Below are positions 1-59,090 of a DNA stretch of 59,090 nt, piece by piece (positions within the stretch are counted from its first letter, which is position 1; each line of letters begins with the position of its first letter). Under the pieces are notes generated by a model. That model worked only from the letters and a program-made list of their open reading frames with translations, made no database searches and was not told the origin of the DNA. Where the stretch lies: IMG/VR virus record IMGVR_UViG_3300005581_000015, positions 1-59,090 of that record; one strand, given 5' to 3'. A program made the translations under genes and the position numbers. This stretch comes from a virus.

Positions 1-1
1 A

Positions 2-1264
2 TTAACATTTACAGGGGCAAGTAGCCAGTATGCCACTACAGCTACTACTCTTTTTAACTCTACAACAACCAATACGTACAGCGTAAACCTCTGGGTATAC
101 CCTACAGGTGCTGGGCAAATGGTATCTGTAAATGGGCAGTCAACACCCAACACAGGGTACCATTATACAGCCATGGAAATAACGGCTGCAGGGTTAATAT
201 ATTTTGGCCAGTGGGTGCCAGGTATGACTACTGTTGCTACTAGTTCGCAAAGTCTAAATGCATGGTATAATTTAGTTCTTACTTATAACGGCACTACGGC
301 TACTGCATATGTTAACGGGGTAAGCGTAGGGTCTAATACTATTGGATGGAATGCTCCAGGTGCTTCTACATTCTTTGCAATAATGTCGCAAGATACTACC
401 AATATGTCTAGCTCTACAGCTTACGCCAGCGGGAGTGTCGGAGCATTTTCTGTTTATAATCGCGCACTAACAGCAGCCGAAGTGGTACAAAATTACAATG
501 CCTTACGTAATAGATATGCATTGCCAGCGGTCACTGCAACTCAAATGCCCGTAGTACAAAGACAGTTAAGTTCCGGAACATTATTAGTCAACAGTGGCGG
601 GTTTGATGAATTCACTGGCGTAGCCAGTGTTGTTGAGGGATTGATTGCATACTACGATCCTGCCTACTCCTCAAGTTATTCTGGCACCGGCGCCAACTTA
701 TATAATTTAGTAGACGGAGTTGCGGCCACATTGAATGGAACATACAGTGCCGGTACGGCTGCTGTGGGCACCAGCGTATCCGGCACGCAAACAATTCGAT
801 TAACCAACAGTAATCTTGTAACAGCAACAAATAATATTAGTCACATACAAGCACCAAGTTTTACAAACATAACCACAGTGAGTATTTGGTTTTATCAGCA
901 CACTTACAATGACATTGCACGGTACATACTTGATGGTAGAACCGGTGGCGGTGAAGGTTGGATCTACAATGGCAGTATTGGGTCAAACTGGTCCACTGGT
1001 ATTGTGTATGTCAACGGTGGTGCAAGCTCAGGCACACCATCCTGGCTTAACTGGGGCGGAACCGCAACCGGTGTATGGAAAAATGTAACATTTATTACAA
1101 GCTCAGGCACACCATTCACTGATGACATTAATATTTTCTCTAGATTTTCAGACAACGAGGGTTTAGATGTGACCTTTGGTCCTATATTGATTTATAATCG
1201 AGTGTTGACACAAGCAGAGAATCTACTGAATTTCAACGCTCTACGTAATAGATACGGAATTTAA
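2..1264 (+). CDS. Tail fibre / adhesin with two LamG-like domains (5' partial)
   Basis: The reading frame is open from the left edge, so the N-terminus is missing. The visible part (about 420 residues) holds two concanavalin/LamG-like jelly-roll units. Each ends in the same signature: RALTAAEVVQNYNALRNRY near position 510 and RVLTQAENLLNFNALRNRY at the C-terminus. Such domains bind carbohydrates and are common in phage fibres and tailspikes, so a role in recognising host surface glycans is likely (inference). It is followed 20 bases downstream by two more fibre-like genes on the same strand, forming a receptor-binding cluster. The call of virion adhesin is fairly sure; the exact position in the virion is not. 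Confidence 0.75.
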   Translation, partial: LTFTGASSQYATTATTLFNSTTTNTYSVNLWVYPTGAGQMVSVNGQSTPNTGYHYTAMEITAAGLIYFGQWVPGMTTVATSSQSLNAWYNLVLTYNGTTATAYVNGVSVGSNTIGWNAPGASTFFAIMSQDTTNMSSSTAYASGSVGAFSVYNRALTAAEVVQNYNALRNRYALPAVTATQMPVVQRQLSSGTLLVNSGGFDEFTGVASVVEGLIAYYDPAYSSSYSGTGANLYNLVDGVAATLNGTYSAGTAAVGTSVSGTQTIRLTNSNLVTATNNISHIQAPSFTNITTVSIWFYQHTYNDIARYILDGRTGGGEGWIYNGSIGSNWSTGIVYVNGGASSGTPSWLNWGGTATGVWKNVTFITSSGTPFTDDINIFSRFSDNEGLDVTFGPILIYNRVLTQAENLLNFNALRNRYGI

Positions 1265-1270
1265 CTCGCG

Positions 1271-1277
1271 GTAAATA
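1271..1277 (+). promoter_or_regulatory. Late-promoter-like box (GTAAATA), 7 nt before ATG
   Basis: GTAAATA is one base away from the ATAAATA element found before many structural genes in this window. It lies only 7 nt upstream of the next fibre gene and no Shine-Dalgarno sequence is present, which fits a leaderless late transcript. This is a weak call because the sequence is short and AT-rich. Confidence 0.35.
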
Positions 1278-1284
1278 TACAACT

Positions 1285-2523
1285 ATGGCAAAACTCAACT
1301 CCGGAACACGAATTTATGGTAACGTAACAATAGATACGTTTGTAACAGCCACAGGTAACGTTACAGGTGGTAATGTAACCACAACTGGTATTGCAAACAT
1401 CGGCACACTAACTGTAACTGGTAACACTTCATTGACCGGCAATGCTAGTTTTGGTAATATTACTGGCACCACAATAACTTCGATTGGTAATTTAACTGCA
1501 CCAAATATTTCAGTAGATAAAATCGTTGGCTCAGGAATGAATGTGAGTTCAACAGGCAATTTATTGTTGTCCGGCACCGGCAATGTTTTATTATTCTCGT
1601 CGGGTCAGATTAATTTAAATGCTGTTGGCAATATCACAGCCAACAGCAAAAACATCACCGGTGTGGCAGATCCAGTACAAGCTCAAGATGCTGCCACAAA
1701 GAACTATGTTGACGGAGCATACACTGCGGGCAATGGTATTGCAGTCACCAGCAGAGTAATTTCAGTAAAAACTGACGGTGTAACAACATCAATCAATGCT
1801 GGCAATGTTGTAGTACCAGCTGGAGCAGTATTCACCACACCAAACATTGGCGCTGCCACAGGTACTAGTTTAACTACATCTGGTAATGTCACTGCACTTG
1901 TACTCAAAACTGCAAATATCAGCGTTGATTTAGATTCCATAGATTCCACAGCAAATCTTGAAATCACTGCCAGTGCTGGCAAAACAATTGCAATCTACAA
2001 TGGCAGCGGCTCAAGCATTGATGTTTTGACCACTGGTATCACACTGGAAACTGTTGGCGGCGCAACCACGTATGCCTGGACGTTTGCAAACACAGGTAAC
2101 ACCACTTTACCAACCAGCGGATCGTTGACATCCACTGGCAATATCTCAGCGGCAAACCTAATAGCGTCAAGCAACGTAAGCGCCACTGGCAATGTATCCG
2201 GCACATATTTCCTGGGCAACGGGTCACTGTTAACGGGTGTTGTCACCAGCGTTTCAAGTCTATCAAACGGCAACAGCAATGTAGCAATTAACAGCTCCGG
2301 CGGCAATGTTCAAATAGCTGTAAATGGCGTTGCTAACACTGTGATAATTGGTCAGGGATCAGTTAACATATTGGGACCAATGGCAACTGCCAAAACAATC
2401 ACAGCTAATTCTGCGGTTGCAGACAATATGAATGCAATCTTAATAAGCCCAGTGACAATTGGCAACGGGGTTTCTTTAACAGTGCCCGACACATCAACAT
2501 TGTATATCTTTACACCAACGTAA
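1285..2523 (+). CDS. Repeat-rich tail fibre protein
   Basis: A 412-residue protein made largely of short Gly/Asn/Thr/Val repeats of the type TGNxxxxxGNI, typical of trimeric beta-helical phage fibres. Around residues 129-146 it has the sequence DPVQAQDAATKNYVDGA, a junction motif shared with the next gene (EPVNSQDAATKYYVDN). It has no signal peptide, membrane segment or enzyme motif. It sits between the LamG adhesin and the YADLAE fibre, so it is probably a shaft or linker component of the same appendage. The repeats make alignment-based naming uncertain. No T4 counterpart can be assigned. Confidence 0.7.
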   Translation: MAKLNSGTRIYGNVTIDTFVTATGNVTGGNVTTTGIANIGTLTVTGNTSLTGNASFGNITGTTITSIGNLTAPNISVDKIVGSGMNVSSTGNLLLSGTGNVLLFSSGQINLNAVGNITANSKNITGVADPVQAQDAATKNYVDGAYTAGNGIAVTSRVISVKTDGVTTSINAGNVVVPAGAVFTTPNIGAATGTSLTTSGNVTALVLKTANISVDLDSIDSTANLEITASAGKTIAIYNGSGSSIDVLTTGITLETVGGATTYAWTFANTGNTTLPTSGSLTSTGNISAANLIASSNVSATGNVSGTYFLGNGSLLTGVVTSVSSLSNGNSNVAINSSGGNVQIAVNGVANTVIIGQGSVNILGPMATAKTITANSAVADNMNAILISPVTIGNGVSLTVPDTSTLYIFTPT

Positions 2524-2525
2524 AG

Positions 2526-2532
2526 GTAAATA
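2526..2532 (+). promoter_or_regulatory. Late-promoter-like box (GTAAATA)
   Basis: GTAAATA lies 24 nt upstream of the ATG at 2557, the spacing expected for a T4-type late promoter with a leader. The leader contains an AAAGGACAG purine stretch that can act as a ribosome binding site. The box deviates by one base from the ATAAATA form. Confidence 0.35.
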
Positions 2533-2556
2533 TTAGGACAAAAGGACAGATTTAAC

Positions 2557-3969
2557 ATGGCAATCACACTAGACGGAACCACAGGTATTACAGCATCGGG
2601 CAACATCACCGGCGGCAATTTGATCACATCCGGAAGTTTGGTCGTTACCGGTAACACTGCAACAACTTTTTCTGGTAATGTAAACATGGGCACTAAAAAC
2701 ATTATTAATTTAGCCGAACCAGTTAATTCACAAGATGCTGCCACAAAATACTATGTTGACAATGTTGCCCAGGGATTACATACACACGATAGTTGTAATG
2801 CAGCCACAACGACTACATTGGCAAGTATTTCCGGTGGTACTGTTACATATAACAACGGTACTAGTGGAGTTGGCGCCACATTGACAACAACAGGAACATA
2901 CACAACTATTGACGGTGTGACATTGAGCAATGGCATGCGTATTTTAGTTAAGAATGAAGTGACTGCCGCAAATAACGGTATCTATGATAGAACAAGTGCA
3001 ACAGTGTTAACACGTTCAGATGACTTTGATACCACAGCAGAAATGGCAGGCGGTGACTTTACATTTGTTACTGCGGGTACATTGTACGACAATACTGGTT
3101 GGGTAATGACTGATGTGGTAACTACAGTTGGTACAACGCCGGTTAATTGGGCACAGTTTTCAGGTGCTGGAACTTATCAAGCAGGCACAGGCTTAACATT
3201 AACTGGTGCTGTTTTCTCGGTCAATGCTAGTCAAACACAAGTTACTTCGGTGGGCACATTAGGATCACTAGCAGTTACAGGTAATATCAGCGGTGGAAAC
3301 TTGGTTGGCGTTGCTAATGTTAATTCAACAACATTTACAGGCACTACGATAAACGTCACTGGCAATGCCAACGTTGGTAACTTGGGTGCCACAACAGTGG
3401 TTGCAACCACATTGACAGGCACACTATCCACTGCCGCACAAACTAATATTACTTCCCTGGGCACGTTGTCTGGGCTAACAGTTAGTGGTATTATACAGCC
3501 CAACGCCAACGCCTCAATTGATCTTGGTGCCACAGCCGCACGTTTTAACAACGTTTATGGTGTGACATTTATTGGTATTTCTAATCAAGCCAAATACGCT
3601 GACTTGGCAGAGAATTATCAAGCTGATGCAGAATACGCACCAGGTACAGTTGTATCCTTTGGTGGCAGTGAAGAAGTTACAGTATCAGCCATGGATGCTG
3701 ATACCACAGTTGCTGGTGTTGTGTCTGGAAATCCAGCCTATCTAATGAATAGTCATCAAGAAGGCACACACGTAACTGCTCTAGCACTGCAAGGTCGAGT
3801 ATTATGTAATGTCACTGGTTTTATTAACAAAGGTGACATGCTAGTATCTGCAGGTAACGGTCGAGCAAGAGCTGAAAAAACACCCGGTGTTGGTACTGTG
3901 ATTGGTAAAGCATTACAGAACCATGCTGGTGGCAACGGCGCCATTGAAGTTGTGGTTGGTGTTAGATAA
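2557..3969 (+). CDS. Tail fibre protein with C-terminal YADLAE domain
   Basis: A 470-residue fibre protein. The N-terminal 70 residues carry GN-type repeats and the QDAATKYYVD junction shared with the preceding gene. The middle (about 80-220) is a distinct globular or beta-rich insert. Residues about 225-340 return to TGNxSGGNL-like repeats. The C-terminal 125 residues begin with KYADLAENYQADAEYAPG and form the conserved 'YADLAE' cap seen in many aquatic phage fibres. The C-terminal cap may be a trimerisation or tip domain (inference). The gene converges with the Nudix gene, overlapping it by 8 bases. Confidence 0.75.
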   Translation: MAITLDGTTGITASGNITGGNLITSGSLVVTGNTATTFSGNVNMGTKNIINLAEPVNSQDAATKYYVDNVAQGLHTHDSCNAATTTTLASISGGTVTYNNGTSGVGATLTTTGTYTTIDGVTLSNGMRILVKNEVTAANNGIYDRTSATVLTRSDDFDTTAEMAGGDFTFVTAGTLYDNTGWVMTDVVTTVGTTPVNWAQFSGAGTYQAGTGLTLTGAVFSVNASQTQVTSVGTLGSLAVTGNISGGNLVGVANVNSTTFTGTTINVTGNANVGNLGATTVVATTLTGTLSTAAQTNITSLGTLSGLTVSGIIQPNANASIDLGATAARFNNVYGVTFIGISNQAKYADLAENYQADAEYAPGTVVSFGGSEEVTVSAMDADTTVAGVVSGNPAYLMNSHQEGTHVTALALQGRVLCNVTGFINKGDMLVSAGNGRARAEKTPGVGTVIGKALQNHAGGNGAIEVVVGVR

Positions 3970-4393
3970 CGTTGTTTAAAACTATGGCAAGTTTTTCTTG
4001 CACAACCTCAATGTTAACCATATTCCACAGCCCAGGATGCATGGGTTTGGGCCAGTTCCGGTAATCAATCCAGGCATAGCCAAGGTGCTCGTTGTTGAGT
4101 ACCGGTAAAAATTCCTGGTCCAACACACAGATAAACGTGTTGTAGGCAAAACTTTGATTTGCGCTAGTAAATCTTTCTATCGGCAGCAATTTTTGATTCT
4201 TTGGAAACACCCCAATTTCTTCAAGACATTCTCGTTCTATTGCTTGCAAGAGGGTTTCACCAGGTTCAACTTTACCACCTGGCAGTCCCCAGGTGTTGGG
4301 ATGTTTTACGTCATTGCGTAAAAGATAAAGATATCTCTGTGTTGATCTACTATAAAACCAAACCCCAACAGCGTTTATAATACTATGTTCCAT
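3962..4393 (-). CDS. Nudix hydrolase
   Basis: A complete 143-residue Nudix protein. The Nudix box runs GGKVEPGETLLQ then AIERECLEEIG (about residues 38-60) and matches GX5EX7REUXEEXGU in full, so the metal-binding glutamates are present. Nudix enzymes cleave nucleoside diphosphate-X bonds; T4 also encodes one (NudE). The substrate here cannot be read from sequence: damaged dNTPs, Ap4A, a nucleotide sugar or an RNA cap are all possible. The ATG overlaps the 3' end of the gp15-like gene by 19 bases, so it is probably translated from the same minus-strand transcript. Confidence 0.85.
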   Translation of the reverse strand: MEHSIINAVGVWFYSRSTQRYLYLLRNDVKHPNTWGLPGGKVEPGETLLQAIERECLEEIGVFPKNQKLLPIERFTSANQSFAYNTFICVLDQEFLPVLNNEHLGYAWIDYRNWPKPMHPGLWNMVNIEVVQEKLAIVLNNVI

Positions 4394-5796
4394 TGTCCTG
4401 CCCGGTAAAGACCATCGTAACTCTTGTACCAGTGTGCTCCATCCCAGCGATACTGTATACTTGTGGTTATGTTGGTTACATATTGTAGGTCAGTTATTTC
4501 CCGACTGTTGAACACCACACGCCATTTGGCCCCGTCGTATTCAATGATATCGTTGGCCTCAGCAATCAATGCCTGACCAATATTACCTTCCCACCCAGTG
4601 GGATTGCTGGTATTATCAATGTTTCCGGTGCTCTCAGTCAACAAATATCGCTGACCGTAAACTGGTGCAGGCAATCCACCATTGGGAATAGCGGAGTCTC
4701 CACGATTGGGTCCACTAAGCAATGGATTAATAATTGCATCAACTGGTAATAGCGTATTTCCTGGGATTGTATCTGTGTCAATGGAGAACAGCATAAATCT
4801 ATCGTCGGCGGGGTTATAAGCAATGGTGCCAACAATAGAACTATCCGGATCCCAGGGATTATCTAAAGTAATGTAGCTAATTCCGTCTCTTAGTACGCCG
4901 TATGCTCCGACTACCGAGTGCCAGAGTATCTGTTGATCAATTGGAGAATCAAAAGGATCTTCGCTGGTTATGGGTTCAGACAGCACCGTTGACTGCTTGA
5001 CAACCTGTAGTTGTCCATTTAATAGCACAACTCCGTAGCCATATGGGGTTACTTTTTGTCTTGTGCCTAATAGTAAATCATTGTCAAGTACTGCATTGCT
5101 AGCATCACCGTTACCATCATATATTGAAGTAATAATACGTTCAATGACACCCAGTTTCTTAACTTTCGCAGGACTACTGATCCAAATTGGTATGTTAAAT
5201 TTTAGTGTGGCAATGTCAATGGGGTCTTCGGTTCCTTGCGGAATATTTCTACTGCTCCAGGTCACACTATCTAAATTAACCACGCTAAGGCTGGTCCAGT
5301 CAATGTAGTTGTCAGTATTTTGTATTTCCAATGCTGGGTTAAACAATGTCAATATTTGTTCAAGTAGTTGAAGCTTTTGATTGGTGTTACTAGTCCAGAT
5401 ATCTAAATTTAACCCCAACTTATATGGAACAGGCATCAGTCTCTCAATGGTAAATGCATTGCCTTGAGTGGTTTCGTAACTGTCAGTGGATTCATCATAG
5501 GTTCGTTGGCGAACCTGTATTTTATCAACAAAGTACGGTTCTTGTAATCTTGGACGGTCATACTCTAATGCATTGATGTAAAAGGTCATCAACGGAGTTG
5601 ACGGCATCATGTTAGCACTATTCTGTTGAATAATAGTTTGTGCCTGACGACTTGCATCACCATAACGAATTGGCACACGTATCAATGCCTGTGCGCCGTC
5701 AGTGTCTGTGCCATACTCTACTTGGAAATTGCTCAACATGCGAGTAAACTGTAATAGATACCTGCGTATCTGCTCTGAATAGAAAAATTGTTGCAT
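4375..5796 (-). CDS. 15: Tail sheath stabilizer / tail completion protein (gp15-like), extended
   Basis: A 473-residue protein. The N-terminal 220 residues resemble T4 gp15: a FFYSEQIRRYLLQFTRMLSNFQVEYG opening followed by ALIRVPIRYGD, then a segment on orienting and truncating tail-terminus folds (compare the T4 opening FYNSSFRRY with FIRVPITYAS). gp15 caps the tail tube and sheath and joins the tail to the neck. T4 gp15 is about 270 residues, so this protein has an extra 200 or so C-terminal residues, including a segment PVYGQRYLLTES with GWEGNIGQALIAEA that looks like a DUF2793-type surface module. It lies directly downstream of the gp14-like gene, as in T4, but on the opposite strand to gp13 and gp18. 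Confidence 0.7.
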   Translation of the reverse strand: MQQFFYSEQIRRYLLQFTRMLSNFQVEYGTDTDGAQALIRVPIRYGDASRQAQTIIQQNSANMMPSTPLMTFYINALEYDRPRLQEPYFVDKIQVRQRTYDESTDSYETTQGNAFTIERLMPVPYKLGLNLDIWTSNTNQKLQLLEQILTLFNPALEIQNTDNYIDWTSLSVVNLDSVTWSSRNIPQGTEDPIDIATLKFNIPIWISSPAKVKKLGVIERIITSIYDGNGDASNAVLDNDLLLGTRQKVTPYGYGVVLLNGQLQVVKQSTVLSEPITSEDPFDSPIDQQILWHSVVGAYGVLRDGISYITLDNPWDPDSSIVGTIAYNPADDRFMLFSIDTDTIPGNTLLPVDAIINPLLSGPNRGDSAIPNGGLPAPVYGQRYLLTESTGNIDNTSNPTGWEGNIGQALIAEANDIIEYDGAKWRVVFNSREITDLQYVTNITTSIQYRWDGAHWYKSYDGLYRAGQWNIVL

Positions 5797-5803
5797 AATT
5801 TAA

Positions 5804-7123
5804 TTAGCCACCGTTGTCAGCTTTGGGAATGAGTGCGTCATTTAAACTTTGTCGTTGTGGAATTGGACCACGGTCTGTGGTTGCAGTTTGTGCAGTGTTA
5901 TTAACAAAGCTAGACCGCAGGGTTTTGTTCTCTGCCCCAGGTGTGAGTTGTGTTCTAACAACTTCTTCAATTTTAACCCAGGCAGCTCCGTTGTAACGGA
6001 ACAAGCGATGCGGGTAGTAATCTAACCGCAGTGCGTACTCTCCAAGGCTTGGATTTACTGGGAACGAAACACCAGGAGTAACTGGTAATCCGTTTGGCGC
6101 AATTCCGTCGCCAGTTAAATACCCTTGTGTATATCCATCACTGCGAGGTGTTTCGTTGTCTTCGGCCACTGTTCTATCTAGTGTAGTGCCTACGAAATCG
6201 GCAGTAACAACATATGAGTTTGCTGGAGTACCATCTGGGTTGGTTGGTAAAATATAAAACTTGACAGTGTCGTATCCACTCTTTGGTATCTCGGCTTCGG
6301 CTTGAATCAAGATAGCATCGTTGATTTCTAGATCCTTTGGACGAGTGGTAATCTTATCTTCGGCTGTTGCTGGAGTTTTCTCCATCCAATAGTCAGTGTT
6401 GGTAATGTCCGTGCCCGACGGAACATTTTGTTTGGCAATGTAATATGTATTACCATAGTTAACTGTGGTACCACCAGGATAAAAGTTTCCGTCATCCCAA
6501 ATGTTTTCTGCTTCAAATGGCTCTTTGAGAATATCTTTGTATTCTTGCGCATTCACCATTGGCGTGGCTTTGACACGCCACAAGTGTGGTAACCAAGTTT
6601 GGCTAAAGCCTTCACTGGCAAATGCTGCATCTTGAATTACATAAAATTTTGGAATTGCTCGCGGTATACTTTGACTTAAAGGATTGTAATCACGTAAGTT
6701 GGGAATTTCTAACACGTCACCACTCATGAGTTTACGTCCAAATGTGTCAATCATTTCATTGTAATGAAATGTTAGAAACAGCGTGTCGTTGTTTAAGAAT
6801 AATCCAAACTGTGTGAGATCAAAATCAATATCTTGGGTATTGTAAACAGCTCGCATAACAAACACACTACTGTCATAACTACGATCTCTGTTTTCTAATA
6901 ACAACAAGTCTTCAATGAATAGTGGACTTTCAAAACTGTAGGCTGGTTGAGTAGCATCTTGATTAACCAATGGTTCTGTGCTGTCGGGGTTACTAGCTTT
7001 TGGTCCCAAATACTTGTGCACATATACATCTACACCGCCAACAGTGTACATTTCACGGATGGTGCGATCTAAAAATTGATAATCATTGGTACGGTTTGGG
7101 CGGTATAAACTTAATCTTGGCAT
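5804..7123 (-). CDS. 14: Neck protein (gp14-like) with a carbohydrate-binding-like insert
   Basis: A 439-residue protein. Residues about 20-200 have the T4-like neck pattern: a short N-terminus, a GGVDVYVHKYLG segment, FDLTQFGLFLNNDTLFLTFHYNEM, then SGDVLEIPNLRDY and FYVIQDAAFASEG. gp14 joins the portal and connector to the tail. Residues about 205-250 contain a W-x(n)-Y-x-G-x-x-V-x-Y-G-x-x-Y pattern ending in DYW, resembling CBM5/12 carbohydrate-binding modules. The remainder is proline-rich and ends in a flexible tail. Adjacency to the gp15-like gene supports the call. The ATG at 7123 has AGGAT 9 nt upstream and a late-type box 18 nt upstream. Confidence 0.6.
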   Translation of the reverse strand: MPRLSLYRPNRTNDYQFLDRTIREMYTVGGVDVYVHKYLGPKASNPDSTEPLVNQDATQPAYSFESPLFIEDLLLLENRDRSYDSSVFVMRAVYNTQDIDFDLTQFGLFLNNDTLFLTFHYNEMIDTFGRKLMSGDVLEIPNLRDYNPLSQSIPRAIPKFYVIQDAAFASEGFSQTWLPHLWRVKATPMVNAQEYKDILKEPFEAENIWDDGNFYPGGTTVNYGNTYYIAKQNVPSGTDITNTDYWMEKTPATAEDKITTRPKDLEINDAILIQAEAEIPKSGYDTVKFYILPTNPDGTPANSYVVTADFVGTTLDRTVAEDNETPRSDGYTQGYLTGDGIAPNGLPVTPGVSFPVNPSLGEYALRLDYYPHRLFRYNGAAWVKIEEVVRTQLTPGAENKTLRSSFVNNTAQTATTDRGPIPQRQSLNDALIPKADNGG

Positions 7124-7141
7124 AGTATTGTATCCTGCGTG

Positions 7142-7148
7142 TATTTAT
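7142..7148 (-). promoter_or_regulatory. T4-type late promoter box (ATAAATA) for the minus-strand neck block
   Basis: Read on the minus strand this is ATAAATA, identical to boxes before the sheath and tube genes. It lies 18 nt upstream of the gp14-like start, followed by an AGGAT ribosome binding site. It probably drives gp14, gp15 and the Nudix gene as one late transcript. Confidence 0.6.
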
Positions 7149-7155
7149 GTACGGG

Positions 7156-7184
7156 TTGACCATTAATTCCCAATCTGCTATAAT
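7156..7184 (+). promoter_or_regulatory. Sigma70-type promoter, 17-bp spacer, extended -10
   Basis: TTGACC (7156-7161), a 17-bp spacer and TATAAT (7179-7184) preceded by TGC, giving an extended -10. Transcription would start near 7191, giving a short leader with AAGGAG before the ATG at 7211. The segment around its -10 (AATCTGCTATAATTACAG) is almost repeated in the next promoter at 7490-7518. Confidence 0.85.
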
Positions 7185-7210
7185 TACAGCTTGTCAACAA
7201 AGGAGTCACC

Positions 7211-7468
7211 ATGCTTACAGATGTACAAAGTGCACAAATTAATAATACTGAAGTATACACTTTAGATTACGAGGCAGAAGCCTTGCAAAGCTACCGGGAC
7301 ACCGGCGAGGACTTAATAGACGAGCTTGAGGTACGTGCAACCAATGTTATTTTGGAGCAGACAGCATGGGACGCTCGCGAGGACCTAGGCGGTATCACAG
7401 CGTACTTTCGAGATAGTACTTTAGTAGCATTTTACGATTACGAGCAGTTTCGCGGTACTGTGTTCTAA
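7211..7468 (+). CDS. Small acidic protein of unknown function
   Basis: An 85-residue acidic, soluble protein with no motif I recognise. It starts at an ATG with a strong AAGGAG ribosome binding site 7 nt upstream. It is transcribed alone from a near-consensus sigma70 promoter and is followed at once by a second such promoter. Early-type expression and small size are typical of T4-like host-takeover or regulatory proteins, but that is inference only. Confidence 0.7.
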   Translation: MLTDVQSAQINNTEVYTLDYEAEALQSYRDTGEDLIDELEVRATNVILEQTAWDAREDLGGITAYFRDSTLVAFYDYEQFRGTVF

Positions 7469-7489
7469 AAACAACACTTTGTGCAGAGA

Positions 7490-7518
7490 TTGACAACAAA
7501 ACCAATCTCTGCTATAAT
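7490..7518 (+). promoter_or_regulatory. Consensus sigma70 promoter
   Basis: TTGACA (7490-7495), 17-bp spacer, TATAAT (7513-7518), with TGC just before the -10. Both hexamers are perfect. The -10 ends 26 nt before the ATG at 7545, the same distance as in the 7156-7184 promoter and its gene. Confidence 0.9.
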
Positions 7519-7544
7519 TACAGTTATTGCTTTTTGGAGAACGT

Positions 7545-8684
7545 ATGAAAGTTGCAACAAAACCCGTCAAACTACTAAACCCACGTAGTGCAGATACCAA
7601 TGCCTTGGGCATGGAACCCACGTGGAATACACAGCCCACTGACAATCGATTCAGTGCACTTAGCAAAGCCTTCTCCTGGTACAATTACTTCTACGGCAAA
7701 AAAGATGCTCGTGAAATGGTTGTCAACTATCTTGAATTGCATGACCGCCGAGCAGACGTGCGCACACTCAAACGCATACCAGATAGTTCAATACGATTGA
7801 CTACAGGCTGGCTGTGCCGCATGAGCATGGTGGGACTGGAGCTCAACGATCATGAACAAATTAAATTAGATAACTTGTTAAAAGAAATGCTAGAGTCCAA
7901 ACAGGATGAAGTTGCAGAAGTGGTGTCTGTGGAAGATGCAGTGCCTAGAATCACAATTCAAGACCGATTACGTGAGAAGGTAAGTGAGTGTGCTGGTGAG
8001 ATCGATGGCATGTTTGACGAGTTCATTGACAACGGTGCTAAAATGAGCGCCGACTACAAGCCAATTGCTTTGATGCGTAGTTTAAATATTGCGCCACAAA
8101 TGGTGAGTGTACTTGGCGATATTTGGAAAAAACGCCAAGCTGATTTTGAAGAAGTCGTTGCAGGTAAAGATGCCCAACTTGTTGAAGGTTACAGCCATCT
8201 AAGCAAAATTCAGCTTCGTAATGTGTTGAAGTTTTGTGAGACTGTGGTCAACGACTGTGGAGCATACGTACAGATCAAGAAAGTTGAGCGCAAACCACGC
8301 AAAGCCAAACTCATAAGCCCAGAAAAAGTAACCGCAAAATTCAAGTTCCTCAGAGAGTTTGCTGAGCTTAAACTTAAAAGCGAACCGGTTGCCAAACTTG
8401 CAGAAGCACAAGAAGCTTGGTTATACGACACCGCAAAACGTAAATTGATACACGTTGTAGCCGATAGTCATGCTGGTAGTTTCCGTGTCAAAGGGTCCAG
8501 TGTCATTGGGTTTGATACTGTACAAACACAGCAAAAGACCTTGCGCAAGCCTGCAGAACAGCTCAAAGCGTTTATGTCAGGGGGTAAGCCGGCGGCTAGA
8601 AAGTACTTCAAAGATATCAAGAGTACAGAGGTAAAATGGAATGGTCGGAGTAACGAGAACTTGATCATACTAAGGGTCTACTAA
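7545..8684 (+). CDS. Conserved-looking hypothetical protein
   Basis: A 379-residue, lysine-rich, mostly helical soluble protein with no catalytic motif that I recognise. The start at 7545 (MKVATKPVKLLN) is preferred over an ATG at 7527 because 7527 would fall at the predicted transcription start and because TTTTTGGAGAACGT provides a ribosome binding site. Residues about 115-200 are charged and likely helical; the C-terminal 70 residues (WLYDTAKRKLIHVVAD, then SSVIGFDTVQTQQKTLRKP) look like a separate folded domain. The consensus promoter upstream suggests strong early expression. Function unknown. Confidence 0.75.
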   Translation: MKVATKPVKLLNPRSADTNALGMEPTWNTQPTDNRFSALSKAFSWYNYFYGKKDAREMVVNYLELHDRRADVRTLKRIPDSSIRLTTGWLCRMSMVGLELNDHEQIKLDNLLKEMLESKQDEVAEVVSVEDAVPRITIQDRLREKVSECAGEIDGMFDEFIDNGAKMSADYKPIALMRSLNIAPQMVSVLGDIWKKRQADFEEVVAGKDAQLVEGYSHLSKIQLRNVLKFCETVVNDCGAYVQIKKVERKPRKAKLISPEKVTAKFKFLREFAELKLKSEPVAKLAEAQEAWLYDTAKRKLIHVVADSHAGSFRVKGSSVIGFDTVQTQQKTLRKPAEQLKAFMSGGKPAARKYFKDIKSTEVKWNGRSNENLIILRVY

Positions 8685-8704
8685 ATACTGCACTGGAGTG
8701 TAGA

Positions 8705-9466
8705 ATGGAAGAGAACACGTTAGCAACACTAAAACAAAATCTCATTGACTATGTTAAGTTGACACTGGGCAACGACATAATTGATTTAGAATTAGACCCT
8801 GCCCACTATGAAGCGGCGTACCAAAGAACAATTGGTACCTACCGCCAACGTGCTAACAATGCCTATGAAGAAAGCTACAGTTTTTTAGAACTAGTTGACC
8901 AATTGGAAGTCTATACTCTTCCACAAGAAATCATCCAGGTTCGACAGATCTTTCGTAGAACATTTGGTAATAGCCAGGGCCCATTCTCCAGTAGTTACGA
9001 TCCATTCTCACAGGCCAGCTTGAACGTTTACCTAATGAACTTTAACGTAGCCGGCGGACTTGCCACCTATGATTTCTATAGTCAGTATGTTGAGCTGAGT
9101 GCCAAGATGTTTGGCGGGTACCTAAACTACACATTTAACCCAGTGACCAAAAAATTACAGCTGATCCGTAAGCCTGTAGGCACGGGCGAGAACGTTCTGC
9201 TTTGGACCTATAATTTGAAGCCTGAGTTTACACTGTTACAAGACTACCAAATTAGTCAGTGGATTCGAGACTACATGGTGGCATCATGTAAGATGATTAT
9301 TGGTGAAGCTCGTGAAAAGTTTGCCACCATTGCTGGACCACAAGGCGGCAGCACACTAAATGGCGCACAAATGAAAAGCGAAGGCCAGGTTCAAATTGAT
9401 GGCTTGATTGAACAGCTCAAGAACTATGTTGATGGTAGTCAGCCATTGACCTGGGTAATTGGTTAA
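8705..9466 (+). CDS. 13: Neck protein (gp13-like)
   Basis: A 253-residue protein resembling T4 gp13, the head-completion neck protein that works with gp14. Visible features are the N-terminal DLELDPAHYEAAYQRTIGTYRQR helix, EESYSFLELVDQLEVYTLP followed by EIIQVRQIFRR, and YLNYTFNPVTKKLQLIRKP in the second half; this order is familiar from gp13 proteins of aquatic T4-like phages. The C-terminal part (REKFATIAGPQGG) is the usual helical tail. T4 gp13 is about 309 residues. GGAGTGTAGA precedes the ATG. Separation from the gp14 gene by a strand switch is unlike T4. Confidence 0.7.
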   Translation: MEENTLATLKQNLIDYVKLTLGNDIIDLELDPAHYEAAYQRTIGTYRQRANNAYEESYSFLELVDQLEVYTLPQEIIQVRQIFRRTFGNSQGPFSSSYDPFSQASLNVYLMNFNVAGGLATYDFYSQYVELSAKMFGGYLNYTFNPVTKKLQLIRKPVGTGENVLLWTYNLKPEFTLLQDYQISQWIRDYMVASCKMIIGEAREKFATIAGPQGGSTLNGAQMKSEGQVQIDGLIEQLKNYVDGSQPLTWVIG

Positions 9467-9473
9467 CAACTCC

Positions 9474-9502
9474 TAGACCTTTAATTTAATTTCTTGTATA
9501 AT
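9474..9502 (+). promoter_or_regulatory. Sigma70-type promoter giving a leaderless transcript
   Basis: TAGACC (9474-9479), 17-bp spacer, TATAAT (9497-9502) preceded by CTTG. Only 6 nt separate the -10 from the ATG at 9509, so the transcript should begin at or next to the start codon. No Shine-Dalgarno sequence is present. Confidence 0.7.
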
Positions 9503-9508
9503 ACACAC

Positions 9509-10051
9509 ATGGAACTATACTCATGTGATGTAATGATAGACATTGAGTGCCTGGGCGTTGCGCCGGAAGCACTTATTTTAACTATTGCCGCTGTAGCTTT
9601 TGACCCGTTTAGTCATCGCATTGACCACGAGCATTCGCTGTATTTTAGAATTGATCCCGCAAGCCAGCCCACACGTCAAATTGACGAAGCCACTGTTGCC
9701 TGGTGGGCACAACAACCAAAAATTGCACAAGAAGAAGCATTCAGCGAAGAGGATCGAGTTCCGTTGGCTGAAGCATTACATAAACTGTCATCATTGATCT
9801 GGCGTAGCAAAAGGATATGGGCAAATGGCATTTGCTATGACATGACCATTCTTGAACATGCATACAAGCAGTTGGGTATTCCCTTGCCATGGCAATACTA
9901 CAAAGTCATGGATGCACGTACTGTTTATAAAATGCTACCCAAAGTGGGCAAGCCACCAAACAATCATCATGCATTCCATGATTGCGTTAATCAAATTGGC
10001 ATGCTACAGGAAGTGTTTAGCCATTATCGGATAAAAGAATTAGGCAATTAA
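9509..10051 (+). CDS. dexA: DexA-like 3'-5' exonuclease (DEDDh, DnaQ-like fold)
   Basis: A 180-residue exonuclease of the DnaQ/RNase-T superfamily. Motif I is MIDIECLG with the D-x-E pair near residue 10, motif II lies around WANGICYDMTILEHAY with the second aspartate, and motif III is HHAFHDC, an H-x4-D arrangement that makes it DEDDh type. The opening and the WWAQQPKIAQE segment match T4 DexA (WWKNQSPEA). DexA degrades DNA 3'-5' and is thought to take part in host DNA breakdown or repair. The start MELYS is chosen because an upstream in-frame ATG falls inside the promoter. Confidence 0.85.
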   Translation: MELYSCDVMIDIECLGVAPEALILTIAAVAFDPFSHRIDHEHSLYFRIDPASQPTRQIDEATVAWWAQQPKIAQEEAFSEEDRVPLAEALHKLSSLIWRSKRIWANGICYDMTILEHAYKQLGIPLPWQYYKVMDARTVYKMLPKVGKPPNNHHAFHDCVNQIGMLQEVFSHYRIKELGN

Positions 10052-10053
10052 CC

Positions 10054-10656
10054 GTGGACATGTTTGATCAGCCATATTTGTTGATATCTTTTTATCCTGG
10101 CGCTCGCGGGTTCTTGTTATCAAAGTGGCTGTATCAAGAAGGTTTAGTAACTGGTGTTTGGAAAATTAAAAACACAGATCTAAAACTAGACTCAACTAAT
10201 CATGACATACCTTCTGCGTTTGCGGATTTGATATTTGCCTACGACACAGAAAAAGACAAAGCACTATACACTGAATACAACAAAGAAATTACATCAGCTA
10301 ACTGTGATTGCAATAAAATAAAGAGTATATTACTACAAAGCCGAGCATGTCCAACCACCACCTTGGTCAGTAAATTTAATGGACCGTGCTTGTTGTTAAC
10401 ACATCTAGGGTCAGATATTGCCCTAGACAATATGCATAAAGTATTTTCAAATTTAACCGTGATAAAGGTTGTATTTGATGATCACGCAGAATACCTAGAA
10501 TGCCATGAAAGAAAATACGGCAATTTAGATTTTGCGGATAACGAATGGCAGGTCAGCGGGATAGATTATACAAAAGAATACCATAATGGTATTACTGTCA
10601 AGTTAAAAGATATTAAACAGTTGAAATTAGATTATTTGAAAGGGTGTTTATTATGA
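10054..10656 (+). CDS. Hypothetical protein, possible P-loop/sulfotransferase-like fold
   Basis: A 200-residue protein opening with PYLLISFYPGARGFLLSKWL, a hydrophobic strand followed by a Gly-containing loop and helix that resembles the nucleotide-binding start of sulfotransferase-like proteins. No second motif confirms this. GTG at 10054 or ATG at 10060 could be the start; neither has a good ribosome binding site, so it is probably coupled to the exonuclease, whose stop lies 2 nt upstream. Its last codons overlap the dNMP kinase start (ATGA). It resembles the 52915 protein only in the style of its N-terminus. Confidence 0.55.
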   Translation: MDMFDQPYLLISFYPGARGFLLSKWLYQEGLVTGVWKIKNTDLKLDSTNHDIPSAFADLIFAYDTEKDKALYTEYNKEITSANCDCNKIKSILLQSRACPTTTLVSKFNGPCLLLTHLGSDIALDNMHKVFSNLTVIKVVFDDHAEYLECHERKYGNLDFADNEWQVSGIDYTKEYHNGITVKLKDIKQLKLDYLKGCLL

Positions 10657-11309
10657 TCATTGGTGTATGTGGATTTATTGGCTCAGGAAAAGATACTGTA
10701 GCAGACTACCTAGTGAATTTTCACGAGTTTAGACGTGAGAGTTTTGCCAACACTCTTAAAGATGCCGCAGCCGCAGTGTTTGGTTGGGATAGAACCATGC
10801 TAGAAGGGCGAACAAAACAAGCCCGTGAATGGCGTGAACAAGTAGATCCGTGGTGGGCAGAGCGGCTGGGCATACCTAATTTAACCCCACGTTGGATCCT
10901 GCAATACTGGGGTACGGAAGTATGCCGTAAAGGGTTCCATGATGATATCTGGATTGCTAGTTTAGAAAACAAACTTCGCAATAGTCAGGACGATGTTGTG
11001 ATCAGCGATTGTCGATTTCCCAACGAGATCAAGTCCATTCGTGATCAAGGCGGAACAATTATTTGGGTTAAGCGAGGTGAGTTGCCCAAGTGGTATAACG
11101 ATGCTGTCAACGTTAACAACGGTGAACGCAATATGTCCTTTGCCACTAGCAGAGCCAGGTTAGAGAAGTTAGGCATTCATACCAGCGAAACAGCCTGGGT
11201 TGGAACCAAGTTTGATTTTGAAATAGACAACAACAGTAGCTTAGACGATCTGTACCAACAAGTCAAAGATCTGGTTCAAGATCACCTTGTTTCCACGGAA
11301 GATCACTGA
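10653..11309 (+). CDS. 1: Deoxynucleoside monophosphate kinase (T4 gene 1 type)
   Basis: A 218-residue P-loop kinase. The Walker A motif is GFIGSGKDT at residues 7-15, in the same form as T4 gp1 (GVKRSGKDT). Other features are LKDAAAAVFGW, a lid-like acidic segment, QYWGTEVCRKGFHDDIW matching the RLMQALGTD...YW segment of T4, and VVISDCRFPNEI corresponding to IVPDTRQDHEM. It phosphorylates dNMPs for phage DNA synthesis. The ATG at 10653 overlaps the upstream stop as ATGA and is preferred over a GTG at 10644. The 3' end overlaps the convergent HNH-like gene by 47 bases. Confidence 0.85.
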   Translation: MIIGVCGFIGSGKDTVADYLVNFHEFRRESFANTLKDAAAAVFGWDRTMLEGRTKQAREWREQVDPWWAERLGIPNLTPRWILQYWGTEVCRKGFHDDIWIASLENKLRNSQDDVVISDCRFPNEIKSIRDQGGTIIWVKRGELPKWYNDAVNVNNGERNMSFATSRARLEKLGIHTSETAWVGTKFDFEIDNNSSLDDLYQQVKDLVQDHLVSTEDH

Positions 11310-11613
11310 GACGAATTGCTACCACACAGTTTTGGCACACACACTTTAAGTTCCTAGGAGCAGAGTTGTTTAAGTTTCCGTCTAAATGATACACCAATAT
11401 CTGTGCTTGATATCTTGCTTTAAAGCCACATTTATCACATACTAATTTTTTCTTAAAGCCACTAAACTGCCACCTAGGCACGGGTGGCTTAATTTTTTTG
11501 TTTTTTTTATTACAAGTCTCGCATCTTGAACGATAGTGTACCGTACCGTTAGGTGATCGGTAATTTATTGCTTTCGGACGCTGGTTGCAAGCTGGGCATA
11601 TTGGACGGTTCAT
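11263..11613 (-). CDS. HNH-like zinc-binding protein
   Basis: A 116-residue protein with four CxxC-type pairs: CPAC, CETC, CDKC and a C-terminal CVCQNC. The core VYHLDGNLNNSAPRNLKCVCQNC follows the HNH pattern H-x-D-G-N-x-x-N-x(4)-N-L. Homing-type and structural HNH nucleases in T4-like phages share this arrangement, but the usual second catalytic histidine is not clear, so activity is uncertain. The ATG at 11613 is preferred over an upstream GTG at 11628. It is a lone minus-strand gene overlapping the end of the dNMP kinase gene, a position often held by mobile endonuclease genes. Confidence 0.7.
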   Translation of the reverse strand: MNRPICPACNQRPKAINYRSPNGTVHYRSRCETCNKKNKKIKPPVPRWQFSGFKKKLVCDKCGFKARYQAQILVYHLDGNLNNSAPRNLKCVCQNCVVAIRLSDLPWKQGDLEPDL

Positions 11614-11676
11614 AGTGTTATTTAACACGAACCTTTGGCAAAGGGCACCTAATAGGTTGGTTTTCTGGAGTTATCA

Positions 11677-11683
11677 ATAAATA
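11677..11683 (+). promoter_or_regulatory. T4-type late promoter box (ATAAATA) for tail sheath
   Basis: ATAAATA followed 25 nt later by the sheath ATG, with AAAAGGAAC as ribosome binding site between them. It is one of the best-placed examples of the late box in this window. Confidence 0.65.
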
Positions 11684-11708
11684 TTAATAACTTTAAAAGG
11701 AACGGACC

Positions 11709-14700
11709 ATGGCACTAACATCACCTGGCGTACAAGTAACGATAATTGACGAAAGTAATTATCTTCCAGCGGCGACTAACTCAGTCCCATATATTATGGT
11801 GGCCACTGCACAAAACAAAATCAGTGGAACCGGAACCGGAGTAGCTGCCGGTACTTTAGCAGTCAATGCAAATAAAACATATTTAATTACTAGTCAAAGA
11901 GATTTGGCCGCCACTTTTGGTGTGCCTTTCTTCTACAAAACTTCTGCTGGCACCCCAATCAACGGGTACGAGCTTAATGAATATGGTTTATTGGCTGCTT
12001 ACTCAGCATTGGGTGTAACTAATAGAGTATACATTCAACGTGCCGACATTGACTTATCTGAATTGACTGCAAGTCTATCACGCCCAGTTGGCGCACCAGT
12101 AAACAACACATATTGGTTAGATACCGCTAACTCACTGTGGGGTATATTTGAGTGGAGCCTGACTACAAATGCATTTACTAACAAAGTACCGTTGGTAATT
12201 ACATCAACTGCAGATTTAGAGTCTGGCACCACTGCTCCATCGCAGAGTTTTGGTAGCATTGGAGATTATGCAGTTAACACAACAGATGTTGCAAATCCAA
12301 CATACTACAAAAACAGCAGTAACTTGTGGGTATTAATTGGTAGCGATGACTGGAAATCATCATGGCCTACTGTGCAAGGCACTGCCGCACCAGGACCATT
12401 GACAGCGGCCAGTACAATTAGAATTAACGGAACCGAAGTAGCAGTTCCAGCCGCCGCAAGCAACACAGTTTCTGGTTTAGCTAACGCAATTAATGCGGCT
12501 GCTATTACTGGTGTAACTGCATCAAACTCTAATGGTAAGTTGGAAATTCAAGGCAATAGCACATCAACTAGCGATGGATCAACTGCTGACGGTGGTATTA
12601 TCACTATCGAAGCTGGATCCGTTGGTGGTGCCGCATTGCTAACACAACTAGGAATCACAGCACGTTCGTACTATGTTCCACGTTTACAACAGAGCTATAG
12701 CTACACCATACCACGCTGGAGATCAACAGATGCTGAACCAACTGCAACTGGTTCTGTATGGAACAAAATCAATAGTGTCAATCTTGGTACTAATTTAACA
12801 GTGTCAAAATACAGTTCAATACTTGCATCTTTTATTGAACAAACTTGTGCTGTATATCAGAATGACCAAAGCGCAAATAAAACATTGGATCCTAGTGGTG
12901 GTGGTAAAAATATTGCCGCAGGAACAACCTATGCGCAATATAATGTAAGTCCAGAATTTGTATCATCAACTTCATCTTACAATAACACATTTACACTTCA
13001 ACTATTTGAAAGAAAATCAACAGGTGCAACTGTGATTCTTGGTGATGATTCAACGCCAACATTTACATCAGGTGATCAGTTTACAATCTCAGCAAGTGTT
13101 GCAAACAGCACTACGTTAAGCACACCTGTAACAGCAACCGTTGCAGGAACAACAGCCAGTGATTTTGTGTCAGCAGTGAGCCAGGCCGCAGTGCCGTATG
13201 TTAGCGCAACTATTACTAGTTCAGGCGCAATATCGTTTACACATAGCCAAGGCGGTGTAATTGTGCTAGCAGAAGTTGGCGCAGATACTGCGGTGTCAGA
13301 CGCTGGTTTTAACGACACAGTGGACGGCGTTCGTTTAGATACCGATGGCACATCGCTAATCCTGAGTAACTGGGTTACATTTGATTACACTGCATCTCTA
13401 ACTTCGCCAAATACTGCACCGCCAGATGGACGCTATTGGTATTACAGCGCAGTTGACCAAGTTGATATTATGATCAACAACAACGGCGCCTGGCTTGGCT
13501 ATAAAAATGTAACCAGCGATGTGCGCGGTTATAATTTAACATTGACCAATGCAACTGGGCCACAAATCAGCCCAACAGCACCTACCACTCAAAATGACAC
13601 TGCACTAAGCCCCCTAGTGTATGGTGATTTGTGGGTTGATACCAGCAACTTAGAAGCATACCCAATACTCAAGCGTTGGGAAATTGTTGACGGAGTTGAC
13701 CAATGGACCACAATTGATGACTCAGATCAAACCACTGAGAATGGTGTACTATTTGCCGACGCACGTTGGGCAACAAACGATACAACAAACCCAATCACCG
13801 ACGATATTCCAACTATTGTTAGCTTGCTGACCAGCAACTACTTAGACATTGACGCACCAAGCCCAAGTCTATATCCAGATGGAATGCTGTTGTGGAATAC
13901 TCGACGCAATGGCTTCAATGTTAAATCATATCAAGTTGACTACTTCAATGCTGCCAGCTTCCCAGATGATATTTTACCAGATGTAACAAATGCTTGGGTA
14001 ACAGCCAGCGGCAACAAAAACGACGGCAGTCCTTACATGGGTCGTCAGGCTGTACGTAGCCTAGTAGTTGCCGCACTCAAATCTGGATTGGATACTAGTC
14101 AAGCCGCACGTGAAGAACAAAACGTGTACAACTTGATTACAACTCCTGGTTATCCAGAACTAATGACCAACATGGTTGCGCTCAACAACGAGCGTAATAA
14201 CACAGCGTTTGTCATTGCTGATACACCACTGCGTTTGGGACCTGATGGAACTGAACTAATTACCTGGGCCACAAACAACAACGGTCTTGGAACAGATACT
14301 GGTGACGGCCTTACAACTGGAAGTCAATACATGGGTGTATTCTACCCAAGTTGCCAGACCACAGATTTGTCAGGTAGCCCAGTGGTACAACCGCCAAGTC
14401 ACATGATGTTACGCACTATTCTGCGCAGTGACAACGTGAGCTTCCCATGGTTAGCACCAGCCGGTGTACGTCGCGGTGTCATTGACAATGCTGATGCAAT
14501 TGGTTATATCAATGCAACCACCGGCGAGTTTGTACAAATTGGTGTACGCCAAGGTGTACGTGACATCTTGTATGAAAACAAGATTAACCCAATTACGTTT
14601 ATCCCAGGAATTGGTATTACCAACTATGGTAACAAGACTGTTACAGGTATTACTAGTGCTCTTGATCGTATTAACGTGGCACGTTTGATTGCATTTATCC

Positions 14701-15005
14701 GTGGTCGCTTGCAAGAAATTGGAACAAACTTCTTGTTTGAACCAAACGATCAAGTAACTCGTGATGAAATGAAAAACAATTGCGAAAGTTTGATGATTGA
14801 TTTGATTGCAAAACGTGGTATCTATGATTACCTAGTTGTTTGCGACTTGTCAAACAATACACCAGCACGTATTGATAGAAACGAGCTATATGTAGATATT
14901 GCTATTGAGCCTGTTAAGGCAGTTGAATTTATCTACATTCCTGTACGTATCAAGAACACTGGAGAAATTGCAGGCGGACAAACTGCAAGTTCATCAGCTG
15001 TCTAA
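11709..15005 (+). CDS. 18: Tail sheath protein (gp18-like), very large
   Basis: A 1098-residue contractile sheath protein; T4 gp18 is 659 residues. The N-terminus (SPGVQVTIIDESNYLPAATNS) and the C-terminal 250 residues carry the conserved sheath core, including AGVRRGVIDNADAIGYI, RINVARLIAFIRGRLQEIG, FEPNDQVTRDEMKNNCESL and YIPVRIKNTGEIAGGQ. Residues about 120-700 are extra material likely displayed on the sheath surface. This contains an IN-motif-like segment (STIRINGTEVAVPAAASN then SGLANAIN, about residues 235-290) and W-rich GDLWVDTS segments. The neighbouring tube gene and late box agree with a highly expressed late structural role. Confidence 0.9.
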   Translation: MALTSPGVQVTIIDESNYLPAATNSVPYIMVATAQNKISGTGTGVAAGTLAVNANKTYLITSQRDLAATFGVPFFYKTSAGTPINGYELNEYGLLAAYSALGVTNRVYIQRADIDLSELTASLSRPVGAPVNNTYWLDTANSLWGIFEWSLTTNAFTNKVPLVITSTADLESGTTAPSQSFGSIGDYAVNTTDVANPTYYKNSSNLWVLIGSDDWKSSWPTVQGTAAPGPLTAASTIRINGTEVAVPAAASNTVSGLANAINAAAITGVTASNSNGKLEIQGNSTSTSDGSTADGGIITIEAGSVGGAALLTQLGITARSYYVPRLQQSYSYTIPRWRSTDAEPTATGSVWNKINSVNLGTNLTVSKYSSILASFIEQTCAVYQNDQSANKTLDPSGGGKNIAAGTTYAQYNVSPEFVSSTSSYNNTFTLQLFERKSTGATVILGDDSTPTFTSGDQFTISASVANSTTLSTPVTATVAGTTASDFVSAVSQAAVPYVSATITSSGAISFTHSQGGVIVLAEVGADTAVSDAGFNDTVDGVRLDTDGTSLILSNWVTFDYTASLTSPNTAPPDGRYWYYSAVDQVDIMINNNGAWLGYKNVTSDVRGYNLTLTNATGPQISPTAPTTQNDTALSPLVYGDLWVDTSNLEAYPILKRWEIVDGVDQWTTIDDSDQTTENGVLFADARWATNDTTNPITDDIPTIVSLLTSNYLDIDAPSPSLYPDGMLLWNTRRNGFNVKSYQVDYFNAASFPDDILPDVTNAWVTASGNKNDGSPYMGRQAVRSLVVAALKSGLDTSQAAREEQNVYNLITTPGYPELMTNMVALNNERNNTAFVIADTPLRLGPDGTELITWATNNNGLGTDTGDGLTTGSQYMGVFYPSCQTTDLSGSPVVQPPSHMMLRTILRSDNVSFPWLAPAGVRRGVIDNADAIGYINATTGEFVQIGVRQGVRDILYENKINPITFIPGIGITNYGNKTVTGITSALDRINVARLIAFIRGRLQEIGTNFLFEPNDQVTRDEMKNNCESLMIDLIAKRGIYDYLVVCDLSNNTPARIDRNELYVDIAIEPVKAVEFIYIPVRIKNTGEIAGGQTASSSAV

Positions 15006-15010
15006 TGAAT

Positions 15011-15033
15011 AAATTGGGGCAATGCCCCAATTT
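15011..15033 (+). terminator. Perfect hairpin between sheath and tube genes
   Basis: AAATTGGGGC (15011-15020), loop AAT, GCCCCAATTT (15024-15033): a perfect 10-bp stem. The U-tract is short (TTTA), so it may terminate partially or protect the 3' end of the sheath mRNA. The tube gene has its own late box just downstream. Confidence 0.7.
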
Positions 15034-15050
15034 ATCAGGCAACAATTACC

Positions 15051-15057
15051 ATAAATA
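15051..15057 (+). promoter_or_regulatory. T4-type late promoter box (ATAAATA) for tail tube
   Basis: ATAAATA lies 18 nt before the tube ATG, with ATAGGAG as a ribosome binding site. Together with the hairpin upstream it makes the tube gene a separately controlled late unit. Confidence 0.65.
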
Positions 15058-15075
15058 AAGATATAGGAGAACAAA

Positions 15076-15693
15076 ATGGCTGTTTCATCACTAACTAGAA
15101 TGACAGTACCTTTGGCAAGTGACCAAAGTGCTAGCACCCAAGGCTTGCTAATGCCTAAACTAAAGTATCGCTTCCGCGTTACTTTTGAAAACTTTGGTGT
15201 ATCAACACCACGTACCGAACTAACAAAACAAGTTATTAGTTTTGCTCGTCCAGAAGTAACATTTGAAGAAATGTTGGTTCCAATTTACAATAGTACATTG
15301 AAACTTGCTGGCAAGCATAGCTGGGGCGATGTCACTTGTGAATTGCGTGACGATGCTGGCGGCAACGTTACCAAACGTGTTGGCGAGCAACTACAAAGGC
15401 AATTAGATTTTGCCGAACAAGCCAGCGCCGCTGCCGGTATTGACTATAAGTTTGTTACACGATTTGAAGTACTTGATGGTGGTAACGGTACTGCACAACC
15501 TGTAGTACTTGAAACCTGGGAGATTTATGGTTGCTACCTCAAAGGTGTTAACTATAATGATTTCAACTATGGCACCAGCGAAGCTGCAACAATCAGCATG
15601 ACAATTGCCTATGATAATGCACTACAAGTAGGTAGCCCAGGCGGTGTTGGCACCGTAATTGGTCGCATCGCTGGTGATGTAATCACAGGCTAA
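15076..15693 (+). CDS. 19: Tail tube protein (gp19-like)
   Basis: A 205-residue protein of the gp19/VgrG-tube family. The core LKYRFRVTFENFG, ELTKQVISFARPEVTFEEM, NSTLKLAGKHSWGDVTCELRDD and the C-terminal ETWEIYGCYLKGVNYNDFNYG with AATISMTIAYDNAL follow the two-layer beta-barrel pattern of contractile tail tubes. T4 gp19 is 163 residues; the extra length is a loop near residues 105-135. It is adjacent to the sheath gene as in T4. Confidence 0.88.
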   Translation: MAVSSLTRMTVPLASDQSASTQGLLMPKLKYRFRVTFENFGVSTPRTELTKQVISFARPEVTFEEMLVPIYNSTLKLAGKHSWGDVTCELRDDAGGNVTKRVGEQLQRQLDFAEQASAAAGIDYKFVTRFEVLDGGNGTAQPVVLETWEIYGCYLKGVNYNDFNYGTSEAATISMTIAYDNALQVGSPGGVGTVIGRIAGDVITG

Positions 15694-15697
15694 TACA

Positions 15698-16885
15698 ATG
15701 TCATTTGGACAGGACTTCATGAAGGGGTTCTTTGGATCAGACGGTTTGCGTGATTCGCAAACCGCCTCCAAGACCTTTCGAACAAACGGCTACGAACTTT
15801 CTCCTAGATTTAAGTTCCTGTTCCATGTGTCGTTTACGCTTAACACTACTGAAATCCCTGCGCTTAAAAGTATTTTTGGCGAGTCGGGTACTAATCAAAT
15901 TGGGTTAACTGTAAAAACTATTAATCTCCCGTCTTATAACATTGATCATGAAGAACTAAATCAATACAATCGTAAAAGACTAGTTCAAACACAGATCAAA
16001 TATCAACCAGTTGATATCACATTTCATGATGACGGCGGAGACGTAACACGTAATTTGTGGTATAACTATTTTGCGTATTATTACAAAGACCCAAGCCAAC
16101 AATATGGCAGCACTAGCAACTTAAACGGCAGTATTGGTGCATTGGCCAACATGCCGGGATTCAGTTACAATACTCGAGACATTTACACAGATAGCCGTCC
16201 AGTTAATGATTGGGGCTATGTTGGCGAAAGCTACACTGACAGCAGTGTGTTAGGCAAGCCTGCGTTTTTTAAAGATATTCGTATATACGGATTAAATCAA
16301 CACAAGTTTGCAGAGTATGTCTTGGTCAATCCCATTATCACAGCCTGGCAACATGATCAATATGATTATAGTCAAGGTGATGGAATGATGCAAAACTCAA
16401 TGACAGTCAAGTACGAAACTGTCAAGTACCGTAGCGGTGCCATTAGCGGTGTTAGATCAGACACCAATGTTAAAGGATTTGGCGATCCAGCCAACTACGA
16501 TACTGTGCGTAGCCCAATATCTCGACCTGGTAGCACTGCTAGTGTTCTAGGTCAGGGTGGGCTACTTGATACCGGTATTGGTATTGTTGAAGATTTACAA
16601 AGCGGAACATTGCTTGGTGCAATTGGTGCTGTGCAAAAAGCTGGCGCAACGTACAATACGTTCAAAGGTAAGAGTTTACAAAGCATTGCCAACGAAGAAG
16701 CAATTGCTGCCTCAAAACAAATTCTACAACAGAGCTTGCCTGGGGCAATTCGCGGTGCTAGTAGTGTACAACTATTTCCAACACCCCCTAGGGCTAATTC
16801 TGGTAGCCGGTCACTGTTTAATTTTGGTGGAGTTGGGGTATCATCATCGGGAATAAATATCGGTGGATTTAACCTACCATTCTAA
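15698..16885 (+). CDS. Tail-tube-associated baseplate protein (gp54/gp48-like)
   Basis: A 395-residue protein that shares the tube-like fold pattern. FKFLFHVSFTLN, KTINLPSYNIDHEELNQYNRK, QTQIKYQPVDITFHDD and PIITAWQHDQYDYSQGDGMMQNSMTVKYETVKY correspond in order to segments of T4 gp54 (KMPENRLSYETDWNYN, LDPLVISFRMD, ISVSAPELSYDGDNQITTFDVTF). gp54 starts tube polymerisation on the baseplate, and gp48 is its paralogue. The C-terminal 130 residues are Gly/Ser-rich and low complexity. The gene follows the tube gene with a 4-nt gap. Which of gp48 or gp54 it replaces cannot be told. Confidence 0.6.
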   Translation: MSFGQDFMKGFFGSDGLRDSQTASKTFRTNGYELSPRFKFLFHVSFTLNTTEIPALKSIFGESGTNQIGLTVKTINLPSYNIDHEELNQYNRKRLVQTQIKYQPVDITFHDDGGDVTRNLWYNYFAYYYKDPSQQYGSTSNLNGSIGALANMPGFSYNTRDIYTDSRPVNDWGYVGESYTDSSVLGKPAFFKDIRIYGLNQHKFAEYVLVNPIITAWQHDQYDYSQGDGMMQNSMTVKYETVKYRSGAISGVRSDTNVKGFGDPANYDTVRSPISRPGSTASVLGQGGLLDTGIGIVEDLQSGTLLGAIGAVQKAGATYNTFKGKSLQSIANEEAIAASKQILQQSLPGAIRGASSVQLFPTPPRANSGSRSLFNFGGVGVSSSGINIGGFNLPF

Positions 16886-17244
16886 TGTCTACAGTAAACG
16901 CACCAAACTCAAAAATTGATCAAACGGTAAAAATATTTGATACCTTTTACCTGTTCGAAGCTATTGTACCTGCAATGGAGTATGAAGTCATCTACAGTTA
17001 CTTTCAGTCGGTCATGGGAACAACACAAGCCGCAGCCAACTTTACTGTCACTGTGTTTAGGATAGCACAAGAAAGTCAGACCCCGGTTATGGCAATATTT
17101 GAACAGATCAAAGGCCTTGACCAACCACAATTATCATTAACACTGGCCTACTATCTTAATGGTTTGCAAAGTTTGAGTACATTACTAGGTATTGATGCAG
17201 TGGCAACGCCAAACTACTATGCAGCCAGAAATGTTGTGGTATGA
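16885..17244 (+). CDS. Hypothetical small structural-cluster protein
   Basis: A 119-residue protein without recognised motif. Residues about 15-100 are helical with a conserved-looking FYLFEAIVPAMEYEVIYSYFQSVMG segment. The ATG overlaps the upstream stop (TAATG), and its own stop overlaps the gp4 start (ATGA), so it is translationally coupled inside the tail/head-completion operon. A virion assembly role is inferred from position only. Confidence 0.65.
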   Translation: MSTVNAPNSKIDQTVKIFDTFYLFEAIVPAMEYEVIYSYFQSVMGTTQAAANFTVTVFRIAQESQTPVMAIFEQIKGLDQPQLSLTLAYYLNGLQSLSTLLGIDAVATPNYYAARNVVV

Positions 17245-17672
17245 GCAAGTTTGCGCAAGGTGTTTTTGTCCCAACCAATCCTGACAAGTATGTAGGTCGA
17301 GGTAACATACGTTATCGCAGTGGCTGGGAACATGCTTTTATGCGATTTTGCGACACCAACGATCATATATTACAGTGGGCCAGTGAGAATGTTAGAATTC
17401 CCTATCGTCATCCACTCACAGGTAAAACTACAAACTATGTGCCAGATTTTTTGATCACGTATAGAACACGCAACAACAAAGTATGTGCTGAGCTGATTGA
17501 AATAAAACCCAAAAAACAAAGTGTACTAGAAGCAAAGATGAGCGATAGAGACCGTGCCATTGTTGCCATTAACTATGCCAAATGGGATGCCGCACAAAAG
17601 TGGTGCCGCAAACAAGGACTGGTATTTAGAGTTATTACCGAAGATCAGATCTTCCGTAACGGCAACAAGTAA
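17241..17672 (+). CDS. 4: Head completion protein (gp4-like), PD-(D/E)XK-type fold
   Basis: A 143-residue protein matching T4-like gp4 (gp50/gp4). Diagnostic segments are FAQGVFVPTNPDKYVG, YRSGWEHAFMRFCDTN, ILQWASENVRIPYRHP and YVPDFLITY followed by AELIEIKPKKQ. The last two give a D-x(n)-E-x-K arrangement typical of the restriction-endonuclease/TnsA-like fold. In T4, gp4 is needed to complete the DNA-filled head before tail joining. Length matches T4 (150). It is coupled upstream by ATGA. Confidence 0.85.
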   Translation: MSKFAQGVFVPTNPDKYVGRGNIRYRSGWEHAFMRFCDTNDHILQWASENVRIPYRHPLTGKTTNYVPDFLITYRTRNNKVCAELIEIKPKKQSVLEAKMSDRDRAIVAINYAKWDAAQKWCRKQGLVFRVITEDQIFRNGNK

Positions 17673-17675
17673 GCC

Positions 17676-17682
17676 ATAAATA
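17676..17682 (+). promoter_or_regulatory. ATAAATA box inside a palindrome just before small terminase
   Basis: The box sits in GCCATAAATATGGC, a perfect 14-nt palindrome, and only 4 nt precede the ATG at 17687. With normal late-promoter spacing transcription would start inside the start codon, so its use is doubtful. The palindrome could instead be an operator or a recognition site near the terminase gene. Confidence 0.3.
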
Positions 17683-17686
17683 TGGC

Positions 17687-18181
17687 ATGACTAGAAAACT
17701 CGAAGAACTATTTGATTTGCCAACAAAAGAAGACAATGCCCCTGCAGAGTTTTTGTCACCGCCCAGCAAAGAAGAATTAATTGAAATAAACAACACCATT
17801 GATAAAATTGAAGCTGCCTTGCCCATGGTCAAAGGGCTTGATGCCAGTGATTCAGAAATGGATGAGTTGGCCACCAAGGCTGTGGAAAGCTACGAAAGTC
17901 TAATAGACTTGGGCATGCAAGTTGACAGTCGATTTGCCAGTGAAATTTTATCTGTGGCTGGCACAATGCTGGGGCATGCAATTACTGCCAAGACAGCAAA
18001 GATGAATAAAAAATTGAAGATGATTGATCTTCAATTAAAGAAATTAAAATTAGATCAGGATCAGGCCCGTCACACCGCTGACAATGAGCCTGATAGCGGC
18101 GCTACAGAACAGGGTCATGTGCTAGATCGCAACGATTTACTACAACGTTTGATTGGCGATCGAAACCAAATTAGCAAATGA
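17687..18181 (+). CDS. 16: Terminase small subunit (gp16-like)
   Basis: A 164-residue protein, the same length as T4 gp16. The pattern is an acidic N-terminus, then SYESLIDLGMQVDSRFASEILSVAGTMLGHAITAKTAKM followed by NKKLKMIDLQLKKLKL, the two long antiparallel helices that form the oligomerisation core of gp16 proteins. A C-terminal tail follows (RNDLLQRLIGD). gp16 recognises DNA and stimulates the gp17 motor during packaging. Here it lies 5.3 kb upstream of gp17, whereas in T4 the two genes are adjacent. Confidence 0.8.
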   Translation: MTRKLEELFDLPTKEDNAPAEFLSPPSKEELIEINNTIDKIEAALPMVKGLDASDSEMDELATKAVESYESLIDLGMQVDSRFASEILSVAGTMLGHAITAKTAKMNKKLKMIDLQLKKLKLDQDQARHTADNEPDSGATEQGHVLDRNDLLQRLIGDRNQISK

Positions 18182-18183
18182 CA

Positions 18184-18190
18184 ATAAATA
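18184..18190 (+). promoter_or_regulatory. T4-type late promoter box (ATAAATA)
   Basis: ATAAATA is 17 nt upstream of the ATG at 18208, with ATAGGAATCC as ribosome binding site. It would drive the block of putative internal head proteins. Confidence 0.6.
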
Positions 18191-18207
18191 TCATATAGGA
18201 ATCCAAC

Positions 18208-18816
18208 ATGAAAACTTTTCAAGACTACCTAGTAGAAAGTGCTAGAACATATGATTACAGAATTAAAATTGTAGGCGACACGCCCAACAATTTTATCAAA
18301 GAATTGACCAGCAAGTTTGATCAATTTGATCCAGTATCAGTGTCTAGTCCAAAAACTACTCCCATACAAAAGCAGCCTGCTGATTTTCCAGGCTTCCCCA
18401 ACGAATCAGTGACATTTTTTGATGTTAGTTTTACATACCCTGCCATTGAACCGCAGATCAAGCAGTTGGCGCAGTTGTTGGGTGTAGACCCCAATAGAGT
18501 TATCATGCCAACACAGAAGTATGATGAAAGCAATGAAACTATTGCCAAGGACATTGAAGATCAAAACAAAGATTTATTAGCTGACACAGATTTCCCTGCG
18601 CCTGACAAAGCACAAAAAGCCGCAAGCAAAGATTATGCAACTGGTCCCTACGATCATGCTGTGTTGAAAAATGCTTACCGCAGTGACTTCACTGTGGCTG
18701 GTGGTAAAACACCTGTACCAGAAACAACCAATGACTTACCAATGGGAACCAAGAGCCCAATGAGTACAATCAAGCGGCCTGCACGTCCGCTTACTGGCCG
18801 AAACCCAAGAGGATAA
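18208..18816 (+). CDS. Putative internal head protein with capsid-targeting-like N-terminus
   Basis: A 202-residue hydrophilic protein beginning MKTFQDYLVESA. This closely parallels the T4 internal-protein capsid targeting sequence MKTYQEFIAE, which is cut after the glutamate by the prohead protease gp21 (preference (L/I)-x-E). Here the cut would follow LVE at residue 10. Residues about 15-110 form a likely alpha/beta domain; the rest is a disordered, proline-rich tail. It is placed just after the small terminase under a late box. Delivery into the cell with the DNA is inference. Function of the mature protein is unknown. Confidence 0.7.
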   Translation: MKTFQDYLVESARTYDYRIKIVGDTPNNFIKELTSKFDQFDPVSVSSPKTTPIQKQPADFPGFPNESVTFFDVSFTYPAIEPQIKQLAQLLGVDPNRVIMPTQKYDESNETIAKDIEDQNKDLLADTDFPAPDKAQKAASKDYATGPYDHAVLKNAYRSDFTVAGGKTPVPETTNDLPMGTKSPMSTIKRPARPLTGRNPRG

Positions 18817-18822
18817 TTCAAA

Positions 18823-20844
18823 ATGACATTTTTTTACGACTTAAACAAAAGACTAGACGGCATACGTGCCACTCCTGAAACTACTCATAAACAATTAAAT
18901 GAGCGTGACATGAGCAAGAGCATGGACGAAAGTGCGTTCCAAGCAGCCATTGGTAAAAAGAAATATGGTGACGAAGGCATGAAAGCCTTGCAAAAAGCTG
19001 GACGCAATCACTCCAGCGACAAGACCATGGATGCCATCCGTAACAGATTTGACAAGTACGATGAAAGTCAGGGCATGGCCGATGAAGGAACTGCATTTAC
19101 CAAGGCTGTAGTTGATGCCAAACGAGACGGTATTCAACCTGGTGAGAAAATCAACGTTGGCGGAAAAGAATATCCAGTCAAAGAAGCTGCAGGCGCAGTT
19201 GACTTTGACAAAGTACTAGATGCTATTGCCGCAATGTATGGCAATGACATGTGGCAAAATGATGCCATGCAGGATCTGGCCAATGATCTTGCACAGGCTG
19301 GACCAACTGATCGCGAACTAGATTTTATCATTGCCAAAGGTCGGTTACCAAAGCGTCTAGCTAACACACAATTCTCAGCAGGTGACAATGTTCAATTTGG
19401 CGAAGCCAGTGCTCCAATGACTGCCAAGCAAAAATCATTTGCCGCATTGGCTGAACCCAAAGACAAAATCACATTTGCTGACAAAATTGCTGGCGCCAAA
19501 AAAGAAGTTGACGAAATGCTAGGCGATGTAGCCGCAGAAGCAATGAAGAAAGCACTGGGTGGCGGCATGGGTCGCAGTGCTGAAATGGAAGAAAAAGAAG
19601 ATAACAGTCCATTCACAGCACACAAGCGTCCACGCACAGAACGACCCAAAGTCGGCAGCGTTGAGCGTGGGGCATTGCATGACATTGAACACACCGCAAC
19701 CGGTCGCAAAGTAACACGTAGAGTTGATCCCAACACCGGACACAGTGTTGGTGCCGATGATGACACTCCTGCCACTGGAGAAAAGCGTGGTAAAGGACGT
19801 CCAAAGAAAGCTGGCGGCCCAAATCAAGAGCGTGTAACTGCCAAGAGTCGTAAAACAGATCGCACAGCACATGGTCAGGATGGCTTTAAGAAAGATAAAA
19901 AAGTCAAAGAAAGTGACGAGTACGGTGATGAAGGCGACATGGCCAAAGATGACTTGCGTAGTATTGCCAAGGCAGCCGCAGAACTTAATTCATTGTTAAA
20001 CGACCATGATGATTTACCAGAGTGGGTTCAGAGCAAAATTACCAAAGCTCTAGACTACATCAACACCAGTAACCAATACATGGACCAGGAAAAATCTGAT
20101 GACGACACCGGCGATGATGTTGTAATGGGTGGCGATGAAGAGCTAGACGAAAAAGCCACAAGCAAAGCACAACGTAGAGCTGCCGCAATTGCCATGCATG
20201 CTCCCAAAGGCAAACTTCAGGGCGCCAGCAAAGAAATGAGCAAGATGCCCAAGAAAGAACTAGAGAAGTTTGCCGGCACAAAAGAAAAGGGCCTGCCTAA
20301 CAAGAAAGAAAAAACTCAAGAAACAACCTCTGCAGGTTCAGTGGCAACAAGCACTGCCGCTCCAAAGGCAGGCAAAGGCGGAGTACAGTTTGGTAAAGGC
20401 ATCTATGAAAGTCTAGATCGCCAGCTAAAACAACAACTCAACGAAGAAATGAGTATCAACATGAGTATTGGCACAGACGGCCGTAAAAGCATAACTGTCA
20501 CAGCCTCAGATGAAGATGCCGACCAACTAGCGCAGATTTTGAATCTAGCAGGTTTGCAAGGTCATGATCATGGCGCAGAAGCATGCCCTTCATGCGGCCA
20601 AGCCCCATGTGGTTGCGCTGAAGTTGTTGATGAGAATGCACCAGACTATCCACAGAACATGGGCCAAACGTCAGATACTAACTTTATGACCAAGACCAAT
20701 GCTGGCGGCTTAAACAAAGAAAAATATACTGGACAGTCAACTATTCCGGTATTGGCAAGCCAAGGTGATAGACAACATGCTTACGAGAATGTTGAACTAG
20801 AGCGTAGCTTGTTTAAATTGTATCAGGAAGTTAAATCAAAATGA
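18823..20844 (+). CDS. Large charged capsid-associated protein with AT-hook-like and zinc-knuckle-like motifs
   Basis: A 673-residue, very hydrophilic, modular protein. The N-terminus has QLNERDMSKSMDESAF with KKKYGDEGMKALQKAGR and IRNRFDKYDE, a module that recurs in aquatic T4-like virion proteins. Residues about 320-330 hold RGKGRPKK, an AT-hook-like GRP core. Residues about 375-420 have DLPEWVQSKITKALDYINT, a repeated phage module. Near residue 590 is CPSCGQAPCGC, a possible zinc knuckle. Long Lys/Glu-rich disordered linkers join the modules. This suggests a DNA-contacting prohead core or internal protein, by inference. There is no catalytic motif. Confidence 0.65.
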   Translation: MTFFYDLNKRLDGIRATPETTHKQLNERDMSKSMDESAFQAAIGKKKYGDEGMKALQKAGRNHSSDKTMDAIRNRFDKYDESQGMADEGTAFTKAVVDAKRDGIQPGEKINVGGKEYPVKEAAGAVDFDKVLDAIAAMYGNDMWQNDAMQDLANDLAQAGPTDRELDFIIAKGRLPKRLANTQFSAGDNVQFGEASAPMTAKQKSFAALAEPKDKITFADKIAGAKKEVDEMLGDVAAEAMKKALGGGMGRSAEMEEKEDNSPFTAHKRPRTERPKVGSVERGALHDIEHTATGRKVTRRVDPNTGHSVGADDDTPATGEKRGKGRPKKAGGPNQERVTAKSRKTDRTAHGQDGFKKDKKVKESDEYGDEGDMAKDDLRSIAKAAAELNSLLNDHDDLPEWVQSKITKALDYINTSNQYMDQEKSDDDTGDDVVMGGDEELDEKATSKAQRRAAAIAMHAPKGKLQGASKEMSKMPKKELEKFAGTKEKGLPNKKEKTQETTSAGSVATSTAAPKAGKGGVQFGKGIYESLDRQLKQQLNEEMSINMSIGTDGRKSITVTASDEDADQLAQILNLAGLQGHDHGAEACPSCGQAPCGCAEVVDENAPDYPQNMGQTSDTNFMTKTNAGGLNKEKYTGQSTIPVLASQGDRQHAYENVELERSLFKLYQEVKSK

Positions 20845-21521
20845 AATCACTGCGTGACTATCTCAACGAAAGCGAATACGCCTACAACAACCCAGTGGTA
20901 GGCGATAATTTTGCTATCAACGTCAAAGAAGAATGTTTGTTAGAAACATACATCTGTGGCGAAACCAAAGATGGAATAGTATTACATGCTGACGATCGTT
21001 TAATGGACTTGCTTGAAAGTTATGGATATATTGGCACACAAATTGACGAAGCCACCAGCAACAGCATTGAGTTCCAAGGCCGCACAGTTGATCGTGCCAG
21101 CATAGAACTTGACGATGTAGATTCAAGTGATTATCCAGACTTTTCAGATGCATATATTAGCTACGCCACATACACTGATGGTACACCACTTGGTGATGAC
21201 GAACTAAATCAATTCAACGATCAATATTCTGACCTAGTACATGAGTTGGCATATGATAGTCTGCATGAAGATTCCATGGACGAAGCTGAATATCACGGAC
21301 GTAATGTTCCGTTAAACAAGCCCATGCAAGGTGATGTTAAAAAATCTAAAGTGTATGTTAAAAATCCCAAAGGTAACATAGTAAAAGTCAACTTTGGCGA
21401 TCCTAACATGAAAATTAAAAAATCAAACCCTGCTCGACGCAAGAGTTTTAGAGCAAGGCACAACTGTGAGAATCCTGGACCAAAAACCAGTGCTCGCTAT
21501 TGGTCATGTCGTGCTTGGTAA
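20841..21521 (+). CDS. Putative internal head protein with C-terminal RARHNC domain
   Basis: A 226-residue protein starting MKSLRDYLNESE, again like the T4 capsid targeting sequence with a possible cut after LNE. The middle is acidic. The C-terminal 80 residues (EYHGRNVPLNKPMQGDVKKS, KVYVKNPKGNIVKVNFGDPNM, then RKSFRARHNCENPGPKTSARYWSCRAW) form a conserved domain that I know from many aquatic phage structural proteins, with a C/H set that may bind metal. It is preceded by MDEA, resembling the domain junctions in the 787-residue protein. The ATG overlaps the upstream stop (ATGA). Confidence 0.7.
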   Translation: MKSLRDYLNESEYAYNNPVVGDNFAINVKEECLLETYICGETKDGIVLHADDRLMDLLESYGYIGTQIDEATSNSIEFQGRTVDRASIELDDVDSSDYPDFSDAYISYATYTDGTPLGDDELNQFNDQYSDLVHELAYDSLHEDSMDEAEYHGRNVPLNKPMQGDVKKSKVYVKNPKGNIVKVNFGDPNMKIKKSNPARRKSFRARHNCENPGPKTSARYWSCRAW

Positions 21522-21533
21522 AAGGAAAATAAA

Positions 21534-21833
21534 ATGCCCGCAAATGTCTATACAAGTTTAGGTAACGCAACAGTTTACACAGATAAACTACAAATTACCA
21601 CCGCTGCCAACGCAGTTACATATCAAACTTATGCTGTGGCCATAGGCACAGCAGCCGCCGCAGGCAATGTCTTTAGTGCACCTATTAATATTCCAGCCAA
21701 CACTGTGTTTGAAGTTTACTCGGGTGCAGGCAACAAAGTCACTGTTGTTGGAACACCATTTACTGCATTGGAACTTGGCACAGCCAGCTCAGGTATCATT
21801 GGCGTGTCAATGTCAGTGCCGCCATCAAGATAA
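21534..21833 (+). CDS. Small beta-rich structural-type protein
   Basis: A 99-residue Ala/Thr/Val-rich protein with alternating hydrophobic residues (VFSAPINIPANTVFEVYSGAGNKVTVVG), which predicts a small beta sandwich. AAAGGAAAATAAA precedes the ATG. No lysine-rich or catalytic region. It could be a head decoration or fibre accessory protein; there is nothing more specific to use. Confidence 0.6.
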   Translation: MPANVYTSLGNATVYTDKLQITTAANAVTYQTYAVAIGTAAAAGNVFSAPINIPANTVFEVYSGAGNKVTVVGTPFTALELGTASSGIIGVSMSVPPSR

Positions 21834-21837
21834 TATA

Positions 21838-22203
21838 ATGCGAGCACAGGAGTTTATCACCGAGCAAGACGGCACAATAGGCAAACGTAGACAAGTTGCC
21901 ACAGTGGGCCTAAATGTGTTCAGTGACAGTGAAAGATCCAATAGTGACTACACTCTTAATCGTGTGATGATGGCTGTGGCCATGGCCGACGGCTCTGGCA
22001 ATGCTTTGGACATGGATGAAAAAAGTTGGGTTGGCAAGCAACGTTCAGCACATCCTTATACCAAAGTTGAGCAAAACATGCTCAAACAGGCTTTCAAAGC
22101 CGCTGGCGCAAACTACACAGATTTAAATCACGGCGACATGGATTCTGAAGAGCATCCAGCAGTCAACACCACTAGCCCAATTCAAGGGTTCAAGGGCTAC
22201 TGA
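21838..22203 (+). CDS. Putative internal head protein, paralogue A
   Basis: A 121-residue protein starting MRAQEFITEQDG. The start at 21838 is chosen because the downstream neighbour begins with the same sequence and the preceding in-frame codons overlap the upstream gene. The first ten residues match the T4 capsid targeting type, with a cut predicted after ITE. The body includes ADGSGNALDMDEKSWVGK and ends SPIQGFKGY. The paralogue 22203-22583 has the same N-terminus and end (SPVKPFKGY) but a diverged middle. The two genes overlap at TGATG. Confidence 0.7.
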   Translation: MRAQEFITEQDGTIGKRRQVATVGLNVFSDSERSNSDYTLNRVMMAVAMADGSGNALDMDEKSWVGKQRSAHPYTKVEQNMLKQAFKAAGANYTDLNHGDMDSEEHPAVNTTSPIQGFKGY

Positions 22204-22583
22204 TGAGAGCCCGTGAGTTCATTACTGAACAAAAAGAACTGGCACCAGAGCAGGCTAACCCCATGCGTTACACTTATGTGATTCCGGGACTCAGTGCATC
22301 GGACCCTTACAACAACTATAGATTTGGTGTGGCAATGGCTAGAGCCCGTAGCGATCAGGCAACCGACGGAGTAAACCCGTTCCGACCAGATTGGAGTGCA
22401 GAAACACCGTTTGGTGAACACGGTGTAGTAGTTGGCATGAATGCTGGCATTGCTCCACTTATTGACCAAGCATTGAAAATGACCAACACACCGGGTGGTA
22501 AGAAATTAGTGTCTACTCCCAAAAGCGATGAACCTGACTTTGTAGTCACACAAAGTCCAGTCAAGCCATTTAAGGGTTATTAA
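22203..22583 (+). CDS. Putative internal head protein, paralogue B
   Basis: A 126-residue protein starting MRAREFITEQKE and ending SPVKPFKGY, clearly related to the gene before it. Middle section: YTYVIPGLSASDPYNNYRFGVAMA and GEHGVVVGMNAGIAPLIDQALK. The conserved ends with variable centres resemble fast-evolving T4 internal proteins, of which IPI blocks a host restriction enzyme. Whether these act in the same way is unknown. No separate ribosome binding site is obvious, so translation is probably coupled. Confidence 0.7.
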   Translation: MRAREFITEQKELAPEQANPMRYTYVIPGLSASDPYNNYRFGVAMARARSDQATDGVNPFRPDWSAETPFGEHGVVVGMNAGIAPLIDQALKMTNTPGGKKLVSTPKSDEPDFVVTQSPVKPFKGY

Positions 22584-22587
22584 CATA

Positions 22588-22866
22588 ATGGCTAATCCAC
22601 CTCCACCATACGACAACATCACAGGTATAAGCCGTGCTGTGATGAAAGACAATGCACAAGTAACATTGGCCAACTACAATGGCAATGCTAGACCTGGCGA
22701 GCTGGTTGTTGACCAAAGCACCGATCAAGTGTATATTGGCAACAGCTCAGGTACGTTGACACAGATTGCTGCTGGCATTGACAACGGTGGATCTAGTGGA
22801 TTACCTGCAGGCTTTTATCAAATGGCATACAATCCCACCACAGGTGAAATTGTTTACTACACTTAA
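22588..22866 (+). CDS. Small fibre/structural-type protein
   Basis: A 92-residue protein with ARPGELVVDQSTDQVYIGNSSG, the short beta-hairpin pattern found at the N-terminus of phage fibre and tropism proteins (a 'gives value, shows as' type repeat). The end, PAGFYQMAYNPTTGEIVYYT, is similar in style. Likely a minor virion component. No enzyme motif; function unproven. Confidence 0.6.
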   Translation: MANPPPPYDNITGISRAVMKDNAQVTLANYNGNARPGELVVDQSTDQVYIGNSSGTLTQIAAGIDNGGSSGLPAGFYQMAYNPTTGEIVYYT

Positions 22867-22875
22867 CGTTTTAAT

Positions 22876-23313
22876 ATGAAAAAACTCTTCCTGCTCTTAC
22901 TTGTATTACCCGTGCTGGCCTTTGCACAACCCAAACAACGTCCAGGCGTCACATATGATGCTGTGATCACCAGAGTCATAGACGGTGACACAGTGGGCAT
23001 TCAAGCCACATGGCTGCCAGCACCGCTCAAACCAGAACTCAGTGTTCGTGTGTACGGTGTAGACACTCCTGAAAAAGGACATCGTGCGCAGTGTGCCAGT
23101 GAAGCACAAAGAGGTGAAGCAGCCTCGGCATTTACCAAGCAACTGATTGCCAACAGTCAAAAACGACAGATTGTGCTCATGGACTGGGACAAGTATGGCG
23201 GACGTGTGCTTGGCGACGTCATCCTCAACGGCGTTAGTCTGCGCCAACAGTTAATCGCCAATGGTTTTGCTCGCGAATATTACGGCGAAGCGAAAACCAG
23301 TTGGTGTCAATAA
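22876..23313 (+). CDS. Secreted staphylococcal-type nuclease (thermonuclease)
   Basis: A 145-residue SNase-fold nuclease. Residues 1-17 are a Sec signal peptide: MKK, then a run of leucines and valines, then AFA for cleavage before QPK. The catalytic pattern is present: VIDGDTV with calcium-binding aspartates, VRVYGVDTPEKG with Arg and Glu, and DKYGGRVLGDV with the second Arg. Cys pairs near residue 74 and the C-terminus could form a disulphide, as fits periplasmic location. The product would cut DNA or RNA in the host periplasm or outside the cell. It lies between the internal-protein block and the large terminase. Confidence 0.87.
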   Translation: MKKLFLLLLVLPVLAFAQPKQRPGVTYDAVITRVIDGDTVGIQATWLPAPLKPELSVRVYGVDTPEKGHRAQCASEAQRGEAASAFTKQLIANSQKRQIVLMDWDKYGGRVLGDVILNGVSLRQQLIANGFAREYYGEAKTSWCQ

Positions 23314-23325
23314 CACACCTTAGGA

Positions 23326-23388
23326 CCGGTACTTGTTACCGAACAGTGTGAGGCGGCTGCTGCCTTGGGTAATCCGATTCGCTACCGG
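23326..23388 (+). other. Structured intergenic segment upstream of large terminase
   Basis: The 129-bp gap before gp17 holds several pairings. CCGGTA (23326-23331) can pair locally with TACCG (23337-23341) or distally with TACCGG (23383-23388). GGCGGCTGCTGCC (23352-23364) folds into a tight hairpin. A CTTTTTCTTTT tract follows at 23404. It may be a terminator region, a regulatory leader for gp17, or a packaging-related site. No tRNA fold fits. Confidence 0.4.
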
Positions 23389-23430
23389 AACCCCTGAAGT
23401 GAGCTTTTTCTTTTGACCAAACACTTTTAG

Positions 23431-23437
23431 TTAAATA
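23431..23437 (+). promoter_or_regulatory. Late-promoter-like box (TTAAATA), 5 nt before gp17 ATG
   Basis: TTAAATA stands 5 nt before the ATG at 23443 and no Shine-Dalgarno sequence precedes the gene. It is a weaker form of the late box and could give a leaderless gp17 message. Confidence 0.35.
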
Positions 23438-23442
23438 TTGGT

Positions 23443-25011
23443 ATGGCCGCAAAAGACGAAATCACATTAATCAAATCCCCGCATAAAAAACAGTTGTACT
23501 CAGACATAGAATTACAACAGTTTGCAAAGTGTGCTGACCCTGTGACAGGCCCACTGTATTTCATGGACAATTTTTTCTATATACAACATCCTACCAAAGG
23601 TAGAATGTTGTATCACCCGTTTGATTATCAACGTCGACTTGTGGAAACATATCACAACTATCGATTCAGCATTTCAATGATGCCGCGGCAAACTGGTAAG
23701 TCAACATCGGCAGCTGGATATTTGTTATGGTATGCAATGTTTGTACCAGACAGCACAATCTTGGTTGCCGCACACAAGTACACTGGATCACAAGAGATTA
23801 TGCAACGCATTCGTTATGCGTATGAAAGTGTGCCAGACCATATCAGAGCCGGAGTCACAAGTTACAACAAAGGCAATTTAGATTTTGACAATGGCAGTCG
23901 TATTGTTTCAGCAACTACCACAGAAAATACCGGTCGTGGTATGAGTATATCATTGCTGTACGCAGACGAGTTTGCATTTGTACGACCCACCATTGCCACA
24001 GAATTCTGGACCTCTATCAGCCCCACGTTGGCCACTGGTGGTAAAGCAATTATTACCTCAACACCCAACAGCGACGAGGATCAGTTTGCACTGTTATGGA
24101 AAGGTGCCAACAAGTGTGAAGATGCATATGGCAACCCCACTGAATTAGGTATCAACGGATTTAAATCATATCGTAGTTACTGGAAAGAACACCCGGACCG
24201 TGATGACAAATGGGCAGTTGAACAACGTGCACAATTGGGCGAAGATCGTTTTAGACGAGAAATGGACTGCGAGTTCATTATCAATGACGAAACACTAATT
24301 GCACCTACTACATTAATTGACTTAGCTGGTGAAGACCCAGCTTACAGAATTGGTCAAGTACGTTGGTACAAAAAACCCGAACGAGATCGCATTTATGTTG
24401 TGGCCTTGGATCCCAGCCTTGGCACCGGCGGCGATCCGGCTGCTATACAAATATTCGAAGCCAACACCACAGTACAGATAGGCGAATGGCGACATAATAA
24501 AACCACAATTCCTGAGCAAATACGCATACTGGCCGACATTGTTGCACACATCAACGAAGTTGTTAAAAATCCACAGAACGTGTATTTCAGTGTGGAAAAC
24601 AACACCATTGGCGAGGCCGCACTGATATCCATTGCTGAGTACGGAGAAGAAAACATACAGGGCTATTTCCTCAGCGAAATTGGTGGCACCAGTGGCCGCA
24701 GGTATCGCAAAGGATTTAACACAGCACACAAGAGCAAACTTGCGGCCTGTTCTAAATTCAAAAACTTAATTGAATCACGTCGAATGACCATCAACAGCCG
24801 GCCGTTAATCAGCGAGCTTAAAACCTTTGTGGCACATGGCCTTAGCTATGCGGCCAAACCCGGGGAAACTGACGACTTAGTAATGTCTACATTGTTGGCT
24901 GTGCGTATGCTACAAACCCTGCAAAACTACCACAGTGATCTCAATGCACAGATCAAAGACCACAGCGACATGCTAATTGAGCCCATGCCCTTTATTAGTA
25001 TAATGCGATAA
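23443..25011 (+). CDS. 17: Terminase large subunit (gp17-like packaging motor)
   Basis: A 522-residue terminase. The ATPase domain has Walker A PRQTGKST (about residues 83-90), Walker B LLYADEFAF with the catalytic Glu, and a TSTPNSDED coupling motif. The nuclease domain begins at VVALDPSLGTGGDPAA with the first metal-binding Asp, followed by SVENNTIGEAALI and a C-terminal GETDDLVMSTLLA. It cuts concatemeric DNA and pumps it into the prohead with gp16. T4 gp17 is 610 residues; the N-terminal region is shorter here. No ribosome binding site is seen. Confidence 0.95.
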   Translation: MAAKDEITLIKSPHKKQLYSDIELQQFAKCADPVTGPLYFMDNFFYIQHPTKGRMLYHPFDYQRRLVETYHNYRFSISMMPRQTGKSTSAAGYLLWYAMFVPDSTILVAAHKYTGSQEIMQRIRYAYESVPDHIRAGVTSYNKGNLDFDNGSRIVSATTTENTGRGMSISLLYADEFAFVRPTIATEFWTSISPTLATGGKAIITSTPNSDEDQFALLWKGANKCEDAYGNPTELGINGFKSYRSYWKEHPDRDDKWAVEQRAQLGEDRFRREMDCEFIINDETLIAPTTLIDLAGEDPAYRIGQVRWYKKPERDRIYVVALDPSLGTGGDPAAIQIFEANTTVQIGEWRHNKTTIPEQIRILADIVAHINEVVKNPQNVYFSVENNTIGEAALISIAEYGEENIQGYFLSEIGGTSGRRYRKGFNTAHKSKLAACSKFKNLIESRRMTINSRPLISELKTFVAHGLSYAAKPGETDDLVMSTLLAVRMLQTLQNYHSDLNAQIKDHSDMLIEPMPFISIMR

Positions 25012-25014
25012 ATA
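25008..25014 (+). promoter_or_regulatory. T4-type late promoter box overlapping the gp17 stop codon
   Basis: ATAAATA covers the TAA stop of gp17 and lies 7 nt before the next ATG. There is no ribosome binding site, so a near-leaderless late transcript is likely. Confidence 0.5.
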
Positions 25015-25021
25015 AAAAACT

Positions 25022-27385
25022 ATGGCAACAAATACACCTTCAGCACAATTACACGATTTATTGGTCACGCATGACTTTGATGTAGAATCAAAAGATGCCA
25101 AACGCCCTAACACCACACCTGCGCCCGAAGATGCAGACATGTTTGTGTTTGATTTTGAGGCCAACGGAAACAACTATGGCACTGTGGTGACCTTATTTGA
25201 CAAAGACGGAACATTGAATTTATTCTACGGTGACAACGTGGGAAAATCCATGGAACCTGCAGATAAAAAAGAATGGTACGATTTTCTTTACCAGCTCACC
25301 ATGTTTGCCAAGCGCAACTGCCCGTCTTTTGAAATGCAAAACATCAGTAGATTGAAGTACACTCTCAAAGGCATTTCGGCAATCAACGAAGGATTGTTTG
25401 AAGGCTACTATGGAAACAAGAAAGTCAGCTATGCCGGCGAGCCCACAGAAGCACGATTGATGATCAAACACAATCGTCAACTGGGTGAAAATGACAAGCG
25501 TTATCGTTATGTGGAAAGTTTGTTTATTGAAACTGCAGATGATCAAAGATTTAGACTACCATTTACAAATCTAGCTGGTGGCCGCGCCATGCTAGAGCAT
25601 GTACGCCAGGGTGGCAAGCCCTACGACATTCGTGGTTGCCATATTGCAGAAATGGTGGAAGATGCCAAAGTACTAAGCAGATTTAATCGTGCTAAACAAA
25701 ATAAGATTTTTGAAGGCGAAACCAGCGAGTTAGTTGAAGCCAGCACAGCCTACTACGAAAGTGTACGCCACACTATCAAAAGTCTAGGCAACGGACGTGG
25801 ATATCAAAAGTACTTTGAGTCCTGGAGTCCAGCGCAGATCAACGAAACTGACACCTTAGTTGACTCAATAAAAGAAATGTTTATTGAACAAACACTAGAC
25901 TCTAGAATTGAGCAGGCCCTGCCAATACTGGCCAAAATAAGACAAAGAGAGACCAATATGAAAGAAGCACAAGTATTTGAAAACTGGGTCAACCAGGTAT
26001 GTGAGGGAACTTGGAGTTTGCCAGACGATCCTGACCAACGAGCTAAATTACAAAAGCTAATGAGCCAACCGTTGCTGGTTGGTCCAGACGCAACCAATGC
26101 CACTGAACAGTTGTATGACCTAGTGGGTGATGATCAGTTGTTTGATATCTTGGGCGACATAGCTGACCAGGATGGTGGCCCAGACATGAACGCCTGGGAT
26201 GATCCGCGTGTGATGGACCGCATGTATGAATTGGGCATTGATATGGCCCAGCCAGATGGTAATCAGGAGCAAGACATTGACCCTAGACAAGATCTAGATG
26301 AGTTGTCTCCTCAAACACTGGCAAGTTATGTTAAAAAATCCAATACTGATGCTAGAGATAGACTTCGTCAAGATCCAAAAAATCAATTTAAAAAAGCTGA
26401 AAAAAGAACCGCTGGTATAGGTCAAGCCATTGGCAAAATTCGTGCCACAATGGAACCTGCTACTAAACAGCAAGGTGTAGAGGAAGGTGCCATGAAGCAC
26501 CAAATGCATGCTGATGCAGACCGCATGAGTCGTGAACAATTTTGTGACAAGTATGGCAACGAGAACGGAGAATTCTGGGATAACATAAATGGCGAACTCA
26601 ACGAGGGCCAAGAAGACAGCGCAGTAGCCAGTGCTCTTACACGTCGCATCATGAGTCAACGTTTGGATTTGCTAAAGAAATATGGTCCAGTAAAAGTTAC
26701 TCAAGCAATTGATTCTGCCGCAGAATTTTTTGGTGACGTAGAAGAAATTGGTAGCAGTGACCTGAATGCCTACATGCAATATGTTGAAAAAGAACTAGGC
26801 GGCATGGCTGAGCAAGGTATAGATGAAGCTGATATGAACCGTAGAGGATTCTTAAAAGGACTTGGCGCTGCCGCAGTGGCCGGAGCCGCTGGTGTAGCAA
26901 GTGCTGATCAACAACAAGATTTAGGCAATGGCTTTGTTTTAACAACTATCAATGTTGCTGGACACACAGTTAAAGCAGTATTAGACACTGAAAGCAACAT
27001 AAGTGTTACTCTAAATCGTGGTACTAATGGATCTGCTATTATCAGAAGTCAAGCACGTTTTCTTTCAGTCAAGGATGGAAAAATTGTAGGCGCAAGCATG
27101 GATGTTGGACCGGCCACCACTGCCGCAATGAAAAAAGCTGGACTGTTAGAAAATGTAGAGCACGGTATGGAGGAAGCAATTGATCCAACAAATCCCAGAG
27201 ACTACGAGATTCCAGCTTACCAACGCAAGGAAAAAGGTATGCCACCCCTGACCCCCAGCGACATCGAAGACAAAGACAACGCCAGTCCAACCACACAACA
27301 AGGTCTAGACACACTAAAAAACAAATTGGGCATTAGAGAAAACAAAGATTTGACTAGAATTAAGCAACTTCTTCAAAAGATATAA
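25022..27385 (+). CDS. 787-residue modular virion-type protein with an internal Tat-signal segment
   Basis: A large hydrophilic protein. Residues 1-330 are a folded region of unknown family. Residues about 425-475 have ELSPQTLASYVKKSNTD with KKAEKRTAGIGQAIGKI, a module repeated in many aquatic phage head proteins. Three similar junctions follow: QGVEEG (about 484), QGIDEA (about 599) and HGMEEA (about 714). After the second is a textbook twin-arginine signal: M605, NRRGFLKG, an Ala-rich core and ASA-D. Cleavage at these Glu junctions by the prohead protease would release small domains (inference). Position after gp17 and a late box agree with a head protein. Confidence 0.65.
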   Translation: MATNTPSAQLHDLLVTHDFDVESKDAKRPNTTPAPEDADMFVFDFEANGNNYGTVVTLFDKDGTLNLFYGDNVGKSMEPADKKEWYDFLYQLTMFAKRNCPSFEMQNISRLKYTLKGISAINEGLFEGYYGNKKVSYAGEPTEARLMIKHNRQLGENDKRYRYVESLFIETADDQRFRLPFTNLAGGRAMLEHVRQGGKPYDIRGCHIAEMVEDAKVLSRFNRAKQNKIFEGETSELVEASTAYYESVRHTIKSLGNGRGYQKYFESWSPAQINETDTLVDSIKEMFIEQTLDSRIEQALPILAKIRQRETNMKEAQVFENWVNQVCEGTWSLPDDPDQRAKLQKLMSQPLLVGPDATNATEQLYDLVGDDQLFDILGDIADQDGGPDMNAWDDPRVMDRMYELGIDMAQPDGNQEQDIDPRQDLDELSPQTLASYVKKSNTDARDRLRQDPKNQFKKAEKRTAGIGQAIGKIRATMEPATKQQGVEEGAMKHQMHADADRMSREQFCDKYGNENGEFWDNINGELNEGQEDSAVASALTRRIMSQRLDLLKKYGPVKVTQAIDSAAEFFGDVEEIGSSDLNAYMQYVEKELGGMAEQGIDEADMNRRGFLKGLGAAAVAGAAGVASADQQQDLGNGFVLTTINVAGHTVKAVLDTESNISVTLNRGTNGSAIIRSQARFLSVKDGKIVGASMDVGPATTAAMKKAGLLENVEHGMEEAIDPTNPRDYEIPAYQRKEKGMPPLTPSDIEDKDNASPTTQQGLDTLKNKLGIRENKDLTRIKQLLQKI

Positions 27386-27388
27386 ATA
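27381..27388 (+). promoter_or_regulatory. Exact T4 late promoter box (TATAAATA) upstream of gp32
   Basis: TATAAATA is identical to the T4 late consensus. It overlaps the stop of the 787-residue gene and precedes a sigma70-type promoter by only 5 nt, so gp32 may be transcribed both early and late. Confidence 0.6.
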
Positions 27389-27392
27389 ATCA

Positions 27393-27421
27393 TTGACACA
27401 AAGCAAAAATGCGTGTACACT
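27393..27421 (+). promoter_or_regulatory. Sigma70-type promoter of gp32
   Basis: TTGACA (27393-27398), 17-bp spacer and TACACT (27416-27421). The -35 is perfect, the -10 has two mismatches. It would give a leader of about 90 nt before the gp32 ATG. Confidence 0.7.
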
Positions 27422-27426
27422 TAGTC

Positions 27427-27497
27427 TGTGTGTGCATTTTTGCCTAGTGTATTAGGCATCGTGTTCGTAAGAGCACACACAAAGGCTATATTAGGCA
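27427..27497 (+). promoter_or_regulatory. Structured gp32 leader, candidate autoregulatory site
   Basis: TGTGTGTGC (27427-27435) is complementary over 9 bp to GCACACACA (27473-27481). Inside this, GCCTA (27442-27446) pairs with TAGGC (27453-27457) around a 6-nt loop. A second TATTAGGCAT copy (27490-27499) just before the ribosome binding site offers an alternative partner for GCCTA. T4 gp32 represses its own translation by binding a leader pseudoknot, so an equivalent control is likely here. Confidence 0.55.
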
Positions 27498-27517
27498 TAT
27501 TTAAAGGAGAAATCATT

Positions 27518-28510
27518 ATGGCATCATTAGCAGACATTCGTGCAAAACTACAAGCCGCTGAAAGCAACAAAGGCGGCAACTCACAAACAGGTGGCGACAA
27601 CGCTATCTATCCACACTGGAACATCGACGAAGGTACAAGCGCATCAGTTCGCTTTTTACCCGATGGCAACTCAAAAAATACGTTCTTCTGGGTTGAACGT
27701 GCAATGATCAAACTTCCGTTTAACGGCATCAAGGGTGAATCTGAAAGCAAACAAGTTCAGGTACAAGTCCCTTGCGTTGAAATGTGGGGCGAGGCTTGCC
27801 CGGTCCTAGCAGAAGTGCGCACTTGGTTCAAAGACAAGAGCCTGGAAGACATGGGTCGCAAGTACTGGAAGAAACGTAGCTACGTGTTCCAAGGCTTTGT
27901 ACGTGAGAATCCTCTTGCTGACGACAAGTCACCAGAAAACCCAATTCGTAGATTCATTATTGGTCCACAAATTTTCCAGACTATCAAAGGCGCTTTGATG
28001 GATCCTGAGTTGGAAGAATCACCAACAGACTTGGTGCGTGGTTTAGATTTCCGTGTTACTAAAACCAGTAAAGGCGGATATGCTGACTACAGCACAAGTA
28101 AATGGGCACGTAAAGAAAGCCCGCTCACCGAAGCTGAAGCAATGGCACTTGAAAAGCATGGTTTGTATAACTTGAATGAGTTCTTGCCCAAGAAACCCGG
28201 CGCAGAAGAATTGCGTGTCATCAAAGAAATGTTTGAAGCCAGCGTAGATGGTCAACCATACGACACCGAGCGTTGGGGATCCTACTACCGTCCAGCTGGT
28301 GTAAGTGCACCTGCAGGTGGTTCAAGCAACAGCACATCAGCTCCAACACTCAAGGTGGCCACACCATCTCCAGTCACTGAAGATGACATCCCACCATTTG
28401 ATGTAGATGAACCAGCAGTGGCATCAACACCAGTTGCTAAACCAGCTGGCGACACTAAAAAAGCTGATGACATTTTGGCTATGATTCGAGCTCGACAAAA
28501 CAAGTCGTAA
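27518..28510 (+). CDS. 32: Single-stranded DNA-binding protein (gp32-like)
   Basis: A 330-residue gp32-type protein. The start MASLADIRAKLQ at 27518 is chosen because of the TTAAAGGAGAAATC ribosome binding site and because the N-terminal basic/LAST-type helix is required for cooperativity. The core has YPHWNIDEGTSASVRFLPDG, FFWVERAMIKLPF, PCVEMWGEACPV (probable zinc-binding region) and KYWKKRSYVFQGFV. The C-terminus is a Ser/Pro/Asp-rich acidic tail (DDIPPFDVDE) that in T4 contacts replication partners. It coats ssDNA in replication and recombination, together with UvsX and UvsY encoded just downstream. Confidence 0.9.
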   Translation: MASLADIRAKLQAAESNKGGNSQTGGDNAIYPHWNIDEGTSASVRFLPDGNSKNTFFWVERAMIKLPFNGIKGESESKQVQVQVPCVEMWGEACPVLAEVRTWFKDKSLEDMGRKYWKKRSYVFQGFVRENPLADDKSPENPIRRFIIGPQIFQTIKGALMDPELEESPTDLVRGLDFRVTKTSKGGYADYSTSKWARKESPLTEAEAMALEKHGLYNLNEFLPKKPGAEELRVIKEMFEASVDGQPYDTERWGSYYRPAGVSAPAGGSSNSTSAPTLKVATPSPVTEDDIPPFDVDEPAVASTPVAKPAGDTKKADDILAMIRARQNKS

Positions 28511-28518
28511 TCTAATCA

Positions 28519-29178
28519 ATGTTGAGTCAAATTGATAAAACAATTTGTCCTGACAGTTGTGAGGTGGTAGAGATACCATCCTCACAACAACATGTGTTTT
28601 TAATTTTCAAAAATGCTAGTTCTTCTATACGTATGGAATGCGAACGCCAGTCAGGAAAACACTACAATGCCAGCAATGTAACAGAACTTGCAGACATTGA
28701 TGTTTATCTACGTCAGCCTCGTGCTAGATATGTGTCTGGAGTCAATACATTTTTACAAAATTTACTCAAAGAAAATTCCAAGTTAGATCGACAAACAATT
28801 TTGTTCTTTGTTAAACAATTTCATTTCTTAAATCGTCATTATCTTCCGCAGTTTCACTGGTTGTTGAACTTAAACAGATTTAACAATCATTGCAGATTGA
28901 CACTGCGCGATGTTGATACTGTTGCAACAATTACAGATTATTATGATCAGCCTGTTGAAATATTAGCTGATGATCATTTTGAAGATTTGTTACAAATTGA
29001 TAATCGGGTTGAGTTATGGTTTTTCTTAGATAACATACTTAGAGAATTAATTGGAAAAACGTTGACATTTGCAGAAATATTAGAATACATTAAACACACA
29101 CAGCCTGACACATTTGATATTATTTTCAAAGACCAATTAGCATTATTACAGCCAGCGTATGTATTGTCCAAGACTTGA
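28519..29178 (+). CDS. Sulfotransferase-like protein
   Basis: A 219-residue protein with the outline of a small sulfotransferase: HVFLIFKNASSSI near residue 30 resembles the PAPS-binding 5'-loop, and DVYLRQPRARYVSGVNTFL near residue 62 resembles the conserved R-x-P-x-x-R-(Y/F)-x-S-G segment. The C-terminal half is helical. Classical sulfotransferases move a sulfonate from PAPS to a sugar or protein. It overlaps the next gene, a radical SAM protein, by 20 bp, so the two are probably made together. The acceptor is unknown. Confidence 0.55.
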   Translation: MLSQIDKTICPDSCEVVEIPSSQQHVFLIFKNASSSIRMECERQSGKHYNASNVTELADIDVYLRQPRARYVSGVNTFLQNLLKENSKLDRQTILFFVKQFHFLNRHYLPQFHWLLNLNRFNNHCRLTLRDVDTVATITDYYDQPVEILADDHFEDLLQIDNRVELWFFLDNILRELIGKTLTFAEILEYIKHTQPDTFDIIFKDQLALLQPAYVLSKT

Positions 29179-30178
29179 TCACTTTGCAAGACTTAATCCC
29201 GAAGGAAAGATTTCAAAGTGTGGTCACATGGTCAATGCACCATTGTTTAGATCATTCAATGAAATGCAATCTAGTCAATGGCTAGAATCGGTCAAGGAAC
29301 AACTTGATAATGAAGTATGGCCCAGCGAATGCGTTAGATGTCAGACAACTGAAGAAATCAACGAAGGTAGTGTTCGGTTACAAACTATTAGTAGACACAA
29401 CAACCTGCTAGTGCATAATCCCAATTATCTAATAATTGGCGGCGTCTTAGACAATGTATGTAATAGTGCATGCCAAAGTTGTAACAGTGATTTAAGCACA
29501 AAAATTGGTAGCTTAGAAAGTGGTAAAAATTATATACAGATCAACAACGTTGAATTGTTTAATCGATTGCCCAAAGACCAAATAGTGCAATTGGATATCA
29601 ATGGTGGGGAACCAACTGCAAGTCCAAATTATCAAGCATTGTTACAATCCTTGCCAGACTCTGTAAAATATGTTAGACTTAATACAAATGCATCCCGAGT
29701 ATTACCCAATATCGAAGAACTATTACACAAAGACGTTCACTTGACTGTGACTATAAGTTTAGACGGAGTTGGCAATGTGCACGATTATGTGCGTTGGCCA
29801 ATTAAGTGGACAACTTTCATAGAGACAGTACAATCATATAAACAACTAACAACTCAGTATTCAAATTTACATTTGGATTTTTGGACAACCATACATGCTT
29901 TAAATGTAGCTGACTTGGATAACATAATTCAATTTGCAAATAACACTGACATACTTTGGTTTTTTGGCGTGCTCGAAACACCCAGTGAGTTGAGTATCCG
30001 TAATACTAATTTGCTCACTTTGTCTGCAAAGAAAAAATTATCATTGTCCAACAACGAGATATGTAGTAAACTATGTAAATTAATTGCAACTGATAACACT
30101 AATCAATCTAACATTGACGAATTCATAAACAAACAAGATTCATTGCGAAACATCAACATTTTGCAGTATAATATTTAA
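29159..30178 (+). CDS. Radical SAM protein, twitch type (copy 1)
   Basis: A 339-residue radical SAM enzyme. The iron-sulphur motif C-x3-C-x2-C is at C101, C105 and C108 (VCNSACQSC). The SAM-binding GGEP motif is in LDINGGEPTASP near residue 143, and SLDGVGNVHDYVRWP gives the usual beta-5/6 signature. An N-terminal cluster site precedes it with C3, C21, C58 and C61, as in N-terminal-twitch radical SAM proteins. The reaction is unknown; relatives in phages and islands are uncharacterised. It overlaps a sulfotransferase-like gene upstream. Confidence 0.8.
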   Translation: MYCPRLDHFARLNPEGKISKCGHMVNAPLFRSFNEMQSSQWLESVKEQLDNEVWPSECVRCQTTEEINEGSVRLQTISRHNNLLVHNPNYLIIGGVLDNVCNSACQSCNSDLSTKIGSLESGKNYIQINNVELFNRLPKDQIVQLDINGGEPTASPNYQALLQSLPDSVKYVRLNTNASRVLPNIEELLHKDVHLTVTISLDGVGNVHDYVRWPIKWTTFIETVQSYKQLTTQYSNLHLDFWTTIHALNVADLDNIIQFANNTDILWFFGVLETPSELSIRNTNLLTLSAKKKLSLSNNEICSKLCKLIATDNTNQSNIDEFINKQDSLRNINILQYNI

Positions 30179-30189
30179 AAGGAACTAAC

Positions 30190-31248
30190 ATGGCAAAGCC
30201 ATTTGATATATCAAAATTCCGCAAGGACATAACCAAAAGTATTGAAGGTCTAAGTATTGGATTTAACGATCCAACTGATTGGATCTCAACAGGCAACTTT
30301 GCCTTGAATTATCTTATTAGTGGAGACTTCAATCGAGGAATTCCTCTAGGCAAGATTACAGTGTTTGCTGGTGAGTCCGGCGCAGGCAAATCTTATATTT
30401 GTTCCGGCAACATTGTTAAGAATGCACAAGAGCAAGGCATTTTTGTTATATTAGTTGACACAGAAAACGCACTTGATGAAACATGGTTACATGCACTTGG
30501 CGTTGACACTGGCGCAGATAAGTTACTTAAACTGAACATGAGTATGATCGACGATGTGGCCAAGGCTATTTCAACATTTATGATTGACTACAAAGCATTA
30601 CCAGACGGCGAGCGTATGAAGGTACTGTGGGTTATTGACTCCTTGGGCATGTTGCTAACACCCACAGACGTTAATCAATTTGAAGCAGGCGATATGAAAG
30701 GCGACATGGGTCGTAAGCCCAAGGCTCTTACAAGTCTTGTTCGTAATTCAGTTAATATGTTTGGTGGCTTTAATGTTGGAATGGTATGTACCAACCACAC
30801 ATACGCAAGTCAAGACATGTTTGACCCGGATGACAAGATCAGCGGCGGCCAAGGTTTTATCTATGCATCAAGTATTGTAGTAGCCATGAAGAAAATGAAA
30901 CTCAAAGAAGACGAAGATGGCAATAAGATTACTGAAGTTATGGGTATCCGGGCCGGCTGTAAAGTAATGAAAACACGCTATGCTAAACCCTTTGAAGGTA
31001 TGCAGGTTAAAATTCCGTATGAAACAGGTATGAACCCTTACTCAGGACTCACAGATTTGGCTGAAAAGAAAGGCCTACTCAAGAAGGATGGCAATCGATT
31101 AATGTTTGTCACCAGTGATGGCGAGATAATTAAACAGTTCCGCAAGGCCTGGGAATTAAATGAAGACGGGTGTCTAGACAAAGTTATGTTAGACTTTAAA
31201 AATCAAAAAGAAACAGCAAATACAGCTGAATCAGCGAATGAGGAATAA
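30190..31248 (+). CDS. uvsX: UvsX RecA-like recombinase
   Basis: A 352-residue RecA-family strand-exchange protein. Walker A is GESGAGKSY (about residues 63-71), the following IVKNAQEQGIFVILVDTENALDE has the catalytic Glu, and Walker B is VLWVIDSLGML. GMVCTNHTYASQ matches the L2 region of UvsX. Length is close to T4 UvsX (about 390). AAAAGGAACTAAC precedes the ATG, and a TATAAT at 30170 suggests a local promoter with a weak -35. It works with gp32 and with UvsY, encoded 260 bp downstream. Confidence 0.93.
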   Translation: MAKPFDISKFRKDITKSIEGLSIGFNDPTDWISTGNFALNYLISGDFNRGIPLGKITVFAGESGAGKSYICSGNIVKNAQEQGIFVILVDTENALDETWLHALGVDTGADKLLKLNMSMIDDVAKAISTFMIDYKALPDGERMKVLWVIDSLGMLLTPTDVNQFEAGDMKGDMGRKPKALTSLVRNSVNMFGGFNVGMVCTNHTYASQDMFDPDDKISGGQGFIYASSIVVAMKKMKLKEDEDGNKITEVMGIRAGCKVMKTRYAKPFEGMQVKIPYETGMNPYSGLTDLAEKKGLLKKDGNRLMFVTSDGEIIKQFRKAWELNEDGCLDKVMLDFKNQKETANTAESANEE

Positions 31249-31251
31249 TTT

Positions 31252-31503
31252 ATGAGTATTGAAGTATTGTCGGCAGCATGGGCCGAATTAAAGCGTTATA
31301 TTAATGTAGTCGATCGAATTGAAGCCGCTGAAACATTCATTAATGTCATGGTTGATAACGACATTACCCCAGATGACATACGGGATGAATTCAAAGGCGA
31401 CACTGACATTAAAAAAGCATTGGTATCGTACCTTGGTGAAGAAGATGATGTTGAAATTGAAGAAGATGAAGACTACGAAGACTTTGAAGATAACGACGAA
31501 TAA
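31252..31503 (+). CDS. Small acidic protein between UvsX and UvsY
   Basis: An 83-residue protein with a helical N-terminal 60 residues and a C-terminal tail almost wholly Asp/Glu (about residues 62-83). The tail is DNA-mimic-like and may bind a basic partner such as UvsX or UvsY (inference). It starts 3 nt after the uvsX stop and ends 5 nt before uvsY, so it is part of the recombination operon. I do not recognise a T4 counterpart. Confidence 0.7.
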   Translation: MSIEVLSAAWAELKRYINVVDRIEAAETFINVMVDNDITPDDIRDEFKGDTDIKKALVSYLGEEDDVEIEEDEDYEDFEDNDE

Positions 31504-31508
31504 TAATT

Positions 31509-31961
31509 ATGTGGTATTCTCGTGTCACACAAGATTTAGGAGTTCTCCCTGATTTCATATCGCACTATGAACATGAGCTCATCGATGCTAAAAAAGAATG
31601 TCGTATTGGCGGCATTGTTGAAAAAAATATCACGGCACTACCAGGCATAACCGAACAACGTTTTAGTCAACTACAAGAAATTGAAGCGGTGCTTAATTTT
31701 CTTAATATCCAATTACGTAAGATTCGACGTAGACACTTTCAAAAGTATTTAGAAGGGTATGCAAGGACATTAACTAGTAGAGATGCTGAAAAATATGTTG
31801 ACGGTGAAGATGAAGTAATTGACTTTGAAACATTAATCAACGAAGTTGCGTTATTGCGCAATAAATGGTTGAGCATTATGAAAGGCCTTGACACCAAGCA
31901 ATGGCAAATGGGCCATATTGTTCGTTTACGTACTGCAGGAATGGAAGATATACAAGTATGA
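31509..31961 (+). CDS. uvsY: UvsY recombination mediator
   Basis: A 150-residue protein like UvsY of aquatic T4-like phages. Diagnostic features are RRRHFQKYLEGYARTLTSRDAEKYVDGED and EVALLRNKWLSIMKGLDTKQWQMGHI, followed by VRLRTAGMEDIQV. UvsY loads UvsX onto gp32-coated ssDNA. T4 UvsY is 137 residues. The gene order uvsX-acidic ORF-uvsY is compact, and its stop overlaps the kdsA start as ATGA. Confidence 0.85.
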   Translation: MWYSRVTQDLGVLPDFISHYEHELIDAKKECRIGGIVEKNITALPGITEQRFSQLQEIEAVLNFLNIQLRKIRRRHFQKYLEGYARTLTSRDAEKYVDGEDEVIDFETLINEVALLRNKWLSIMKGLDTKQWQMGHIVRLRTAGMEDIQV

Positions 31962-32707
31962 AGTTAATTCTCGGGCCTTGTGCCATTGAAAGTTGGGAAC
32001 ATGCCAAGCTCATGGTAAATTTGATATTGGAATCTATTCAAGATTTTGATGTGGACTTTTACTATAAAAGCAGTTTTGATAAAGCCAATAGATCTAGTCT
32101 TGACAGCGGTCGAGGCGTGGGATTAGAGCAAGGCGCTGAAATTCTACAACGTGTTCGGGAAGATTTTAAAGTTAAAACGTTGACTGATGTTCACGAAACT
32201 TGGCAGTGCGATCGCCTCAAAAGAGCAGTAGATGTATTACAGATCCCTGCTTTTCTTTGTAGACAAACTGATCTTTTATTAGCTGCCGGTGAAGCAACAC
32301 ACAGTGTTAATGTAAAAAAAGGACAGTTTCTTGCCCCCTGGGATATGAAAAATGTCGTAGACAAACTACCAAACAACGATGTTTGGATCACAGAGCGAGG
32401 AACTAGTTTTGGCTATAATACTTTGGTGGTAGACTATCGTGGTCTAGTAACCATGGCTGAGTGGGGCCGCCCAGTTATTTTTGATGCCACCCACAGTGTT
32501 CAACAACCGGGTGGCCTGGGTAAATCTTCAGGTGGTCAGAGACAATTTGTGGAACCTTTGGCACAAGCAGCCGTGGCAGTTGGCGTAGATGGACTATTCA
32601 TTGAGACACACGACTGCCCCGACCGTGCCCCTAGCGACGGTCCAAATCAAATTCCTGTAACAGAATTAAAAAAAATATTGCAGAATATTTTAAAATTTAA
32701 CAAATGA
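31958..32707 (+). CDS. kdsA: Kdo-8-phosphate synthase (KdsA), metal-dependent type
   Basis: A 249-residue KdsA, which condenses phosphoenolpyruvate with arabinose-5-phosphate to 3-deoxy-D-manno-octulosonate-8-phosphate for lipopolysaccharide or capsule. Motifs are GPCAIES, KSSFDKANRSS, TDVHE, IPAFLCRQTDLL, VKKGQFLAPWDMKNV, ERGTSFGYN and ATHSVQQPGG. The Cys in GPC, the His in ATHS, and the Glu and Asp near FIETHDCPDRAPSD are the metal ligands of the Aquifex-like class; E. coli KdsA has Asn at the Cys position. The start is the ATG overlapping the uvsY stop. It is an auxiliary metabolic gene inside a recombination operon. Confidence 0.93.
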   Translation: MKLILGPCAIESWEHAKLMVNLILESIQDFDVDFYYKSSFDKANRSSLDSGRGVGLEQGAEILQRVREDFKVKTLTDVHETWQCDRLKRAVDVLQIPAFLCRQTDLLLAAGEATHSVNVKKGQFLAPWDMKNVVDKLPNNDVWITERGTSFGYNTLVVDYRGLVTMAEWGRPVIFDATHSVQQPGGLGKSSGGQRQFVEPLAQAAVAVGVDGLFIETHDCPDRAPSDGPNQIPVTELKKILQNILKFNK

Positions 32708-32717
32708 AAGAACAAGT

Positions 32718-33818
32718 ATGAGTTATCTATTTACAAGTGAAAGTGTGTCGGAAGGACATCCAGACAAAGTAGCAGACGCTATCAGTGATGCTGTGCTAGA
32801 TTTGTTTATGGCACAAAAAAACCCAGCACTACGTTGTGCCTGTGAGACATTGGTTACTACTAATAGGGTTGTGGTAGCTGGAGAGTACAAAGGCATGGTG
32901 CCCACCGACGCAATCAATGCAGCCATTAGGCGTGTTATCCGTGATGTGGGCTACGAACAAACGGGATTCAACTGGGGCACTGTAGAAATTATCAACTTGT
33001 TGCACGGACAAAGTGCAGACATTGCGTTAGGCACAGATAACTTTGGTGCTGGAGACCAAGGATTGATGTTTGGATATGCTTGCAACGAAACTGATGTGCA
33101 CATGCCCAATGCAATCTATTGGAGCCATAGAATTGTTGAAGAACTTGCTAAAATTCGCAAAGCAGGCACAGTAGTTTGGCTAGAGCCAGATGCCAAGAGT
33201 CAAGTTACATTTGAATACAATGATGATGGTACACCGCGCCGTATTGCCAAAGTTGTTTGTAGTACACAACATGCAGAAAGTGCAAGTATTGAACAAGTTC
33301 GAATGGTGGTAGAAAACATTATTCGCGGAGTTTTACCTGAAAGGTTTGTAGACAGTGATACTGAATTTTTTATTAATCCTACTGGCAGGTTTGTTATTGG
33401 CGGACCTGATGGCGATACAGGTCTTACCGGTCGCAAGATTATTGTTGATACTTACGGCGGCTATAGTCCTCATGGAGGTGGTGCTTTTTCCGGCAAGGAT
33501 CCTACTAAGGTAGATCGCAGTGCTGCCTATATGATGCGATACATTGCCAAGAACATTGTAGCAAGTGATCGAGCTAACTGGGCCACAGTGCAGATCAGTT
33601 ACGCAATTGGACTAGCACAGCCCATGAGTTTCTACGTGGAAACAGCAGATGCTCAGCAAGGGCGTGACCTAACTAAGTGGATTACGGACAATGTCGACTT
33701 GACACCCAAGGGCATTATTGATCGCTTTGACTTATTCCGCCCCATCTACAGCGCAACAACCAACTATGGGCATTTTGGCAAAGCAAACATGCCCTGGGAA
33801 AAACTAGACCTGTTCTAA
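32718..33818 (+). CDS. metK: S-adenosylmethionine synthetase (MetK)
   Basis: A 366-residue MetK, near the bacterial length of about 384. Motifs: FTSESVSEGHPDKVADAISDA at the N-terminus, GAGDQGLMFGYAC, and GGAFSGKDPTKVDRS. It makes SAM from methionine and ATP. A phage copy would raise SAM for the three radical SAM proteins and at least four SAM methyltransferases encoded in this window (inference). It follows kdsA with a 10-nt gap. All catalytic residues I can recall appear to be present. Confidence 0.95.
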   Translation: MSYLFTSESVSEGHPDKVADAISDAVLDLFMAQKNPALRCACETLVTTNRVVVAGEYKGMVPTDAINAAIRRVIRDVGYEQTGFNWGTVEIINLLHGQSADIALGTDNFGAGDQGLMFGYACNETDVHMPNAIYWSHRIVEELAKIRKAGTVVWLEPDAKSQVTFEYNDDGTPRRIAKVVCSTQHAESASIEQVRMVVENIIRGVLPERFVDSDTEFFINPTGRFVIGGPDGDTGLTGRKIIVDTYGGYSPHGGGAFSGKDPTKVDRSAAYMMRYIAKNIVASDRANWATVQISYAIGLAQPMSFYVETADAQQGRDLTKWITDNVDLTPKGIIDRFDLFRPIYSATTNYGHFGKANMPWEKLDLF

Positions 33819-33825
33819 ATCATGT

Positions 33826-33832
33826 TTAAATA
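33826..33832 (+). promoter_or_regulatory. Late-like box (TTAAATA), 5 nt before ATG
   Basis: TTAAATA lies 5 nt before the ATG at 33838, with no Shine-Dalgarno sequence. It resembles the arrangement at gp17. Confidence 0.3.
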
Positions 33833-33837
33833 CAAGC

Positions 33838-34596
33838 ATGAAAATTGTTATAGTTACCGGCGGGTTTGACCCCGTACATTCAGGACACATATCCTATCTT
33901 AATCACGCAGATCATTTAGGTGATCACTTGGTTGTAGGGTTAAATTCAGACGCTTGGCTTGCCCGTAAAAAAGGTCGACCTTTTATGCCTTGGCGAGAGC
34001 GTATGGTTGTATTAGGCAACCTTCACATGGTGGACGACGTCATTGATTTTGACGACAGCGATGGCACAGCTTGTGATGCTATCCGTCGAGTTCAAGAAAA
34101 ATATCCCAACGATGAAATCATCTTTGCCAACGGTGGCGACCGCACCAAAGAAAATATTCCAGAAATGGCATTTGAAGATGTGGAGTTTGTGTTTGGCGTT
34201 GGCGGCGAGAACAAAGCAAACTCTAGTAGCTGGATACTAGATGAGTGGAAAGCACCCAAGACCGAACGTGCCTGGGGATATTACCGCGTCTTACATGAAG
34301 TGGGTAATCACGTCAAACTCAAAGAACTCACAGTGGCACCCAAAACATGTTTGAGTATGCAACGCCATGATAGTCGTGCAGAATTTTGGTTTGTAGCCGA
34401 AGGTGAAGCCACAGTGTACACTGTTGATCCAAAAAGTACAGACCACGACATACTAGCTACTCCAGCTAAACACCAAAGCACATGGATACAACTTAATCAA
34501 TGGCATCAGTTGTGTAATGAAACTGATAGCCCACTGAAATTAATAGAAATTCAATACGGTGATAAATGTATTGAAGAGGATATACAACGACTATGA
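33838..34596 (+). CDS. Nucleotidyltransferase-cupin fusion (HldE/RfaE2-like plus ManC-type cupin)
   Basis: A 252-residue two-domain protein. Residues 1-135 are a cytidylyltransferase-like domain: GGFDPVHSGHISYLN (HxGH), VGLNSDAWLARKKGRPFMPW and FANGGDR, as in the ADP-heptose nucleotidyltransferase domain of HldE. Residues 145-252 match the cupin of type II mannose-6-phosphate isomerases: WGYYRVLHEVGNHVKLKELTVAP, HDSRAEFWFVAEGEA and IEIQYGDKCIEEDIQRL. Together they suggest activation and isomerisation of a sugar phosphate for the adjacent glycosyltransferases. I know of no standard enzyme with this pairing. Confidence 0.8.
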   Translation: MKIVIVTGGFDPVHSGHISYLNHADHLGDHLVVGLNSDAWLARKKGRPFMPWRERMVVLGNLHMVDDVIDFDDSDGTACDAIRRVQEKYPNDEIIFANGGDRTKENIPEMAFEDVEFVFGVGGENKANSSSWILDEWKAPKTERAWGYYRVLHEVGNHVKLKELTVAPKTCLSMQRHDSRAEFWFVAEGEATVYTVDPKSTDHDILATPAKHQSTWIQLNQWHQLCNETDSPLKLIEIQYGDKCIEEDIQRL

Positions 34597-35270
34597 TTCC
34601 AATTTTTATAGGCTATGACCCTAGAGAAGCAATTGCCTTCCACACCTGTGCCAACAGTATTATCAGACATGCAACACAGCCTGTACAAATTATTCCTCTG
34701 GCTTTAAATCTATTCAAAGACTACAAAGAAACACACACTGACGGTAGTAATCAATTTATCTACAGCCGTTTCCTTGTGCCACATTTAATGAAATTCAATG
34801 GATGGGCAATATTCATTGACGGCGATATGATAGTGCGTGATGATATTACCAAGTTATGGGAATTACAAAATCCTTATATGGATGTGTTGGTAGTTAAGCA
34901 CGATTATAAAACAAAGATGACTGAAAAGTATCTTGGCGCAAAGAATGAAGACTACCCACGTAAGAATTGGAGCAGTGTAATTCTTTGGAATTGTAACAGC
35001 TTCCCTAATCGCAAGTTAACACCAGAATTTGTACAAAAAGCCACAGGTGCAGAACTGCATCGGTTTACCTGGATAGACAACGAACGTCTTGGCGAATTGC
35101 CCATTGAATGGAATTGGCTGCCAGATGAATTTGGTGAAAACCTTGATGCTAAACTATTGCATTATACGTTGGGTGCACCCTGCTTCCATGAGTTTGCCAA
35201 CACCCCGCAAGGCGGTGAATGGCACCGGGAACGAATGTTAGCTGAATATTGCCTACAACGAGGCATTTAA
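34593..35270 (+). CDS. GT-A glycosyltransferase (GT8-like)
   Basis: A 225-residue glycosyltransferase with a compact GT-A fold. IPIFIGYDPREAIAFHTCANSI opens the Rossmann-like half; the DXD-type motif is AIFIDGDMIVRDD, followed by RKNWSSVILWNC and LGELPIEWNWLPDE with HYTLGAPCF. It transfers a sugar from a nucleotide donor; donor and acceptor are unknown. The next gene starts with the same domain, a paralogue. Start overlaps the upstream stop (ATGA). Confidence 0.8.
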   Translation: MIPIFIGYDPREAIAFHTCANSIIRHATQPVQIIPLALNLFKDYKETHTDGSNQFIYSRFLVPHLMKFNGWAIFIDGDMIVRDDITKLWELQNPYMDVLVVKHDYKTKMTEKYLGAKNEDYPRKNWSSVILWNCNSFPNRKLTPEFVQKATGAELHRFTWIDNERLGELPIEWNWLPDEFGENLDAKLLHYTLGAPCFHEFANTPQGGEWHRERMLAEYCLQRGI

Positions 35271-36928
35271 TGCTTAAAGTTTTTATTGGGCACGATAGTC
35301 GAGATCAGCAAGCTGCCGAGGTATGCAAGTACAGTATTTTAAAATATGCCAGCATTGAGGTTGAAGTTCATTTTTTAAATGAAGAAGAATTACGACTAAG
35401 ATCTCTGTTTACACGCATGCCCGACCATGAAGATTTTGAAACCAAAGAAGCTGAACATCTGTATACTAGATTTTTAGTTCCGCATTTTTGTGGGTATACC
35501 GGATGGGCAGTATATGTTGACTGTGATTTTTTGTTCATCGACGACATTGCAAAATTATTTAAATTGCGGAATGATCGTTATGCAGTTCAATTAGTAAAAC
35601 ACAAGTTTGACACATCTGTCAGAAAGAAATTCAATAATAGACCACAAAGGTTATATCCAAGAAAAAATTGGACCAGCATGATGTTGATAAACTGTGAGCA
35701 CCCAGAAATTAGTAAACTCACTGTGGATTTTGTTAACAATGAACCCAAGGATAATCTCATACAATTGGAATGGCTACCAAATCGAAGCATCGGCGAGTTA
35801 AAACCTGAATGGAATTGGCTAGTGGGTTGGCACAAGGAACCCATTAACGGAGAACCTCGAGCACTACATTACACCGAGGGTGGCCCGTGGTTGCCTGCAG
35901 CCAAGCATGTTGAGTATGGAGTTTTTTGGTGGAAGTTACAGCAAGAAATGGAGCAGGCCGCTTATGTACCACCAGATGTAACACAACCTGAATCAATACT
36001 TCCGGAACTAAAATCAATATATGAAAAACTAGTGTATTATCGTGTAGACCCAGCTGGCAAGTACTACAATATAACCAAACAAGATATTATCAACGATATA
36101 GATAATTTAAACAATAATGCTGTGTATGCAGTAGAGGCTGAATTTATGGATGAAACCAACAATAAACATGAAAATAAAGGTCATCAATACGACCCTTTCT
36201 TACAAAGTTTTATATTAGGATCCGGGGGTCAGATAACAGTCTGGGACAAAGTTAAAGCAAGTATGGTACCAGTTGTACTCAGGGGTGTAACAAAACGCAA
36301 ACAAATGAAAGCCTGTCGGGAAGCCAATAGAGACTTTTATTATATCGATACTGGATATTTTGGTAATGGTCGTAAAAAACTCTATCACAGAATTACAAAA
36401 AACGACATGCAAAATATAGGGCCAGTAATCCACAGACCTCGAGACCGATTATCAGTCACTGGTTATCAAGCACGTAAATTCAAGCTAGGCGGAAAGATTT
36501 TATTAGCACCGCCCAGTCAAAAGTTGTTGCAGTGTTATGATTTAGATTTAGAATCCTGGATTACACGCACAAAACAAGAAATTGGATTGTATACCGACCG
36601 CGAAATAATTGTACGTGAAAAACAAGGACGCAGTGTGCGAGTGACCACAGACACCATGGAAATGGCGCTGGACAAAGACATTTATTGTTTGGTGACATTT
36701 TCAAGTATTGCTGCCGTGGAAGCAGTGATGTTGGGTAAGCCGGCGATTGTACTTGGCCCCAGTGCCGCATACAGTGTGTGCAGTGATTCGTTGGAAGAAA
36801 TTGAAAAGCTGTATATTCCCACACTTGATGAAGTGGAAGAATGGGCCGCACATTTGGCTTATTGCCAATTCACTGAGGTTGAAATGCGTGATGGTACCGC
36901 TTGGAAGATTCTAAACCAAGATGCATGA
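35270..36928 (+). CDS. Glycosyltransferase fusion: GT8-like domain plus KpsS/KpsC-like domain
   Basis: A 552-residue fusion. Residues 1-235 repeat the GT-A domain of the preceding gene (VFIGHDSRDQQAAEVC, AVYVDCDFLFIDD, RKNWTSMMLINC). Residues about 300-552 match the stand-alone protein at 43608-44414: LRGVTKRKQMKACREANRDFYYIDTGYFG, HRPRDR, LLAPPS, then TFSSIAAVEAVMLGKPAIVLGPSAA. This second part resembles capsule polysaccharide synthase-type GT-B proteins. The start at ATG 35270 overlaps the upstream stop. It may be a bifunctional transferase adding two sugars in sequence. Confidence 0.75.
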   Translation: MLKVFIGHDSRDQQAAEVCKYSILKYASIEVEVHFLNEEELRLRSLFTRMPDHEDFETKEAEHLYTRFLVPHFCGYTGWAVYVDCDFLFIDDIAKLFKLRNDRYAVQLVKHKFDTSVRKKFNNRPQRLYPRKNWTSMMLINCEHPEISKLTVDFVNNEPKDNLIQLEWLPNRSIGELKPEWNWLVGWHKEPINGEPRALHYTEGGPWLPAAKHVEYGVFWWKLQQEMEQAAYVPPDVTQPESILPELKSIYEKLVYYRVDPAGKYYNITKQDIINDIDNLNNNAVYAVEAEFMDETNNKHENKGHQYDPFLQSFILGSGGQITVWDKVKASMVPVVLRGVTKRKQMKACREANRDFYYIDTGYFGNGRKKLYHRITKNDMQNIGPVIHRPRDRLSVTGYQARKFKLGGKILLAPPSQKLLQCYDLDLESWITRTKQEIGLYTDREIIVREKQGRSVRVTTDTMEMALDKDIYCLVTFSSIAAVEAVMLGKPAIVLGPSAAYSVCSDSLEEIEKLYIPTLDEVEEWAAHLAYCQFTEVEMRDGTAWKILNQDA

Positions 36929-37823
36929 CGTAATTGTTTATACTGGTAGCCTTAAAGACCAACGTTCTAGTAGGAAGCTGGATGTGTTATTGGCCTTTGC
37001 TGACGGTGCAAAGGCCCAAGGTGCCAATGTTCTTGTTGAACGCAACCATGTCTGGCAACCTTCTAAATTAGCAGTTATATTGGGTTGGCCTAGCCCGGAA
37101 CAAAAAGGCGCCAACATTAGATTCAGAGCCGCAGTTGTAGAAAATCAACAAAGATTTAAACAACATGTCATGGCCATAGATGCTGGGTGTTTTAAATTCC
37201 ATGATCCAGACAGCAAATATTTACGGTACAGTATCAATGGAGTATTTTATGATCGCAGTGAATACGCTAATACTGATAGTGGGCCAGAACGATGGAATCT
37301 GATTAGCCAAGAATTAAATCTTGACATAAATCCATGGAGAGCGAACAAGGGCAATCATATTTTGATGTTATTACAGCGTGATGGCGGTTGGAGTATGAAG
37401 GGTATGCACCCAGTAGAATGGGCACAACAAAAGATTCAACAGGTCAAAGCATTGACTAACATGCCAATTATCTTGAGACCTCACCCAGGCAAAGTTGCCG
37501 ACGTGCGTGATTTATGTGATCGACAGGTGTCAGTTAGTGATAGCATACGAACTCCGTTGCAACATGATTTAAAACGTGCCCGGGCCGCACTAGTGTTTAA
37601 TAGTAGCAGTGGTGTTGCAGCCATTTTAAATGGCGTGCCGTTGTTTGTTGATGACAGTAGTTCTGTGTGTTGGAATGTTGCCAACCATGACTTGAATCAA
37701 TTGTTGACTCCTAGTTGTGTTGATAGAAGTCAATGGATTTACAATCTAGCGGCTGCACACTGGAGCGATGATGAAGCCCGCAGTGGTGCTATATATCAAA
37801 AATTCCTGCCTTACCTGGCTTGA
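36921..37823 (+). CDS. KpsS/KpsC-like capsular polysaccharide glycosyltransferase family protein
   Basis: A 300-residue protein with the two landmarks of the capsule-synthesis GT-B family (KpsC/KpsS and WbbB-type beta-Kdo transferases): an RPHPGK segment near residue 195 and FNSSSGVAAILNGVPLFVDDSS near residue 235. The N-terminal half has a Rossmann-like start (VIVYTGSL). Presence of KdsA nearby makes Kdo a candidate donor, but this is inference. It overlaps the end of the preceding fusion gene by 8 bp and converges with the minus-strand operon. Confidence 0.65.
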   Translation: MHDVIVYTGSLKDQRSSRKLDVLLAFADGAKAQGANVLVERNHVWQPSKLAVILGWPSPEQKGANIRFRAAVVENQQRFKQHVMAIDAGCFKFHDPDSKYLRYSINGVFYDRSEYANTDSGPERWNLISQELNLDINPWRANKGNHILMLLQRDGGWSMKGMHPVEWAQQKIQQVKALTNMPIILRPHPGKVADVRDLCDRQVSVSDSIRTPLQHDLKRARAALVFNSSSGVAAILNGVPLFVDDSSSVCWNVANHDLNQLLTPSCVDRSQWIYNLAAAHWSDDEARSGAIYQKFLPYLA

Positions 37824-38419
37824 TACCAATCGTTAATTGGGTTCTTGGTATCCCTAAACCACCAGTACAAATCTGGACCTTTCCAATCATTGGCAAAGTG
37901 TCTTAGGTACCAGGGTATACTACGTGGATGTGTTAGGCATGCAGGATCATACATGAGTTTCTTTGATTTAACTGGCATGTCTGGACCGTGCAACCCAATA
38001 AAAACAAACTTGGCAGCATAGCCAGCAATCAACTCACTGAGCCATCCCAGGTCAGCGTCGGGTATACTACCCAATACCTGTGTGCATATCACAGCATCAA
38101 ACTTTGTTGTTGGTGCTGGCAATTGATCAATTCCGGGCACACATGGGTCGTACTTAAACACAGACCGTGCGTTGATACGTTCTTGAAAAGTCATTGTCTC
38201 ACTTGTAGTTCCGTCATCAAGCCCGTAACAGGCTGGAATTGTGTACTGATACCCCTTGCCACAGCCGTAGTCTAACACAGTCTGTGCTTGGTACTTGTCC
38301 ATTAGATATCTAATTTGATTGTGATAATTTTTTGAATCAGCACCAGTCCAATTTTTTGAATTATTCTTTTGAAACCCGCGCCCAATTGCCACGCTTTGGT
38401 GATAGTGTTCTGAGGCCAT
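37811..38419 (-). CDS. SAM-dependent methyltransferase (class I)
   Basis: A 202-residue class I methyltransferase. Motif I is VLDYGCGKGYQY near residue 49. An aspartate-containing FDAVICTQVLGSIPD segment follows as motif II/III. The N-terminus has HYHQSVAIGRGFQK. A TTG at 38422 is possible, but the ATG at 38419 (TGATG junction with the upstream stop) is preferred. It is the last gene of the minus-strand sugar operon. It may methylate a sugar; the substrate is not determinable. Confidence 0.75.
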   Translation of the reverse strand: MASEHYHQSVAIGRGFQKNNSKNWTGADSKNYHNQIRYLMDKYQAQTVLDYGCGKGYQYTIPACYGLDDGTTSETMTFQERINARSVFKYDPCVPGIDQLPAPTTKFDAVICTQVLGSIPDADLGWLSELIAGYAAKFVFIGLHGPDMPVKSKKLMYDPACLTHPRSIPWYLRHFANDWKGPDLYWWFRDTKNPINDWYQAR

Positions 38420-39096
38420 CAAAATGTTCCTATTAACTGTTGATTATTTTTAACCCACTCCCAAGCAGGTGCAGACTTGGCCTGCATTTCCACAGCCCAC
38501 TCAGAATAGATCTGCCAATTGTTTGGCTCTTTGTAGTCGTATCTTAGTAGATACATTTGACAGCTTGTATTTACTGCACGAGCAGTGGCGGAGATCACAA
38601 CCCTAAACATCTTGTTGCCGCTTTTGTCCTTGGCAGTACTGAGTTTAGACACCACAGAATCCAGAGGTTCCAATGTTGATTTGTTGGCAATGATTACAAA
38701 GTCTGTGACTTTTTTGCCAACTCGTGCATCGTTCCGTACTAACACTTTGTCATAATGCGTGGTAAAAGCTAATCCAAGAAATGCAATGTCGTTGCGACCT
38801 TCTGCAATTTCCACAAGTTCAGACAGCGTGGTTTCCATTGCACTTTTAGTAAACCAAACATCGGTTCTAATTTTAACAACTATGTCTTCGGCAACACGCT
38901 CGCAAGCTGTTAAAAAATCCCAAACTTGTGCACCGCCACTGGTATCAAACGGGCATAATGGGTTGGCCTCAGTTTTTAAAAAGTTGTAAACCGTGACTGT
39001 GTACTTGGACTGTAGTAATTCTAAAAACTTTTTGTGATTATTTTCTGATGTTTGTTGATGCCTGGCATGGCCAATGTAAACTAGTGCAATGTTCAT
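38419..39096 (-). CDS. Putative glycosyltransferase (WavE-like)
   Basis: A 225-residue protein starting MNIALVYIGHARHQQTSENNHKKF, typical of a Rossmann-like sugar transferase. VVKIRTDVWFTKS near residue 80 resembles the conserved R-x-D of WavE-type lipopolysaccharide proteins, where the aspartate is the metal-binding position. No other motif is diagnostic. It is translationally coupled at both ends (ATGA overlaps) in the polysaccharide operon. Confidence 0.55.
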   Translation of the reverse strand: MNIALVYIGHARHQQTSENNHKKFLELLQSKYTVTVYNFLKTEANPLCPFDTSGGAQVWDFLTACERVAEDIVVKIRTDVWFTKSAMETTLSELVEIAEGRNDIAFLGLAFTTHYDKVLVRNDARVGKKVTDFVIIANKSTLEPLDSVVSKLSTAKDKSGNKMFRVVISATARAVNTSCQMYLLRYDYKEPNNWQIYSEWAVEMQAKSAPAWEWVKNNQQLIGTF

Positions 39097-40118
39097 AGGT
39101 AATCAGTTAAGTTGTCTTGGTCTCTGCGTACATTTATGGCAGTGGCCCTGGGATAGGGATTCGCATCATTGTAGTCATTGATCAGAATCCTGGCTCCGTT
39201 TAGTAATCCAGTAACCAAATTAAATTCTTTGAATCCAAGTTCTTGTAGCATTTCTACAGTTTGATCATGAAACTCGCTGTATCTAGCAGTGGTAAAAATA
39301 AGTTGATGCCCAGCATCTTCAAGTTGACGCAATCGTTGAACAGCGTTGACCATCGGCACAGGGGTTGTGCCCAATTCATCAGGACGTTGTGCTTGTATAA
39401 TAGTACCATCAATGTCGCAAAAGATCACAGACTTGTCGTTGTGTTCAAACCAATCATCAGCAGTGCCAACATCAACATAGTTGGACACAGCTTTGACTGC
39501 AAACACTTCGTTCCATTCTAGACATTTTTGTATAACATGACTTACAAATATCTCCGAAACGTGTTGAGTACTCACTGCATCAAATGCACGACAAAATAAC
39601 TCTATGCTGTCAAATTTATATCCGCCAACACAAAATTTATCTGACACCACTTGCTTTTCAATTATGTCTGTTACTATACCTTGATTGTTGGCAACAACAA
39701 AACTCTTGCTGCCTAGTCGCTTTAATACTTCGTGATCAGCAATACTAGATGTACAAATATAATTGCCAGGGGCAATGGTGTGATTGAAAAAACTATCACA
39801 GTCCTTGATTAACAATTCCTGCGTGGGATCTAGGCCAGCCACTTCAATTATTTTTCTAACAGTGTCTGCTGGACCTTTTGTGAGTTGTTTAAGCACAACA
39901 ACCCGAACACTGTTGCCATATTTTTTGGCAAGATATTGATCAATAGGGAATTCCTGGTGATGCTGTTCAAGTACACCAATTGTTATTGGATGCTGGCCAA
40001 CAAATGATTCAATTGCACGGTCAATCATTTTAACACCAGAGTATTCCGTTAGAGTATACTTGGGGCGCATATTTGGAAAGCGGGAACTAAGTCCGGCTGC
40101 TGGAATTATTATTTCCAT
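39093..40118 (-). CDS. Sugar nucleotidyltransferase - HAD phosphatase fusion
   Basis: A 341-residue fusion. Residues 1-227 are a nucleotidyltransferase of the RmlA/HddC type: IIIPAAGLSSRF with the glycine-rich nucleotide loop, LIKDCDSFF for metal binding, and a C-terminal FCVGGYKFDS. Residues 230-341 are a HAD phosphatase: FCDIDGTI (D235 and D237), TTARYSEFHDQTVEM and LINDYNDANPYPRA. Upstream is a kinase. Kinase, phosphatase and nucleotidyltransferase are the three steps that activate heptoses (GmhA/HddA/GmhB/HddC pathway), so a comparable route is possible. Substrate not known. Confidence 0.8.
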   Translation of the reverse strand: MEIIIPAAGLSSRFPNMRPKYTLTEYSGVKMIDRAIESFVGQHPITIGVLEQHHQEFPIDQYLAKKYGNSVRVVVLKQLTKGPADTVRKIIEVAGLDPTQELLIKDCDSFFNHTIAPGNYICTSSIADHEVLKRLGSKSFVVANNQGIVTDIIEKQVVSDKFCVGGYKFDSIELFCRAFDAVSTQHVSEIFVSHVIQKCLEWNEVFAVKAVSNYVDVGTADDWFEHNDKSVIFCDIDGTIIQAQRPDELGTTPVPMVNAVQRLRQLEDAGHQLIFTTARYSEFHDQTVEMLQELGFKEFNLVTGLLNGARILINDYNDANPYPRATAINVRRDQDNLTDYL

Positions 40119-40849
40119 AATCTATTAATTTCCTTGAGTAAAAATTTGTGCTCTGGTGATTCCACAGTGGCATGTCTATACACACGTAGCAACATCAGTA
40201 TCAACAAATAGTTATTATTGGATTCAGGCCATCGAATAAATAATTCTTGTTGCAGTTGTTGCAGTTTGTTTTCTATCATTGCCGGCGCATTTCTTAAAAA
40301 CCAATGACACTCTAAATCTTGTCGCATTTTTGCAATATCAAAAATAAAACTATCATAAGGCACAGTGACGCAGTCAATCATGTAAAATCCATCTGTGGTA
40401 TGTATTAAATTTTCCAAAGTAAAGTCGCCGTGGTATTCGCTCTGTGGCAAATAACGTGGCATCTGGGCTAGCAATTCGTGTTCGGTAAATGGCAACAACG
40501 AGAAATCTACTAAGGCGCACAGGCTTTGATATGCACTGGTGTAATCTTTAAGCACAGCATTGTCAGACATACGTTTAAAAAGTCTTACTAAGAACTTTAT
40601 CAATGCAGTAGTGGGGCTGGTTAACAAATAACTACGCATATCCAATCCATGAACATATTCCATGTCAAATGCGTCACCGTTTACTTTATAAATTTTCGGA
40701 ACTGGGTACTGTTCTCCAAGAGCAGTTAACCGTTCTAAGTTGCGAGCAATGTTTCCGTCTTTGCGTACAAACAGATGCCCGTGCTTGTCCATCAGCGTTA
40801 TGCTAGACCCAGAAAATCCTGCAAAAGTTTTAATAACACGAGCTGCCAT
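40109..40849 (-). CDS. APH/choline-kinase-like small-molecule kinase
   Basis: A 246-residue protein of the aminoglycoside phosphotransferase fold. The catalytic loop is YHGDFTLENLI (Brenner motif, H-G-D-x-x-x-x-N) near residue 137, followed by YMIDCVTVPYDSFIFDIA, the metal-binding Asp motif. Nucleotide-binding start: FSGSSITLMDKHGHLFVRKD with the conserved Lys. It lies directly upstream of the nucleotidyltransferase-HAD fusion (10-bp overlap), so sugar or choline is the likely substrate, as in LicA/LicC pairs. Confidence 0.75.
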   Translation of the reverse strand: MAARVIKTFAGFSGSSITLMDKHGHLFVRKDGNIARNLERLTALGEQYPVPKIYKVNGDAFDMEYVHGLDMRSYLLTSPTTALIKFLVRLFKRMSDNAVLKDYTSAYQSLCALVDFSLLPFTEHELLAQMPRYLPQSEYHGDFTLENLIHTTDGFYMIDCVTVPYDSFIFDIAKMRQDLECHWFLRNAPAMIENKLQQLQQELFIRWPESNNNYLLILMLLRVYRHATVESPEHKFLLKEINRLWK

Positions 40850-40850
40850 C

Positions 40851-41420
40851 TCATTTAAATGCTACTATTCGACTATCTATGTTAGTCTTGCTGTATTGAT
40901 TTGGTTCTATTACAACACGAGAAAATCCCGCAGACATAAACAATCGACTCATGCTTTCTGCACTGTAGCCCCATTTGTGTAACATTGCTGGATCCGGATA
41001 TCTAACGGAGTCACCAAATATTCCAGCAACAGTACGTTTCATTAACTTACGGTCTTCGGTGTACAAACATTCAGGATTGTCTACAATAGCTTGACACATC
41101 TTAAGCAAGTCCGGCCATTCAACAGCCACTGACCCGTTGGGTTTTAAAATGCGATACCATTCTTGAAACATTGGTGGTACTTGCTCTCGACTAATATGTT
41201 CAATTACATGTACTGACAAAATTTCATCTACTGAATTATCTGGGACGGGATATTCACTAGTAATATTGTGCAAGGTAACATTGGGGTTGTGGGACATGTA
41301 GTCTCCGTCAACATTGACATATCCGTCAAAAAGTCTACTACCACATCCTAGATGTAGTCGTACCTTTTGCCCGGTACTCGTTAATTCATTTACTTTTTTA
41401 TCAAGCACTCTTAGTCCCAA
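40851..41420 (-). CDS. SAM-dependent methyltransferase (class I)
   Basis: A 189-residue methyltransferase: LHLGCGSRLFDGYVNVDGDYM is motif I with the acidic ribose-binding residue, and EILSVHVIEHI is the post-I motif, with YRILKPNGSVAVEWPD the motif III segment. This is the Methyltransf_11 arrangement. The start codon lies within the previous gene's end (20-bp overlap). Part of the minus-strand polysaccharide operon. Confidence 0.8.
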   Translation of the reverse strand: MGLRVLDKKVNELTSTGQKVRLHLGCGSRLFDGYVNVDGDYMSHNPNVTLHNITSEYPVPDNSVDEILSVHVIEHISREQVPPMFQEWYRILKPNGSVAVEWPDLLKMCQAIVDNPECLYTEDRKLMKRTVAGIFGDSVRYPDPAMLHKWGYSAESMSRLFMSAGFSRVVIEPNQYSKTNIDSRIVAFK

Positions 41421-41988
41421 TTAAATTAATTAACAGATAGGGTAGGTACTTTTTAATTTTCTTTCCTTGATCGTTGCGAGCAAAGTATGCCCATTTATTG
41501 TCCCGGCCAATTTCGTTTTTGTTGATCCATCGAATGTCACCATCCACTTCAGAAGAATAGGCATACCGGTCCCAGACAAAGTCGGGGAACAGATATTCTA
41601 TAGCTCTAAAACTATAACGATAATAGTCATCAGGATAGGCATGATACCGCCAAACCCATGGCACACAGATATAAAGTTTACCACCAGGCTTAACTACCTC
41701 GGCAATTTTTTCCGCCATGACCCACGGGTTTGGTACATGTTCCATTACACTGCAACAAATTGCAAGATCAAAATGATTTTTAGGCAATGGATTTTCGGGC
41801 GCTGTTAAATCACAGACCACGTCAACGTCAGAACCAGGCACCAGGTCTGTGCCAATGTATTCAGCAGCAGTGGGTGCAAAGTATTGTCGAAAACCAGTGG
41901 AATTTTCTCTGGCTCCTATTTCTAATACTGAACCGGTCACAGTCGGGCACACTGTCTTAATGTAATGTAAATCGTTTGGGCTTCCCAT
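41401..41988 (-). CDS. SAM-dependent methyltransferase (class I)
   Basis: A 195-residue methyltransferase: VLEIGARENSTGFRQYF is motif I, ICCSVMEHVPNPW the post-I motif, and EVVKPGGKLYICVPW motif III. Similar in order to the next gene downstream, suggesting related enzymes with different substrates. CAACAAAGGATATAAT precedes the ATG, one of the few good ribosome binding sites in the operon. Confidence 0.8.
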   Translation of the reverse strand: MGSPNDLHYIKTVCPTVTGSVLEIGARENSTGFRQYFAPTAAEYIGTDLVPGSDVDVVCDLTAPENPLPKNHFDLAICCSVMEHVPNPWVMAEKIAEVVKPGGKLYICVPWVWRYHAYPDDYYRYSFRAIEYLFPDFVWDRYAYSSEVDGDIRWINKNEIGRDNKWAYFARNDQGKKIKKYLPYLLINLIGTKSA

Positions 41989-42005
41989 ATTATATCCTTT
42001 GTTGT

Positions 42006-42968
42006 TTAATGATTGCAGTTTTTAATTGCATATTCTGCCGCTTCCCACCAACGTTGTGCAATGACTTCGGGCAAATAGTTTTGTTTGGTGTACTGTTGTC
42101 CTTGAGCAATGCGTTCCAATACCTGCCCTGGGTGTGCTTGTGCCCACTTAATGCCTGCAATGTAATCTTGTTGCCAGGTGTAGGCATCAAACTCTACATA
42201 GCTGGCCAAAGGACTAGTTACAACAAACTTTCCACTAATTAACCCATCAATTAATCTATTAGCACTCTTGGTATCAGTTCGGTGATTCTGTGACTCAACT
42301 GGCATTAACACAATGTCACAGTCTTGCATCTTTTCACCCTGTAATTCCCATGTCCAATCTAGTATACTAATTTTATCAAAGTTAATTCCAGAGAATACTC
42401 CACGACGTTGGCGTTCCTTCATTTTGTTGGTGATGCGTTCAGCTTTGGCTGTTACCATGGTAAAGTGGTAGTTGCCAATTTCACGTTCTAGTCTTTGCCA
42501 CAGTGTCACCCAATCAACAAACTTTAAACTTGCGCCTGACCCAAACCACAACAATTGTATGGGTTGGCGGTTATCGAATGCGGGCGGCAGCTCAGGACGC
42601 TCGCAAGGATCTGGAATAACAATGCTGTCTCGGCCAGTGTGCTCTTTAACACTCACAGCCATTTGTTCGCTGTTGACTGTGATAAAGTCAGCGGCTAGAC
42701 AACACGGCAAGTATTCTTCTTTCTCATCAAATTTGTTATCGCAGAGGTCGTAGACTACAACAGCACCACGATTACGTGCTTCAAGCAAATGTTCGGGTTG
42801 ACTGTGTTTGAGCGCAACAAACACAGTGTCTGCGTCAATGCCGTCAAAACTGGCCAATGCTGTGGCTGCCTTGCCTTGAGCTTGCAGGGTTTTTGCAGTT
42901 AGTTCGCCACGCAGTCTATGACTAGCCCTTGACGATTTTATTTTTGAACTAAAAAATCTAATATTCAT
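42006..42968 (-). CDS. GT-B glycosyltransferase (GT4-like)
   Basis: A 320-residue glycosyltransferase of the GT-B fold. The N-terminal domain starts MNIRFFSSKIKSSRASHRLRG; the ATG at 42968 overlaps the upstream stop (ATGA) and is preferred over one at 42986. FADNRQPIQLLWFGSGASLK opens the C-terminal nucleotide-sugar domain and CDIVLMPVES with SANRLIDGLISGKFVVTSPL matches the donor-binding E-x7-E-like segment. Donor and acceptor unknown. In the polysaccharide operon. Confidence 0.75.
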   Translation of the reverse strand: MNIRFFSSKIKSSRASHRLRGELTAKTLQAQGKAATALASFDGIDADTVFVALKHSQPEHLLEARNRGAVVVYDLCDNKFDEKEEYLPCCLAADFITVNSEQMAVSVKEHTGRDSIVIPDPCERPELPPAFDNRQPIQLLWFGSGASLKFVDWVTLWQRLEREIGNYHFTMVTAKAERITNKMKERQRRGVFSGINFDKISILDWTWELQGEKMQDCDIVLMPVESQNHRTDTKSANRLIDGLISGKFVVTSPLASYVEFDAYTWQQDYIAGIKWAQAHPGQVLERIAQGQQYTKQNYLPEVIAQRWWEAAEYAIKNCNH

Positions 42969-43615
42969 TGCCATCCCATGATCCAATCATCTTTAACTTG
43001 TTGTAACACAACCATGCCCCAACTCTTTAACAATTCAATTGCGGCATACTGTCCGTAATCACTGCTGTAGGCATCGTGCGGTTTTTGTTCTACTACAACC
43101 ACCGGACGACACCGACGAATTGTTTGTTCAGCACCTTGAATAACACGATATTCAAACCCTTCGCAGTCCATTTTGATGTAGCTTATGTCGTCAAAGTTGT
43201 AGCTGTCTAATGTTCTTACTTCAGTTTCTCCACTGCCAATGCTGTCTGGAGCAATATGTGTATGTCCCATGTTGCCCAGTGTGACATTCATTTTTGCCCA
43301 GGTATGTTCGTTGCCCAAGGCTTGTTCATACACTGTGAAATTTGTTCTAGTGACATTTTTAGATAAACAATAACGAAACAACTGCACAGGCTCAAATGCA
43401 ATTACTTGATCAAAGCGTTCAGTTAAGTCACGACTCCAAAGTCCCACATTGGCACCAATGTCAATGGCAGTGTGTTTATTGGCGCACAGTGCAATACTAC
43501 GGTCTCTAACTTGATATTGATAACGAGCAGGCCCGCCTTTGTCTACACTTTTTTGTAGCATCTTTTGAAAATGTGATTCGCCTTCGGGGAACCACCATGT
43601 TAAAAATTCATTCAT
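42965..43615 (-). CDS. FkbM-family methyltransferase
   Basis: A FkbM-type O-methyltransferase of about 216 residues. Motifs are AIDIGANVGLWSRDL, VIAFEPVQLFRY, and the FkbM hallmark YIKMDCEGFEYRVIQGAE. FkbM enzymes often methylate sugars or cap polysaccharide chains. Two start codons are possible, 43627 and 43615; the second is preferred as it overlaps the upstream stop less. Operon with the adjacent transferases. Confidence 0.85.
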   Translation of the reverse strand: MNEFLTWWFPEGESHFQKMLQKSVDKGGPARYQYQVRDRSIALCANKHTAIDIGANVGLWSRDLTERFDQVIAFEPVQLFRYCLSKNVTRTNFTVYEQALGNEHTWAKMNVTLGNMGHTHIAPDSIGSGETEVRTLDSYNFDDISYIKMDCEGFEYRVIQGAEQTIRRCRPVVVVEQKPHDAYSSDYGQYAAIELLKSWGMVVLQQVKDDWIMGWQ

Positions 43616-44414
43616 GTCGAGTCTCATCTAAAATTCTTTTTGCAGTGCCATCTTGTAATTCTTTGTTGTGGAACTGTCCGTAGGCCAAATGATATGCCCA
43701 GGCATGCACTAGATCCTGGTCGGGATACCAAGGATTGTCTATGTTGGACAACTGCACATTTGACACCGGCATTGCGGCATTGCAAGGTGCTAGTACAAAT
43801 GCTGGAATCCCTGCAATAATGCTTTCTGTGGCAGCAATACTGTTGAATGTCACTAATGCAAACACATCGTTATCCAATGCAGATTCTAAATCACTGCCAA
43901 CACGGTTTTGTCTATTAGGGTCACGCACACGTAGCTCAATGGGTCTATCTGTGTATCTTTTAATTTCATCAACAGTATTGTTGATCCAGTGGTCTAAGTC
44001 AACACCATAAAATACACAAGGTTTTTCGTCGGGCGCTGCCACTAATATTTTACGCCCGTCTTTGCGCCAGTTGCGAAGTTTAATCTGCAACTTCTCCCAA
44101 CGATCACTGGGTCTTGTAACAATGCTGTTGTGTTGTAGATTGTTGTCAACAATGCGATGCCACTGTTTCCAGCCATTGGGATTAAGTGGGTTTTTGCGAT
44201 TACCCACATACCCAGAGTCCATGTATCGAAATGCACGACCATCCTGCCAGCACTGTTTGATTATTTTGTGTTTCATGATACCGCGTATCACCAATGGATC
44301 GTTGTTGGAATCATAATTCCACGTTTCTAATGTAGTGGGAGCGGCACCAGATCCACGAGCAAACAAATCAATATACTCGTCGGTGCCTTTCTTACTAAGA
44401 TAAGTCCAGTTCAT
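43608..44414 (-). CDS. KpsS/KpsC-like protein, stand-alone homologue of the 35270 fusion C-terminus
   Basis: A 268-residue protein whose middle and end match the C-terminal half of the 35270-36928 fusion: LVIRGIMKHKIIKQC, YMDSGYVGNRKNP, VTRPSDRW, ILVAAPDEKPC and VTFNSIAATESIIAGIPAFVLAP. The serine-rich SIAATE segment corresponds to the SSxG-like donor-binding motif of capsule synthesis proteins. Operon member; upstream gene overlaps by 4 bp. Its gene duplication with the fusion protein is clear by eye. Confidence 0.65.
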   Translation of the reverse strand: MNWTYLSKKGTDEYIDLFARGSGAAPTTLETWNYDSNNDPLVIRGIMKHKIIKQCWQDGRAFRYMDSGYVGNRKNPLNPNGWKQWHRIVDNNLQHNSIVTRPSDRWEKLQIKLRNWRKDGRKILVAAPDEKPCVFYGVDLDHWINNTVDEIKRYTDRPIELRVRDPNRQNRVGSDLESALDNDVFALVTFNSIAATESIIAGIPAFVLAPCNAAMPVSNVQLSNIDNPWYPDQDLVHAWAYHLAYGQFHNKELQDGTAKRILDETRHE

Positions 44415-45223
44415 TGTATGCTTTGCCAGTATGCTTCGTTGCGTTGCACTCGTATATCTTTTTTAAGGCTTTGCCCTGCGGTCTTGCGCTCACCCTTGAG
44501 GTGATCTAGGTATGCGCCCCATTGACTATTAATTAACGGATGCCCCTCGCCTTTGATCAATCCAGCACTCCAGTCTAGTTGGTTCATGCTAATTCGTTCT
44601 CTAACAGCGTCAAATACATAACTGTCGTGCCACTCGCCCAAGGTGAATATTCCGTTTTCAGCATCGTCATAGTAGCGTTGAAATTCTTGTAAAAAGTTCT
44701 GTGCCAATTGTGTACGCAAGTTTACAGCATATAATCCGCACTCACTGAACTTACCAGTACGTCCTAGGTAACACAGATCAACATTTGTTGGGCACATTGA
44801 CTCTATAAACTCTAGACTAATTGGGCTATGACAAACCATGTCAGCATCCATCCATATTAGCCAATCAGTCTGTGCATTTTTTGCACAATGGAAAATGCTG
44901 TAGACCTTGTGTGCAAAGCGAACAGCATCCCATTTAAATCCTTTGCCAGCATCTTTGCGTTTTGAACGTACAGGATCATCTAGGACATTGCCATTGGCCT
45001 TGGGCACATCTCGCCAACGAGTTTTAAATGCAACTAATTCAGGACTGGCAGCATGTAAGTCAAAGACTTTTAAATTTGGTGCAGTCTGGGTAACTTGGCA
45101 GTCCTCGGCATAGACTCTAAGTTCAACAGTGGAAGGCCAGGTTTGTAAAAAGGTTTCAATCATACGTTGCCCGTAACGATTATAACCGTCAGTGTTAAAA
45201 GTGGTAATTACTGTATATTTCAT
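44411..45223 (-). CDS. GT-A-like glycosyltransferase
   Basis: A 270-residue protein starting MKYTVITTFNTDGYNRYGQRMIETF, a typical Rossmann-like glycosyltransferase N-terminus. The DXD-type motif is WLIWMDADMVCH near residue 121, and GEWHDSYVFDAVRE follows in the acceptor half. First gene of the minus-strand operon; a CTAAATA box (45230-45236) lies 6 nt before the ATG. Sugar specificity unknown. Confidence 0.75.
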   Translation of the reverse strand: MKYTVITTFNTDGYNRYGQRMIETFLQTWPSTVELRVYAEDCQVTQTAPNLKVFDLHAASPELVAFKTRWRDVPKANGNVLDDPVRSKRKDAGKGFKWDAVRFAHKVYSIFHCAKNAQTDWLIWMDADMVCHSPISLEFIESMCPTNVDLCYLGRTGKFSECGLYAVNLRTQLAQNFLQEFQRYYDDAENGIFTLGEWHDSYVFDAVRERISMNQLDWSAGLIKGEGHPLINSQWGAYLDHLKGERKTAGQSLKKDIRVQRNEAYWQSIQ

Positions 45224-45229
45224 GTGAGG

Positions 45230-45236
45230 TATTTAG
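45230..45236 (-). promoter_or_regulatory. Late-like box (CTAAATA) 6 nt before the minus-strand operon start
   Basis: Read on the minus strand, CTAAATA then CCTCAC then ATG. The spacing of 6 nt equals that of the leaderless sigma70-type promoters elsewhere in the window. The first gene of the long polysaccharide operon would therefore be leaderless. Confidence 0.4.
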
Positions 45237-46087
45237 TGACAAAGACCATGGCCTGGTTCCCAAATGGGTGCGCCTTGAATTCCAAGGACCCAATGGCAGC
45301 AGTATTATCAGCTGTCAAAAATAAGTTAAACTACACTGTTGTAGAAAACTCGCTTGACGCAGATATTGCTGTTATATGGAGTGTACTCTGGCATGGCCGT
45401 ATGGCCACAAATGAGGCAGTGTATCAGCATTATCGTAGACAAGGTAAGTCAGTTCTTATCATTGATGTGGGTGCTCTACACCGTAATATAACCTGGAAGC
45501 TGTCTGTCAACAATATCAACGCCCTGGGATATTACGGTCACACTACAAACTTAGATCTAGACCGACCTAAGAAATTAGGTATAAGGATAGCACACCCAAC
45601 CAAAATAAATTCGGCAATCTTAATTGCAACCCAGCATCGAAAAAGTCTACAATTGCAGAATGTAAGTCAAGAAGAATTGATTAATAAACAAATACGCATG
45701 ATTCAGCAACACTCTGACAGACTAATTGTTGTCAGAAATCATCCACGATGTCCGTTAAATTGGGCTGACATACTGCGTCCTGGGGTCACACAACAAATAC
45801 CAAAATTAGTGGCCAATACCTACGATTCGTACGATGTTGACTACAACTATCATGCAGTTGTAAATTATAACAGTGGACCAGGGATACAAGCGGCTCTTGC
45901 CGGGGTACAGATAATAGTTGATAACTCCAGTCTGGCCCATCCAGTATCTAATGTATTAGAGCAAGTTGACAACTATGAATTTGAAGATCGCAGTGAATGG
46001 TTGGTTCAAATTGCACACACTGAGTACACAGTCGATGAATTACAACAAGGAGCCTGGATTGATAGGATATCACCAGCATTGCAATGA
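45236..46087 (+). CDS. KpsS/KpsC-like glycosyltransferase family protein
   Basis: A 283-residue protein. The start is GTG at 45236 with TGAGGT just upstream, or ATG at 45248 (AWFPNGCALNSK). Like the 36921 protein it has VVRNHPRCPLNW (HP motif) and NYNSGPGIQAALAGVQIIVDNSS (donor-site Ser/Gly motif), typical of the capsule synthesis family. It is divergently transcribed from the minus-strand operon with only 12 bp between the two genes. Downstream gene overlaps by ATGA. Confidence 0.6.
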   Translation: MTKTMAWFPNGCALNSKDPMAAVLSAVKNKLNYTVVENSLDADIAVIWSVLWHGRMATNEAVYQHYRRQGKSVLIIDVGALHRNITWKLSVNNINALGYYGHTTNLDLDRPKKLGIRIAHPTKINSAILIATQHRKSLQLQNVSQEELINKQIRMIQQHSDRLIVVRNHPRCPLNWADILRPGVTQQIPKLVANTYDSYDVDYNYHAVVNYNSGPGIQAALAGVQIIVDNSSLAHPVSNVLEQVDNYEFEDRSEWLVQIAHTEYTVDELQQGAWIDRISPALQ

Positions 46088-46938
46088 GTAAACATGAAAA
46101 ACGATTGGCACTTGAAGATTTAAAACGTAGACAAAACAAAGAAATTGCCAAGGCAGCTAAAAGACAACATAAACAAACACAGCAAGCCCAGGTCAATACC
46201 ACCGAAGCCAATTTAATTGCTGACAACGACACACTTGATTGTGCATGTTTAATACACGGCACTGGGTACGATTGGAAATATGTAGAAACACTCTACAATA
46301 TGTTAACCAGAAATTGTACCAAAAAAATACGCCTACATGTATACACCGAGGAAAGTAGGGCAGTCCCGGCGCACATGATTAAGCATGTATTACAGGAATG
46401 GAAAGGTGTGTCTGGACCAAGATTGAGTTGGTGGTACAAAATGCAGATGTTTAATCGAGAGCATCACAGCGGTCCCATGCTATATTTTGATCTTGACATA
46501 GTTATAGTTAGAAACATTGACTGGATCACCGAACTGCCAACACGTTATTTTTGGGCTATTAAGGACTTTCGTTACCTCTGGCGAGGAAATCACAATGGCA
46601 TAAACTCAAGTATCATGTGGTGGGACACCCGCCGCTTCCATCATATATGGCAGGAGTTTTCCAATCAAAACATAGATTTGGTACGTAAAAGATATCACGG
46701 TGATCAAGACTACATATCGGCACGTATTACAGACACTGAGCGCAGAACTTTTGATCAGAAATACACACAAAGCTGGCGCTGGGAAGCACTCAACGGCGGC
46801 ATGAATTTTACGACCCGGGTGTATAAACGCCCAAATACTGGCACCACAATTGGTGACGAAACATCAGTGCTAATATTCCATGGAAATCCCAAACCACACG
46901 AGGTTGAAGACCTAGAAATAGTCAAGTACTGGAGATAA
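46084..46938 (+). CDS. GT-A-like glycosyltransferase
   Basis: A 284-residue transferase with a lysine-rich 45-residue N-terminal extension. Core: LIHGTGYDWKYVETLYNML, RLHVYTEE, SWWYKMQMFNRE, then the DXD motif MLYFDLDIVIVRNID near residue 138. INSSIMWWD and LIFHGNPKPHEVED near the C-terminus are the acceptor and metal-binding segments. A positive N-terminus could contact nucleic acid or membrane. Last gene of the sugar island; ATGA-coupled to the gene before it. Confidence 0.78.
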   Translation: MSKHEKRLALEDLKRRQNKEIAKAAKRQHKQTQQAQVNTTEANLIADNDTLDCACLIHGTGYDWKYVETLYNMLTRNCTKKIRLHVYTEESRAVPAHMIKHVLQEWKGVSGPRLSWWYKMQMFNREHHSGPMLYFDLDIVIVRNIDWITELPTRYFWAIKDFRYLWRGNHNGINSSIMWWDTRRFHHIWQEFSNQNIDLVRKRYHGDQDYISARITDTERRTFDQKYTQSWRWEALNGGMNFTTRVYKRPNTGTTIGDETSVLIFHGNPKPHEVEDLEIVKYWR

Positions 46939-46945
46939 CTTTTTC

Positions 46946-46952
46946 ATAAATA
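46946..46952 (+). promoter_or_regulatory. T4-type late promoter box (ATAAATA)
   Basis: ATAAATA 22 nt before the ATG at 46975, with TAAGGAGACC as a strong ribosome binding site. Matches the sheath and tube promoters in arrangement. Confidence 0.6.
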
Positions 46953-46974
46953 TTATCATGTAAGGAGACCATTG

Positions 46975-47757
46975 ATGTCATTAAGATCAAGTAAACTAGT
47001 TGCAGTTGCACATTCAGAATCGGGAAATGCTGGTGTAAGTGTGTCAGTCAACGGAAATGTTGTATATTCGGGTGCTACTGCACCTGCTATTACCGGGCCG
47101 GGAGATAAAATTATTGAATATGGCGAACTTTGCACATTTGATATTGATAGTGCGTTGACTGGAAATGTGGCAGTGTCTATTACTGCCACATCGGGCAATA
47201 TATATTTCAAAGACATTATAACAAATAATTCTGCGTTTGTCATACGGGTACAAGCCACTGGCGATCAATCTATTTTACACCCTGACAGGCCAGAGTGGGT
47301 TGAATTAGAAGCAGATGCTGAAGCAACGTTGACCTCAAACCAGGTCATTTTTGGCAACATGAACCTACCAGTTGAAAATGTAACAGCAGGCGACACATAT
47401 AAATTAATCTGGGGACAGTTCCCAAATCCAGTAACTGAAGAAACATCAATTAGTGAGTTATTATTAGGACATTATTCGGACCCAAGTTTAGATTATCTTG
47501 ATAATGGCGGTTTTAGTTCTGTGAATATTGATGGCGAAGAAGTAGACCCATTTGAAAAACGTGCAAATGGCCTTGTGCACGGGATTAGTCATTTTAGATA
47601 CATTATACCAGAAAATAGTACATTAACATTTAATTATTATATTGACCCAAATGCAGTGTTTGACCCCAATAGTAGTAATAATGATTTACGAACTCAGATT
47701 AACGCATTAACTCCAATGGCTTGTCCTTATACTCTGGATGTCAATGACCGGGATTAA
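46975..47757 (+). CDS. Putative virion protein, beta-rich
   Basis: A 260-residue protein rich in Val, Ser, Gly and Asn. GVSVSVNGNVVYSG and AVSITATSGNIYFKDII are the alternating pattern of phage beta-sandwich proteins, followed by EWVELEADAEATL and a Pro/Asn-rich end. The late box and good ribosome binding site suggest a structural role. It is followed by a strong terminator. No family can be assigned. Confidence 0.6.
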   Translation: MSLRSSKLVAVAHSESGNAGVSVSVNGNVVYSGATAPAITGPGDKIIEYGELCTFDIDSALTGNVAVSITATSGNIYFKDIITNNSAFVIRVQATGDQSILHPDRPEWVELEADAEATLTSNQVIFGNMNLPVENVTAGDTYKLIWGQFPNPVTEETSISELLLGHYSDPSLDYLDNGGFSSVNIDGEEVDPFEKRANGLVHGISHFRYIIPENSTLTFNYYIDPNAVFDPNSSNNDLRTQINALTPMACPYTLDVNDRD

Positions 47758-47780
47758 TTCGATAATACTAATTTAAATAA

Positions 47781-47804
47781 ACCCTACATAATGTAGGGTT
47801 TTTT
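47781..47804 (+). terminator. Rho-independent terminator
   Basis: ACCCTACA (47781-47788), loop TAA, TGTAGGGT (47792-47799) followed by TTTTT. A perfect stem with a U-tract, placed after the 46975-47757 gene and before the next promoter. Confidence 0.88.
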
Positions 47805-47849
47805 GTTTGTTGCAGAAAAACAACACTGGATTACGCTGAATTATTTTGG

Positions 47850-47878
47850 TTGACCAAAAATGCCCATTTTGCTATAAT
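47850..47878 (+). promoter_or_regulatory. Sigma70-type promoter
   Basis: TTGACC (47850-47855), 17-bp spacer, TATAAT (47873-47878) with the -10 extended by TGC. The -10 ends 29 nt before the small gene at 47908. Confidence 0.85.
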
Positions 47879-47907
47879 AGAAGTATAGTAAGAAACAAGG
47901 AGCAGAA

Positions 47908-48087
47908 ATGCAAATCACTACAGCGATCAAACACTTGCAAAAAGAAGCAGAATTCCTAGGCATGCCCTTGCTGGAAACCCTGCAATTTATCCAAAAAAAT
48001 CCCCTGGCTCAGCCCCAACGCACCATGGAAGCCTATCGGGTGTTTGTGTCACAGGGTAGCAAGATGTTTGCCCCGGTTGACCAATAA
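47908..48087 (+). CDS. 59-residue small protein of unknown function
   Basis: A 59-residue protein starting MQITTAIKHLQKEAEFLG, with an AAGGAGCAGAA ribosome binding site and a near-consensus promoter upstream. Helical N-terminus with HLQKEAEFLGMP, then FIQKNPLAQPQRT; the stop lies inside the next promoter's -35 region. It is real because promoter, ribosome binding site and coding frame agree. Function unknown. Confidence 0.7.
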   Translation: MQITTAIKHLQKEAEFLGMPLLETLQFIQKNPLAQPQRTMEAYRVFVSQGSKMFAPVDQ

Positions 48088-48105
48088 TTTGGTTTGTTAT
48101 ATAAT
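48077..48105 (+). promoter_or_regulatory. Sigma70-type promoter overlapping the preceding stop
   Basis: TTGACC (48077-48082), 17-bp spacer, TATAAT (48100-48105). The -35 overlaps the last codons of the 59-residue gene. The -10 ends 29 nt before the AAA+ ATPase ATG, identical to the previous unit. Confidence 0.85.
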
Positions 48106-48134
48106 ACTTGTATTGAAACTTTAAAAGGACTTGC

Positions 48135-49169
48135 ATGAGCACTATTCGAGTAGTCAACGGCGTTTATCGTAATCAGCCCGTTCGTAATGTTACTTTTACT
48201 CTTGTAAAAGGGTTTCAAACTGGCGCCAAGGGCGGGTTTGTTACTGTAGACAGCAATGGTTACTTTGGACCCGAGTTTGACAAAGTGCGCATCCGGGTCA
48301 GTGACATCAACGACGTTGAATATGTAAATGGAGAATCTATGCCCCAGGCAAAAACACAGAAGGTAGTAGAGTTTAAAAAAGAAGTGCCGGTAGAGACTGA
48401 AGAACAGGCTATGGCACGTATTCGTGAGCGTTTTGAGATCTTGCATGAGATGACAAAGGCCGCAACTGCCGGCGACATTCGTGCTATGATTGTCAGCGGC
48501 CCGCCCGGCGTAGGCAAGAGCTTTGGTGTTGAGCAAGAAGTTGACAAGGCTTGCTTGTTTGACAAACTCAGTGGCAAGCGACTCCGTGCAGAGGTAGTCA
48601 AGGGCAGTGCTACCCCAATTGGTTTGTACCAAACATTGTACAAATATTCTGACCCCAACTGTGTGTTGGTGTTTGACGACTGTGACAGCATCTTGTTAGA
48701 TGATGTTGCTCTTAACTTGCTCAAGGGTGCCCTGGACTCAGGCAAGAAGCGTAAGATTTCCTGGTTGTCAGAGTCCAGCACTTTGCGACGTGAAGGCATC
48801 CCAGATCAATTTGAGTTCAAAGGCAGTGTTATCTTTATTACAAACTTGAAGTTTGACCAAATGAAGTCGCAGAAGTTGCGGGATCACTTGGATGCATTGC
48901 AAAGTCGTTGTCACTACCTGGACTTGACCTTGGATACCATGCGTGACAAGATCTTACGCATTAAACAGATTGCCAGTGATGGTGTGTTATTCCAAGACTA
49001 CGAGTTTGAGAAGTGTACCCAGGACGACATCATTGAGTTCATGAATACCAACCAAGCTCGCTTGCGTGAGATGAGTTTGCGCATGGCTCTTAAGATTGCA
49101 GACTTGGTCAAGAGCTTCCCTGCAAAGTGGAGACTTATGGCTGAGACTACTTGCATGAAGAGTGCCTAA
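48135..49169 (+). CDS. AAA+ ATPase
   Basis: A 344-residue AAA+ protein. Residues 1-85 are a beta-rich N-terminal domain. Walker A is SGPPGVGKSF near residue 122, Walker B VLVFDDCDSILLDD near residue 175, and the sensor-1 segment VIFITNLKFDQM near residue 238. SRCHYLDLTLDTMRDKI is the C-terminal lid region. Family membership beyond AAA+ is unclear; similar proteins in T4-like phages are annotated simply as ATPase. TTTAAAAGGACTTGC precedes the ATG. A terminator follows. Confidence 0.85.
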   Translation: MSTIRVVNGVYRNQPVRNVTFTLVKGFQTGAKGGFVTVDSNGYFGPEFDKVRIRVSDINDVEYVNGESMPQAKTQKVVEFKKEVPVETEEQAMARIRERFEILHEMTKAATAGDIRAMIVSGPPGVGKSFGVEQEVDKACLFDKLSGKRLRAEVVKGSATPIGLYQTLYKYSDPNCVLVFDDCDSILLDDVALNLLKGALDSGKKRKISWLSESSTLRREGIPDQFEFKGSVIFITNLKFDQMKSQKLRDHLDALQSRCHYLDLTLDTMRDKILRIKQIASDGVLFQDYEFEKCTQDDIIEFMNTNQARLREMSLRMALKIADLVKSFPAKWRLMAETTCMKSA

Positions 49170-49185
49170 GTAGTTTGAACTTTGG

Positions 49186-49207
49186 CAAAAGGGCTTAGGC
49201 CCTTTTG
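49186..49207 (+). terminator. Rho-independent terminator
   Basis: CAAAAGGGC (49186-49194), loop TTAG, GCCCTTTTG (49199-49207), then TCTT. A 9-bp stem; A/T flanks make it usable from either strand. It ends the AAA+ ATPase unit just before the uvsW promoter. Confidence 0.8.
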
Positions 49208-49209
49208 TC

Positions 49210-49238
49210 TTGACTATTGTGCTAGAATAGTGTATTAT
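49210..49238 (+). promoter_or_regulatory. Sigma70-type promoter of uvsW
   Basis: TTGACT (49210-49215), 17-bp spacer, TATTAT (49233-49238). The -10 ends 26 nt before the ATG at 49265. Confidence 0.75.
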
Positions 49239-49264
49239 ATTAAATACACATTAACATTCAATAA

Positions 49265-50734
49265 ATGAAAACAGCACAATTGGTTATTTCGGATGAAGTC
49301 AACTGTAAAATTAACGGACTTGATTTAGAAACCCGCAAAACACTAAGCAACAAATTCAAATACGACATTCCTTATGCACGTTATCTTCCTGCGGTTAGGT
49401 TGGGGAGGTGGGATGGTAAGATGGCGTTCTTCCATCTTGGTGGATCGTCATTTGTAAATCTGTTGCCAGAGATACTGCCAATATTAGAACGATATGGTTA
49501 TGATATTGAGTTAGAGGACTTGCGCGAATACTCAACTACCTTCGAATTTACACCTGTTACAGAAACTACGTTTGCACACAAAGCCTGGCCCAAGGGTCAC
49601 CCTGCAGAAGGTCAGTCTGTGGTGCTACGTGACTACCAGGTTGAGATTGTCAACAATTTCTTAACCAATCCGCAGTGCCTGCAAGAGGTAGCCACAGGCG
49701 CAGGCAAGACTTTGATGACTGCGGCTTTGAGTTACAGCATAGAAGCACATGGGCGCAGTATTGTCATTGTTCCCAACAAAAGTCTAGTAACGCAAACAGA
49801 AAAAGATTACATTAATCTTGGATTGGATGTGGGGGTATACTTTGGCGATAGAAAAGAGTATAACAAAACACACACAATCTGTACTTGGCAAAGTCTTAAT
49901 AACATGTTTAAGAAGACTAAGACAGGTGAGGCCGAAGTCAACATACACGACTTTATTGAGGGTGTGGTCTGTGTCATGGTTGATGAAGTACACATGGCCA
50001 AAGCAGACGCACTTAAAACACTATTAACTGGAGTATTTGCTAGAGTGCCTATCCGTTGGGGCTTGACAGGAACCATCCCCAAAGAGCAGTTTGAGTTCCA
50101 AGCATTGCATGTCAGTATTGGTCCTGTGATCAGTAGACTCACAGCCAATGAACTGCAACAACAAGGTGTGCTGGCAAACTGCCATGTCAACATTGTTCAA
50201 CTAATTGACAATGTAGAATACAGCAATTATCAAAGTGAGCTAAAGTACTTGCTGGAAGAAACGGGTAGACTTGACACCATTGCTGGGTTAATTAAACAAG
50301 TCAACGAAACCGGCAACACCTTGGTGCTAGTAGACAGGGTGGCCGCAGGCAAAGAGCTAGCAAGTAGACTAGGAGACCGAGCAGTGTTTGTTAGTGGCGC
50401 AACCAAAGCAAAGGATAGACAAGATGAATATGATGAAGTGGCGGAATCGACTGGTAAGATTATCGTGGCGACTTATGGTGTGGCCGCTGTGGGTATTAAT
50501 ATCCCTCGTATTTTTAATTTGGTACTTTTGGAATCCGGAAAGAGCTTTACAAGAGTTATACAAAGCATTGGGCGCGGCATTAGAAAAGCAGAGGACAAGG
50601 ACTTCGTACAAATCTGGGATGTGACCAGTACTTGTAAATTTGCCAAACGTCATTTAACTAAACGCAAGCAATTTTATCGAGAAGCTAACTATCCTTTTAC
50701 TTTAGAGAAATTAGATTGGATGGTGCTTGCATAA
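49265..50734 (+). CDS. uvsW: UvsW helicase (SF2)
   Basis: A 489-residue SF2 helicase matching T4 UvsW (503 residues). Motif I ATGAGKTLM, motif II VMVDEVHMAK (DEVH), motif III WGLTGTIPK, motif VI QSIGRGIRK. The N-terminal 100 residues (VISDEVNCKINGL with KYDIPYARYLPAVRLGRWDGK) are the UvsW-specific DNA-binding domain. UvsW unwinds R-loops, promotes branch migration and helps switch replication origin use. It lies next to a terminator and its own promoter. The following radical SAM gene overlaps the stop (TAATG). Confidence 0.93.
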   Translation: MKTAQLVISDEVNCKINGLDLETRKTLSNKFKYDIPYARYLPAVRLGRWDGKMAFFHLGGSSFVNLLPEILPILERYGYDIELEDLREYSTTFEFTPVTETTFAHKAWPKGHPAEGQSVVLRDYQVEIVNNFLTNPQCLQEVATGAGKTLMTAALSYSIEAHGRSIVIVPNKSLVTQTEKDYINLGLDVGVYFGDRKEYNKTHTICTWQSLNNMFKKTKTGEAEVNIHDFIEGVVCVMVDEVHMAKADALKTLLTGVFARVPIRWGLTGTIPKEQFEFQALHVSIGPVISRLTANELQQQGVLANCHVNIVQLIDNVEYSNYQSELKYLLEETGRLDTIAGLIKQVNETGNTLVLVDRVAAGKELASRLGDRAVFVSGATKAKDRQDEYDEVAESTGKIIVATYGVAAVGINIPRIFNLVLLESGKSFTRVIQSIGRGIRKAEDKDFVQIWDVTSTCKFAKRHLTKRKQFYREANYPFTLEKLDWMVLA

Positions 50735-51951
50735 TGCAACCTAGTAATCTTTGCCTAGCACCATTCACTTATATGACTTTTGATCCAGCTACAAATGTCA
50801 GCCCGTGCCCAGCATTGGGCGGAAGTGTTTGGAACTTTAAAGATCAGCCGTTACAACGAATCTGGACCAATGAACAGTTAACTGAATTTAGAGACCACAT
50901 GCTAGAAAACAACAAGCATGAAGTGTGCCATCGTTGTTGGGATGAAGAAGCAGTTGGCATGGACAGCGAACGCACAATGTTATGGGATCCAGACAAAGAC
51001 CCCACCGGAGTTAATACTGTAATTCTTGACAGCGGTAAAACAGCCGCAGATATTTTAAGAAATTACAAACAAGGACCAATGCAACTTATTATCAAAGTAG
51101 GCAATGTTTGTAATCTTCGATGCCGTAGTTGTAATTCTGCAGACAGTATTACTTTATCTGTCGAAGGAAAGTATTATGCAGACCATTATGGATTAACAAA
51201 AAATTTCTATCTTAAAGAGACTGAGACTAAAACATTTACTGATGCACAAATTGATGAGATAATCCAATTTTGCAATAACGTTGTTAGGATTGAATTTTAT
51301 GGCGGCGAACCATTATTGGACAAACAGCTTCCTAAATTTTTACGTAAGTTAGTTGAACTTGATCTTGCTAAAAAAATCAATTTAAACATCAGCACCAATG
51401 TCACACACATAATCAGCGATGAGCTAATTGAAACTTTGTCACATTTTAATCATTTAAACATTAATTTAAGCATTGATGCTTGGGGAGATAAGTTTACCTA
51501 TGTACGACATCCAGGTAAGTGGAATGATGTCTACTGCAACATTAAATGGTTTATCCAACTGCGAGATTCAGGAAAACTAAAGCTATCATTATTGATAGCA
51601 ACAACCGTGACAATAATGAATGTCTACAACTTGCCAGAACTGCTAGATGAATTTGATTTGTTGGAATTACCGGTATTCTTAATATTAGCATGGTTCCCAC
51701 ACTATTATTCTATTAGAAACATCCCAGACAATATTGCACAAGCAATTGCCCAACGTCTAACTGCAACCGGCCGCAACAATCTTCGACCCATTACACAGGC
51801 CCTAAGCAACGGCTTTGATGCAGAACACTGGGGCAAATTTAAGAGTTGGACCATCATGGTTGACAAGTATCGCAACGAATCCTTTGCAACAACATTTCCA
51901 GAATACACAAAATTAATAAAAACCTATGACGATAAGGTTGACTTTGTTTGA
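50734..51951 (+). CDS. Radical SAM protein, twitch type (copy 2)
   Basis: A 405-residue radical SAM enzyme. C-x3-C-x2-C at C126, C130 and C133 (VCNLRCRSC). GGEP-like motif FYGGEPLLDKQ. Auxiliary N-terminal cysteines C7, C25, C65 and C68, as in copies 1 and 3, suggest a second iron-sulphur cluster in a twitch domain. The start MQPSNLCLAPF at 50734 overlaps the uvsW stop and is preferred over 50716. Substrate unknown. Confidence 0.82.
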   Translation: MQPSNLCLAPFTYMTFDPATNVSPCPALGGSVWNFKDQPLQRIWTNEQLTEFRDHMLENNKHEVCHRCWDEEAVGMDSERTMLWDPDKDPTGVNTVILDSGKTAADILRNYKQGPMQLIIKVGNVCNLRCRSCNSADSITLSVEGKYYADHYGLTKNFYLKETETKTFTDAQIDEIIQFCNNVVRIEFYGGEPLLDKQLPKFLRKLVELDLAKKINLNISTNVTHIISDELIETLSHFNHLNINLSIDAWGDKFTYVRHPGKWNDVYCNIKWFIQLRDSGKLKLSLLIATTVTIMNVYNLPELLDEFDLLELPVFLILAWFPHYYSIRNIPDNIAQAIAQRLTATGRNNLRPITQALSNGFDAEHWGKFKSWTIMVDKYRNESFATTFPEYTKLIKTYDDKVDFV

Positions 51952-51966
51952 CAAATCGTTTAATAT
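51938..51966 (+). promoter_or_regulatory. Sigma70-type promoter giving a leaderless transcript
   Basis: TTGACT (51938-51943), 17-bp spacer, TAATAT (51961-51966), then 6 nt and the ATG at 51973. The spacing is identical to those before dexA and gp61. No Shine-Dalgarno sequence is present. Confidence 0.6.
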
Positions 51967-51972
51967 ACTAAC

Positions 51973-52473
51973 ATGCAAATACTAACTTTAGACGACACAT
52001 CATATGAATTAAATAGCTTGCCAGACGAAGTTGAAGACTTGCGTTTTGCTATTTTTGACAACTCAAACACACAAGATCCAGATTATTATTTTATTCCGTT
52101 GATCTTTCTTGAAAGTTTTACAGCGCCAGCCTTAGTATTACAAATTGGTAGCCACACAGTTAAAATGCCACTGGACTGGCAAATCTTAATTGGAGAGCCA
52201 GACCTAGGTGACTTGGAAGTTCTGCCTCTAACTTCAATAAATGATCGTGGGTTTACGGTATTCCAATTCAATCCACTGAGTAGTTTTAGGCCTAGTTTTT
52301 TGCCCATTGAGATAGTTGACGTCTACAGTGAAGTAACATGGTTTGCTCCTAAATTAAAGAATGGGCAATTCCTATGTGTGCCACTAGACGGTAGTGACAA
52401 TCCTGAATGTGTTTATTTTGTTAAAGATGTAAGTCGTAACTGTGAGATTGTAGATTATAACAAGGCCTGGTAA
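51973..52473 (+). CDS. Hypothetical protein
   Basis: A 166-residue acidic protein with conserved-looking PLIFLESFTAPALVLQIGSHTVKMPLDWQILIGEPDLGDLEVLP. Beta-strand content is high; a possible single-domain regulatory protein. I recognise the type from aquatic T4-like phages but have no function for it. It opens a five-gene cluster including gp62-like and DnaE-like proteins. Stop overlaps the next start (TAATG). The surrounding promoter suggests early expression. Confidence 0.7.
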   Translation: MQILTLDDTSYELNSLPDEVEDLRFAIFDNSNTQDPDYYFIPLIFLESFTAPALVLQIGSHTVKMPLDWQILIGEPDLGDLEVLPLTSINDRGFTVFQFNPLSSFRPSFLPIEIVDVYSEVTWFAPKLKNGQFLCVPLDGSDNPECVYFVKDVSRNCEIVDYNKAW

Positions 52474-52913
52474 TGTCTGATAAACTTGATATCAAAAATG
52501 AAATGCGACAGTTTGATAGAAAGAATCGCAATTTCTATCGAGAGTTAACCAACGAGGAACGCAAAAAGTTTAGCAACTATCTCATGATTCGGTGGGGTAG
52601 TGCTGTGGATGGTTCTAGAGAGTTACAGGAATTTTATTTAATTGCAACCAATCAACGATTAAACAAACATTTTTTTACAATAAACCACCATCCAGAGTTA
52701 CAGTGGTTGTTGGCAACTACTGTTAGTCCAGACATGGGTGCACAATATCACCCTTGGATCAAACCCAACAAAAAGGGCGAGGGTAGTAAAAACAAAAAAC
52801 TATTGGCACAGCTATACCCTACATATAAAAACGATGACTTAGAAGTGTTGGCACAATTAGTGACCACAAAAGAGATACAACAAGAATTAAAACGAGTTGG
52901 AATAGAATCTTAA
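52473..52913 (+). CDS. 62: Sliding-clamp loader small subunit (gp62-like)
   Basis: A 146-residue protein resembling gp62 of aquatic T4-like phages. After an N-terminal charged helix, the segment FYLIATNQRLNKHFFTINHHPELQWLLATTVSP corresponds to the conserved central gp62 block, and YHPWIKPNKK to the KRFSKWxK segment. In T4 the gp44/gp62 complex loads the gp45 clamp. T4 gp62 is 187 residues. The gene sits near primase and helicase genes, in line with a replication function. Similarity is read by eye; a false match is possible. Confidence 0.55.
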   Translation: MSDKLDIKNEMRQFDRKNRNFYRELTNEERKKFSNYLMIRWGSAVDGSRELQEFYLIATNQRLNKHFFTINHHPELQWLLATTVSPDMGAQYHPWIKPNKKGEGSKNKKLLAQLYPTYKNDDLEVLAQLVTTKEIQQELKRVGIES

Positions 52914-52914
52914 C

Positions 52915-53835
52915 ATGGCTAAAATTGGAGACATCAAAGACAAGGTTGTAATTGTTGATTATGTCCCAGCATCACACGGGCATTTTATCATAGATACCCT
53001 ACATTCATTGATGTTAAATCGAACATCCATTGATGAATCAATTGGCAATAAAAACTATCATCATTCTTCAGTTATTCCGCAGCCGGTTCTTTGGGGGCAA
53101 ACACTAGAACAAAATATCAACTCTGTTGAATTTATAAATGATAGTTGGATCTCAGACTGTGATAAATTATTTTGGCCATCGCATTGGTCTAATTATTGGT
53201 TGGAAAAACGTTTAGACAAACAACATATCAAATTGCTTAAACGTGACATCGACAATTATCCTATGATAGAAATATATGTAGGCAAAGAATTTTATTTCCG
53301 TTGGTTAATTAATTGGTGGTTTAATGTTGGCACAGTACCAAAAGACAGCATTGCTGATAACAGATATTTTGTAGATAATTTTTATAAAATTTCTCAAGAC
53401 ATACAAAGTACCCGTATGTTTACTACCGCAGTGTCACAAGCCATAACCACTAACCCAGAGAATCATAGGTATACTACTGTTGAAGTAATTTCGATGTTAG
53501 AGGAAATGATAAAGATTGCACACAGCAACACTTATGTTGCGGGCAACACCTGGCCACAACGCCCTTTGAAATCGTTTTATCTAACAAATAAAATCATTTC
53601 ATTTGACATGGCACAATTTTATAGTTACAATAAGTTTGTTGCAATGATAAACAAAATTAAAAATTTCTTTGCACTGCAATTTGATGTCAACGAAGAATAT
53701 TTAAAACATACTTGGATTAGATTCATAAACAATCAGTACCCAATACAAGTATACAACGAATCGGTGCCAGACAACAACTTGCATGTCATTGAACAAGCAT
53801 ATAGATCTTTTTTAAAAAAATGCAAGCTACAATAA
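52915..53835 (+). CDS. Hypothetical protein
   Basis: A 306-residue protein starting VVIVDYVPASHGHFIIDTL, a strand-Gly-loop-helix start like that of 10054-10656 and of sulfotransferase-like proteins. Aromatic-rich (many Trp, Tyr, His), e.g. YFRWLINWWFNVG. No other motif. It overlaps the next gene by 16 bp. I cannot assign a function. Confidence 0.6.
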   Translation: MAKIGDIKDKVVIVDYVPASHGHFIIDTLHSLMLNRTSIDESIGNKNYHHSSVIPQPVLWGQTLEQNINSVEFINDSWISDCDKLFWPSHWSNYWLEKRLDKQHIKLLKRDIDNYPMIEIYVGKEFYFRWLINWWFNVGTVPKDSIADNRYFVDNFYKISQDIQSTRMFTTAVSQAITTNPENHRYTTVEVISMLEEMIKIAHSNTYVAGNTWPQRPLKSFYLTNKIISFDMAQFYSYNKFVAMINKIKNFFALQFDVNEEYLKHTWIRFINNQYPIQVYNESVPDNNLHVIEQAYRSFLKKCKLQ

Positions 53836-54512
53836 AAATAACTTACAGTTGTCAATATTGTAAAAAAGAATTTGCCAAAGAATCAACCGTGAGCAGTCAC
53901 ATGTGTGAGTCCAAGCGCCGTCATTTAGAAATTGATGACCGCGGTGTACAACTTGGGTACCGAGCATTCTTAAGATTCTTTGAGATTGCTGCCAAAAGTT
54001 CACGCACAAAGGATTATTCAGATTTTGTTGGTAGTCCGTACTATCGTGCGTTTGTTAAGTTTGGCAAGTATATTATTGGTGTTAAAGCAATTGCACCAGA
54101 AGCATTTGTTGATTGGCTATTAAAGAATAACAAAAAAATAGATTATTGGTGCAAGGATAGTTTGTATTCAGAATTTTTAAATCAGCATTTAAAAGTTGAG
54201 TCAGTGTCAGACGCACTTGCTCGAGCAATCGAATACGGAATCAACTGGGGCGAAACACAGGGCATGCAGGCACATGACATCATGAGATATGGTAGCCCCA
54301 ACAGAATAGTGTTTGCAATAACCACAGGTAGGATCAGCGCCTGGGCAGTATACAATTCAGATTCAGGGCAAGAGTTTTTAAACAAACTAACTGGAGAGCA
54401 TCTGACAATGATATGGCCATTTATTGATACAGACTTTTGGCAAAAGAAATTCCAAGACAATTCAGATGATCAGGCTTATGCACGTAAAATGTTAAAAATG
54501 GCAGGATGGTAA
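53820..54512 (+). CDS. Protein with N-terminal C2H2-like zinc finger
   Basis: A 230-residue protein. CQYCKKEFAKESTVSSHMC at residues 11-29 forms a C-x2-C-x(n)-H-x2-C-like finger. The remaining 190 residues are alpha-helical (YRAFVKFGKYIIGVKAIAPEAFVDW and FAITTGRISAWAVYNSDSGQEFL). A DNA- or RNA-binding role is suggested by the finger only. It overlaps the gene before it. It lies directly upstream of the DnaE-like mini-protein and may act with it. Confidence 0.65.
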   Translation: MQATIKITYSCQYCKKEFAKESTVSSHMCESKRRHLEIDDRGVQLGYRAFLRFFEIAAKSSRTKDYSDFVGSPYYRAFVKFGKYIIGVKAIAPEAFVDWLLKNNKKIDYWCKDSLYSEFLNQHLKVESVSDALARAIEYGINWGETQGMQAHDIMRYGSPNRIVFAITTGRISAWAVYNSDSGQEFLNKLTGEHLTMIWPFIDTDFWQKKFQDNSDDQAYARKMLKMAGW

Positions 54513-54514
54513 TA

Positions 54515-55087
54515 ATGAGCGCAGACATTGATATTGACTTTGGTGATAGATCATCCATTTTGAAGTTGATCAAACACACGCCAGCAATGCAAATTACTCA
54601 AGGGGTAGCTAGGATACACAACAGCGGAGTATATGTCACAGACATTCCCGGGGATCCAATTAATAATTTTGCATCAATTGAGTATAATGAAGCTGAGAGC
54701 CGTGGGTATTTTAAAATTGACTTTTTAAATATGGGTGTTTACCAACTGGTGCAAAGTCCTAATCACTATCAAGAGATGATAGATGCAACCCCTCCTTGGG
54801 ATAGATTATGGCAGGATACTGCATGGGCCAGCCAGCTGGTGCACGTGGGTAACTACACTGAACTGTTGCAGAAAATGCAACCAAAGAATATACCGCAAAT
54901 GGCGGCTTTTATTAGTATTATTAGACCAGGCAAGGCTCATCTGCAAAATAAACCCTGGAAAGAAGTGTTTGAGTCAGTCTGGGATGGCAACGATTCTTTA
55001 GGGTATACATTTAAAAAATCACATGCAATCAGTTATGCCGCCCTGGTGGCATTGCACATGAATTTGTTAAATACTACAAACGTTTAA
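54515..55087 (+). CDS. Miniature DnaE-like protein (DNA polymerase III alpha palm motifs)
   Basis: A 190-residue protein that carries, in order, signatures of the bacterial C-family polymerase: DIDIDFGDR at residues 4-12 (DnaE PDxDxDF, the first two catalytic Asp), RIHNSGVYVTDIPGDPI at 33-49 (DnaE RNxGxHAxGVVI), RGYFKIDFLNMGVYQL at 63-78 (DnaE GLxKFDFLGL, third catalytic Asp), MAAFISIIRPGK (DnaE RPGP), and FKKSHAISYAALVA (DnaE NKSHSAAYAL). DnaE is near 1160 residues; PHP, thumb and fingers are absent. The start at ATG 54515 is used. Whether it polymerises DNA is open; it may be a degenerate polymerase or replication regulator. Confidence 0.72.
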   Translation: MSADIDIDFGDRSSILKLIKHTPAMQITQGVARIHNSGVYVTDIPGDPINNFASIEYNEAESRGYFKIDFLNMGVYQLVQSPNHYQEMIDATPPWDRLWQDTAWASQLVHVGNYTELLQKMQPKNIPQMAAFISIIRPGKAHLQNKPWKEVFESVWDGNDSLGYTFKKSHAISYAALVALHMNLLNTTNV

Positions 55088-55448
55088 CTAGTGTGATACT
55101 TCTACGTTTACCTTTTTTACTAGAAATATTGTTTAAACTACACACCGGGCCGTGTAGGATTTCAAGTTCTCTGTTATTAAATGTGCGTAGCGTGAAGCGA
55201 AATTGGGTCCAATCTTCTTTTAAGAAGATGTTTATGGGAACCTGCCTATTACTTTCCCACCACCAGGTGTTGCCAAGTTCTAAAAATACTTGCTTTTGTA
55301 TTTGCCCGTGAATCATGGCAAAATCGTAGATGGTTGTAATATCTGCGTTTCTGTTTTGTACTATACCAATATACTCCGTGTTGCTATAAACACAGAGTGT
55401 AATAAAGGGGTACTTTTCTGCAAGTTTTGTTAATATATCATTGCCCAT
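55074..55448 (-). CDS. Hypothetical conserved phage protein
   Basis: A 124-residue protein on the minus strand. YIGIVQNRNADITTIYDF with TWWWESNRQVPINIFLKEDW is a pattern I associate with small conserved proteins of aquatic T4-like phages, function unknown. Its 3' end overlaps the DnaE-like gene by 14 bases; its start abuts the late box of the next gene. Lone reverse gene among forward ones. Confidence 0.65.
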   Translation of the reverse strand: MGNDILTKLAEKYPFITLCVYSNTEYIGIVQNRNADITTIYDFAMIHGQIQKQVFLELGNTWWWESNRQVPINIFLKEDWTQFRFTLRTFNNRELEILHGPVCSLNNISSKKGKRRSITLVKRL

Positions 55449-55453
55449 AAATA
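55447..55453 (+). promoter_or_regulatory. T4-type late promoter box (ATAAATA)
   Basis: ATAAATA 17 nt before the ATG at 55471, with AAAAAGAGATC ribosome binding site. It overlaps the start codon of the divergent gene at 55448. Confidence 0.6.
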
Positions 55454-55470
55454 TTTAAAAAGAGATCAAC

Positions 55471-56537
55471 ATGTATTCAACCACCGTTTACTTATACCAA
55501 CAAATTCAAAAGGTTTTATTGGTGGACACCAGTGGTGCCTATTTTACCGCGAGATATAATCCTGTGTACGCAAAACAATTAACCATCAACAAAGGGGTTG
55601 ACAATGTGCTGTTGTTTGAGTTTATCAATCAAGAGCAAAAGCCTGTCAACGTTACTGGTAGTACGTTTATTTTCCGCTTGCTAAGTCAAGACGGCAGTCA
55701 AATACTAGTTAGCAAAGAAATGGTGGCACTGAGTGCAAATCTGGGCAGAGTTAAAGTAGTGTTAGAGCCCAGCGACACTGACAACATTGTTGCCCAGCCT
55801 GCCAGTTACAGCATAGAACGCTTTAGTGGTAGCTATGAGCAAGCAGTGTTTACCAATGGTAATAGCGCGGCACGTGGTGATGCTAATGTAGTTGACAGTG
55901 TATTTCCGGAATTTATTGACAGCCGAGAAGTAACAATTCCCACTGTTAATCTTGGCGCCATGTATCCCACCACAAACGGTGCCAATGGCTGGCCCGACTG
56001 GGGAGGTAATCAACCTCCCTATAATCAATTACAGTTGACTGAGTTTTATAGCAGCCATTTTACCACCTATAATGGGTTAGTGACAATACGCATGAACATG
56101 CTGAACTTCACTGGCACAGTTAAAGTACAGTCAGCGGATACCTACCAAAGTCCTTGGTATGATGTTTCAGACAGTACACAGTACCTTAACAAAAGTGGAC
56201 AGGTTTATATGAATGTATTGGGTTTCTATCCATTGTTGCGCCTGGCATTTAACAAGAGCATCGGCACAGGAGCATCAGCAACTGCCACTGTGGAAGATAG
56301 TGTAGTAACTGCAATCACTATAAAGAACGGTGGGCTAGGTTATATTGCCGCACCCAATGTTACTATTTTGGGCGATGGTGCAGGAGCGATTGCTACAGCC
56401 GAAATCAATGGCGGCACCGTGACAATATCAACCTGATAAGTGGAGGTAGTGGATATTGGCCAGCTAATTTTTCTAATACCGATAACGCCGTAGTAGTAAT
56501 CAACACAGGATTTATTTTAGATATCCTTGCTCGTTGA
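55471..56537 (+). pseudogene. Virion structural gene with a -1 frameshift near its 3' end
   Basis: The intact frame (55471-56436, 321 residues) opens with a BppU-like N-terminal domain (LTINKGVDNVLLFEFINQ, TGSTFIFRLLSQDG) and ends in repeats such as GLGYIAAPNVTILGDGAGA. It stops abruptly after GGTVTIST. In the next frame the sequence continues NINLISGGSGYWP to 56537, the expected end of such repeats. One missing A near 56425 explains it. It may be a sequence error, a mutation, or a programmed -1 shift. Probably a baseplate or fibre component. Confidence 0.6.
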
Positions 56538-56562
56538 CCTGCAATAATTATTATGCTATAAT
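56534..56562 (+). promoter_or_regulatory. Sigma70-type promoter giving a leaderless gp61 transcript
   Basis: TTGACC (56534-56539), 17-bp spacer, TATAAT (56557-56562) with extended -10 TGC. Then 6 nt and the ATG at 56569. No Shine-Dalgarno sequence. Confidence 0.8.
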
Positions 56563-56568
56563 CATAGC

Positions 56569-57564
56569 ATGATCGATCTGGCATCCTACCTACCTGCAAA
56601 AAGAAAACATACCCCATCGGGATGGATGAGTTTCAATGCGGTTTGTTGCACACACAATGGCAACAATTTGGACAAGCGGCAACGTGGTGGTATCAAGTTG
56701 TCAGACCAAGGTTGGAGTTACCATTGCTTTAACTGTGGATACACTGCTAGTTTTATTTTAGGTCGCACTCTGAGCTTTAAAGCTCGAAAGCTATTAAGTT
56801 GGATGGGGGTGCCGGATCACGAAATTGACATGGCTAATCTTGAAAGCCTAAGACACAAAAGCATACATGGCATTCTTGATGAACGACAACAAACGTTCAA
56901 TGCATTGGCTGCAATTGAGTTTGGAGACGCTGATGATTTACCTCCTTTTAGTGAAGTCGTCACAGAAGACTATCCTTATTATTGGAAATATATTCGCCAG
57001 AGACATGTCCCAGAAGATTTTCCTATACTAACTGCAATTAAAAATGATGGTGTTCATTGGGTTAGACCTTTTGTGCTGGTACCGTTTACATATGACAACA
57101 AGGTAGTGGGCTGGACTGCTAGATTTTTAGATAATAAACTACCCAAGTATATTAATCATTCGCAACCGGGGTATGTATTTGGCACAGACTTACAACAATC
57201 AAACTGGGAACATGTTCTGGTGATGGAAGGCATTTTTGACGCACTCAGTATTGGCGGCCTTGCAGTTATGCACAACACTGTCAGCGACAGTCAAGCTAGA
57301 TTAATACGTAGTTTAGGCAAACAGGTAACTGTTGTGCCTGACCAGGACAAAGCAGGATTAGAATTAATTGATCGTGCTGTAGAACTAGGATGGGCAGTAA
57401 GTATACCCACCTGGCCAGAACATATTAAAGATGTAAACGATGCTGTAATAGCATATGGTAGGTTGGGTGCATTATTAACTATAATGCAGGCAAGGGAGAC
57501 CAGTAGAATTAAAATAGAAATGCACAAGAAAAAACTCATCAAGACATTGGCATTAAAAAAATGA
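56569..57564 (+). CDS. 61: DNA primase (gp61-like)
   Basis: A 331-residue DnaG-type primase matching T4 gp61 (342 residues). Zinc-binding N-terminus: VCCTHNGNNLDKR with WSYHCFNCGY. TOPRIM core: LVMEGIFDALSI and VPDQDKAGLELI. It makes RNA primers together with gp41 helicase, encoded 1.1 kb downstream behind a radical SAM gene. The ATG is at 56569 next to the promoter, so a leaderless start is likely. Confidence 0.9.
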   Translation: MIDLASYLPAKRKHTPSGWMSFNAVCCTHNGNNLDKRQRGGIKLSDQGWSYHCFNCGYTASFILGRTLSFKARKLLSWMGVPDHEIDMANLESLRHKSIHGILDERQQTFNALAAIEFGDADDLPPFSEVVTEDYPYYWKYIRQRHVPEDFPILTAIKNDGVHWVRPFVLVPFTYDNKVVGWTARFLDNKLPKYINHSQPGYVFGTDLQQSNWEHVLVMEGIFDALSIGGLAVMHNTVSDSQARLIRSLGKQVTVVPDQDKAGLELIDRAVELGWAVSIPTWPEHIKDVNDAVIAYGRLGALLTIMQARETSRIKIEMHKKKLIKTLALKK

Positions 57565-58670
57565 GCACCGATATAGATTGTCCGTATTATCATCATGGAT
57601 TGTTTATAGGATCAACTCCCAATGGTCAAACTCAGATGTCTATGTGTTGTTGGCAATCTAAAACAACAGTAGACAATGCTGTAACATTTGATCATGTGTA
57701 TCTTGAATCCATTAGAACACAATCAACCACACAAATACCCAAAGAATGTTCACAGTATTGTAGTATGCCAGGGCATGTAGCCAACGAACGTGAGAGGGCC
57801 ACGGTTGAATGGGCAACTCTATTTAAAAATATTCCGCCTGGCGCAATAAAAACTCTACATCTAGAACAATCACTGACTTGTAATTTAACTTGTATTAGCT
57901 GTAGTTCTAATTACAGCACAGCCTGGAATCGCGATTATCATCGGTTTGATAGTACATTTCCGCGCATACAACTGGCAAAGTTCCCAGAAGAAAAATGGCG
58001 AGACCTTGACTTACAACATTTAGAAAAATTACACTTTACTGGTGGCGAGCCGTTGCTTAATCGTGACAATAAAAAAATATTACAGCATCTATTAGACATT
58101 GGGCGCCTGGGCAACGTTATGTTGTCCTACAATACAAATGGTACAGTGTTTCCAGACCAAGAAACACTAGACCTGTGGAGCAAGTGTAGGTTTGTTAGAT
58201 TATTTTTTAGCCTTGACGGAGTAGATTCAGTATTTGAGTATACACGGTACCCAGCTAAATGGAATGAAGTAGAATCAAACATTCAACAATTTCGAGCGTT
58301 GACTTCAACTTGTGTATTAATTGAAGTAAATGCAATTGTTGGAATACATAACATATTTGGATTACCAGAATTTTTTAACTGGTGGGAAAATAATTGCCAG
58401 TCAGGTAGTCAAGGTGACCCCAGTTCAATATTTGTTCGTACAATCAATGGTTGGAGCCACGGTGGTCGGGTGCTAGATTTAGCTAGTTTGTCCAATGAAC
58501 AAGCAAACAAGGCCGTGAGTATGTTACAATCACTAAACAAATATCCAGGCGTTCCAGACCTAATAAATTATATAACAACTCATAACCGCCCCAACAAAGA
58601 TTGGGTGACATACTTGGATACACTAGACAGTATCCGCGGAACAAACTGGAAAAAGGATTTACCTTGTTAA
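57561..58670 (+). CDS. Radical SAM protein, twitch type (copy 3)
   Basis: A 369-residue radical SAM enzyme. C-x3-C-x2-C at C107, C111 and C114 (TCNLTCISC), GGEP in HFTGGEPLLNRD, and SLDGVDSVFEYTRYP. N-terminal auxiliary cysteines C7, C29/C30, C63 and C67, as in the other two copies. It is coupled to the primase gene (ATGA) and to gp41 (overlap), so it lies in the heart of the replication operon. Substrate unknown. Confidence 0.82.
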   Translation: MSTDIDCPYYHHGLFIGSTPNGQTQMSMCCWQSKTTVDNAVTFDHVYLESIRTQSTTQIPKECSQYCSMPGHVANERERATVEWATLFKNIPPGAIKTLHLEQSLTCNLTCISCSSNYSTAWNRDYHRFDSTFPRIQLAKFPEEKWRDLDLQHLEKLHFTGGEPLLNRDNKKILQHLLDIGRLGNVMLSYNTNGTVFPDQETLDLWSKCRFVRLFFSLDGVDSVFEYTRYPAKWNEVESNIQQFRALTSTCVLIEVNAIVGIHNIFGLPEFFNWWENNCQSGSQGDPSSIFVRTINGWSHGGRVLDLASLSNEQANKAVSMLQSLNKYPGVPDLINYITTHNRPNKDWVTYLDTLDSIRGTNWKKDLPC

Positions 58671-59090
58671 AAGAATATAACACAGATGTACAAAAACTAT
58701 TTCTGGAGATGATGCTCGAGGACGCACAAAGCTATGTGCGAGTGCAAAATATCTACAATCCAGAAAACTTTGATAAAAGTTTGCGCACGGCTGCGCAGTT
58801 TATTAAAGAGCACAGTGACAAGTACAACACACTGCCAGACAAAACGCAGATTGCTGCCGCATGTAATATATCATTGCAAAGTGTGCCTGACTTGAATGAA
58901 GGGCATTACGAGTGGTTCATGCAGGAGTTTGAGGGATTTACAAAACGCCAGGAGCTTGAACGTGCCATTTTAAAAGCAGCCGACTTGTTGGAAAAGGGCG
59001 AGTTTGATCCAGTAGAAAAACTGATCAAAGACGCTGTGCAAATTAGTTTGACCAAGGACATGGGCACAGACTACTTTGCTGATCCCAAAG
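58664..59090 (+). CDS. 41: Replicative DNA helicase (gp41-like), 3' partial
   Basis: The frame is open to the right edge (142 residues). The start is TTG at 58664 with AAAAGGATTTACC as ribosome binding site; the first downstream ATG lies 15 codons in. N-terminus reads LLKEYNTDVQKLFLEMMLED, then a helical region with KRQELERAILKAADLLEKGEF, as in gp41/DnaB-type helicase N-terminal domains. The ATPase core lies outside the window, so the assignment rests on the N-terminal pattern and on the neighbouring gp61 gene. Confidence 0.65.
   Translation, partial: MLKEYNTDVQKLFLEMMLEDAQSYVRVQNIYNPENFDKSLRTAAQFIKEHSDKYNTLPDKTQIAAACNISLQSVPDLNEGHYEWFMQEFEGFTKRQELERAILKAADLLEKGEFDPVEKLIKDAVQISLTKDMGTDYFADPK

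Follow-up and report, generated by a model that had tools for sequence, protein, structure and literature searches.

Predicted leaderless genes behind ordinary sigma70-type promoters in a group of jumbo phages

Three genes in the window, the whole 59,090-base stretch of phage DNA analysed here, are predicted to be transcribed as leaderless mRNAs from ordinary sigma70-type promoters, which is the best and very probably the correct explanation of their upstream sequences, although the 5' end itself is deduced from promoter geometry. The -10 hexamer of a sigma70 promoter occupies positions -12 to -7. Six nucleotides between this hexamer and the start codon therefore place +1 on the A of the ATG. 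An ordinary host-sigma70-type promoter would be positioned for transcription to start at this A, the gene would give its own leaderless mRNA (leader of 0-2 nt) and ribosomes would enter at the 5'-terminal AUG (or GUG) without a Shine-Dalgarno (SD) sequence, presumably by 70S-type initiation. The layout appears to be an old feature of a jumbo-phage group, carried by a recurring set of genes and most stable on that of the gp61 primase.

A sequence-only reading had proposed the arrangement -35, 17 bp, -10, 6 nt and ATG, with no SD, at three sites, and direct reading of the sequence confirms all three, each on the + strand. The first precedes a DEDDh-type exonuclease gene, called dexA in that reading (9509-10051; PF16473, E 1e-33; phrog_255 exonuclease, E 2e-44): a -35-like TAGACC (9474-9479; 4 of 6 consensus positions), for which relatives have TTGACA or TAGACA/T in this position, is followed 17 bp on by TATAAT (9497-9502) and by ACACAC up to the ATG. 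The second precedes a hypothetical gene matching phrog_11279, of unknown function (51973-52473), with TTGACT (51938-51943), 17 bp, TAATAT (51961-51966) and ACTAAC. Its -10, matching the consensus at 4 of 6 positions, is the weakest of the three; another hexamer, TATACT, is found 3 nt before the ATG at 51973, and in relatives the -10 is mostly TATACT, TATTAT or TATAAT, 5-8 nt from the start. The third serves a gp61-type DNA primase gene (56569-57564), identified by phrog_47 DNA primase (E 4e-29) and a Toprim match, with TTGACC (56534-56539), 17 bp, TATAAT (56557-56562) and CATAGC. An SD of at least 3 nt was looked for at the three starts and found at none. Within the window alone, a promoter at 5-7 nt occurs for 3 of 86 candidate starts versus 123 of 43,524 other ATGs (binomial p 0.002). 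A fourth scan match, at GTG 27428, was rejected as a false start: TTGACA-17-TACACT lies ahead of the ORF (27393-27428), orthologues begin with MASL(A/S)EIRARL further downstream, and the promoter probably gives a long leader rather than a leaderless start.

The same window contains promoters of conventional layout, also on the + strand. Two have 26 nt and an SD between -10 and ATG: TTGACC-17-TATAAT at 7156-7211 (-10 at 7179, ATG 7211) and TTGACA-17-TATAAT at 7490-7545 (-10 at 7513, ATG 7545). Two more, both TTGACC-17-TATAAT, have 29 nt, with AAGGAG at 47850-47908 (-10 at 47873, ATG 47908) and AAAGGA at 48077-48135 (-10 at 48100, ATG 48135). These had been described as giving leaders of 26-29 nt with an SD; the promoters and SD sequences stand, but 26-29 nt is the -10-to-ATG distance, and the leaders would measure about 20-23 nt. 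Column by column, 30 leaderless promoters agree in consensus with 74 leadered ones, both showing TTGAC and (TGn)TATAAT; only the part downstream differs. With TTGACA/TATAAT hexamers and a 16-18 bp spacer, both classes have one sigma70-type consensus, and no separate promoter type was seen for the leaderless genes. T4-type late promoters consist of TATAAATA without a -35. They too were rejected, since TATAAATA is rarer than expected in all five contigs described below and a -35 is present.

The -10-to-ATG distances, whose count had been suggested as a check, were tallied over five contigs, possibly incomplete: the window, G001 (364 kb), G002 (345 kb), G003 (225 kb) and G006 (183 kb). Promoters were scored by consensus count and genes called by a simple longest-ORF method, so that starts are rough where orthologues were not aligned. 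The distribution is bimodal. Among 1620 candidate starts, 21 promoter matches lie at exactly 6 nt, with five more at 5 nt and another five at 7 nt; the six distances 8-13 nt together hold 4, and a broad second mode begins at 14 nt. The 43,524 other ATGs show flat distances, with 43 at 6 nt. For the 6-nt peak, a Poisson estimate (mean 2) is ~6e-15 and a binomial one ~7e-17. Taking the best promoter per gene, an SD of at least 3 nt is present in 2 of the 34 genes whose distance is 5-7 nt, as against 104 of the 145 at 14-45 nt; where no promoter was found the figure is 417 of 1025, probably a lower bound owing to the rough starts. All 31 well-scored leaderless starts are ATG, a weak test given that the scoring penalised other codons, and gp61 begins with GTG in L007, G002 and the cultured phage PAC2, where this codon is at record position 131220 and opens the predicted sequence VISELLKQ (Met as first residue). 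Leaderless genes amount to some 2% of the called genes, a minority next to those with leaders. The whole genomes of PAC2 and RaK2 show no 6-nt peak in the same count, and there the layout would concern single genes, if any; SCTP-2 has a small peak, with 4 and 3 matches at 6 and 7 nt and none at 8-12 nt. The earlier proposal of a class of mRNAs starting at the AUG is thus upheld as a predicted leaderless class, on the grounds of conservation, bimodality and absence of an SD where there is no leader, but not as a class with its own promoters.

Megablast of the first 20 kb of the window against 50,697 phage records gave no match. At the protein level, 61 of these records contain a relative of the gp61-type primase; among the best 40, 38 are records of at least 284 kb and two are shorter. 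From IMG/VR, 80 of 105 gp61 loci, 28 exonuclease loci and 80 of 306 loci of the hypothetical gene were taken, and near copies were filtered out at 80% identity over 75 nt, reducing gp61 from 103 to 23 loci, the hypothetical gene from 86 to 27 and the exonuclease from 29 to 10. With the -10-to-start distance left free within 3-39 nt, the -10 of these nonredundant upstream regions falls at 5-7 nt in 22 of 23 for gp61, at 5-8 nt in 25 of 27 for the hypothetical gene and at 5-7 nt in 8 of 10 for the exonuclease. The upstream DNA diverges, while the hexamers and ATG remain fixed, and the -35 with 16-18 bp spacing is conserved too. The gp61 exception, L072, is leaderless under the rule used for the gp61 tree, and in both exceptions for the hypothetical gene -10-like hexamers are seen by eye 6-7 nt before the ATG. 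L095 and L101 are the exceptions for the exonuclease: their -10 lies at 32 and 29 nt, respectively, and each has GGAG, which suggests that leader and SD come and go together. The hypothetical protein has the same start residue in five isolate orthologues, with no -10 at 6 nt in any; an SD-like stretch is seen by eye in four of these loci and none is clear in Phosso.

It is quite unlikely, although the promoters would then be just as real, that the proteins start at a downstream codon behind an ordinary leader, for example at Met9 of the exonuclease (9533) or at the deposited gp61 starts of PAC2, SCTP-2 and XacN1. A Met ahead of the catalytic Asp is conserved in the exonuclease relatives, and the predicted gp61 starts of these three isolates are followed by the GenBank ones 102, 96 and 153 nt (34, 32 and 51 codons) further downstream (L259:377, L260:380 and L564:374, respectively). 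However, in gp61 and the hypothetical gene, third codon positions are diverse and second positions nearly silent from the proposed ATG onward and not before; SD-led orthologues begin at the same residue; and the deposited starts leave the gp61 zinc finger without its first cysteines. The deposited PA5oct start lies 6 nt upstream of the predicted one. The start of leaderless gp61 would therefore be set downstream in three of the four annotated isolates read, a repeated annotation error that is expected if gene callers seek a ribosome-binding site.

The leaderless state of gp61 appears to be inherited. A tree of 45 rows, including 12 isolates hand-picked from the 61 records, was rooted at its midpoint; several deep joins are unsure owing to long branches. 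Thirty-seven rows are leaderless and 8 SD-led, rows L275, L280, L350 and L376 being biased in that they came via the leaderless pattern itself. Two state changes are needed, against a mean of 7.5 after shuffling, and none of 500 shuffles needed so few. The SD-led rows comprise a clade of RaK2, GAP32, Munch, XaC1, SNUABM47 and Vibrio 2.275.O, and the pair Atu_ph07 and Phosso. Among cultured phages, gp61 is leaderless in PAC2, SCTP-2, XacN1 and CM1, and the PA5oct upstream region is the same as that of PAC2, by eye. In six large records picked through matches in other genes (G014, G015, G016, G019, G023 and G025), gp61 is leaderless in 6 of 6. The gp61 primase of jumbo phages makes a clear case for comparative study, in that one defined gene has inherited the leaderless state; PA5oct/PAC2, XacN1, SCTP-2 and CM1 make it directly testable, and orthologue swaps between leaderless and SD-led states amount to a natural experiment on phage use of 5'-terminal AUGs.

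The sequence-only reading had added that leaderless mRNAs might be favoured during host translation changes. In its strongest form, the class would be part of a phage programme shifting host ribosomes toward 5'-AUG mRNAs by means of a phage bS21 and an initiator tRNA. A bS21 gene is present in 8 of 14 clade records (L190-L197), with none found in the window fragment, and bS21-encoding huge phages form five clades, according to PMC9723584. An initiator-type tRNA-Met occurs in G001, G002, G003, PAC2 and PA5oct (C1:A72) and in SCTP-2 (T1:C72), and a review states that more fMet-tRNA strongly boosts leaderless translation (PMC9031893). A first tRNA pattern matched 3 of 34 records and a looser one 6 of 34, including all five long records then known to be leaderless at gp61. 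This association was broken by further loosening and added isolates, and the tRNA was rejected as a partner of the class: initiator-like tRNAs are also present in GAP32, CBB, BF and SNUABM47, all SD-led at gp61, whereas none was found by pattern in CM1, XacN1, G014, G015, G016, G019, G023 and G025, all with leaderless gp61. Moreover, bS21 touches the SD/anti-SD helix (PMC9723584), which would favour SD-dependent initiation, and many genes of these phages keep their SD. The added suggestion found no support in these comparisons, and we give such a programme little credence. The tRNAs of GAP32, CBB, BF and SNUABM47 have T1 and, where the end was read, A72; initiator-type loci are L216:2109-2183, L231:19000-19074, L243:5231-5305, L585 and L603.

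Least probable of all is that the hexamers represent chance or A+T-rich translation enhancers, with expression by read-through from upstream: a co-directional gene lies upstream of 24 of the 31 leaderless genes and the -35 of the window exonuclease is imperfect, but the conserved -35 and spacing and the missing 6-nt peak at other ATGs argue against it, and for the leaderless class chance is excluded.

If the genes are leaderless, the likely benefit would be that some 40 bp between two co-directional genes hold a complete promoter with its start site, giving the gene its own transcription unit. The gap to the upstream co-directional gene has a median of 42 nt for leaderless genes versus 65 nt for leadered ones, so compactness may help; it would be at most a partial reason, because no more than 8 of the 31 leaderless genes have a -35 that falls within an upstream ORF. 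Reduced structure at the 5' end of the coding sequence was rejected as a trait of the class, the first 36 nt of leaderless genes being not significantly less structured than those of other genes (p 0.25-0.37). A more speculative idea, which we regard as doubtful, is that of a translation gate. Read-through RNA would carry gp61 without a ribosome-binding site, so that primase would be made only from its own host-sigma70 transcript, an arrangement selected and then inherited through the diversification of the jumbo-phage group. The phage would in that case control when primase is made, and in what low amount, without regard to the operon in which gp61 sits.

Further leaderless genes are predicted for a UvdE-type endonuclease (PF03851), an SbcD-like phosphoesterase, a protein with a match to a 'cysteine dioxygenase' PHROG and small proteins that match nothing above the cut-off; the gene of a 5'-3' exonuclease (PF02739) is leaderless in one contig of four. 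Counting orthologue pairs, with the false start 27428 included in the leaderless class, 14 are leaderless-leaderless, 6 leaderless-leadered and 40 leadered-leadered, and leaderless genes are paired with an intermediate distance in 3 cases and with no promoter found in 19. A strict pattern search of IMG/VR points the same way: among the matches listed, 82 of 139 at 6 nt have an ATG that begins a real ORF, versus 18 of 120 at 10 nt (p 1e-13). Of these 82 ORFs, again from the matches listed, 33 have a relative in the five contigs, including gp61, the exonuclease, the PF02739-type exonuclease, UvdE and the hypothetical gene. Applied to bacterial genomes, this pattern gives 37 real ORFs among the 119 matches listed, mostly from Clostridia by their titles; leaderless starts are therefore not confined to phages.

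Comparable systems exist. The lambda cI mRNA is transcribed from PRM and, as commonly described, resembles the transcripts predicted here in combining a phage gene, host sigma70 RNA polymerase and a 5'-terminal AUG without an SD; cI is one repressor gene of a temperate phage, whereas here a recurring set is concerned, several of its members for DNA metabolism, in jumbo phages. PMC9031893 names cI as leaderless and states that translation from a 5'-terminal AUG needs no SD. Bacterial TA-led genes, as presented in PMC3160421, carry not an SD but a TA-like signal, located some 10 bp ahead of the start; the phage genes likewise have a -10-type signal about 10 bp upstream and no SD, but the published survey concerns cellular genomes, and here a conserved -35 and 17-bp spacer are found as well. 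In Deinococcus-Thermus a -10 adjoining the ORF similarly yields leaderless mRNA, an important mode in that phylum according to PMC12340547 and a minority one here. The giant phage AR9 is also a jumbo phage, and its authors remark, in PMC5312081, that phage transcripts are often leaderless; unlike the phages here, AR9 has its own multisubunit RNA polymerases and leaders of 26-491 nt. A search of titles and abstract openings, which left most subscription papers outside, found no report that jumbo phages have a conserved set of leaderless genes, and a word search of the main texts of jumbo-phage reviews from 2021 and 2026 found no use of 'leaderless'. The leaderless kind is thus known and its jumbo-phage instance apparently undescribed.

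Several further features stand out. The gp61 -10 sits within the inverted repeat ATGCTAT-AATC-ATAGCAT (56553-56570), a possible operator. Arm length averages 4.13 in 23 nonredundant gp61 relatives versus 3.57 in shuffled halves (p 0.001); an operator-like repeat common to all sites was rejected, since relatives of the hypothetical gene do not exceed shuffles (p 0.98; exonuclease left out). Six of the 82 pattern ORFs form one family starting MYD(I/V) (L269, L283, L307, L385, L427 and L495); a distant relative occurs in G002 or, in the case of L269, in G006. Finally, a terminator-like hairpin and T run hold the -10 upstream of one gene, which we take to be J-domain-like, in G001 (66849, - strand), G002 (10470, - strand) and G003 (105600, + strand), as if terminator and promoter had been fused.

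What the first reader, a model, noticed from the sequence alone, without database searches (positions are those of the whole stretch)
18208..22583. Four proteins with T4-type capsid-targeting N-termini: candidate injected effectors
Seen: MKTFQDYLVE, MKSLRDYLNE, MRAQEFITE, MRAREFITE at the N-termini of four genes in one block. Known: T4 internal proteins IPI-III begin MKTYQEFIxE, a signal that loads them in the prohead, is cut after Glu by gp21, and lets them enter the host with the DNA; IPI inhibits a restriction enzyme. Inference: these are packaged internal proteins with anti-defence or takeover roles. None has a recognised domain.
Basis: partly seen in the sequence, partly recalled or inferred. 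Interest (0 to 1): 0.85.

Follow-up and report, generated by a model that had tools for sequence, protein, structure and literature searches.

The report
Capsid-loading tags on phage head proteins
Four proteins of a freshwater T4-like virus of bacteria start with a short address label that very probably sends them inside the virus head; three belong to a gene block shared by most of its relatives, and the same label marks dozens of unrelated proteins in related viruses, so it can be used to find what these viruses may inject into bacteria.

Summary
Four genes, separated by untagged genes at 18823 and 21534, start MKTFQDYLVE, MKSLRDYLNE, MRAQEFITE and MRAREFITE. All fit the T4 capsid-targeting/gp21 site consensus. 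The tag is conserved in 119/121, 122/123 and 111/114 homologues of three of them. Its invariant positions in the 10-residue form are 4, 7, 8 and 10, those mapped by mutagenesis in T4 IPIII. Twelve of 16 relatives encode the S77 prohead protease and gp23. A homologue of the first protein (PA5oct gp282) is annotated as mass-spectrometry-detected in virions.

The effector claim is not supported for these four. P0001, P0004 and P0005 form a near-fixed block beside the terminase genes (52-58 of 58 loci; P0003 18 of 58), are not basic like T4 internal proteins, and have no effector domain. They look like core head-interior proteins. Elsewhere in relatives the tag sits on effector-like enzymes, for example an ADP-ribosyltransferase. 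This is a new tag variant with a much wider cargo list. Loading, cleavage and injection remain unproven.

The parts
18208..18816 (+). P0001, tagged 202-aa protein with a ferredoxin-like body; relative of PA5oct gp282
18208..18237 (+). predicted capsid-targeting propeptide MKTFQDYLVE of P0001; predicted cut after Glu10
   Evidence: positions 4, 7, 8, 10, 11 conserved 97-100% in 119 homologues
18823..20844 (+). P0002, 673-aa untagged acidic/repetitive protein (DUF3008 segment), conserved member of the block, possible prohead core protein
   Evidence: present in 55 of 58 loci; role inferred
20841..21521 (+). P0003, tagged 226-aa protein with basic C-terminal domain
20841..20870 (+). predicted capsid-targeting propeptide MKSLRDYLNE of P0003
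21285..21518 (+). P0003 residues 149-226: basic domain (pI 10.6, phrog_7595) that begins right after a second protease-like site MDE|AEY
21534..21833 (+). 99-aa untagged protein, usually kept in the block
   Evidence: 53 of 58 loci
21838..22203 (+). P0004, tagged 121-aa protein, paralogue of P0005
   Evidence: profile comparison without the tag, 100% probability, E 1.6e-41
21838..21864 (+). predicted capsid-targeting propeptide MRAQEFITE of P0004
22203..22583 (+). P0005, tagged 126-aa protein, paralogue of P0004
22203..22229 (+). predicted capsid-targeting propeptide MRAREFITE of P0005
   Evidence: Glu9 in 112 of 112 aligned homologues
17241..17672 (+). gp4-type head completion protein flanking the block
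   Evidence: phrog_218 E 5e-42
17687..18181 (+). gp16-like (small terminase position) protein flanking the block
   Evidence: phrog_16202, unknown function; syntenic with PA5oct gp283; role by position only
23443..25011 (+). large terminase, downstream flank
   Evidence: phrog_36964 E 7e-113
25022..27385 (+). P0006, 787-aa virion-type protein with internal QGVEEG and QGIDEA sites, downstream of the terminase
   Evidence: phrog_13484; homologue annotated virion structural, ESI-MS/MS, in PA5oct

Best explanation
The four N-termini are capsid-targeting propeptides of the T4 kind in two forms: a 10-residue form, MK-x-[FL]-x-x-Y-L-x-E, and a 9-residue form, M-R-A-x-E-F-[IVL]-x-E. During head assembly they dock the proteins to the prohead core. 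The S77 prohead protease (gp21) then cuts after the final Glu, and the mature proteins stay inside the head with the DNA and may leave with it at infection. P0001, P0004 and P0005 are conserved head-interior components of this clade of freshwater T4-like phages, not variable anti-defence factors. The same tag elsewhere in related genomes carries variable, effector-like cargo. Shown: the tag, its position-specific conservation, its N-terminal placement, its modular spread over unrelated bodies, the protease and gp23 in most relatives, and a virion-annotated homologue of P0001. Inferred: core docking, cleavage, location inside the head, ejection.
For: Tag conserved in 119/121 P0001, 122/123 P0004 and 111/114 P0005 homologues. 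In P0001 the invariant positions are 4 (F 97%), 7 (Y 100%), 8 (L 97%) and 10 (E 99%); T4 IPIII mutagenesis maps targeting to residues 4 and 7 and processing to 8 and 10 (PMC9026906). Column entropy about doubles just after the tag in P0004/P0005. The same scan of T4 itself finds ipII, ipIII and gp61.1 plus one chance hit. 12 of 16 relatives carry S77 protease and gp23. The gp23 of these relatives has KYLKE|NASAG where T4 gp23 has SFLTE|AEIGG. PA5oct gp282, a P0001 homologue in the same gene order, is noted 'structural protein, ESI-MS/MS'. Body-agnostic scans: 262 of 275 matches open ORFs of 60 aa or more, 30 body clusters, permuted control 0. Kyanoviridae phage C48C1 carries the P0003 domain behind MKKFKQYIDE, whereas podovirus HTVC111P has the bare domain starting at Met.
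Against: The window, a 59-kb fragment, holds no S77 protease or gp23. Some long relatives (342, 262 and 215 kb) also show none, even by direct protein search, though IMG/VR records may be fragments. The PA5oct and Phosso homologues of P0001 have lost the Glu (MKSFRDYYDAS, MKNFYEYLSS), so cleavage is not universal in the family. P0003 keeps the motif in only 28 of 45 hits (many of these share only its C-terminal domain or are wrongly started). T4 internal proteins are basic (pI 9.0-9.7), but mature P0001, P0004 and P0005 have pI 5.9-6.8. No mass-spectrometry evidence was found for P0003, P0004 or P0005.
Confidence: 0.75

Rival explanations
1. One reading: the four are packaged, injected effectors with anti-defence or takeover roles, like T4 IPI-III.
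For: Shared signal with T4 internal proteins. T4 Ip1-3 all inhibit GmrSD-type restriction enzymes (PMC12373910). Relatives carry the tag on an ADP-ribosyltransferase (PF03496, E 2e-14) and other enzymes.
Against: P0001, P0004 and P0005 are present in nearly all of 58 loci in fixed order between gp4/gp16-like and terminase genes; anti-restriction IPs are variable and accessory. No Pfam effector domain, no PDB sequence relative, not basic.
Confidence: 0.2
2. The N-terminal helix is an assembly-docking element of virion proteins with no link to capsid import or gp21, for example a neck, tail or terminase contact.
For: The block sits among tail tube, head completion and terminase genes. Two P0001 homologues keep the helix but not the Glu. 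Tagged peptidoglycan-cutting enzymes exist (SLT, GH19), and such enzymes are often tail parts.
Against: Same invariant positions as the T4 signal, Glu kept in over 97% of homologues of three families, and attachment to about 30 unrelated bodies. In T4, Asp at position 10 blocks processing but not targeting (PMC9026906), so loss of Glu is compatible with a targeting tag. Internal, ejected SLT enzymes have a precedent in T7 gp16 (own knowledge).
Confidence: 0.15
3. Chance similarity of short peptides, or common ancestry of the four proteins carrying the N-terminus along.
For: P0004 and P0005 are paralogues, so their shared tag is not independent.
Against: P0001, P0003 and the P0004/P0005 pair fall in separate body clusters; the permuted control pattern has 0 hits; start versus internal Met p = 7e-16.
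Confidence: 0.02

Closest known systems
T4 internal proteins IPI, IPII, IPIII (capsid targeting sequence MKTYQEFIAE)
   Same: Same length class, same hydrophobic positions and Glu at the cut site, N-terminal, on otherwise unrelated bodies, in phages with an S77 gp21 protease and gp23
   Different: Bodies unrelated; P0001/P0004/P0005 are near-neutral to acidic rather than basic; they are fixed beside the terminase genes instead of in variable loci; the 9-residue MRAxEF form is new to me and was not found in the papers searched
T4 Alt (packaged ADP-ribosyltransferase)
   Same: Head-packaged cargo processed by gp21; relatives carry an ADP-ribosyltransferase behind MRAQEFIPE (L360)
   Different: Alt has another propeptide (MELITELFDE); none of the four window proteins is an ADP-ribosyltransferase
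PA5oct gp282 (phrog_14802 virion structural protein)
   Same: Homologue of P0001 from residue 1, same gene order, recorded as virion protein by ESI-MS/MS
   Different: N-terminus MKSFRDYYDAS lacks the cleavage Glu; about 27-33% identity; no P0004/P0005 there
T4 gp61.1
   Same: Starts MKTFKEFIKE; its mature part imitates the N-arm of its own gp23, as a small tagged family in relatives does
   Different: That small family was not seen in the window

Membership tests
Capsid-targeting-sequence proteins of T4-like phages | N-terminal ~10-residue propeptide with key residues 4, 7 (targeting) and 8, 10 (processing) | tested here: met
   benchmark from PMC9026906. The 9-residue form aligns with a one-residue shift
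Capsid-targeting-sequence proteins of T4-like phages | Genome encodes the S77 gp21 prohead protease and gp23 | tested here: inconclusive
   12 of 16 relatives yes; the window fragment itself has neither
Capsid-targeting-sequence proteins of T4-like phages | Cleavage after Glu in the virion | not testable with these tools
   needs N-terminal proteomics
Capsid-targeting-sequence proteins of T4-like phages | Presence in the virion | tested here: inconclusive
   P0001 homologue in PA5oct noted ESI-MS/MS; nothing for P0003-P0005
T4 internal proteins IPI-IPIII | Basic mature protein | tested here: not met
   pI 5.9, 4.7, 5.9, 6.8 against 9.0-9.7 for IPI-III; only the C-terminal domain of P0003 is basic (10.6)
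T4 internal proteins IPI-IPIII | Variable, accessory locus | tested here: not met
   P0001, P0004, P0005 in 52-58 of 58 loci in fixed order; P0003 in 18 of 58
T4 internal proteins IPI-IPIII | Injected; inhibits GmrSD-type restriction | not testable with these tools
   needs expression and plating assays

The most novel reading that the evidence does not exclude
MRAxEF(I/V)xE is a portable capsid-import code of a widespread clade of freshwater T4-like jumbo phages. It loads dozens of unrelated proteins (ADP-ribosyltransferase, probable kinase-like, nucleotidyltransferase, acetyltransferase and ParB-like proteins, peptidoglycan enzymes) into the head for injection. Some are polyproteins that the prohead protease would cut at QGV(A/T)EG linkers. 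The tag would then predict the injected effector set of uncultured phages from sequence alone.
Probability: 0.5. Interest if true: 0.85.

Novelty: new variant of a known kind. Interest (0 to 1): 0.62.

Why it matters
Which proteins phages inject with their DNA is mostly unknown outside a few model phages. A start-of-gene tag that can be read from sequence turns this into a lookup for a very abundant group of environmental phages. It yields a ranked list of candidate host-takeover and counter-defence proteins, and a short peptide for loading foreign proteins into their heads. For the four window proteins themselves it gives a location (inside the head) where none was known.

Tried and rejected
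P0005 against named phage genomes: no match. AlphaFold of P0005: mean pLDDT 61, no usable fold match. AlphaFold of P0001: residues ~15-100 a ferredoxin-like layout at pLDDT ~80, matching S6-type ribosomal folds only weakly and its own jumbo-phage relatives in BFVD; no function follows. PDB sequence search: nothing for either. Late promoter TATAAATA: one match in the window, at 27381, downstream of P0006, none at the block. The ADP-ribosyltransferase and the small gp23-arm-like family: no match in named phages. Homology between P0002 and PA5oct gp281: positional only, no sequence match found. A gp23-arm-like stretch in P0002 (TTSAGSVAT, residue 501) is not significant (7% of shuffles as good).

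Full report
What is there. The window is a 59,090-base IMG/VR virus record from a T4-like phage: tail sheath, tail tubes, gp4-type head completion, large terminase, gp32-, UvsX- and UvsY-like genes. Between a gp16-like gene (17687) and the large terminase (23443) lie P0001, P0002, P0003, a 99-aa gene, P0004, P0005, a 92-aa gene and a secreted SNase-like gene. The four N-termini are exactly as reported. P0002 and the 99-aa gene between them lack the motif.

Is it more than chance? In three related genomes and the window, 22 of 975 gene starts but only 2 of 5018 internal Met carry M[KR]...[FY][ILVM]xE (p = 7e-16). Of 275 matches, 262 open reading frames of at least 60 aa, and only 7 have 50 or more open in-frame codons upstream. 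Synonymous codons vary at each position. The same motif scan of T4 finds ipII, ipIII, gp61.1 and one chance hit; ipI (MKTFKEFTST) is missed, so the scan is conservative.

Conservation pattern. P0001 has 462 IMG/VR relatives, P0004 103, P0005 65. The tag is kept in 119/121, 122/123 and 111/114 full-length homologues. In P0001 the fixed positions are 4, 7, 8 and 10, with 11 (Ser); in P0004/P0005 they are 2, 3, 5, 6, 7 and 9, after which column entropy roughly doubles. T4 IPIII mutagenesis put targeting at residues 4 and 7 and processing at 8 and 10, with Asp at 10 allowing targeting but not processing (PMC9026906). That would explain how PA5oct gp282 can lack Glu and still be a virion protein. 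One caveat: part of the homologue set was collected with peptide patterns that include the tag.

Machinery. 12 of 16 relatives have both the S77 protease and gp23. Among 20 body-agnostic hits on large contigs, 8 have the protease, 7 of them among the 8 contigs above 190 kb. The gp23 of relatives reads KYLKE|NASAGSTVSGNIAT where T4 has SFLTE|AEIGG, the same [FY]LxE logic. Some long records show no protease; fragmentation is likely but unproved.

Virion evidence. The P0001 homologue PA5oct gp282 lies in the same order (tail tubes, gp4, gp16-like, gp282, gp281, terminase, virion proteins) and the record notes ESI-MS/MS detection. I did not read the primary proteomics paper. Atu_ph07 gp113 starts MKTLQDYLTES, but I could not see whether it is among the 131 virion proteins reported for that phage (PMC6102473).

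Core or effector? In 58 distinct loci spanning P0001 to terminase, P0002 is found in 55, P0004 in 52, P0005 in 53, and P0003 in 18. This fixed block next to the packaging genes argues for core head proteins. P0004 and P0005 are paralogues (100% probability without the tag). None is basic, unlike IPI-III. P0003 is mosaic: its C-terminal domain (phrog_7595) is found alone or fused in pelagiphages, roseophages, methylophages and Flavobacterium phages. In T4-like versions it follows a [LM]xE|AEY-type site, in Kyanoviridae phage C48C1 it carries its own MKKFKQYIDE tag, and in podovirus HTVC111P it starts bare. This suggests that P0003 is cut twice.

Where the effectors may be. Relative G005 has five further tagged genes at 54-74 kb and G001 three at 275-292 kb, including acetyltransferase-like and ParB-like proteins by inspection. 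Sampled tagged bodies with Pfam support include an ADP-ribosyltransferase (2e-14), an SLT transglycosylase (1e-18), GH19 plus LysM (1e-17), HTH proteins, and weak GNAT matches. Kinase-like and nucleotidyltransferase-like calls are by eye only, without a Pfam match. G005:64466 is a tagged 542-aa protein with four QGV(T/A)EG linkers and one KGVTES site; such sites also occur in P0006 of the window. Genome-wide the linker pattern is barely above its reversed control, so only the local clustering is notable.

What is known. Capsid targeting, gp21 processing and IP diversity are established for T4 (PMC3012670, PMC9026906). In 2025 Ip2 and Ip3 were added to Ip1 as GmrSD inhibitors (PMC12373910). No paper in the library held both 'capsid targeting' and 'metagenom', and I found no report of the MRAxEF form; the library lacks most subscription journals.

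Verdict. The effector inference for these four is weak (about 0.2). The wider, testable result is a portable head-import tag with a broad cargo list.

Noticed in passing
T4 gp61.1 (NC_000866 18966-19130) and tagged 51-78 aa family, e.g. L310:5983: After the tag, both imitate the N-arm of the mature gp23 of their own clade (T4 gp61.1 against T4 gp23: score 69, shuffles 20 +/- 4; small family against relative's gp23: 48, shuffles 20 +/- 4).
   Followed up: partly
G005:C1:64466-66094; G001:C1:284693-286162 and 293467-294597; window 25022-27385: Repeated QGV[ATE]EG linkers inside multi-domain proteins of the tagged clusters and in P0006: possible polyproteins cut by the prohead protease.
   Followed up: partly
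L296:9337 and L399:4180: Tag occurs inside a longer open frame right after ...IKYANRMIRE / ...IKYANKVIRE, as if two cargo genes had fused.
   Followed up: no
window 22876-23313: Staphylococcal-nuclease-like protein with a signal peptide, kept before the terminase in 41 of 58 loci.
   Followed up: no
window 25022-27385, near residue 605: Tat-like stretch MNRRGFLKGLGAAAVAGAAGVASA in the middle of the virion-type protein P0006, right after a QGIDEA site.
   Followed up: no
window 29159-30178, 50716-51951, 57561-58670: Three radical-SAM-type proteins in one 59-kb phage fragment.
   Followed up: no
G001:C1:292407-292955 and 294594-294860: Neighbours of tagged genes start MRANEFTQPRAAG and MRASEFIGTVAK: tag-like starts that have lost the Glu, the first on a NUDIX-like body by eye.
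   Followed up: no

Follow-up and report, generated by a model that had tools for sequence, protein, structure and literature searches.

A 59,090-nucleotide stretch of viral DNA (IMG/VR record IMGVR_UViG_3300005581_000015; "the window" below means this whole stretch) encodes a modular head-type protein of 787 amino acids, recognized from its open reading frame (ORF) and gene order (25022..27385, + strand). The protein carries a twin-arginine (Tat) export signal deep in its interior, directly behind a site of the type cut by prohead proteases. We are nearly certain that this internal signal is real. The best explanation of the sequence comparisons reported here is that the ORF represents one member of a family of modular, presumably head-packaged polyproteins in large T4-type phages. 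We propose that a cut during head maturation would free the Tat signal and that the injected fragment would then be exported, a model for which, taken as a whole, we regard the case for and against as evenly balanced.

The 59-kb record encodes a T4-type sheath, tube and terminase, with the terminase sharing 52% identity with its counterpart in the PA5oct group of jumbo phages. Genes are arranged in the order terminase, ORF 25022-27385, gp32-like SSB and UvsX/RecA. The same order is found in Phosso, Atu_ph07 and Vibrio phage 2.275.O, and PA5oct has one extra structural gene between terminase and gp278. The N-terminal head domain of the window ORF (residues ~1-410; 25022..26251, +) matches PHROG 13484 ("virion structural protein", category head and packaging), and it matches PA5oct gp278, whose record notes ESI-MS/MS, both by sequence and by syntenic position. 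An earlier reading of the DNA alone (the preliminary description) had called the product a phage head protein, and this homology and synteny back that label.

Two modules follow the head domain, each recognized by protein comparison. Module A (residues 421-489; 26282..26488, +) closes with the junction QGVEE|G and is 87% identical to a module of the L015-L019 proteins, which start differently and are otherwise unrelated. The L015-L020 ORFs combine Module A with a domain that bears a cysteine-rich motif of the CKVDCFAMKGG type. Module B (residues ~518-602; 26573..26827, +) has counterparts in other polyproteins (L121 and L175), at 51-53% identity. Next is the junction QGIDE|A (residues 598-603; 26813..26830, +), in which a prohead-protease cut is predicted after E602 (26827) on the basis of the T4 gp21 motif L/I-X-E. 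The Tat signal (residues 603-628; 26828..26905, +), assigned by profiles and inspection, consists of an n-region (ADMN), the two arginines (codons at 26840-26845, +), GFLKG, an Ala-rich core and an ASA c-region; residues 598-628 read QGIDEADMNRRGFLKGLGAAAVAGAAGVASA and are followed by DQQ. Behind the signal lies a passenger domain that we call DLGNGF (residues 629-712; 26906..27157, +), with six strands and one helix, and with homologues that have or lack a Tat signal. A third junction, HGMEE|A (residues 714-719; 27161..27178, +), is predicted to free the C-terminal end of the passenger, and a C-terminal tail (residues 719-787; 27176..27382, +) ends in DLTRIKQLLQKI.

The signal has the expected parts of a Tat signal peptide, namely a twin-arginine motif followed by FLK (RRGFLKG, residues 607-613) and, after the core, a signal peptidase AxA site (ASA|D, at residues 626-628). 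It scores 21.9 bits with the NCBIfam model TIGR01409, against a curated cut-off of 16.7. The Pfam TAT_signal family PF10518 matches residues 604-624 (E 1.2e-4) at a borderline 22.3 bits against a cut-off of 22.7, and reaches 23.4 bits "with its neighbours" in a genome-wide search. Its position is atypical: 604 residues precede M605, and the predicted cut would be needed to make the signal N-terminal. The preliminary description had located a Tat signal in this frame, directly after QGIDEA, and it was right on both counts. An assembly artefact was rejected as the source of the internal signal because a second viral contig (L002/L004) holds a 100% identical ORF. Chance was also rejected, because the module recurs in 40 distinct copies, 37 of them behind an LxE motif.

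The joints of these polyproteins are prohead-protease-type sites, that is, [LIV]xE followed by G, A, D, I or V. In long phage ORFs, module borders are marked by a 15-mer, GGTGTGGCGGAAGGC, that encodes GVAEG and that we detected in at least 120 stretches from many viral contigs (for example, G006 and G010). Some contigs have up to 8-10 copies (at most one mismatch), often identical in DNA sequence. The 15-mer is absent from the window and from four cultured phages, and a reversed-pattern control gave no matches. These repeated, DNA-identical 15-mers suggest that modules may be shuffled by recombination at junction DNA. Because a Tat signal directly follows about 1% of 101 distinct junctions, among the matches listed, we regard the junction as a general joint and the Tat signal as a specific type of module.

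To compare Tat modules, we searched viral contigs with a DNA pattern for RRGFL[KR]G.GAAA, which yielded 39 stretches; with later finds, 40 distinct modules were compared. Nearly all of the 39 stretches sit inside longer ORFs, after sequences such as QGVAEGSLEEID, VDEADMS, IDEDIS and ELDEIN, and for 37 of the 40 modules the first Met of the ORF lies over 40 residues away. Copies with 77-80% identity to the module of the window follow N-termini that are otherwise unrelated (L003/L104 and L102). All 40 modules match TIGR01409 at E<0.01; an AxA site is present in 33, and the remaining seven lack one in the expected place. When the arginine positions were left free in the search, RR was still found in 19 of 19 contigs, and a second such search gave 17 of 17. 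The arginine codons are mostly the same (CGT AGA), and differ from the common ones in at least eight of the 40 modules. Comparison of distant copies of the signal shows saturation at synonymous sites but a dN of ~0.1-0.4 (pairs involving L105 were left out of this comparison). As judged from these data, the Tat signal is under strong purifying selection. The hydrophobic stretch might instead be a relic that moved with shuffled modules and was never exposed or used. Modules clearly do shuffle, given the many copies of the GVAEG-coding 15-mer in single contigs, but a relic fits poorly with arginines that are invariant when left free, with strong purifying selection over saturated synonymous sites, and with the envelope-type passengers described below, and we consider it very unlikely.

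The position of the signal relative to the junction is also conserved. A [LIVM]xE motif ends 3-5 residues before RR in 37 of the 40 modules (I-D-E|A at 600-603 in the window), although the copies share ancestry at the DNA level, so these counts are not independent and the fraction is descriptive rather than an independent test. At random positions of the same ORFs, this spacing of LxE occurred on average 2.3 times and at most 10 times (20,000 draws). Several different types of junction all keep LxE before the Tat signal. The composite E[IV][DN]RRGFL[KR]G.GA was not matched exactly anywhere in 84,980 genomes of bacteria and archaea. The plain Tat signal has 11 matches in bacterial genomes, each compatible with an N-terminal signal, and none of the 11 is preceded by LxE at that spacing (Fisher 8e-9 against the viral modules, whose copies are related by descent).

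One viral locus, L031, is a stand-alone gene with a Tat signal. A GGAG precedes its ATG by 8 nt, and the passenger that it encodes is a relative of the one found internally in L055. This free-standing version of another passenger family, together with the ATG present at M605 (26834), would fit a proposal of the preliminary description, namely that internal initiation yields a separate Tat-exported protein of 183 amino acids (26834-27382). However, the ATG lacks a well-placed Shine-Dalgarno sequence, the nearest candidate being an AAGG 16 nt upstream, and the equivalent residue is Ile, Val or Leu, not Met, in 34 of the 40 modules. The proposal is therefore highly improbable for the window ORF, and the missing Met led us to reject it as a general explanation of the modules.

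Because the junction has a T4-gp21-type motif (I-D-E|A) and the arrangement is general in related phages, the best reading is that cleavage would expose an N-terminal Tat signal. The preliminary description had raised this idea; the arrangement that it implies is present, and the cut itself is a prediction. T4 gp21 cuts after E in L/I-X-E (PMC9026906), and T4 internal proteins are packed by means of short N-terminal capsid targeting sequences and ejected into the host with Alt (PMC9026906, PMC3012670). We propose that one recurrent type of module opens with a Tat signal in which a [LIV]xE-type site has taken the place of the initiator region. In the uncut polyprotein, the signal would be internal and probably silent, so that the protein could enter the prohead. 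The window ORF, which has no capsid-targeting-like start, would be packed in the role of a head protein, as its N-terminal domain suggests. During head maturation, a T4-gp21-type (S77) protease would cut QGIDE|A and HGMEE|A, leaving a fragment A603-E718 with the Tat signal at its N-terminus (ADMNRRGFLKG). This fragment would pass into the host cytoplasm together with the DNA, where TatBC would recognize it; it would then be exported, and a cut at ASA|D would release the DLGNGF domain into the periplasm. Every step after synthesis of the polyprotein (cleavage, packaging, injection and export) is one that we infer. We consider cleavage at the junction probable, and for injection and export we see about an even chance.

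An alternative is that the signal works uncut in the newly made polyprotein, such that the C-terminal part would be exported, the N-terminal part would stay in the cytoplasm, and the virion would be uninvolved. Internal Tat signals occur in nature, as in the Streptomyces Rieske protein (PMC13186574), and L031, with its own start and Shine-Dalgarno sequence, makes export of freshly made protein plausible. We nonetheless consider this alternative unlikely, in that it leaves unexplained the LxE motif that ends 3-5 residues before RR in 37 of the 40 modules, the second junction that often closes passengers, and the occurrence of head domains and capsid-targeting-like N-termini on the same ORFs.

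With respect to these N-termini, capsid-targeting-like starts, as called by a loose regular expression, were found in 47 of 96 ORFs with GVAE-type junctions versus 147 of 1016 other ORFs (Fisher p 6e-14). The window ORF starts with MATNTPSAQLHD, which does not resemble an N-terminal capsid targeting sequence; many other ORFs with Tat modules do start in this manner. Elsewhere in the window, four ORFs have a capsid-targeting-like start: a head-type ORF at 18208..18816 (+; MKTFQDYLVESA), which is the one of the four that matches a PHROG virion structural protein (PHROG 14802), and ORFs at 20841..21521 (+; MKSLRDYLNESE), 21838..22203 (+; MRAQEFITEQ) and 22203..22583 (+; MRAREFITEQ). Three ORFs with Tat modules (L033, L035 and L045) have, by eye, a nucleotidyltransferase-like start (MPGGFHPxHAGH or MNPPTIGH).

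A candidate protease is encoded by related phages. Four large related contigs, three of them with Tat modules, encode both a Gp23 capsid protein and a protease of the S77 family (E 2e-26 to 4e-28), and these capsid proteins have an LxE|S site (LAE|S-type) at the position where, by analogy, the prosequence is expected to end. Neither an S77 protease gene nor a Gp23 gene was found within the 59-kb window, which is possibly an incomplete fragment. At some junctions, the protease would have to accept Ile or Val after Glu. The Tat module was not found by a PF10518 search of cultured PA5oct, Phosso, Atu_ph07 and Vibrio phage 2.275.O. A tblastn search of 50,697 phage records with the module and with the junction-plus-signal peptide gave no relevant match, although the low-complexity filter may hide a short query.

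The passengers behind the signals fall into at least 18 groups (blastp). Next to a Tat signal, we found TolA/TonB C-termini three times (L035, L047 and L051; PF13103, 3e-18 to 1e-17; TIGR02794, 7.6e-13) and M48 peptidases twice (L025 and L057). Judging by these domain matches, all passengers with a recognizable domain beside the Tat signal are of envelope types. GP88 and DUF6321 domains occur further downstream in some ORFs, apart from the signal, and are not informative on export; in L039 and L056, GP88 (PF17338) lies behind the Tat passenger. About a dozen Sec-like signals directly follow a junction ([LIV]xE|GWK...), and L063 has a lipoprotein-like signal behind a junction, with the lipobox LSGC; both kinds were called by visual inspection and simple rules rather than with SignalP. 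Loci with Sec-like junction signals are L022, L032, L052, L055, L116, L170, L197, L214, L230 and L235. GH19 domains follow two Sec-like signals, in one case with LysM. TolA/TonB C-termini and GH19/LysM domains act in the periplasm. These signal-bearing passengers (TolA/TonB C-termini, M48 and GH19/LysM) suggest modification of the envelope early in infection.

These data also bear on the possibility that the injected fragment docks at TatBC without export, as a membrane anchor or Tat inhibitor, with the passenger acting at the inner membrane face. Such docking would accommodate the seven copies without an AxA site and the occurrence of the passenger without a Tat signal in orthologous head proteins. 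We nevertheless find it distinctly unlikely, given that 33 of the 40 copies do have the site, that TolA/TonB C-termini and GH19/LysM are periplasmic types, and that Sec-like and lipoprotein-like signals occupy the same place. Cleavage in the head followed by export of the injected fragment accounts for the LxE spacing together with the invariant RR better than any of the rival explanations. More generally, large T4-type phages may pack polyproteins that contain silent Tat, Sec and lipoprotein-type signals, unmask these in the capsid by means of the prohead protease, inject the fragments, and rely on the export machinery of the host to place envelope-modifying domains in the periplasm before phage gene expression, a tentative extension that we hold to be somewhat on the doubtful side of even.

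The DLGNGF domain of the window has ~84 residues and gave a confident AlphaFold model (pLDDT 90.5, pTM 0.81), with no structural match in PDB or BFVD better than E 0.07. No Pfam family matches this passenger, and Pfam gave almost nothing for other modules in eight large junction ORFs. In a pattern search based on the passenger, with the signal excluded, the domain was found behind RR signals in seven distinct proteins and without any Tat signal in L107, L109-L113, L114, L115 and L119. Two of the latter (L109 and L119) also share the head domain of the window ORF, at 29% identity, and therefore the domain does not always need export. In L055, a related domain (TDLGNDF) lies behind a Sec-like signal. 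From this distribution, it would appear either that the lineage of the window gained the Tat signal or that the proteins without it have lost it. Occurrence of the domain without a Tat signal lowers our confidence in periplasmic delivery as its sole or original role.

The components of the proposed mechanism (T4 internal proteins, gp21 sites, Tat signals, and the internal Tat signal of the Rieske protein) are already known. The T4 proteins IPI, IPII, IPIII and Alt are likewise head-packaged, diverse, cut at L/I-X-E by an S77-family protease and injected with the DNA (PMC9026906, PMC3012670), whereas for the window ORF the cut and injection are predicted. Where the role of a T4 internal protein is known, it is exerted in the cytoplasm, and none of the T4 internal proteins has been described with an export signal exposed by a cut. 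They start with a capsid targeting sequence, whereas the window ORF has none and related ORFs have a similar start; moreover, unlike them, polyproteins of the window type combine several junctions and modules in one ORF. Bacterial Tat signal peptides (TIGR01409, PF10518) share with the window the RRGFLKG motif, the Ala-rich core, the AxA site and an above-cut-off TIGR01409 score, but the window signal lies hundreds of residues inside its protein, with a protease-type site where the start Met would be. The Streptomyces Rieske protein (PMC13186574) also has a Tat signal that is not N-terminal and that sends a C-terminal domain across the membrane, as predicted here; however, that signal is part of a polytopic membrane protein, where no cleavage releases it, whereas the window signal follows soluble head modules and a protease-type site. 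The polyvalent proteins of phages and plasmids (PMC5512222) are likewise multidomain, are predicted to be packaged and injected, and have been proposed to be processed to release domains. Their domain content differs from that of the polyproteins described here, and neither signal peptides nor twin-arginine nor the periplasm comes up in the text of that paper (PMC5512222).

A search of the open-access literature brought up no description of injected phage proteins that bear Tat or Sec signals, nor of prohead processing that exposes an export signal on a virion-packed polyprotein. There is a fair chance that the mechanism is new. To our knowledge, those phage internal proteins for which a role has been described either work in the cytoplasm of the host or assist the passage of DNA across the envelope. 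If the proposal is correct, virion-borne proteins that enter with the DNA and are then exported would constitute a new route by which a phage could change the host envelope as soon as infection begins, with possible targets that include receptor or Tol function, the cell wall, and the exclusion of other phages. The proposal would also solve a sorting problem, in that the signal would be kept inactive up to the point at which the head has closed around the protein.

Several other genes in the window merit mention. At 22876-23313 (+), a staphylococcal-nuclease homologue (PF00565, E 3e-12) has, by eye, an N-terminal Sec-type signal peptide, and could be a phage enzyme that acts in the periplasm. 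The head-closure protein at 17241-17672 (+; PHROG 218) also matches the N-terminal domain of TnsA-like endonucleases (PF08722, E 7e-22). A radical SAM-like protein at 29159-30178 (+), for which the PF04055 match is below cut-off, adjoins recombination genes. Finally, the region 31901-33818 (+) represents metabolic genes in a phage; it encodes a DAHP synthetase I family enzyme (PF00793; possibly, by eye, a Kdo-8-phosphate synthase), followed by a full S-adenosylmethionine synthetase.

Follow-up and report, generated by a model that had tools for sequence, protein, structure and literature searches.

A 190-residue phage protein is the probable C-terminal palm/fingers half of a minimal DNA polymerase III alpha made as two proteins

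A phage-specific minimal DNA polymerase III alpha (Pol III alpha) that is split into two proteins encoded by distant genes was described in the group 2.2 jumbo phages by Iyer et al. 2021 (PMC7824862). There, NTP binding was assigned to the N-terminal protein and Mg and template binding to the C-terminal one, the phages having a family B polymerase as well, and the pair was proposed to reconstitute an enzyme cooperating in one-strand synthesis or repair (PMC7824862). Earlier, in 2017, gp328 of phage CBB had been recognized as a truncated form of Pol III alpha (PMC5259590). No experimental test of the pair was found reported in the papers searched. The window analysed here, a 59,090-nucleotide stretch of the IMG/VR virus record IMGVR_UViG_3300005581_000015, harbours at 54515..55087 (+) a coding sequence (CDS) of 190 aa that is the metal- and template-binding palm/fingers half of such an enzyme (hereafter the C-half; the N-terminal protein is the N-half). 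In the relatives examined, the system to which it belongs has the published layout of two proteins, with distant genes, a family B polymerase and no other Pol III alpha domains, and there is no fundamental difference between the two. Since the split minimal Pol III alpha had already been described, the C-half of the window is a further case of it and not a new kind of protein. The preliminary description of this DNA, which knew of no described role for such a protein, was right in part only, cooperation with the family B enzyme having been proposed by Iyer et al. 2021 (PMC7824862). What is new here is the exact split point before DxDxD, an active site found strictly conserved in 165 frames, the absence of the fingers motifs YQEQ and RRAMGKK, a phage-specific extension of ~78 residues on the N-half, a relative with a 141-kb genome (Slicko01), and a phage DnaE (BS-TP1) that is broken at the same loop.

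The ORF starts two bases past the stop of the upstream gene, with an in-frame ATG at 54506 as a possible alternative start. By profile comparison its product belongs over its full length to phrog_11778, annotated 'DNA polymerase' in PHROGs (residues 3-188 against positions 7-194 of 197; E=4.5e-53). Homologues were found by tblastn in 63 phage records, each covering ≥80% of the query at <60% identity, and nearly all of these are jumbo phages (RaK2, 121Q, CBB, GAP32, PA5oct, Atu_ph07, XacN1, SCTP-2 and Phosso among them); Slicko01, with its smaller genome, also encodes a relative, as do at least 578 IMG/VR stretches. The phrog_11778 C-half is a real and widespread phage family. Its CBB member (gp287) carries the earlier annotation 'putative membrane protein'.

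Re-reading of the ORF and its translation confirmed both the coordinates and the five motifs in DnaE order that had been reported in the preliminary description: DIDIDF (residues 4-9; 54524..54541), RIHNSGVYVTDIP (residues 33-45; HNSGVYVTDIP at 54617..54649), GYFKIDFLNMG (residues 64-74; KIDFL at 54713..54727), RPGK (residues 137-140; 54923..54934) and FKKSHAISYAA (residues 166-176; FKKSHA at 55010..55027), all on the + strand. The three catalytic-type aspartates pointed out there also hold up: D4, D6 and D69 align with the catalytic D401, D403 and D555 of E. coli alpha (D69, like K67 with K553, in the profile alignment), and D8 with D405. The second motif aligns in the profile alignment with the H511/G514 region (HAGGVV) of E. 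coli alpha, R137-P138 with R639-P640 of E. coli and R667-P668 of M. tuberculosis DnaE1, and H170 with H760 and H787, respectively. Thus, the C-half has the palm with three catalytic Asp by which a C-family polymerase is recognized. Among the 165 homologue frames, the DxDxD, KxDxL, RPx[KR] and FKKxH-type motifs were each present in all, the HxxGV-type motif in 164, and all three catalytic Asp were kept in every one; in the alignment of 103 homologues, D4, D6, K67, D69, R137, P138 and H170 are invariant. In M. tuberculosis DnaE1, R667 and H787 contact nargenicin, which takes up the position of the nascent base pair (PMC8922275).

Identification of the C-half as DnaE-like needed profiles, since a single-sequence phmmer search of the PDB returned no match and Pfam gave a single sub-threshold match, to the finger domain. 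When the profile of 103 homologues was searched against all PDB sequences, nine of the ten matches at E up to 10 were DnaE, with the matched segments short and collinear, and profile-profile comparison with seven DnaEs gave E=5.2e-8. The AlphaFold2 model of the C-half (pLDDT 93.9; pTM 0.85) was consistent with this. Foldseek alone gave a best E of 1.5e-3, yet its first 12 rows were all C-family; upon structural re-alignment of the Foldseek candidates, the top 16 entries were all DnaE or PolC, with 181-188 of the 190 residues aligned (Z from 6.3 to 10.0), while the next row was an unrelated protein at Z 3.4. On E. coli alpha the structural match spans residues 399-780. The likeness to DnaE is therefore far beyond chance. 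The preliminary description had taken the ORF for a drastically reduced DnaE relative in a T4-like replication cluster, to be judged by comparison with the DnaE/PolC palm and by whether the motif matches exceed chance; the profile matches, the fold matches (only C-family polymerases ranked first) and the synteny given below bear it out. Compared with bacterial DnaE and PolC (E. coli Pol III alpha, PDB 2HNH; Taq, 3E0D; Gka PolC, 3F2B; M. tuberculosis DnaE1, 7PU7), the palm fold, the collinear order and the positions of the catalytic Asp triad, K553, R639-P640 and H760 are held in common.

The C-half is nonetheless 190 residues long against ~1160 for bacterial DnaE. From DxDxD to HxxGV there are 26 residues (23-30 in the homologues), as compared with 102-118 in the DnaEs measured, so the thumb is gone. 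The stretch from RPxK to FKKxH, 24-33 residues in the homologues (~25 here) versus ~115 in DnaE, leaves no room for YQEQ (E. coli 686-689) and RRAMGKK (709-715), and RRxMGKK was found in none of the 165 homologues. A loose YQE pattern occurs in 24 homologues; the HYQEM of the window was rejected as the YQEQ fingers motif as it lies before RPGK. GRGS (E. coli 361-364) is also absent from the chain, being carried in relatives by the separate N-half. That 'all' C-family motifs are present, as first described, was therefore an overstatement. Since the 190 residues all fall inside E. coli 399-780 when aligned, the PHP, OB and clamp- or tau-binding domains are absent as well. DnaE relatives bind both the clamp and tau, and the preliminary description had raised the idea of a decoy aimed at the clamp or tau complex of the host; such a role is extremely improbable, because the OB and C-terminal parts through which DnaE binds them lie outside the retained span, and a decoy would have no need of the catalytic triad, which is kept. 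With YQEQ and RRAMGKK missing, either nucleotide and template binding must differ from those of DnaE, or the activity is another nucleotidyl transfer. Many proteins of the pol beta-type nucleotidyltransferase fold, to which the palm belongs, are not polymerases, so that together with the two lost motifs an enzyme of the same fold but another job (for example nucleotide modification, or a nucleotidyl transfer that is terminal or non-templated) could be considered. This is improbable too: templated pairing is suggested by the invariance of R137 and H170, whose M. tuberculosis DnaE1 equivalents sit at the nascent base pair (PMC8922275), and the genomic context is one of replication.

The N-half is the phrog_11127 family, whose gene is near that of the gp44 clamp loader. 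CBB gp328 is a member of it and a protein distinct from the C-half; the 172-aa 'DNA polymerase III alpha subunit' of CBB (CBB_328) and GAP32 (PMC5259590) represents the other half of the pair. The family covers E. coli alpha 322-392 by profile (hhalign E=1.1e-9), and its model (pLDDT 94.4) matches residues 278/279-393 by structure, all rows being C-family polymerases. The GxGRGS motif is present in 94 of 94 N-half frames. As the N-half proteins end 0-6 residues past EF[LF] at the split point and the C-half opens with DxDxD soon after the protein start, the two abut in the loop just before DxDxD and together cover the palm and part of the fingers, leaving five or six residues between them (E. 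coli alpha 279-393 plus 399-780; M. tuberculosis 306-413 plus 418-807; Taq 293-455 plus 460-837). No fused N+C protein was seen among the 165 C-half and 94 N-half frames (best 80 loci per scan). The N-terminal ~77-78 residues of the N-half (for example, residues 1-78 of L095:6001-6534) are phage-specific and predicted with high confidence, with no listed structural match in what was a weak test; this part is possibly a docking domain.

The position of the split bears on whether the 190-aa protein makes DNA alone, the minimal polymerase of the preliminary description. A complete catalytic Asp triad, most of the palm and part of the fingers are indeed in the C-half. However, the GRGS loop that holds the phosphates of the incoming nucleotide, along with the helices packing on it, lies on the separate N-terminal protein, and the two genes almost never occur apart, so that a polymerase complete in the C-half alone is very improbable.

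Co-occurrence was assessed in ten isolate genomes and in metagenomic contigs, which had been chosen for holding one half, the informative part thus being the presence of the other. Each of the ten isolate genomes carries one copy of each half and a family B polymerase (PF00136). Among the records listed, 58 of the 60 with a C-half also appear among the 60 with an N-half, with Slicko01 added by profile; PP728206, which falls outside this overlap, is an unverified 109-kb record of a phage whose relatives are ~350 kb. The two genes are 11-224 kb apart in the genomes examined. Within the 59-kb window, which is a fragment, no N-half was found, the sole tblastn match, LDMNEFLTW at 43595-43621, being dismissed as chance (E=2, inside an unrelated gene). 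The pairing in this virus is hence inferred from relatives, such as a close one (G011; C-half 72% identical) that has its C-half at 43 kb and its N-half at 139 kb, ~96 kb apart. In another contig (G014), a weak match to 34 positions of the N-half profile falls within a frame of 587 aa and is left out of the N-half count. A 359-kb contig (G003, the contig of L113) encodes an N-half together with a family B polymerase, and no C-half was detected in it; either this contig is incomplete or the pair is broken there. A DnaQ-type exonuclease was rejected as a constant third partner, as it was present in only seven of the ten isolate genomes.

The C-half gene sits in a conserved replication cluster, with one gene order shared by RaK2, CBB, Cassandra, Phosso and environmental relatives: UvsW, phrog_11279, phrog_11758, phrog_11058, C-half, phrog_11637 on the opposite strand, and primase. 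In the window it starts with a UvsW-like helicase (49265..50734 (+); phrog_16, E=2e-73). The phrog_11758 gene (52473..52913 (+)), which in Slicko01 follows the gene of the RFC small subunit (gp44-like), is a candidate gp62-like clamp-loader small subunit; sequence support for the gp62-like neighbour of the preliminary description was lacking, with hhalign of phrog_11758 against T4 gp62 at E=0.15, which is not significant, and a gp62 identity was likewise not significant by hhalign for the genes at 51973, 52473 and 53820. The gene directly upstream of the C-half (phrog_11058, 1.6e-53; 53820..54512 (+)) has a homologue in 152 of the 165 loci, and weak matches indicate a C2H2-like zinc finger at the N-terminus of its product. 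Downstream, a small convergent gene standing alone on its strand (phrog_11637, 2.1e-30; 55074..55448 (−)) overlaps the 3′ end of the C-half; it was found on the − strand, converging with the C-half and usually overlapping its 3′ end, in 158 of the 165 loci, and this fixed antisense overlap may reflect a regulatory link. The primase and helicase named as neighbours in the preliminary description were confirmed by PHROGs matches, as a DnaG-type, gp61-like primase with Toprim (56569..57564 (+); domain and PHROGs matches, synteny) and the 5′ part of a DnaB-like, gp41-like replicative helicase (58601..59090 (+); phrog_19, E=8.6e-11) that is cut by the contig end and whose true start is possibly further in than annotated. 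Two genes of radical-SAM type (CxxxCxxC) also lie within the cluster, one at 50716-51951 after UvsW and the other, matching phrog_14086, at 57561-58670 between primase and helicase; none was seen at these places in the relatives examined.

With the C-half gene near primase and helicase, and the N-half gene located upstream of gp44, a few genes away, in most isolates read, the two halves could instead act as a non-catalytic unit of palm/fingers shape, one that holds primer ends and links primase-helicase with the clamp loader and with the family B polymerase. The loss of the thumb, YQEQ and RRAMGKK would suit such a scaffold, and the missing fingers motifs keep it under consideration. Enzymes that lose catalysis, however, usually lose their metal ligands, whereas here the catalytic Asp triad, together with Lys67, Arg137, His170 and, in the partner, GxGRGS, is kept without exception; a non-catalytic replisome factor is thus unlikely, if less so than the other alternatives.

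Homology, catalytic residues, split point, co-occurrence and synteny all come directly from the computation, and from them we infer the assembly, the activity and the role of the pair. The ORF probably encodes one half, the C-terminal one, of a minimal C-family (Pol III alpha-like) enzyme made as two proteins, which share an active site and carry out short synthesis beside the family B replicase. The N-half would supply the GxGRGS loop holding the phosphates of the incoming nucleotide, and the C-half the metal-binding Asp triad (D4, D6 and D69) and the pocket of the nascent base pair (K67, R137 and H170), with the two assembling into a single palm/fingers active site without a covalent link. 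Because the thumb, the PHP and OB domains, the parts that bind clamp and tau, and two fingers motifs are missing, the assembled enzyme is expected to be non-processive. Its most likely task at the phage fork, next to the family B replicase, is DNA synthesis over short stretches (gap filling, primer extension or repair) or a different template-guided nucleotidyl transfer. Most likely, then, the pair is a nucleotidyltransferase that is heterodimeric, non-processive and template-using and that supports the family B replisome. The stronger proposal that it is an active polymerase, with one site built from two polypeptides, no thumb and neither of the two fingers motifs, the smallest natural C-family member and one dividing labour with family B, is more tentative, its chances being put at somewhat under even. 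If active, it would have a catalytic site shared by two proteins encoded 11-224 kb apart in the genomes examined and would mark the minimum that a C-family polymerase requires; many jumbo phages would then be using two unrelated polymerases. The catalytic residues are conserved across hundreds of environmental phages and no assay was found in the papers searched, so the proposal is directly testable with two small proteins.

A break at the same loop just before DxDxD was found in the unrelated DnaE of Bacteroides phage BS-TP1 (PQ571274.1), which is in two pieces at 2944-4677 (−) and 1-1701 (−) (loci L090 and L268) that flank a Dda-like helicase gene, the second piece being unannotated as a gene. 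Unlike the jumbo-phage split, this DnaE keeps PHP, thumb and YQEQ and has an intein-like tail on its N-part, the best Pfam match of which is Intein_splicing (E 8e-4, below the cut-off). It may therefore be a split-intein DnaE rejoined by protein splicing and, by analogy, a break of this kind is a possible route by which the jumbo-phage split arose.

The family B polymerase was likewise seen over two open frames, in Slicko01 (W08, 3529-5033), Atu_ph07 (W09, 212336-213688) and Cassandra (W02, 88828-92605), and a split intein has been reported in the family B polymerase of MIJ3 (PMC6892783). Thus, both polymerases of this group of phages can be split.
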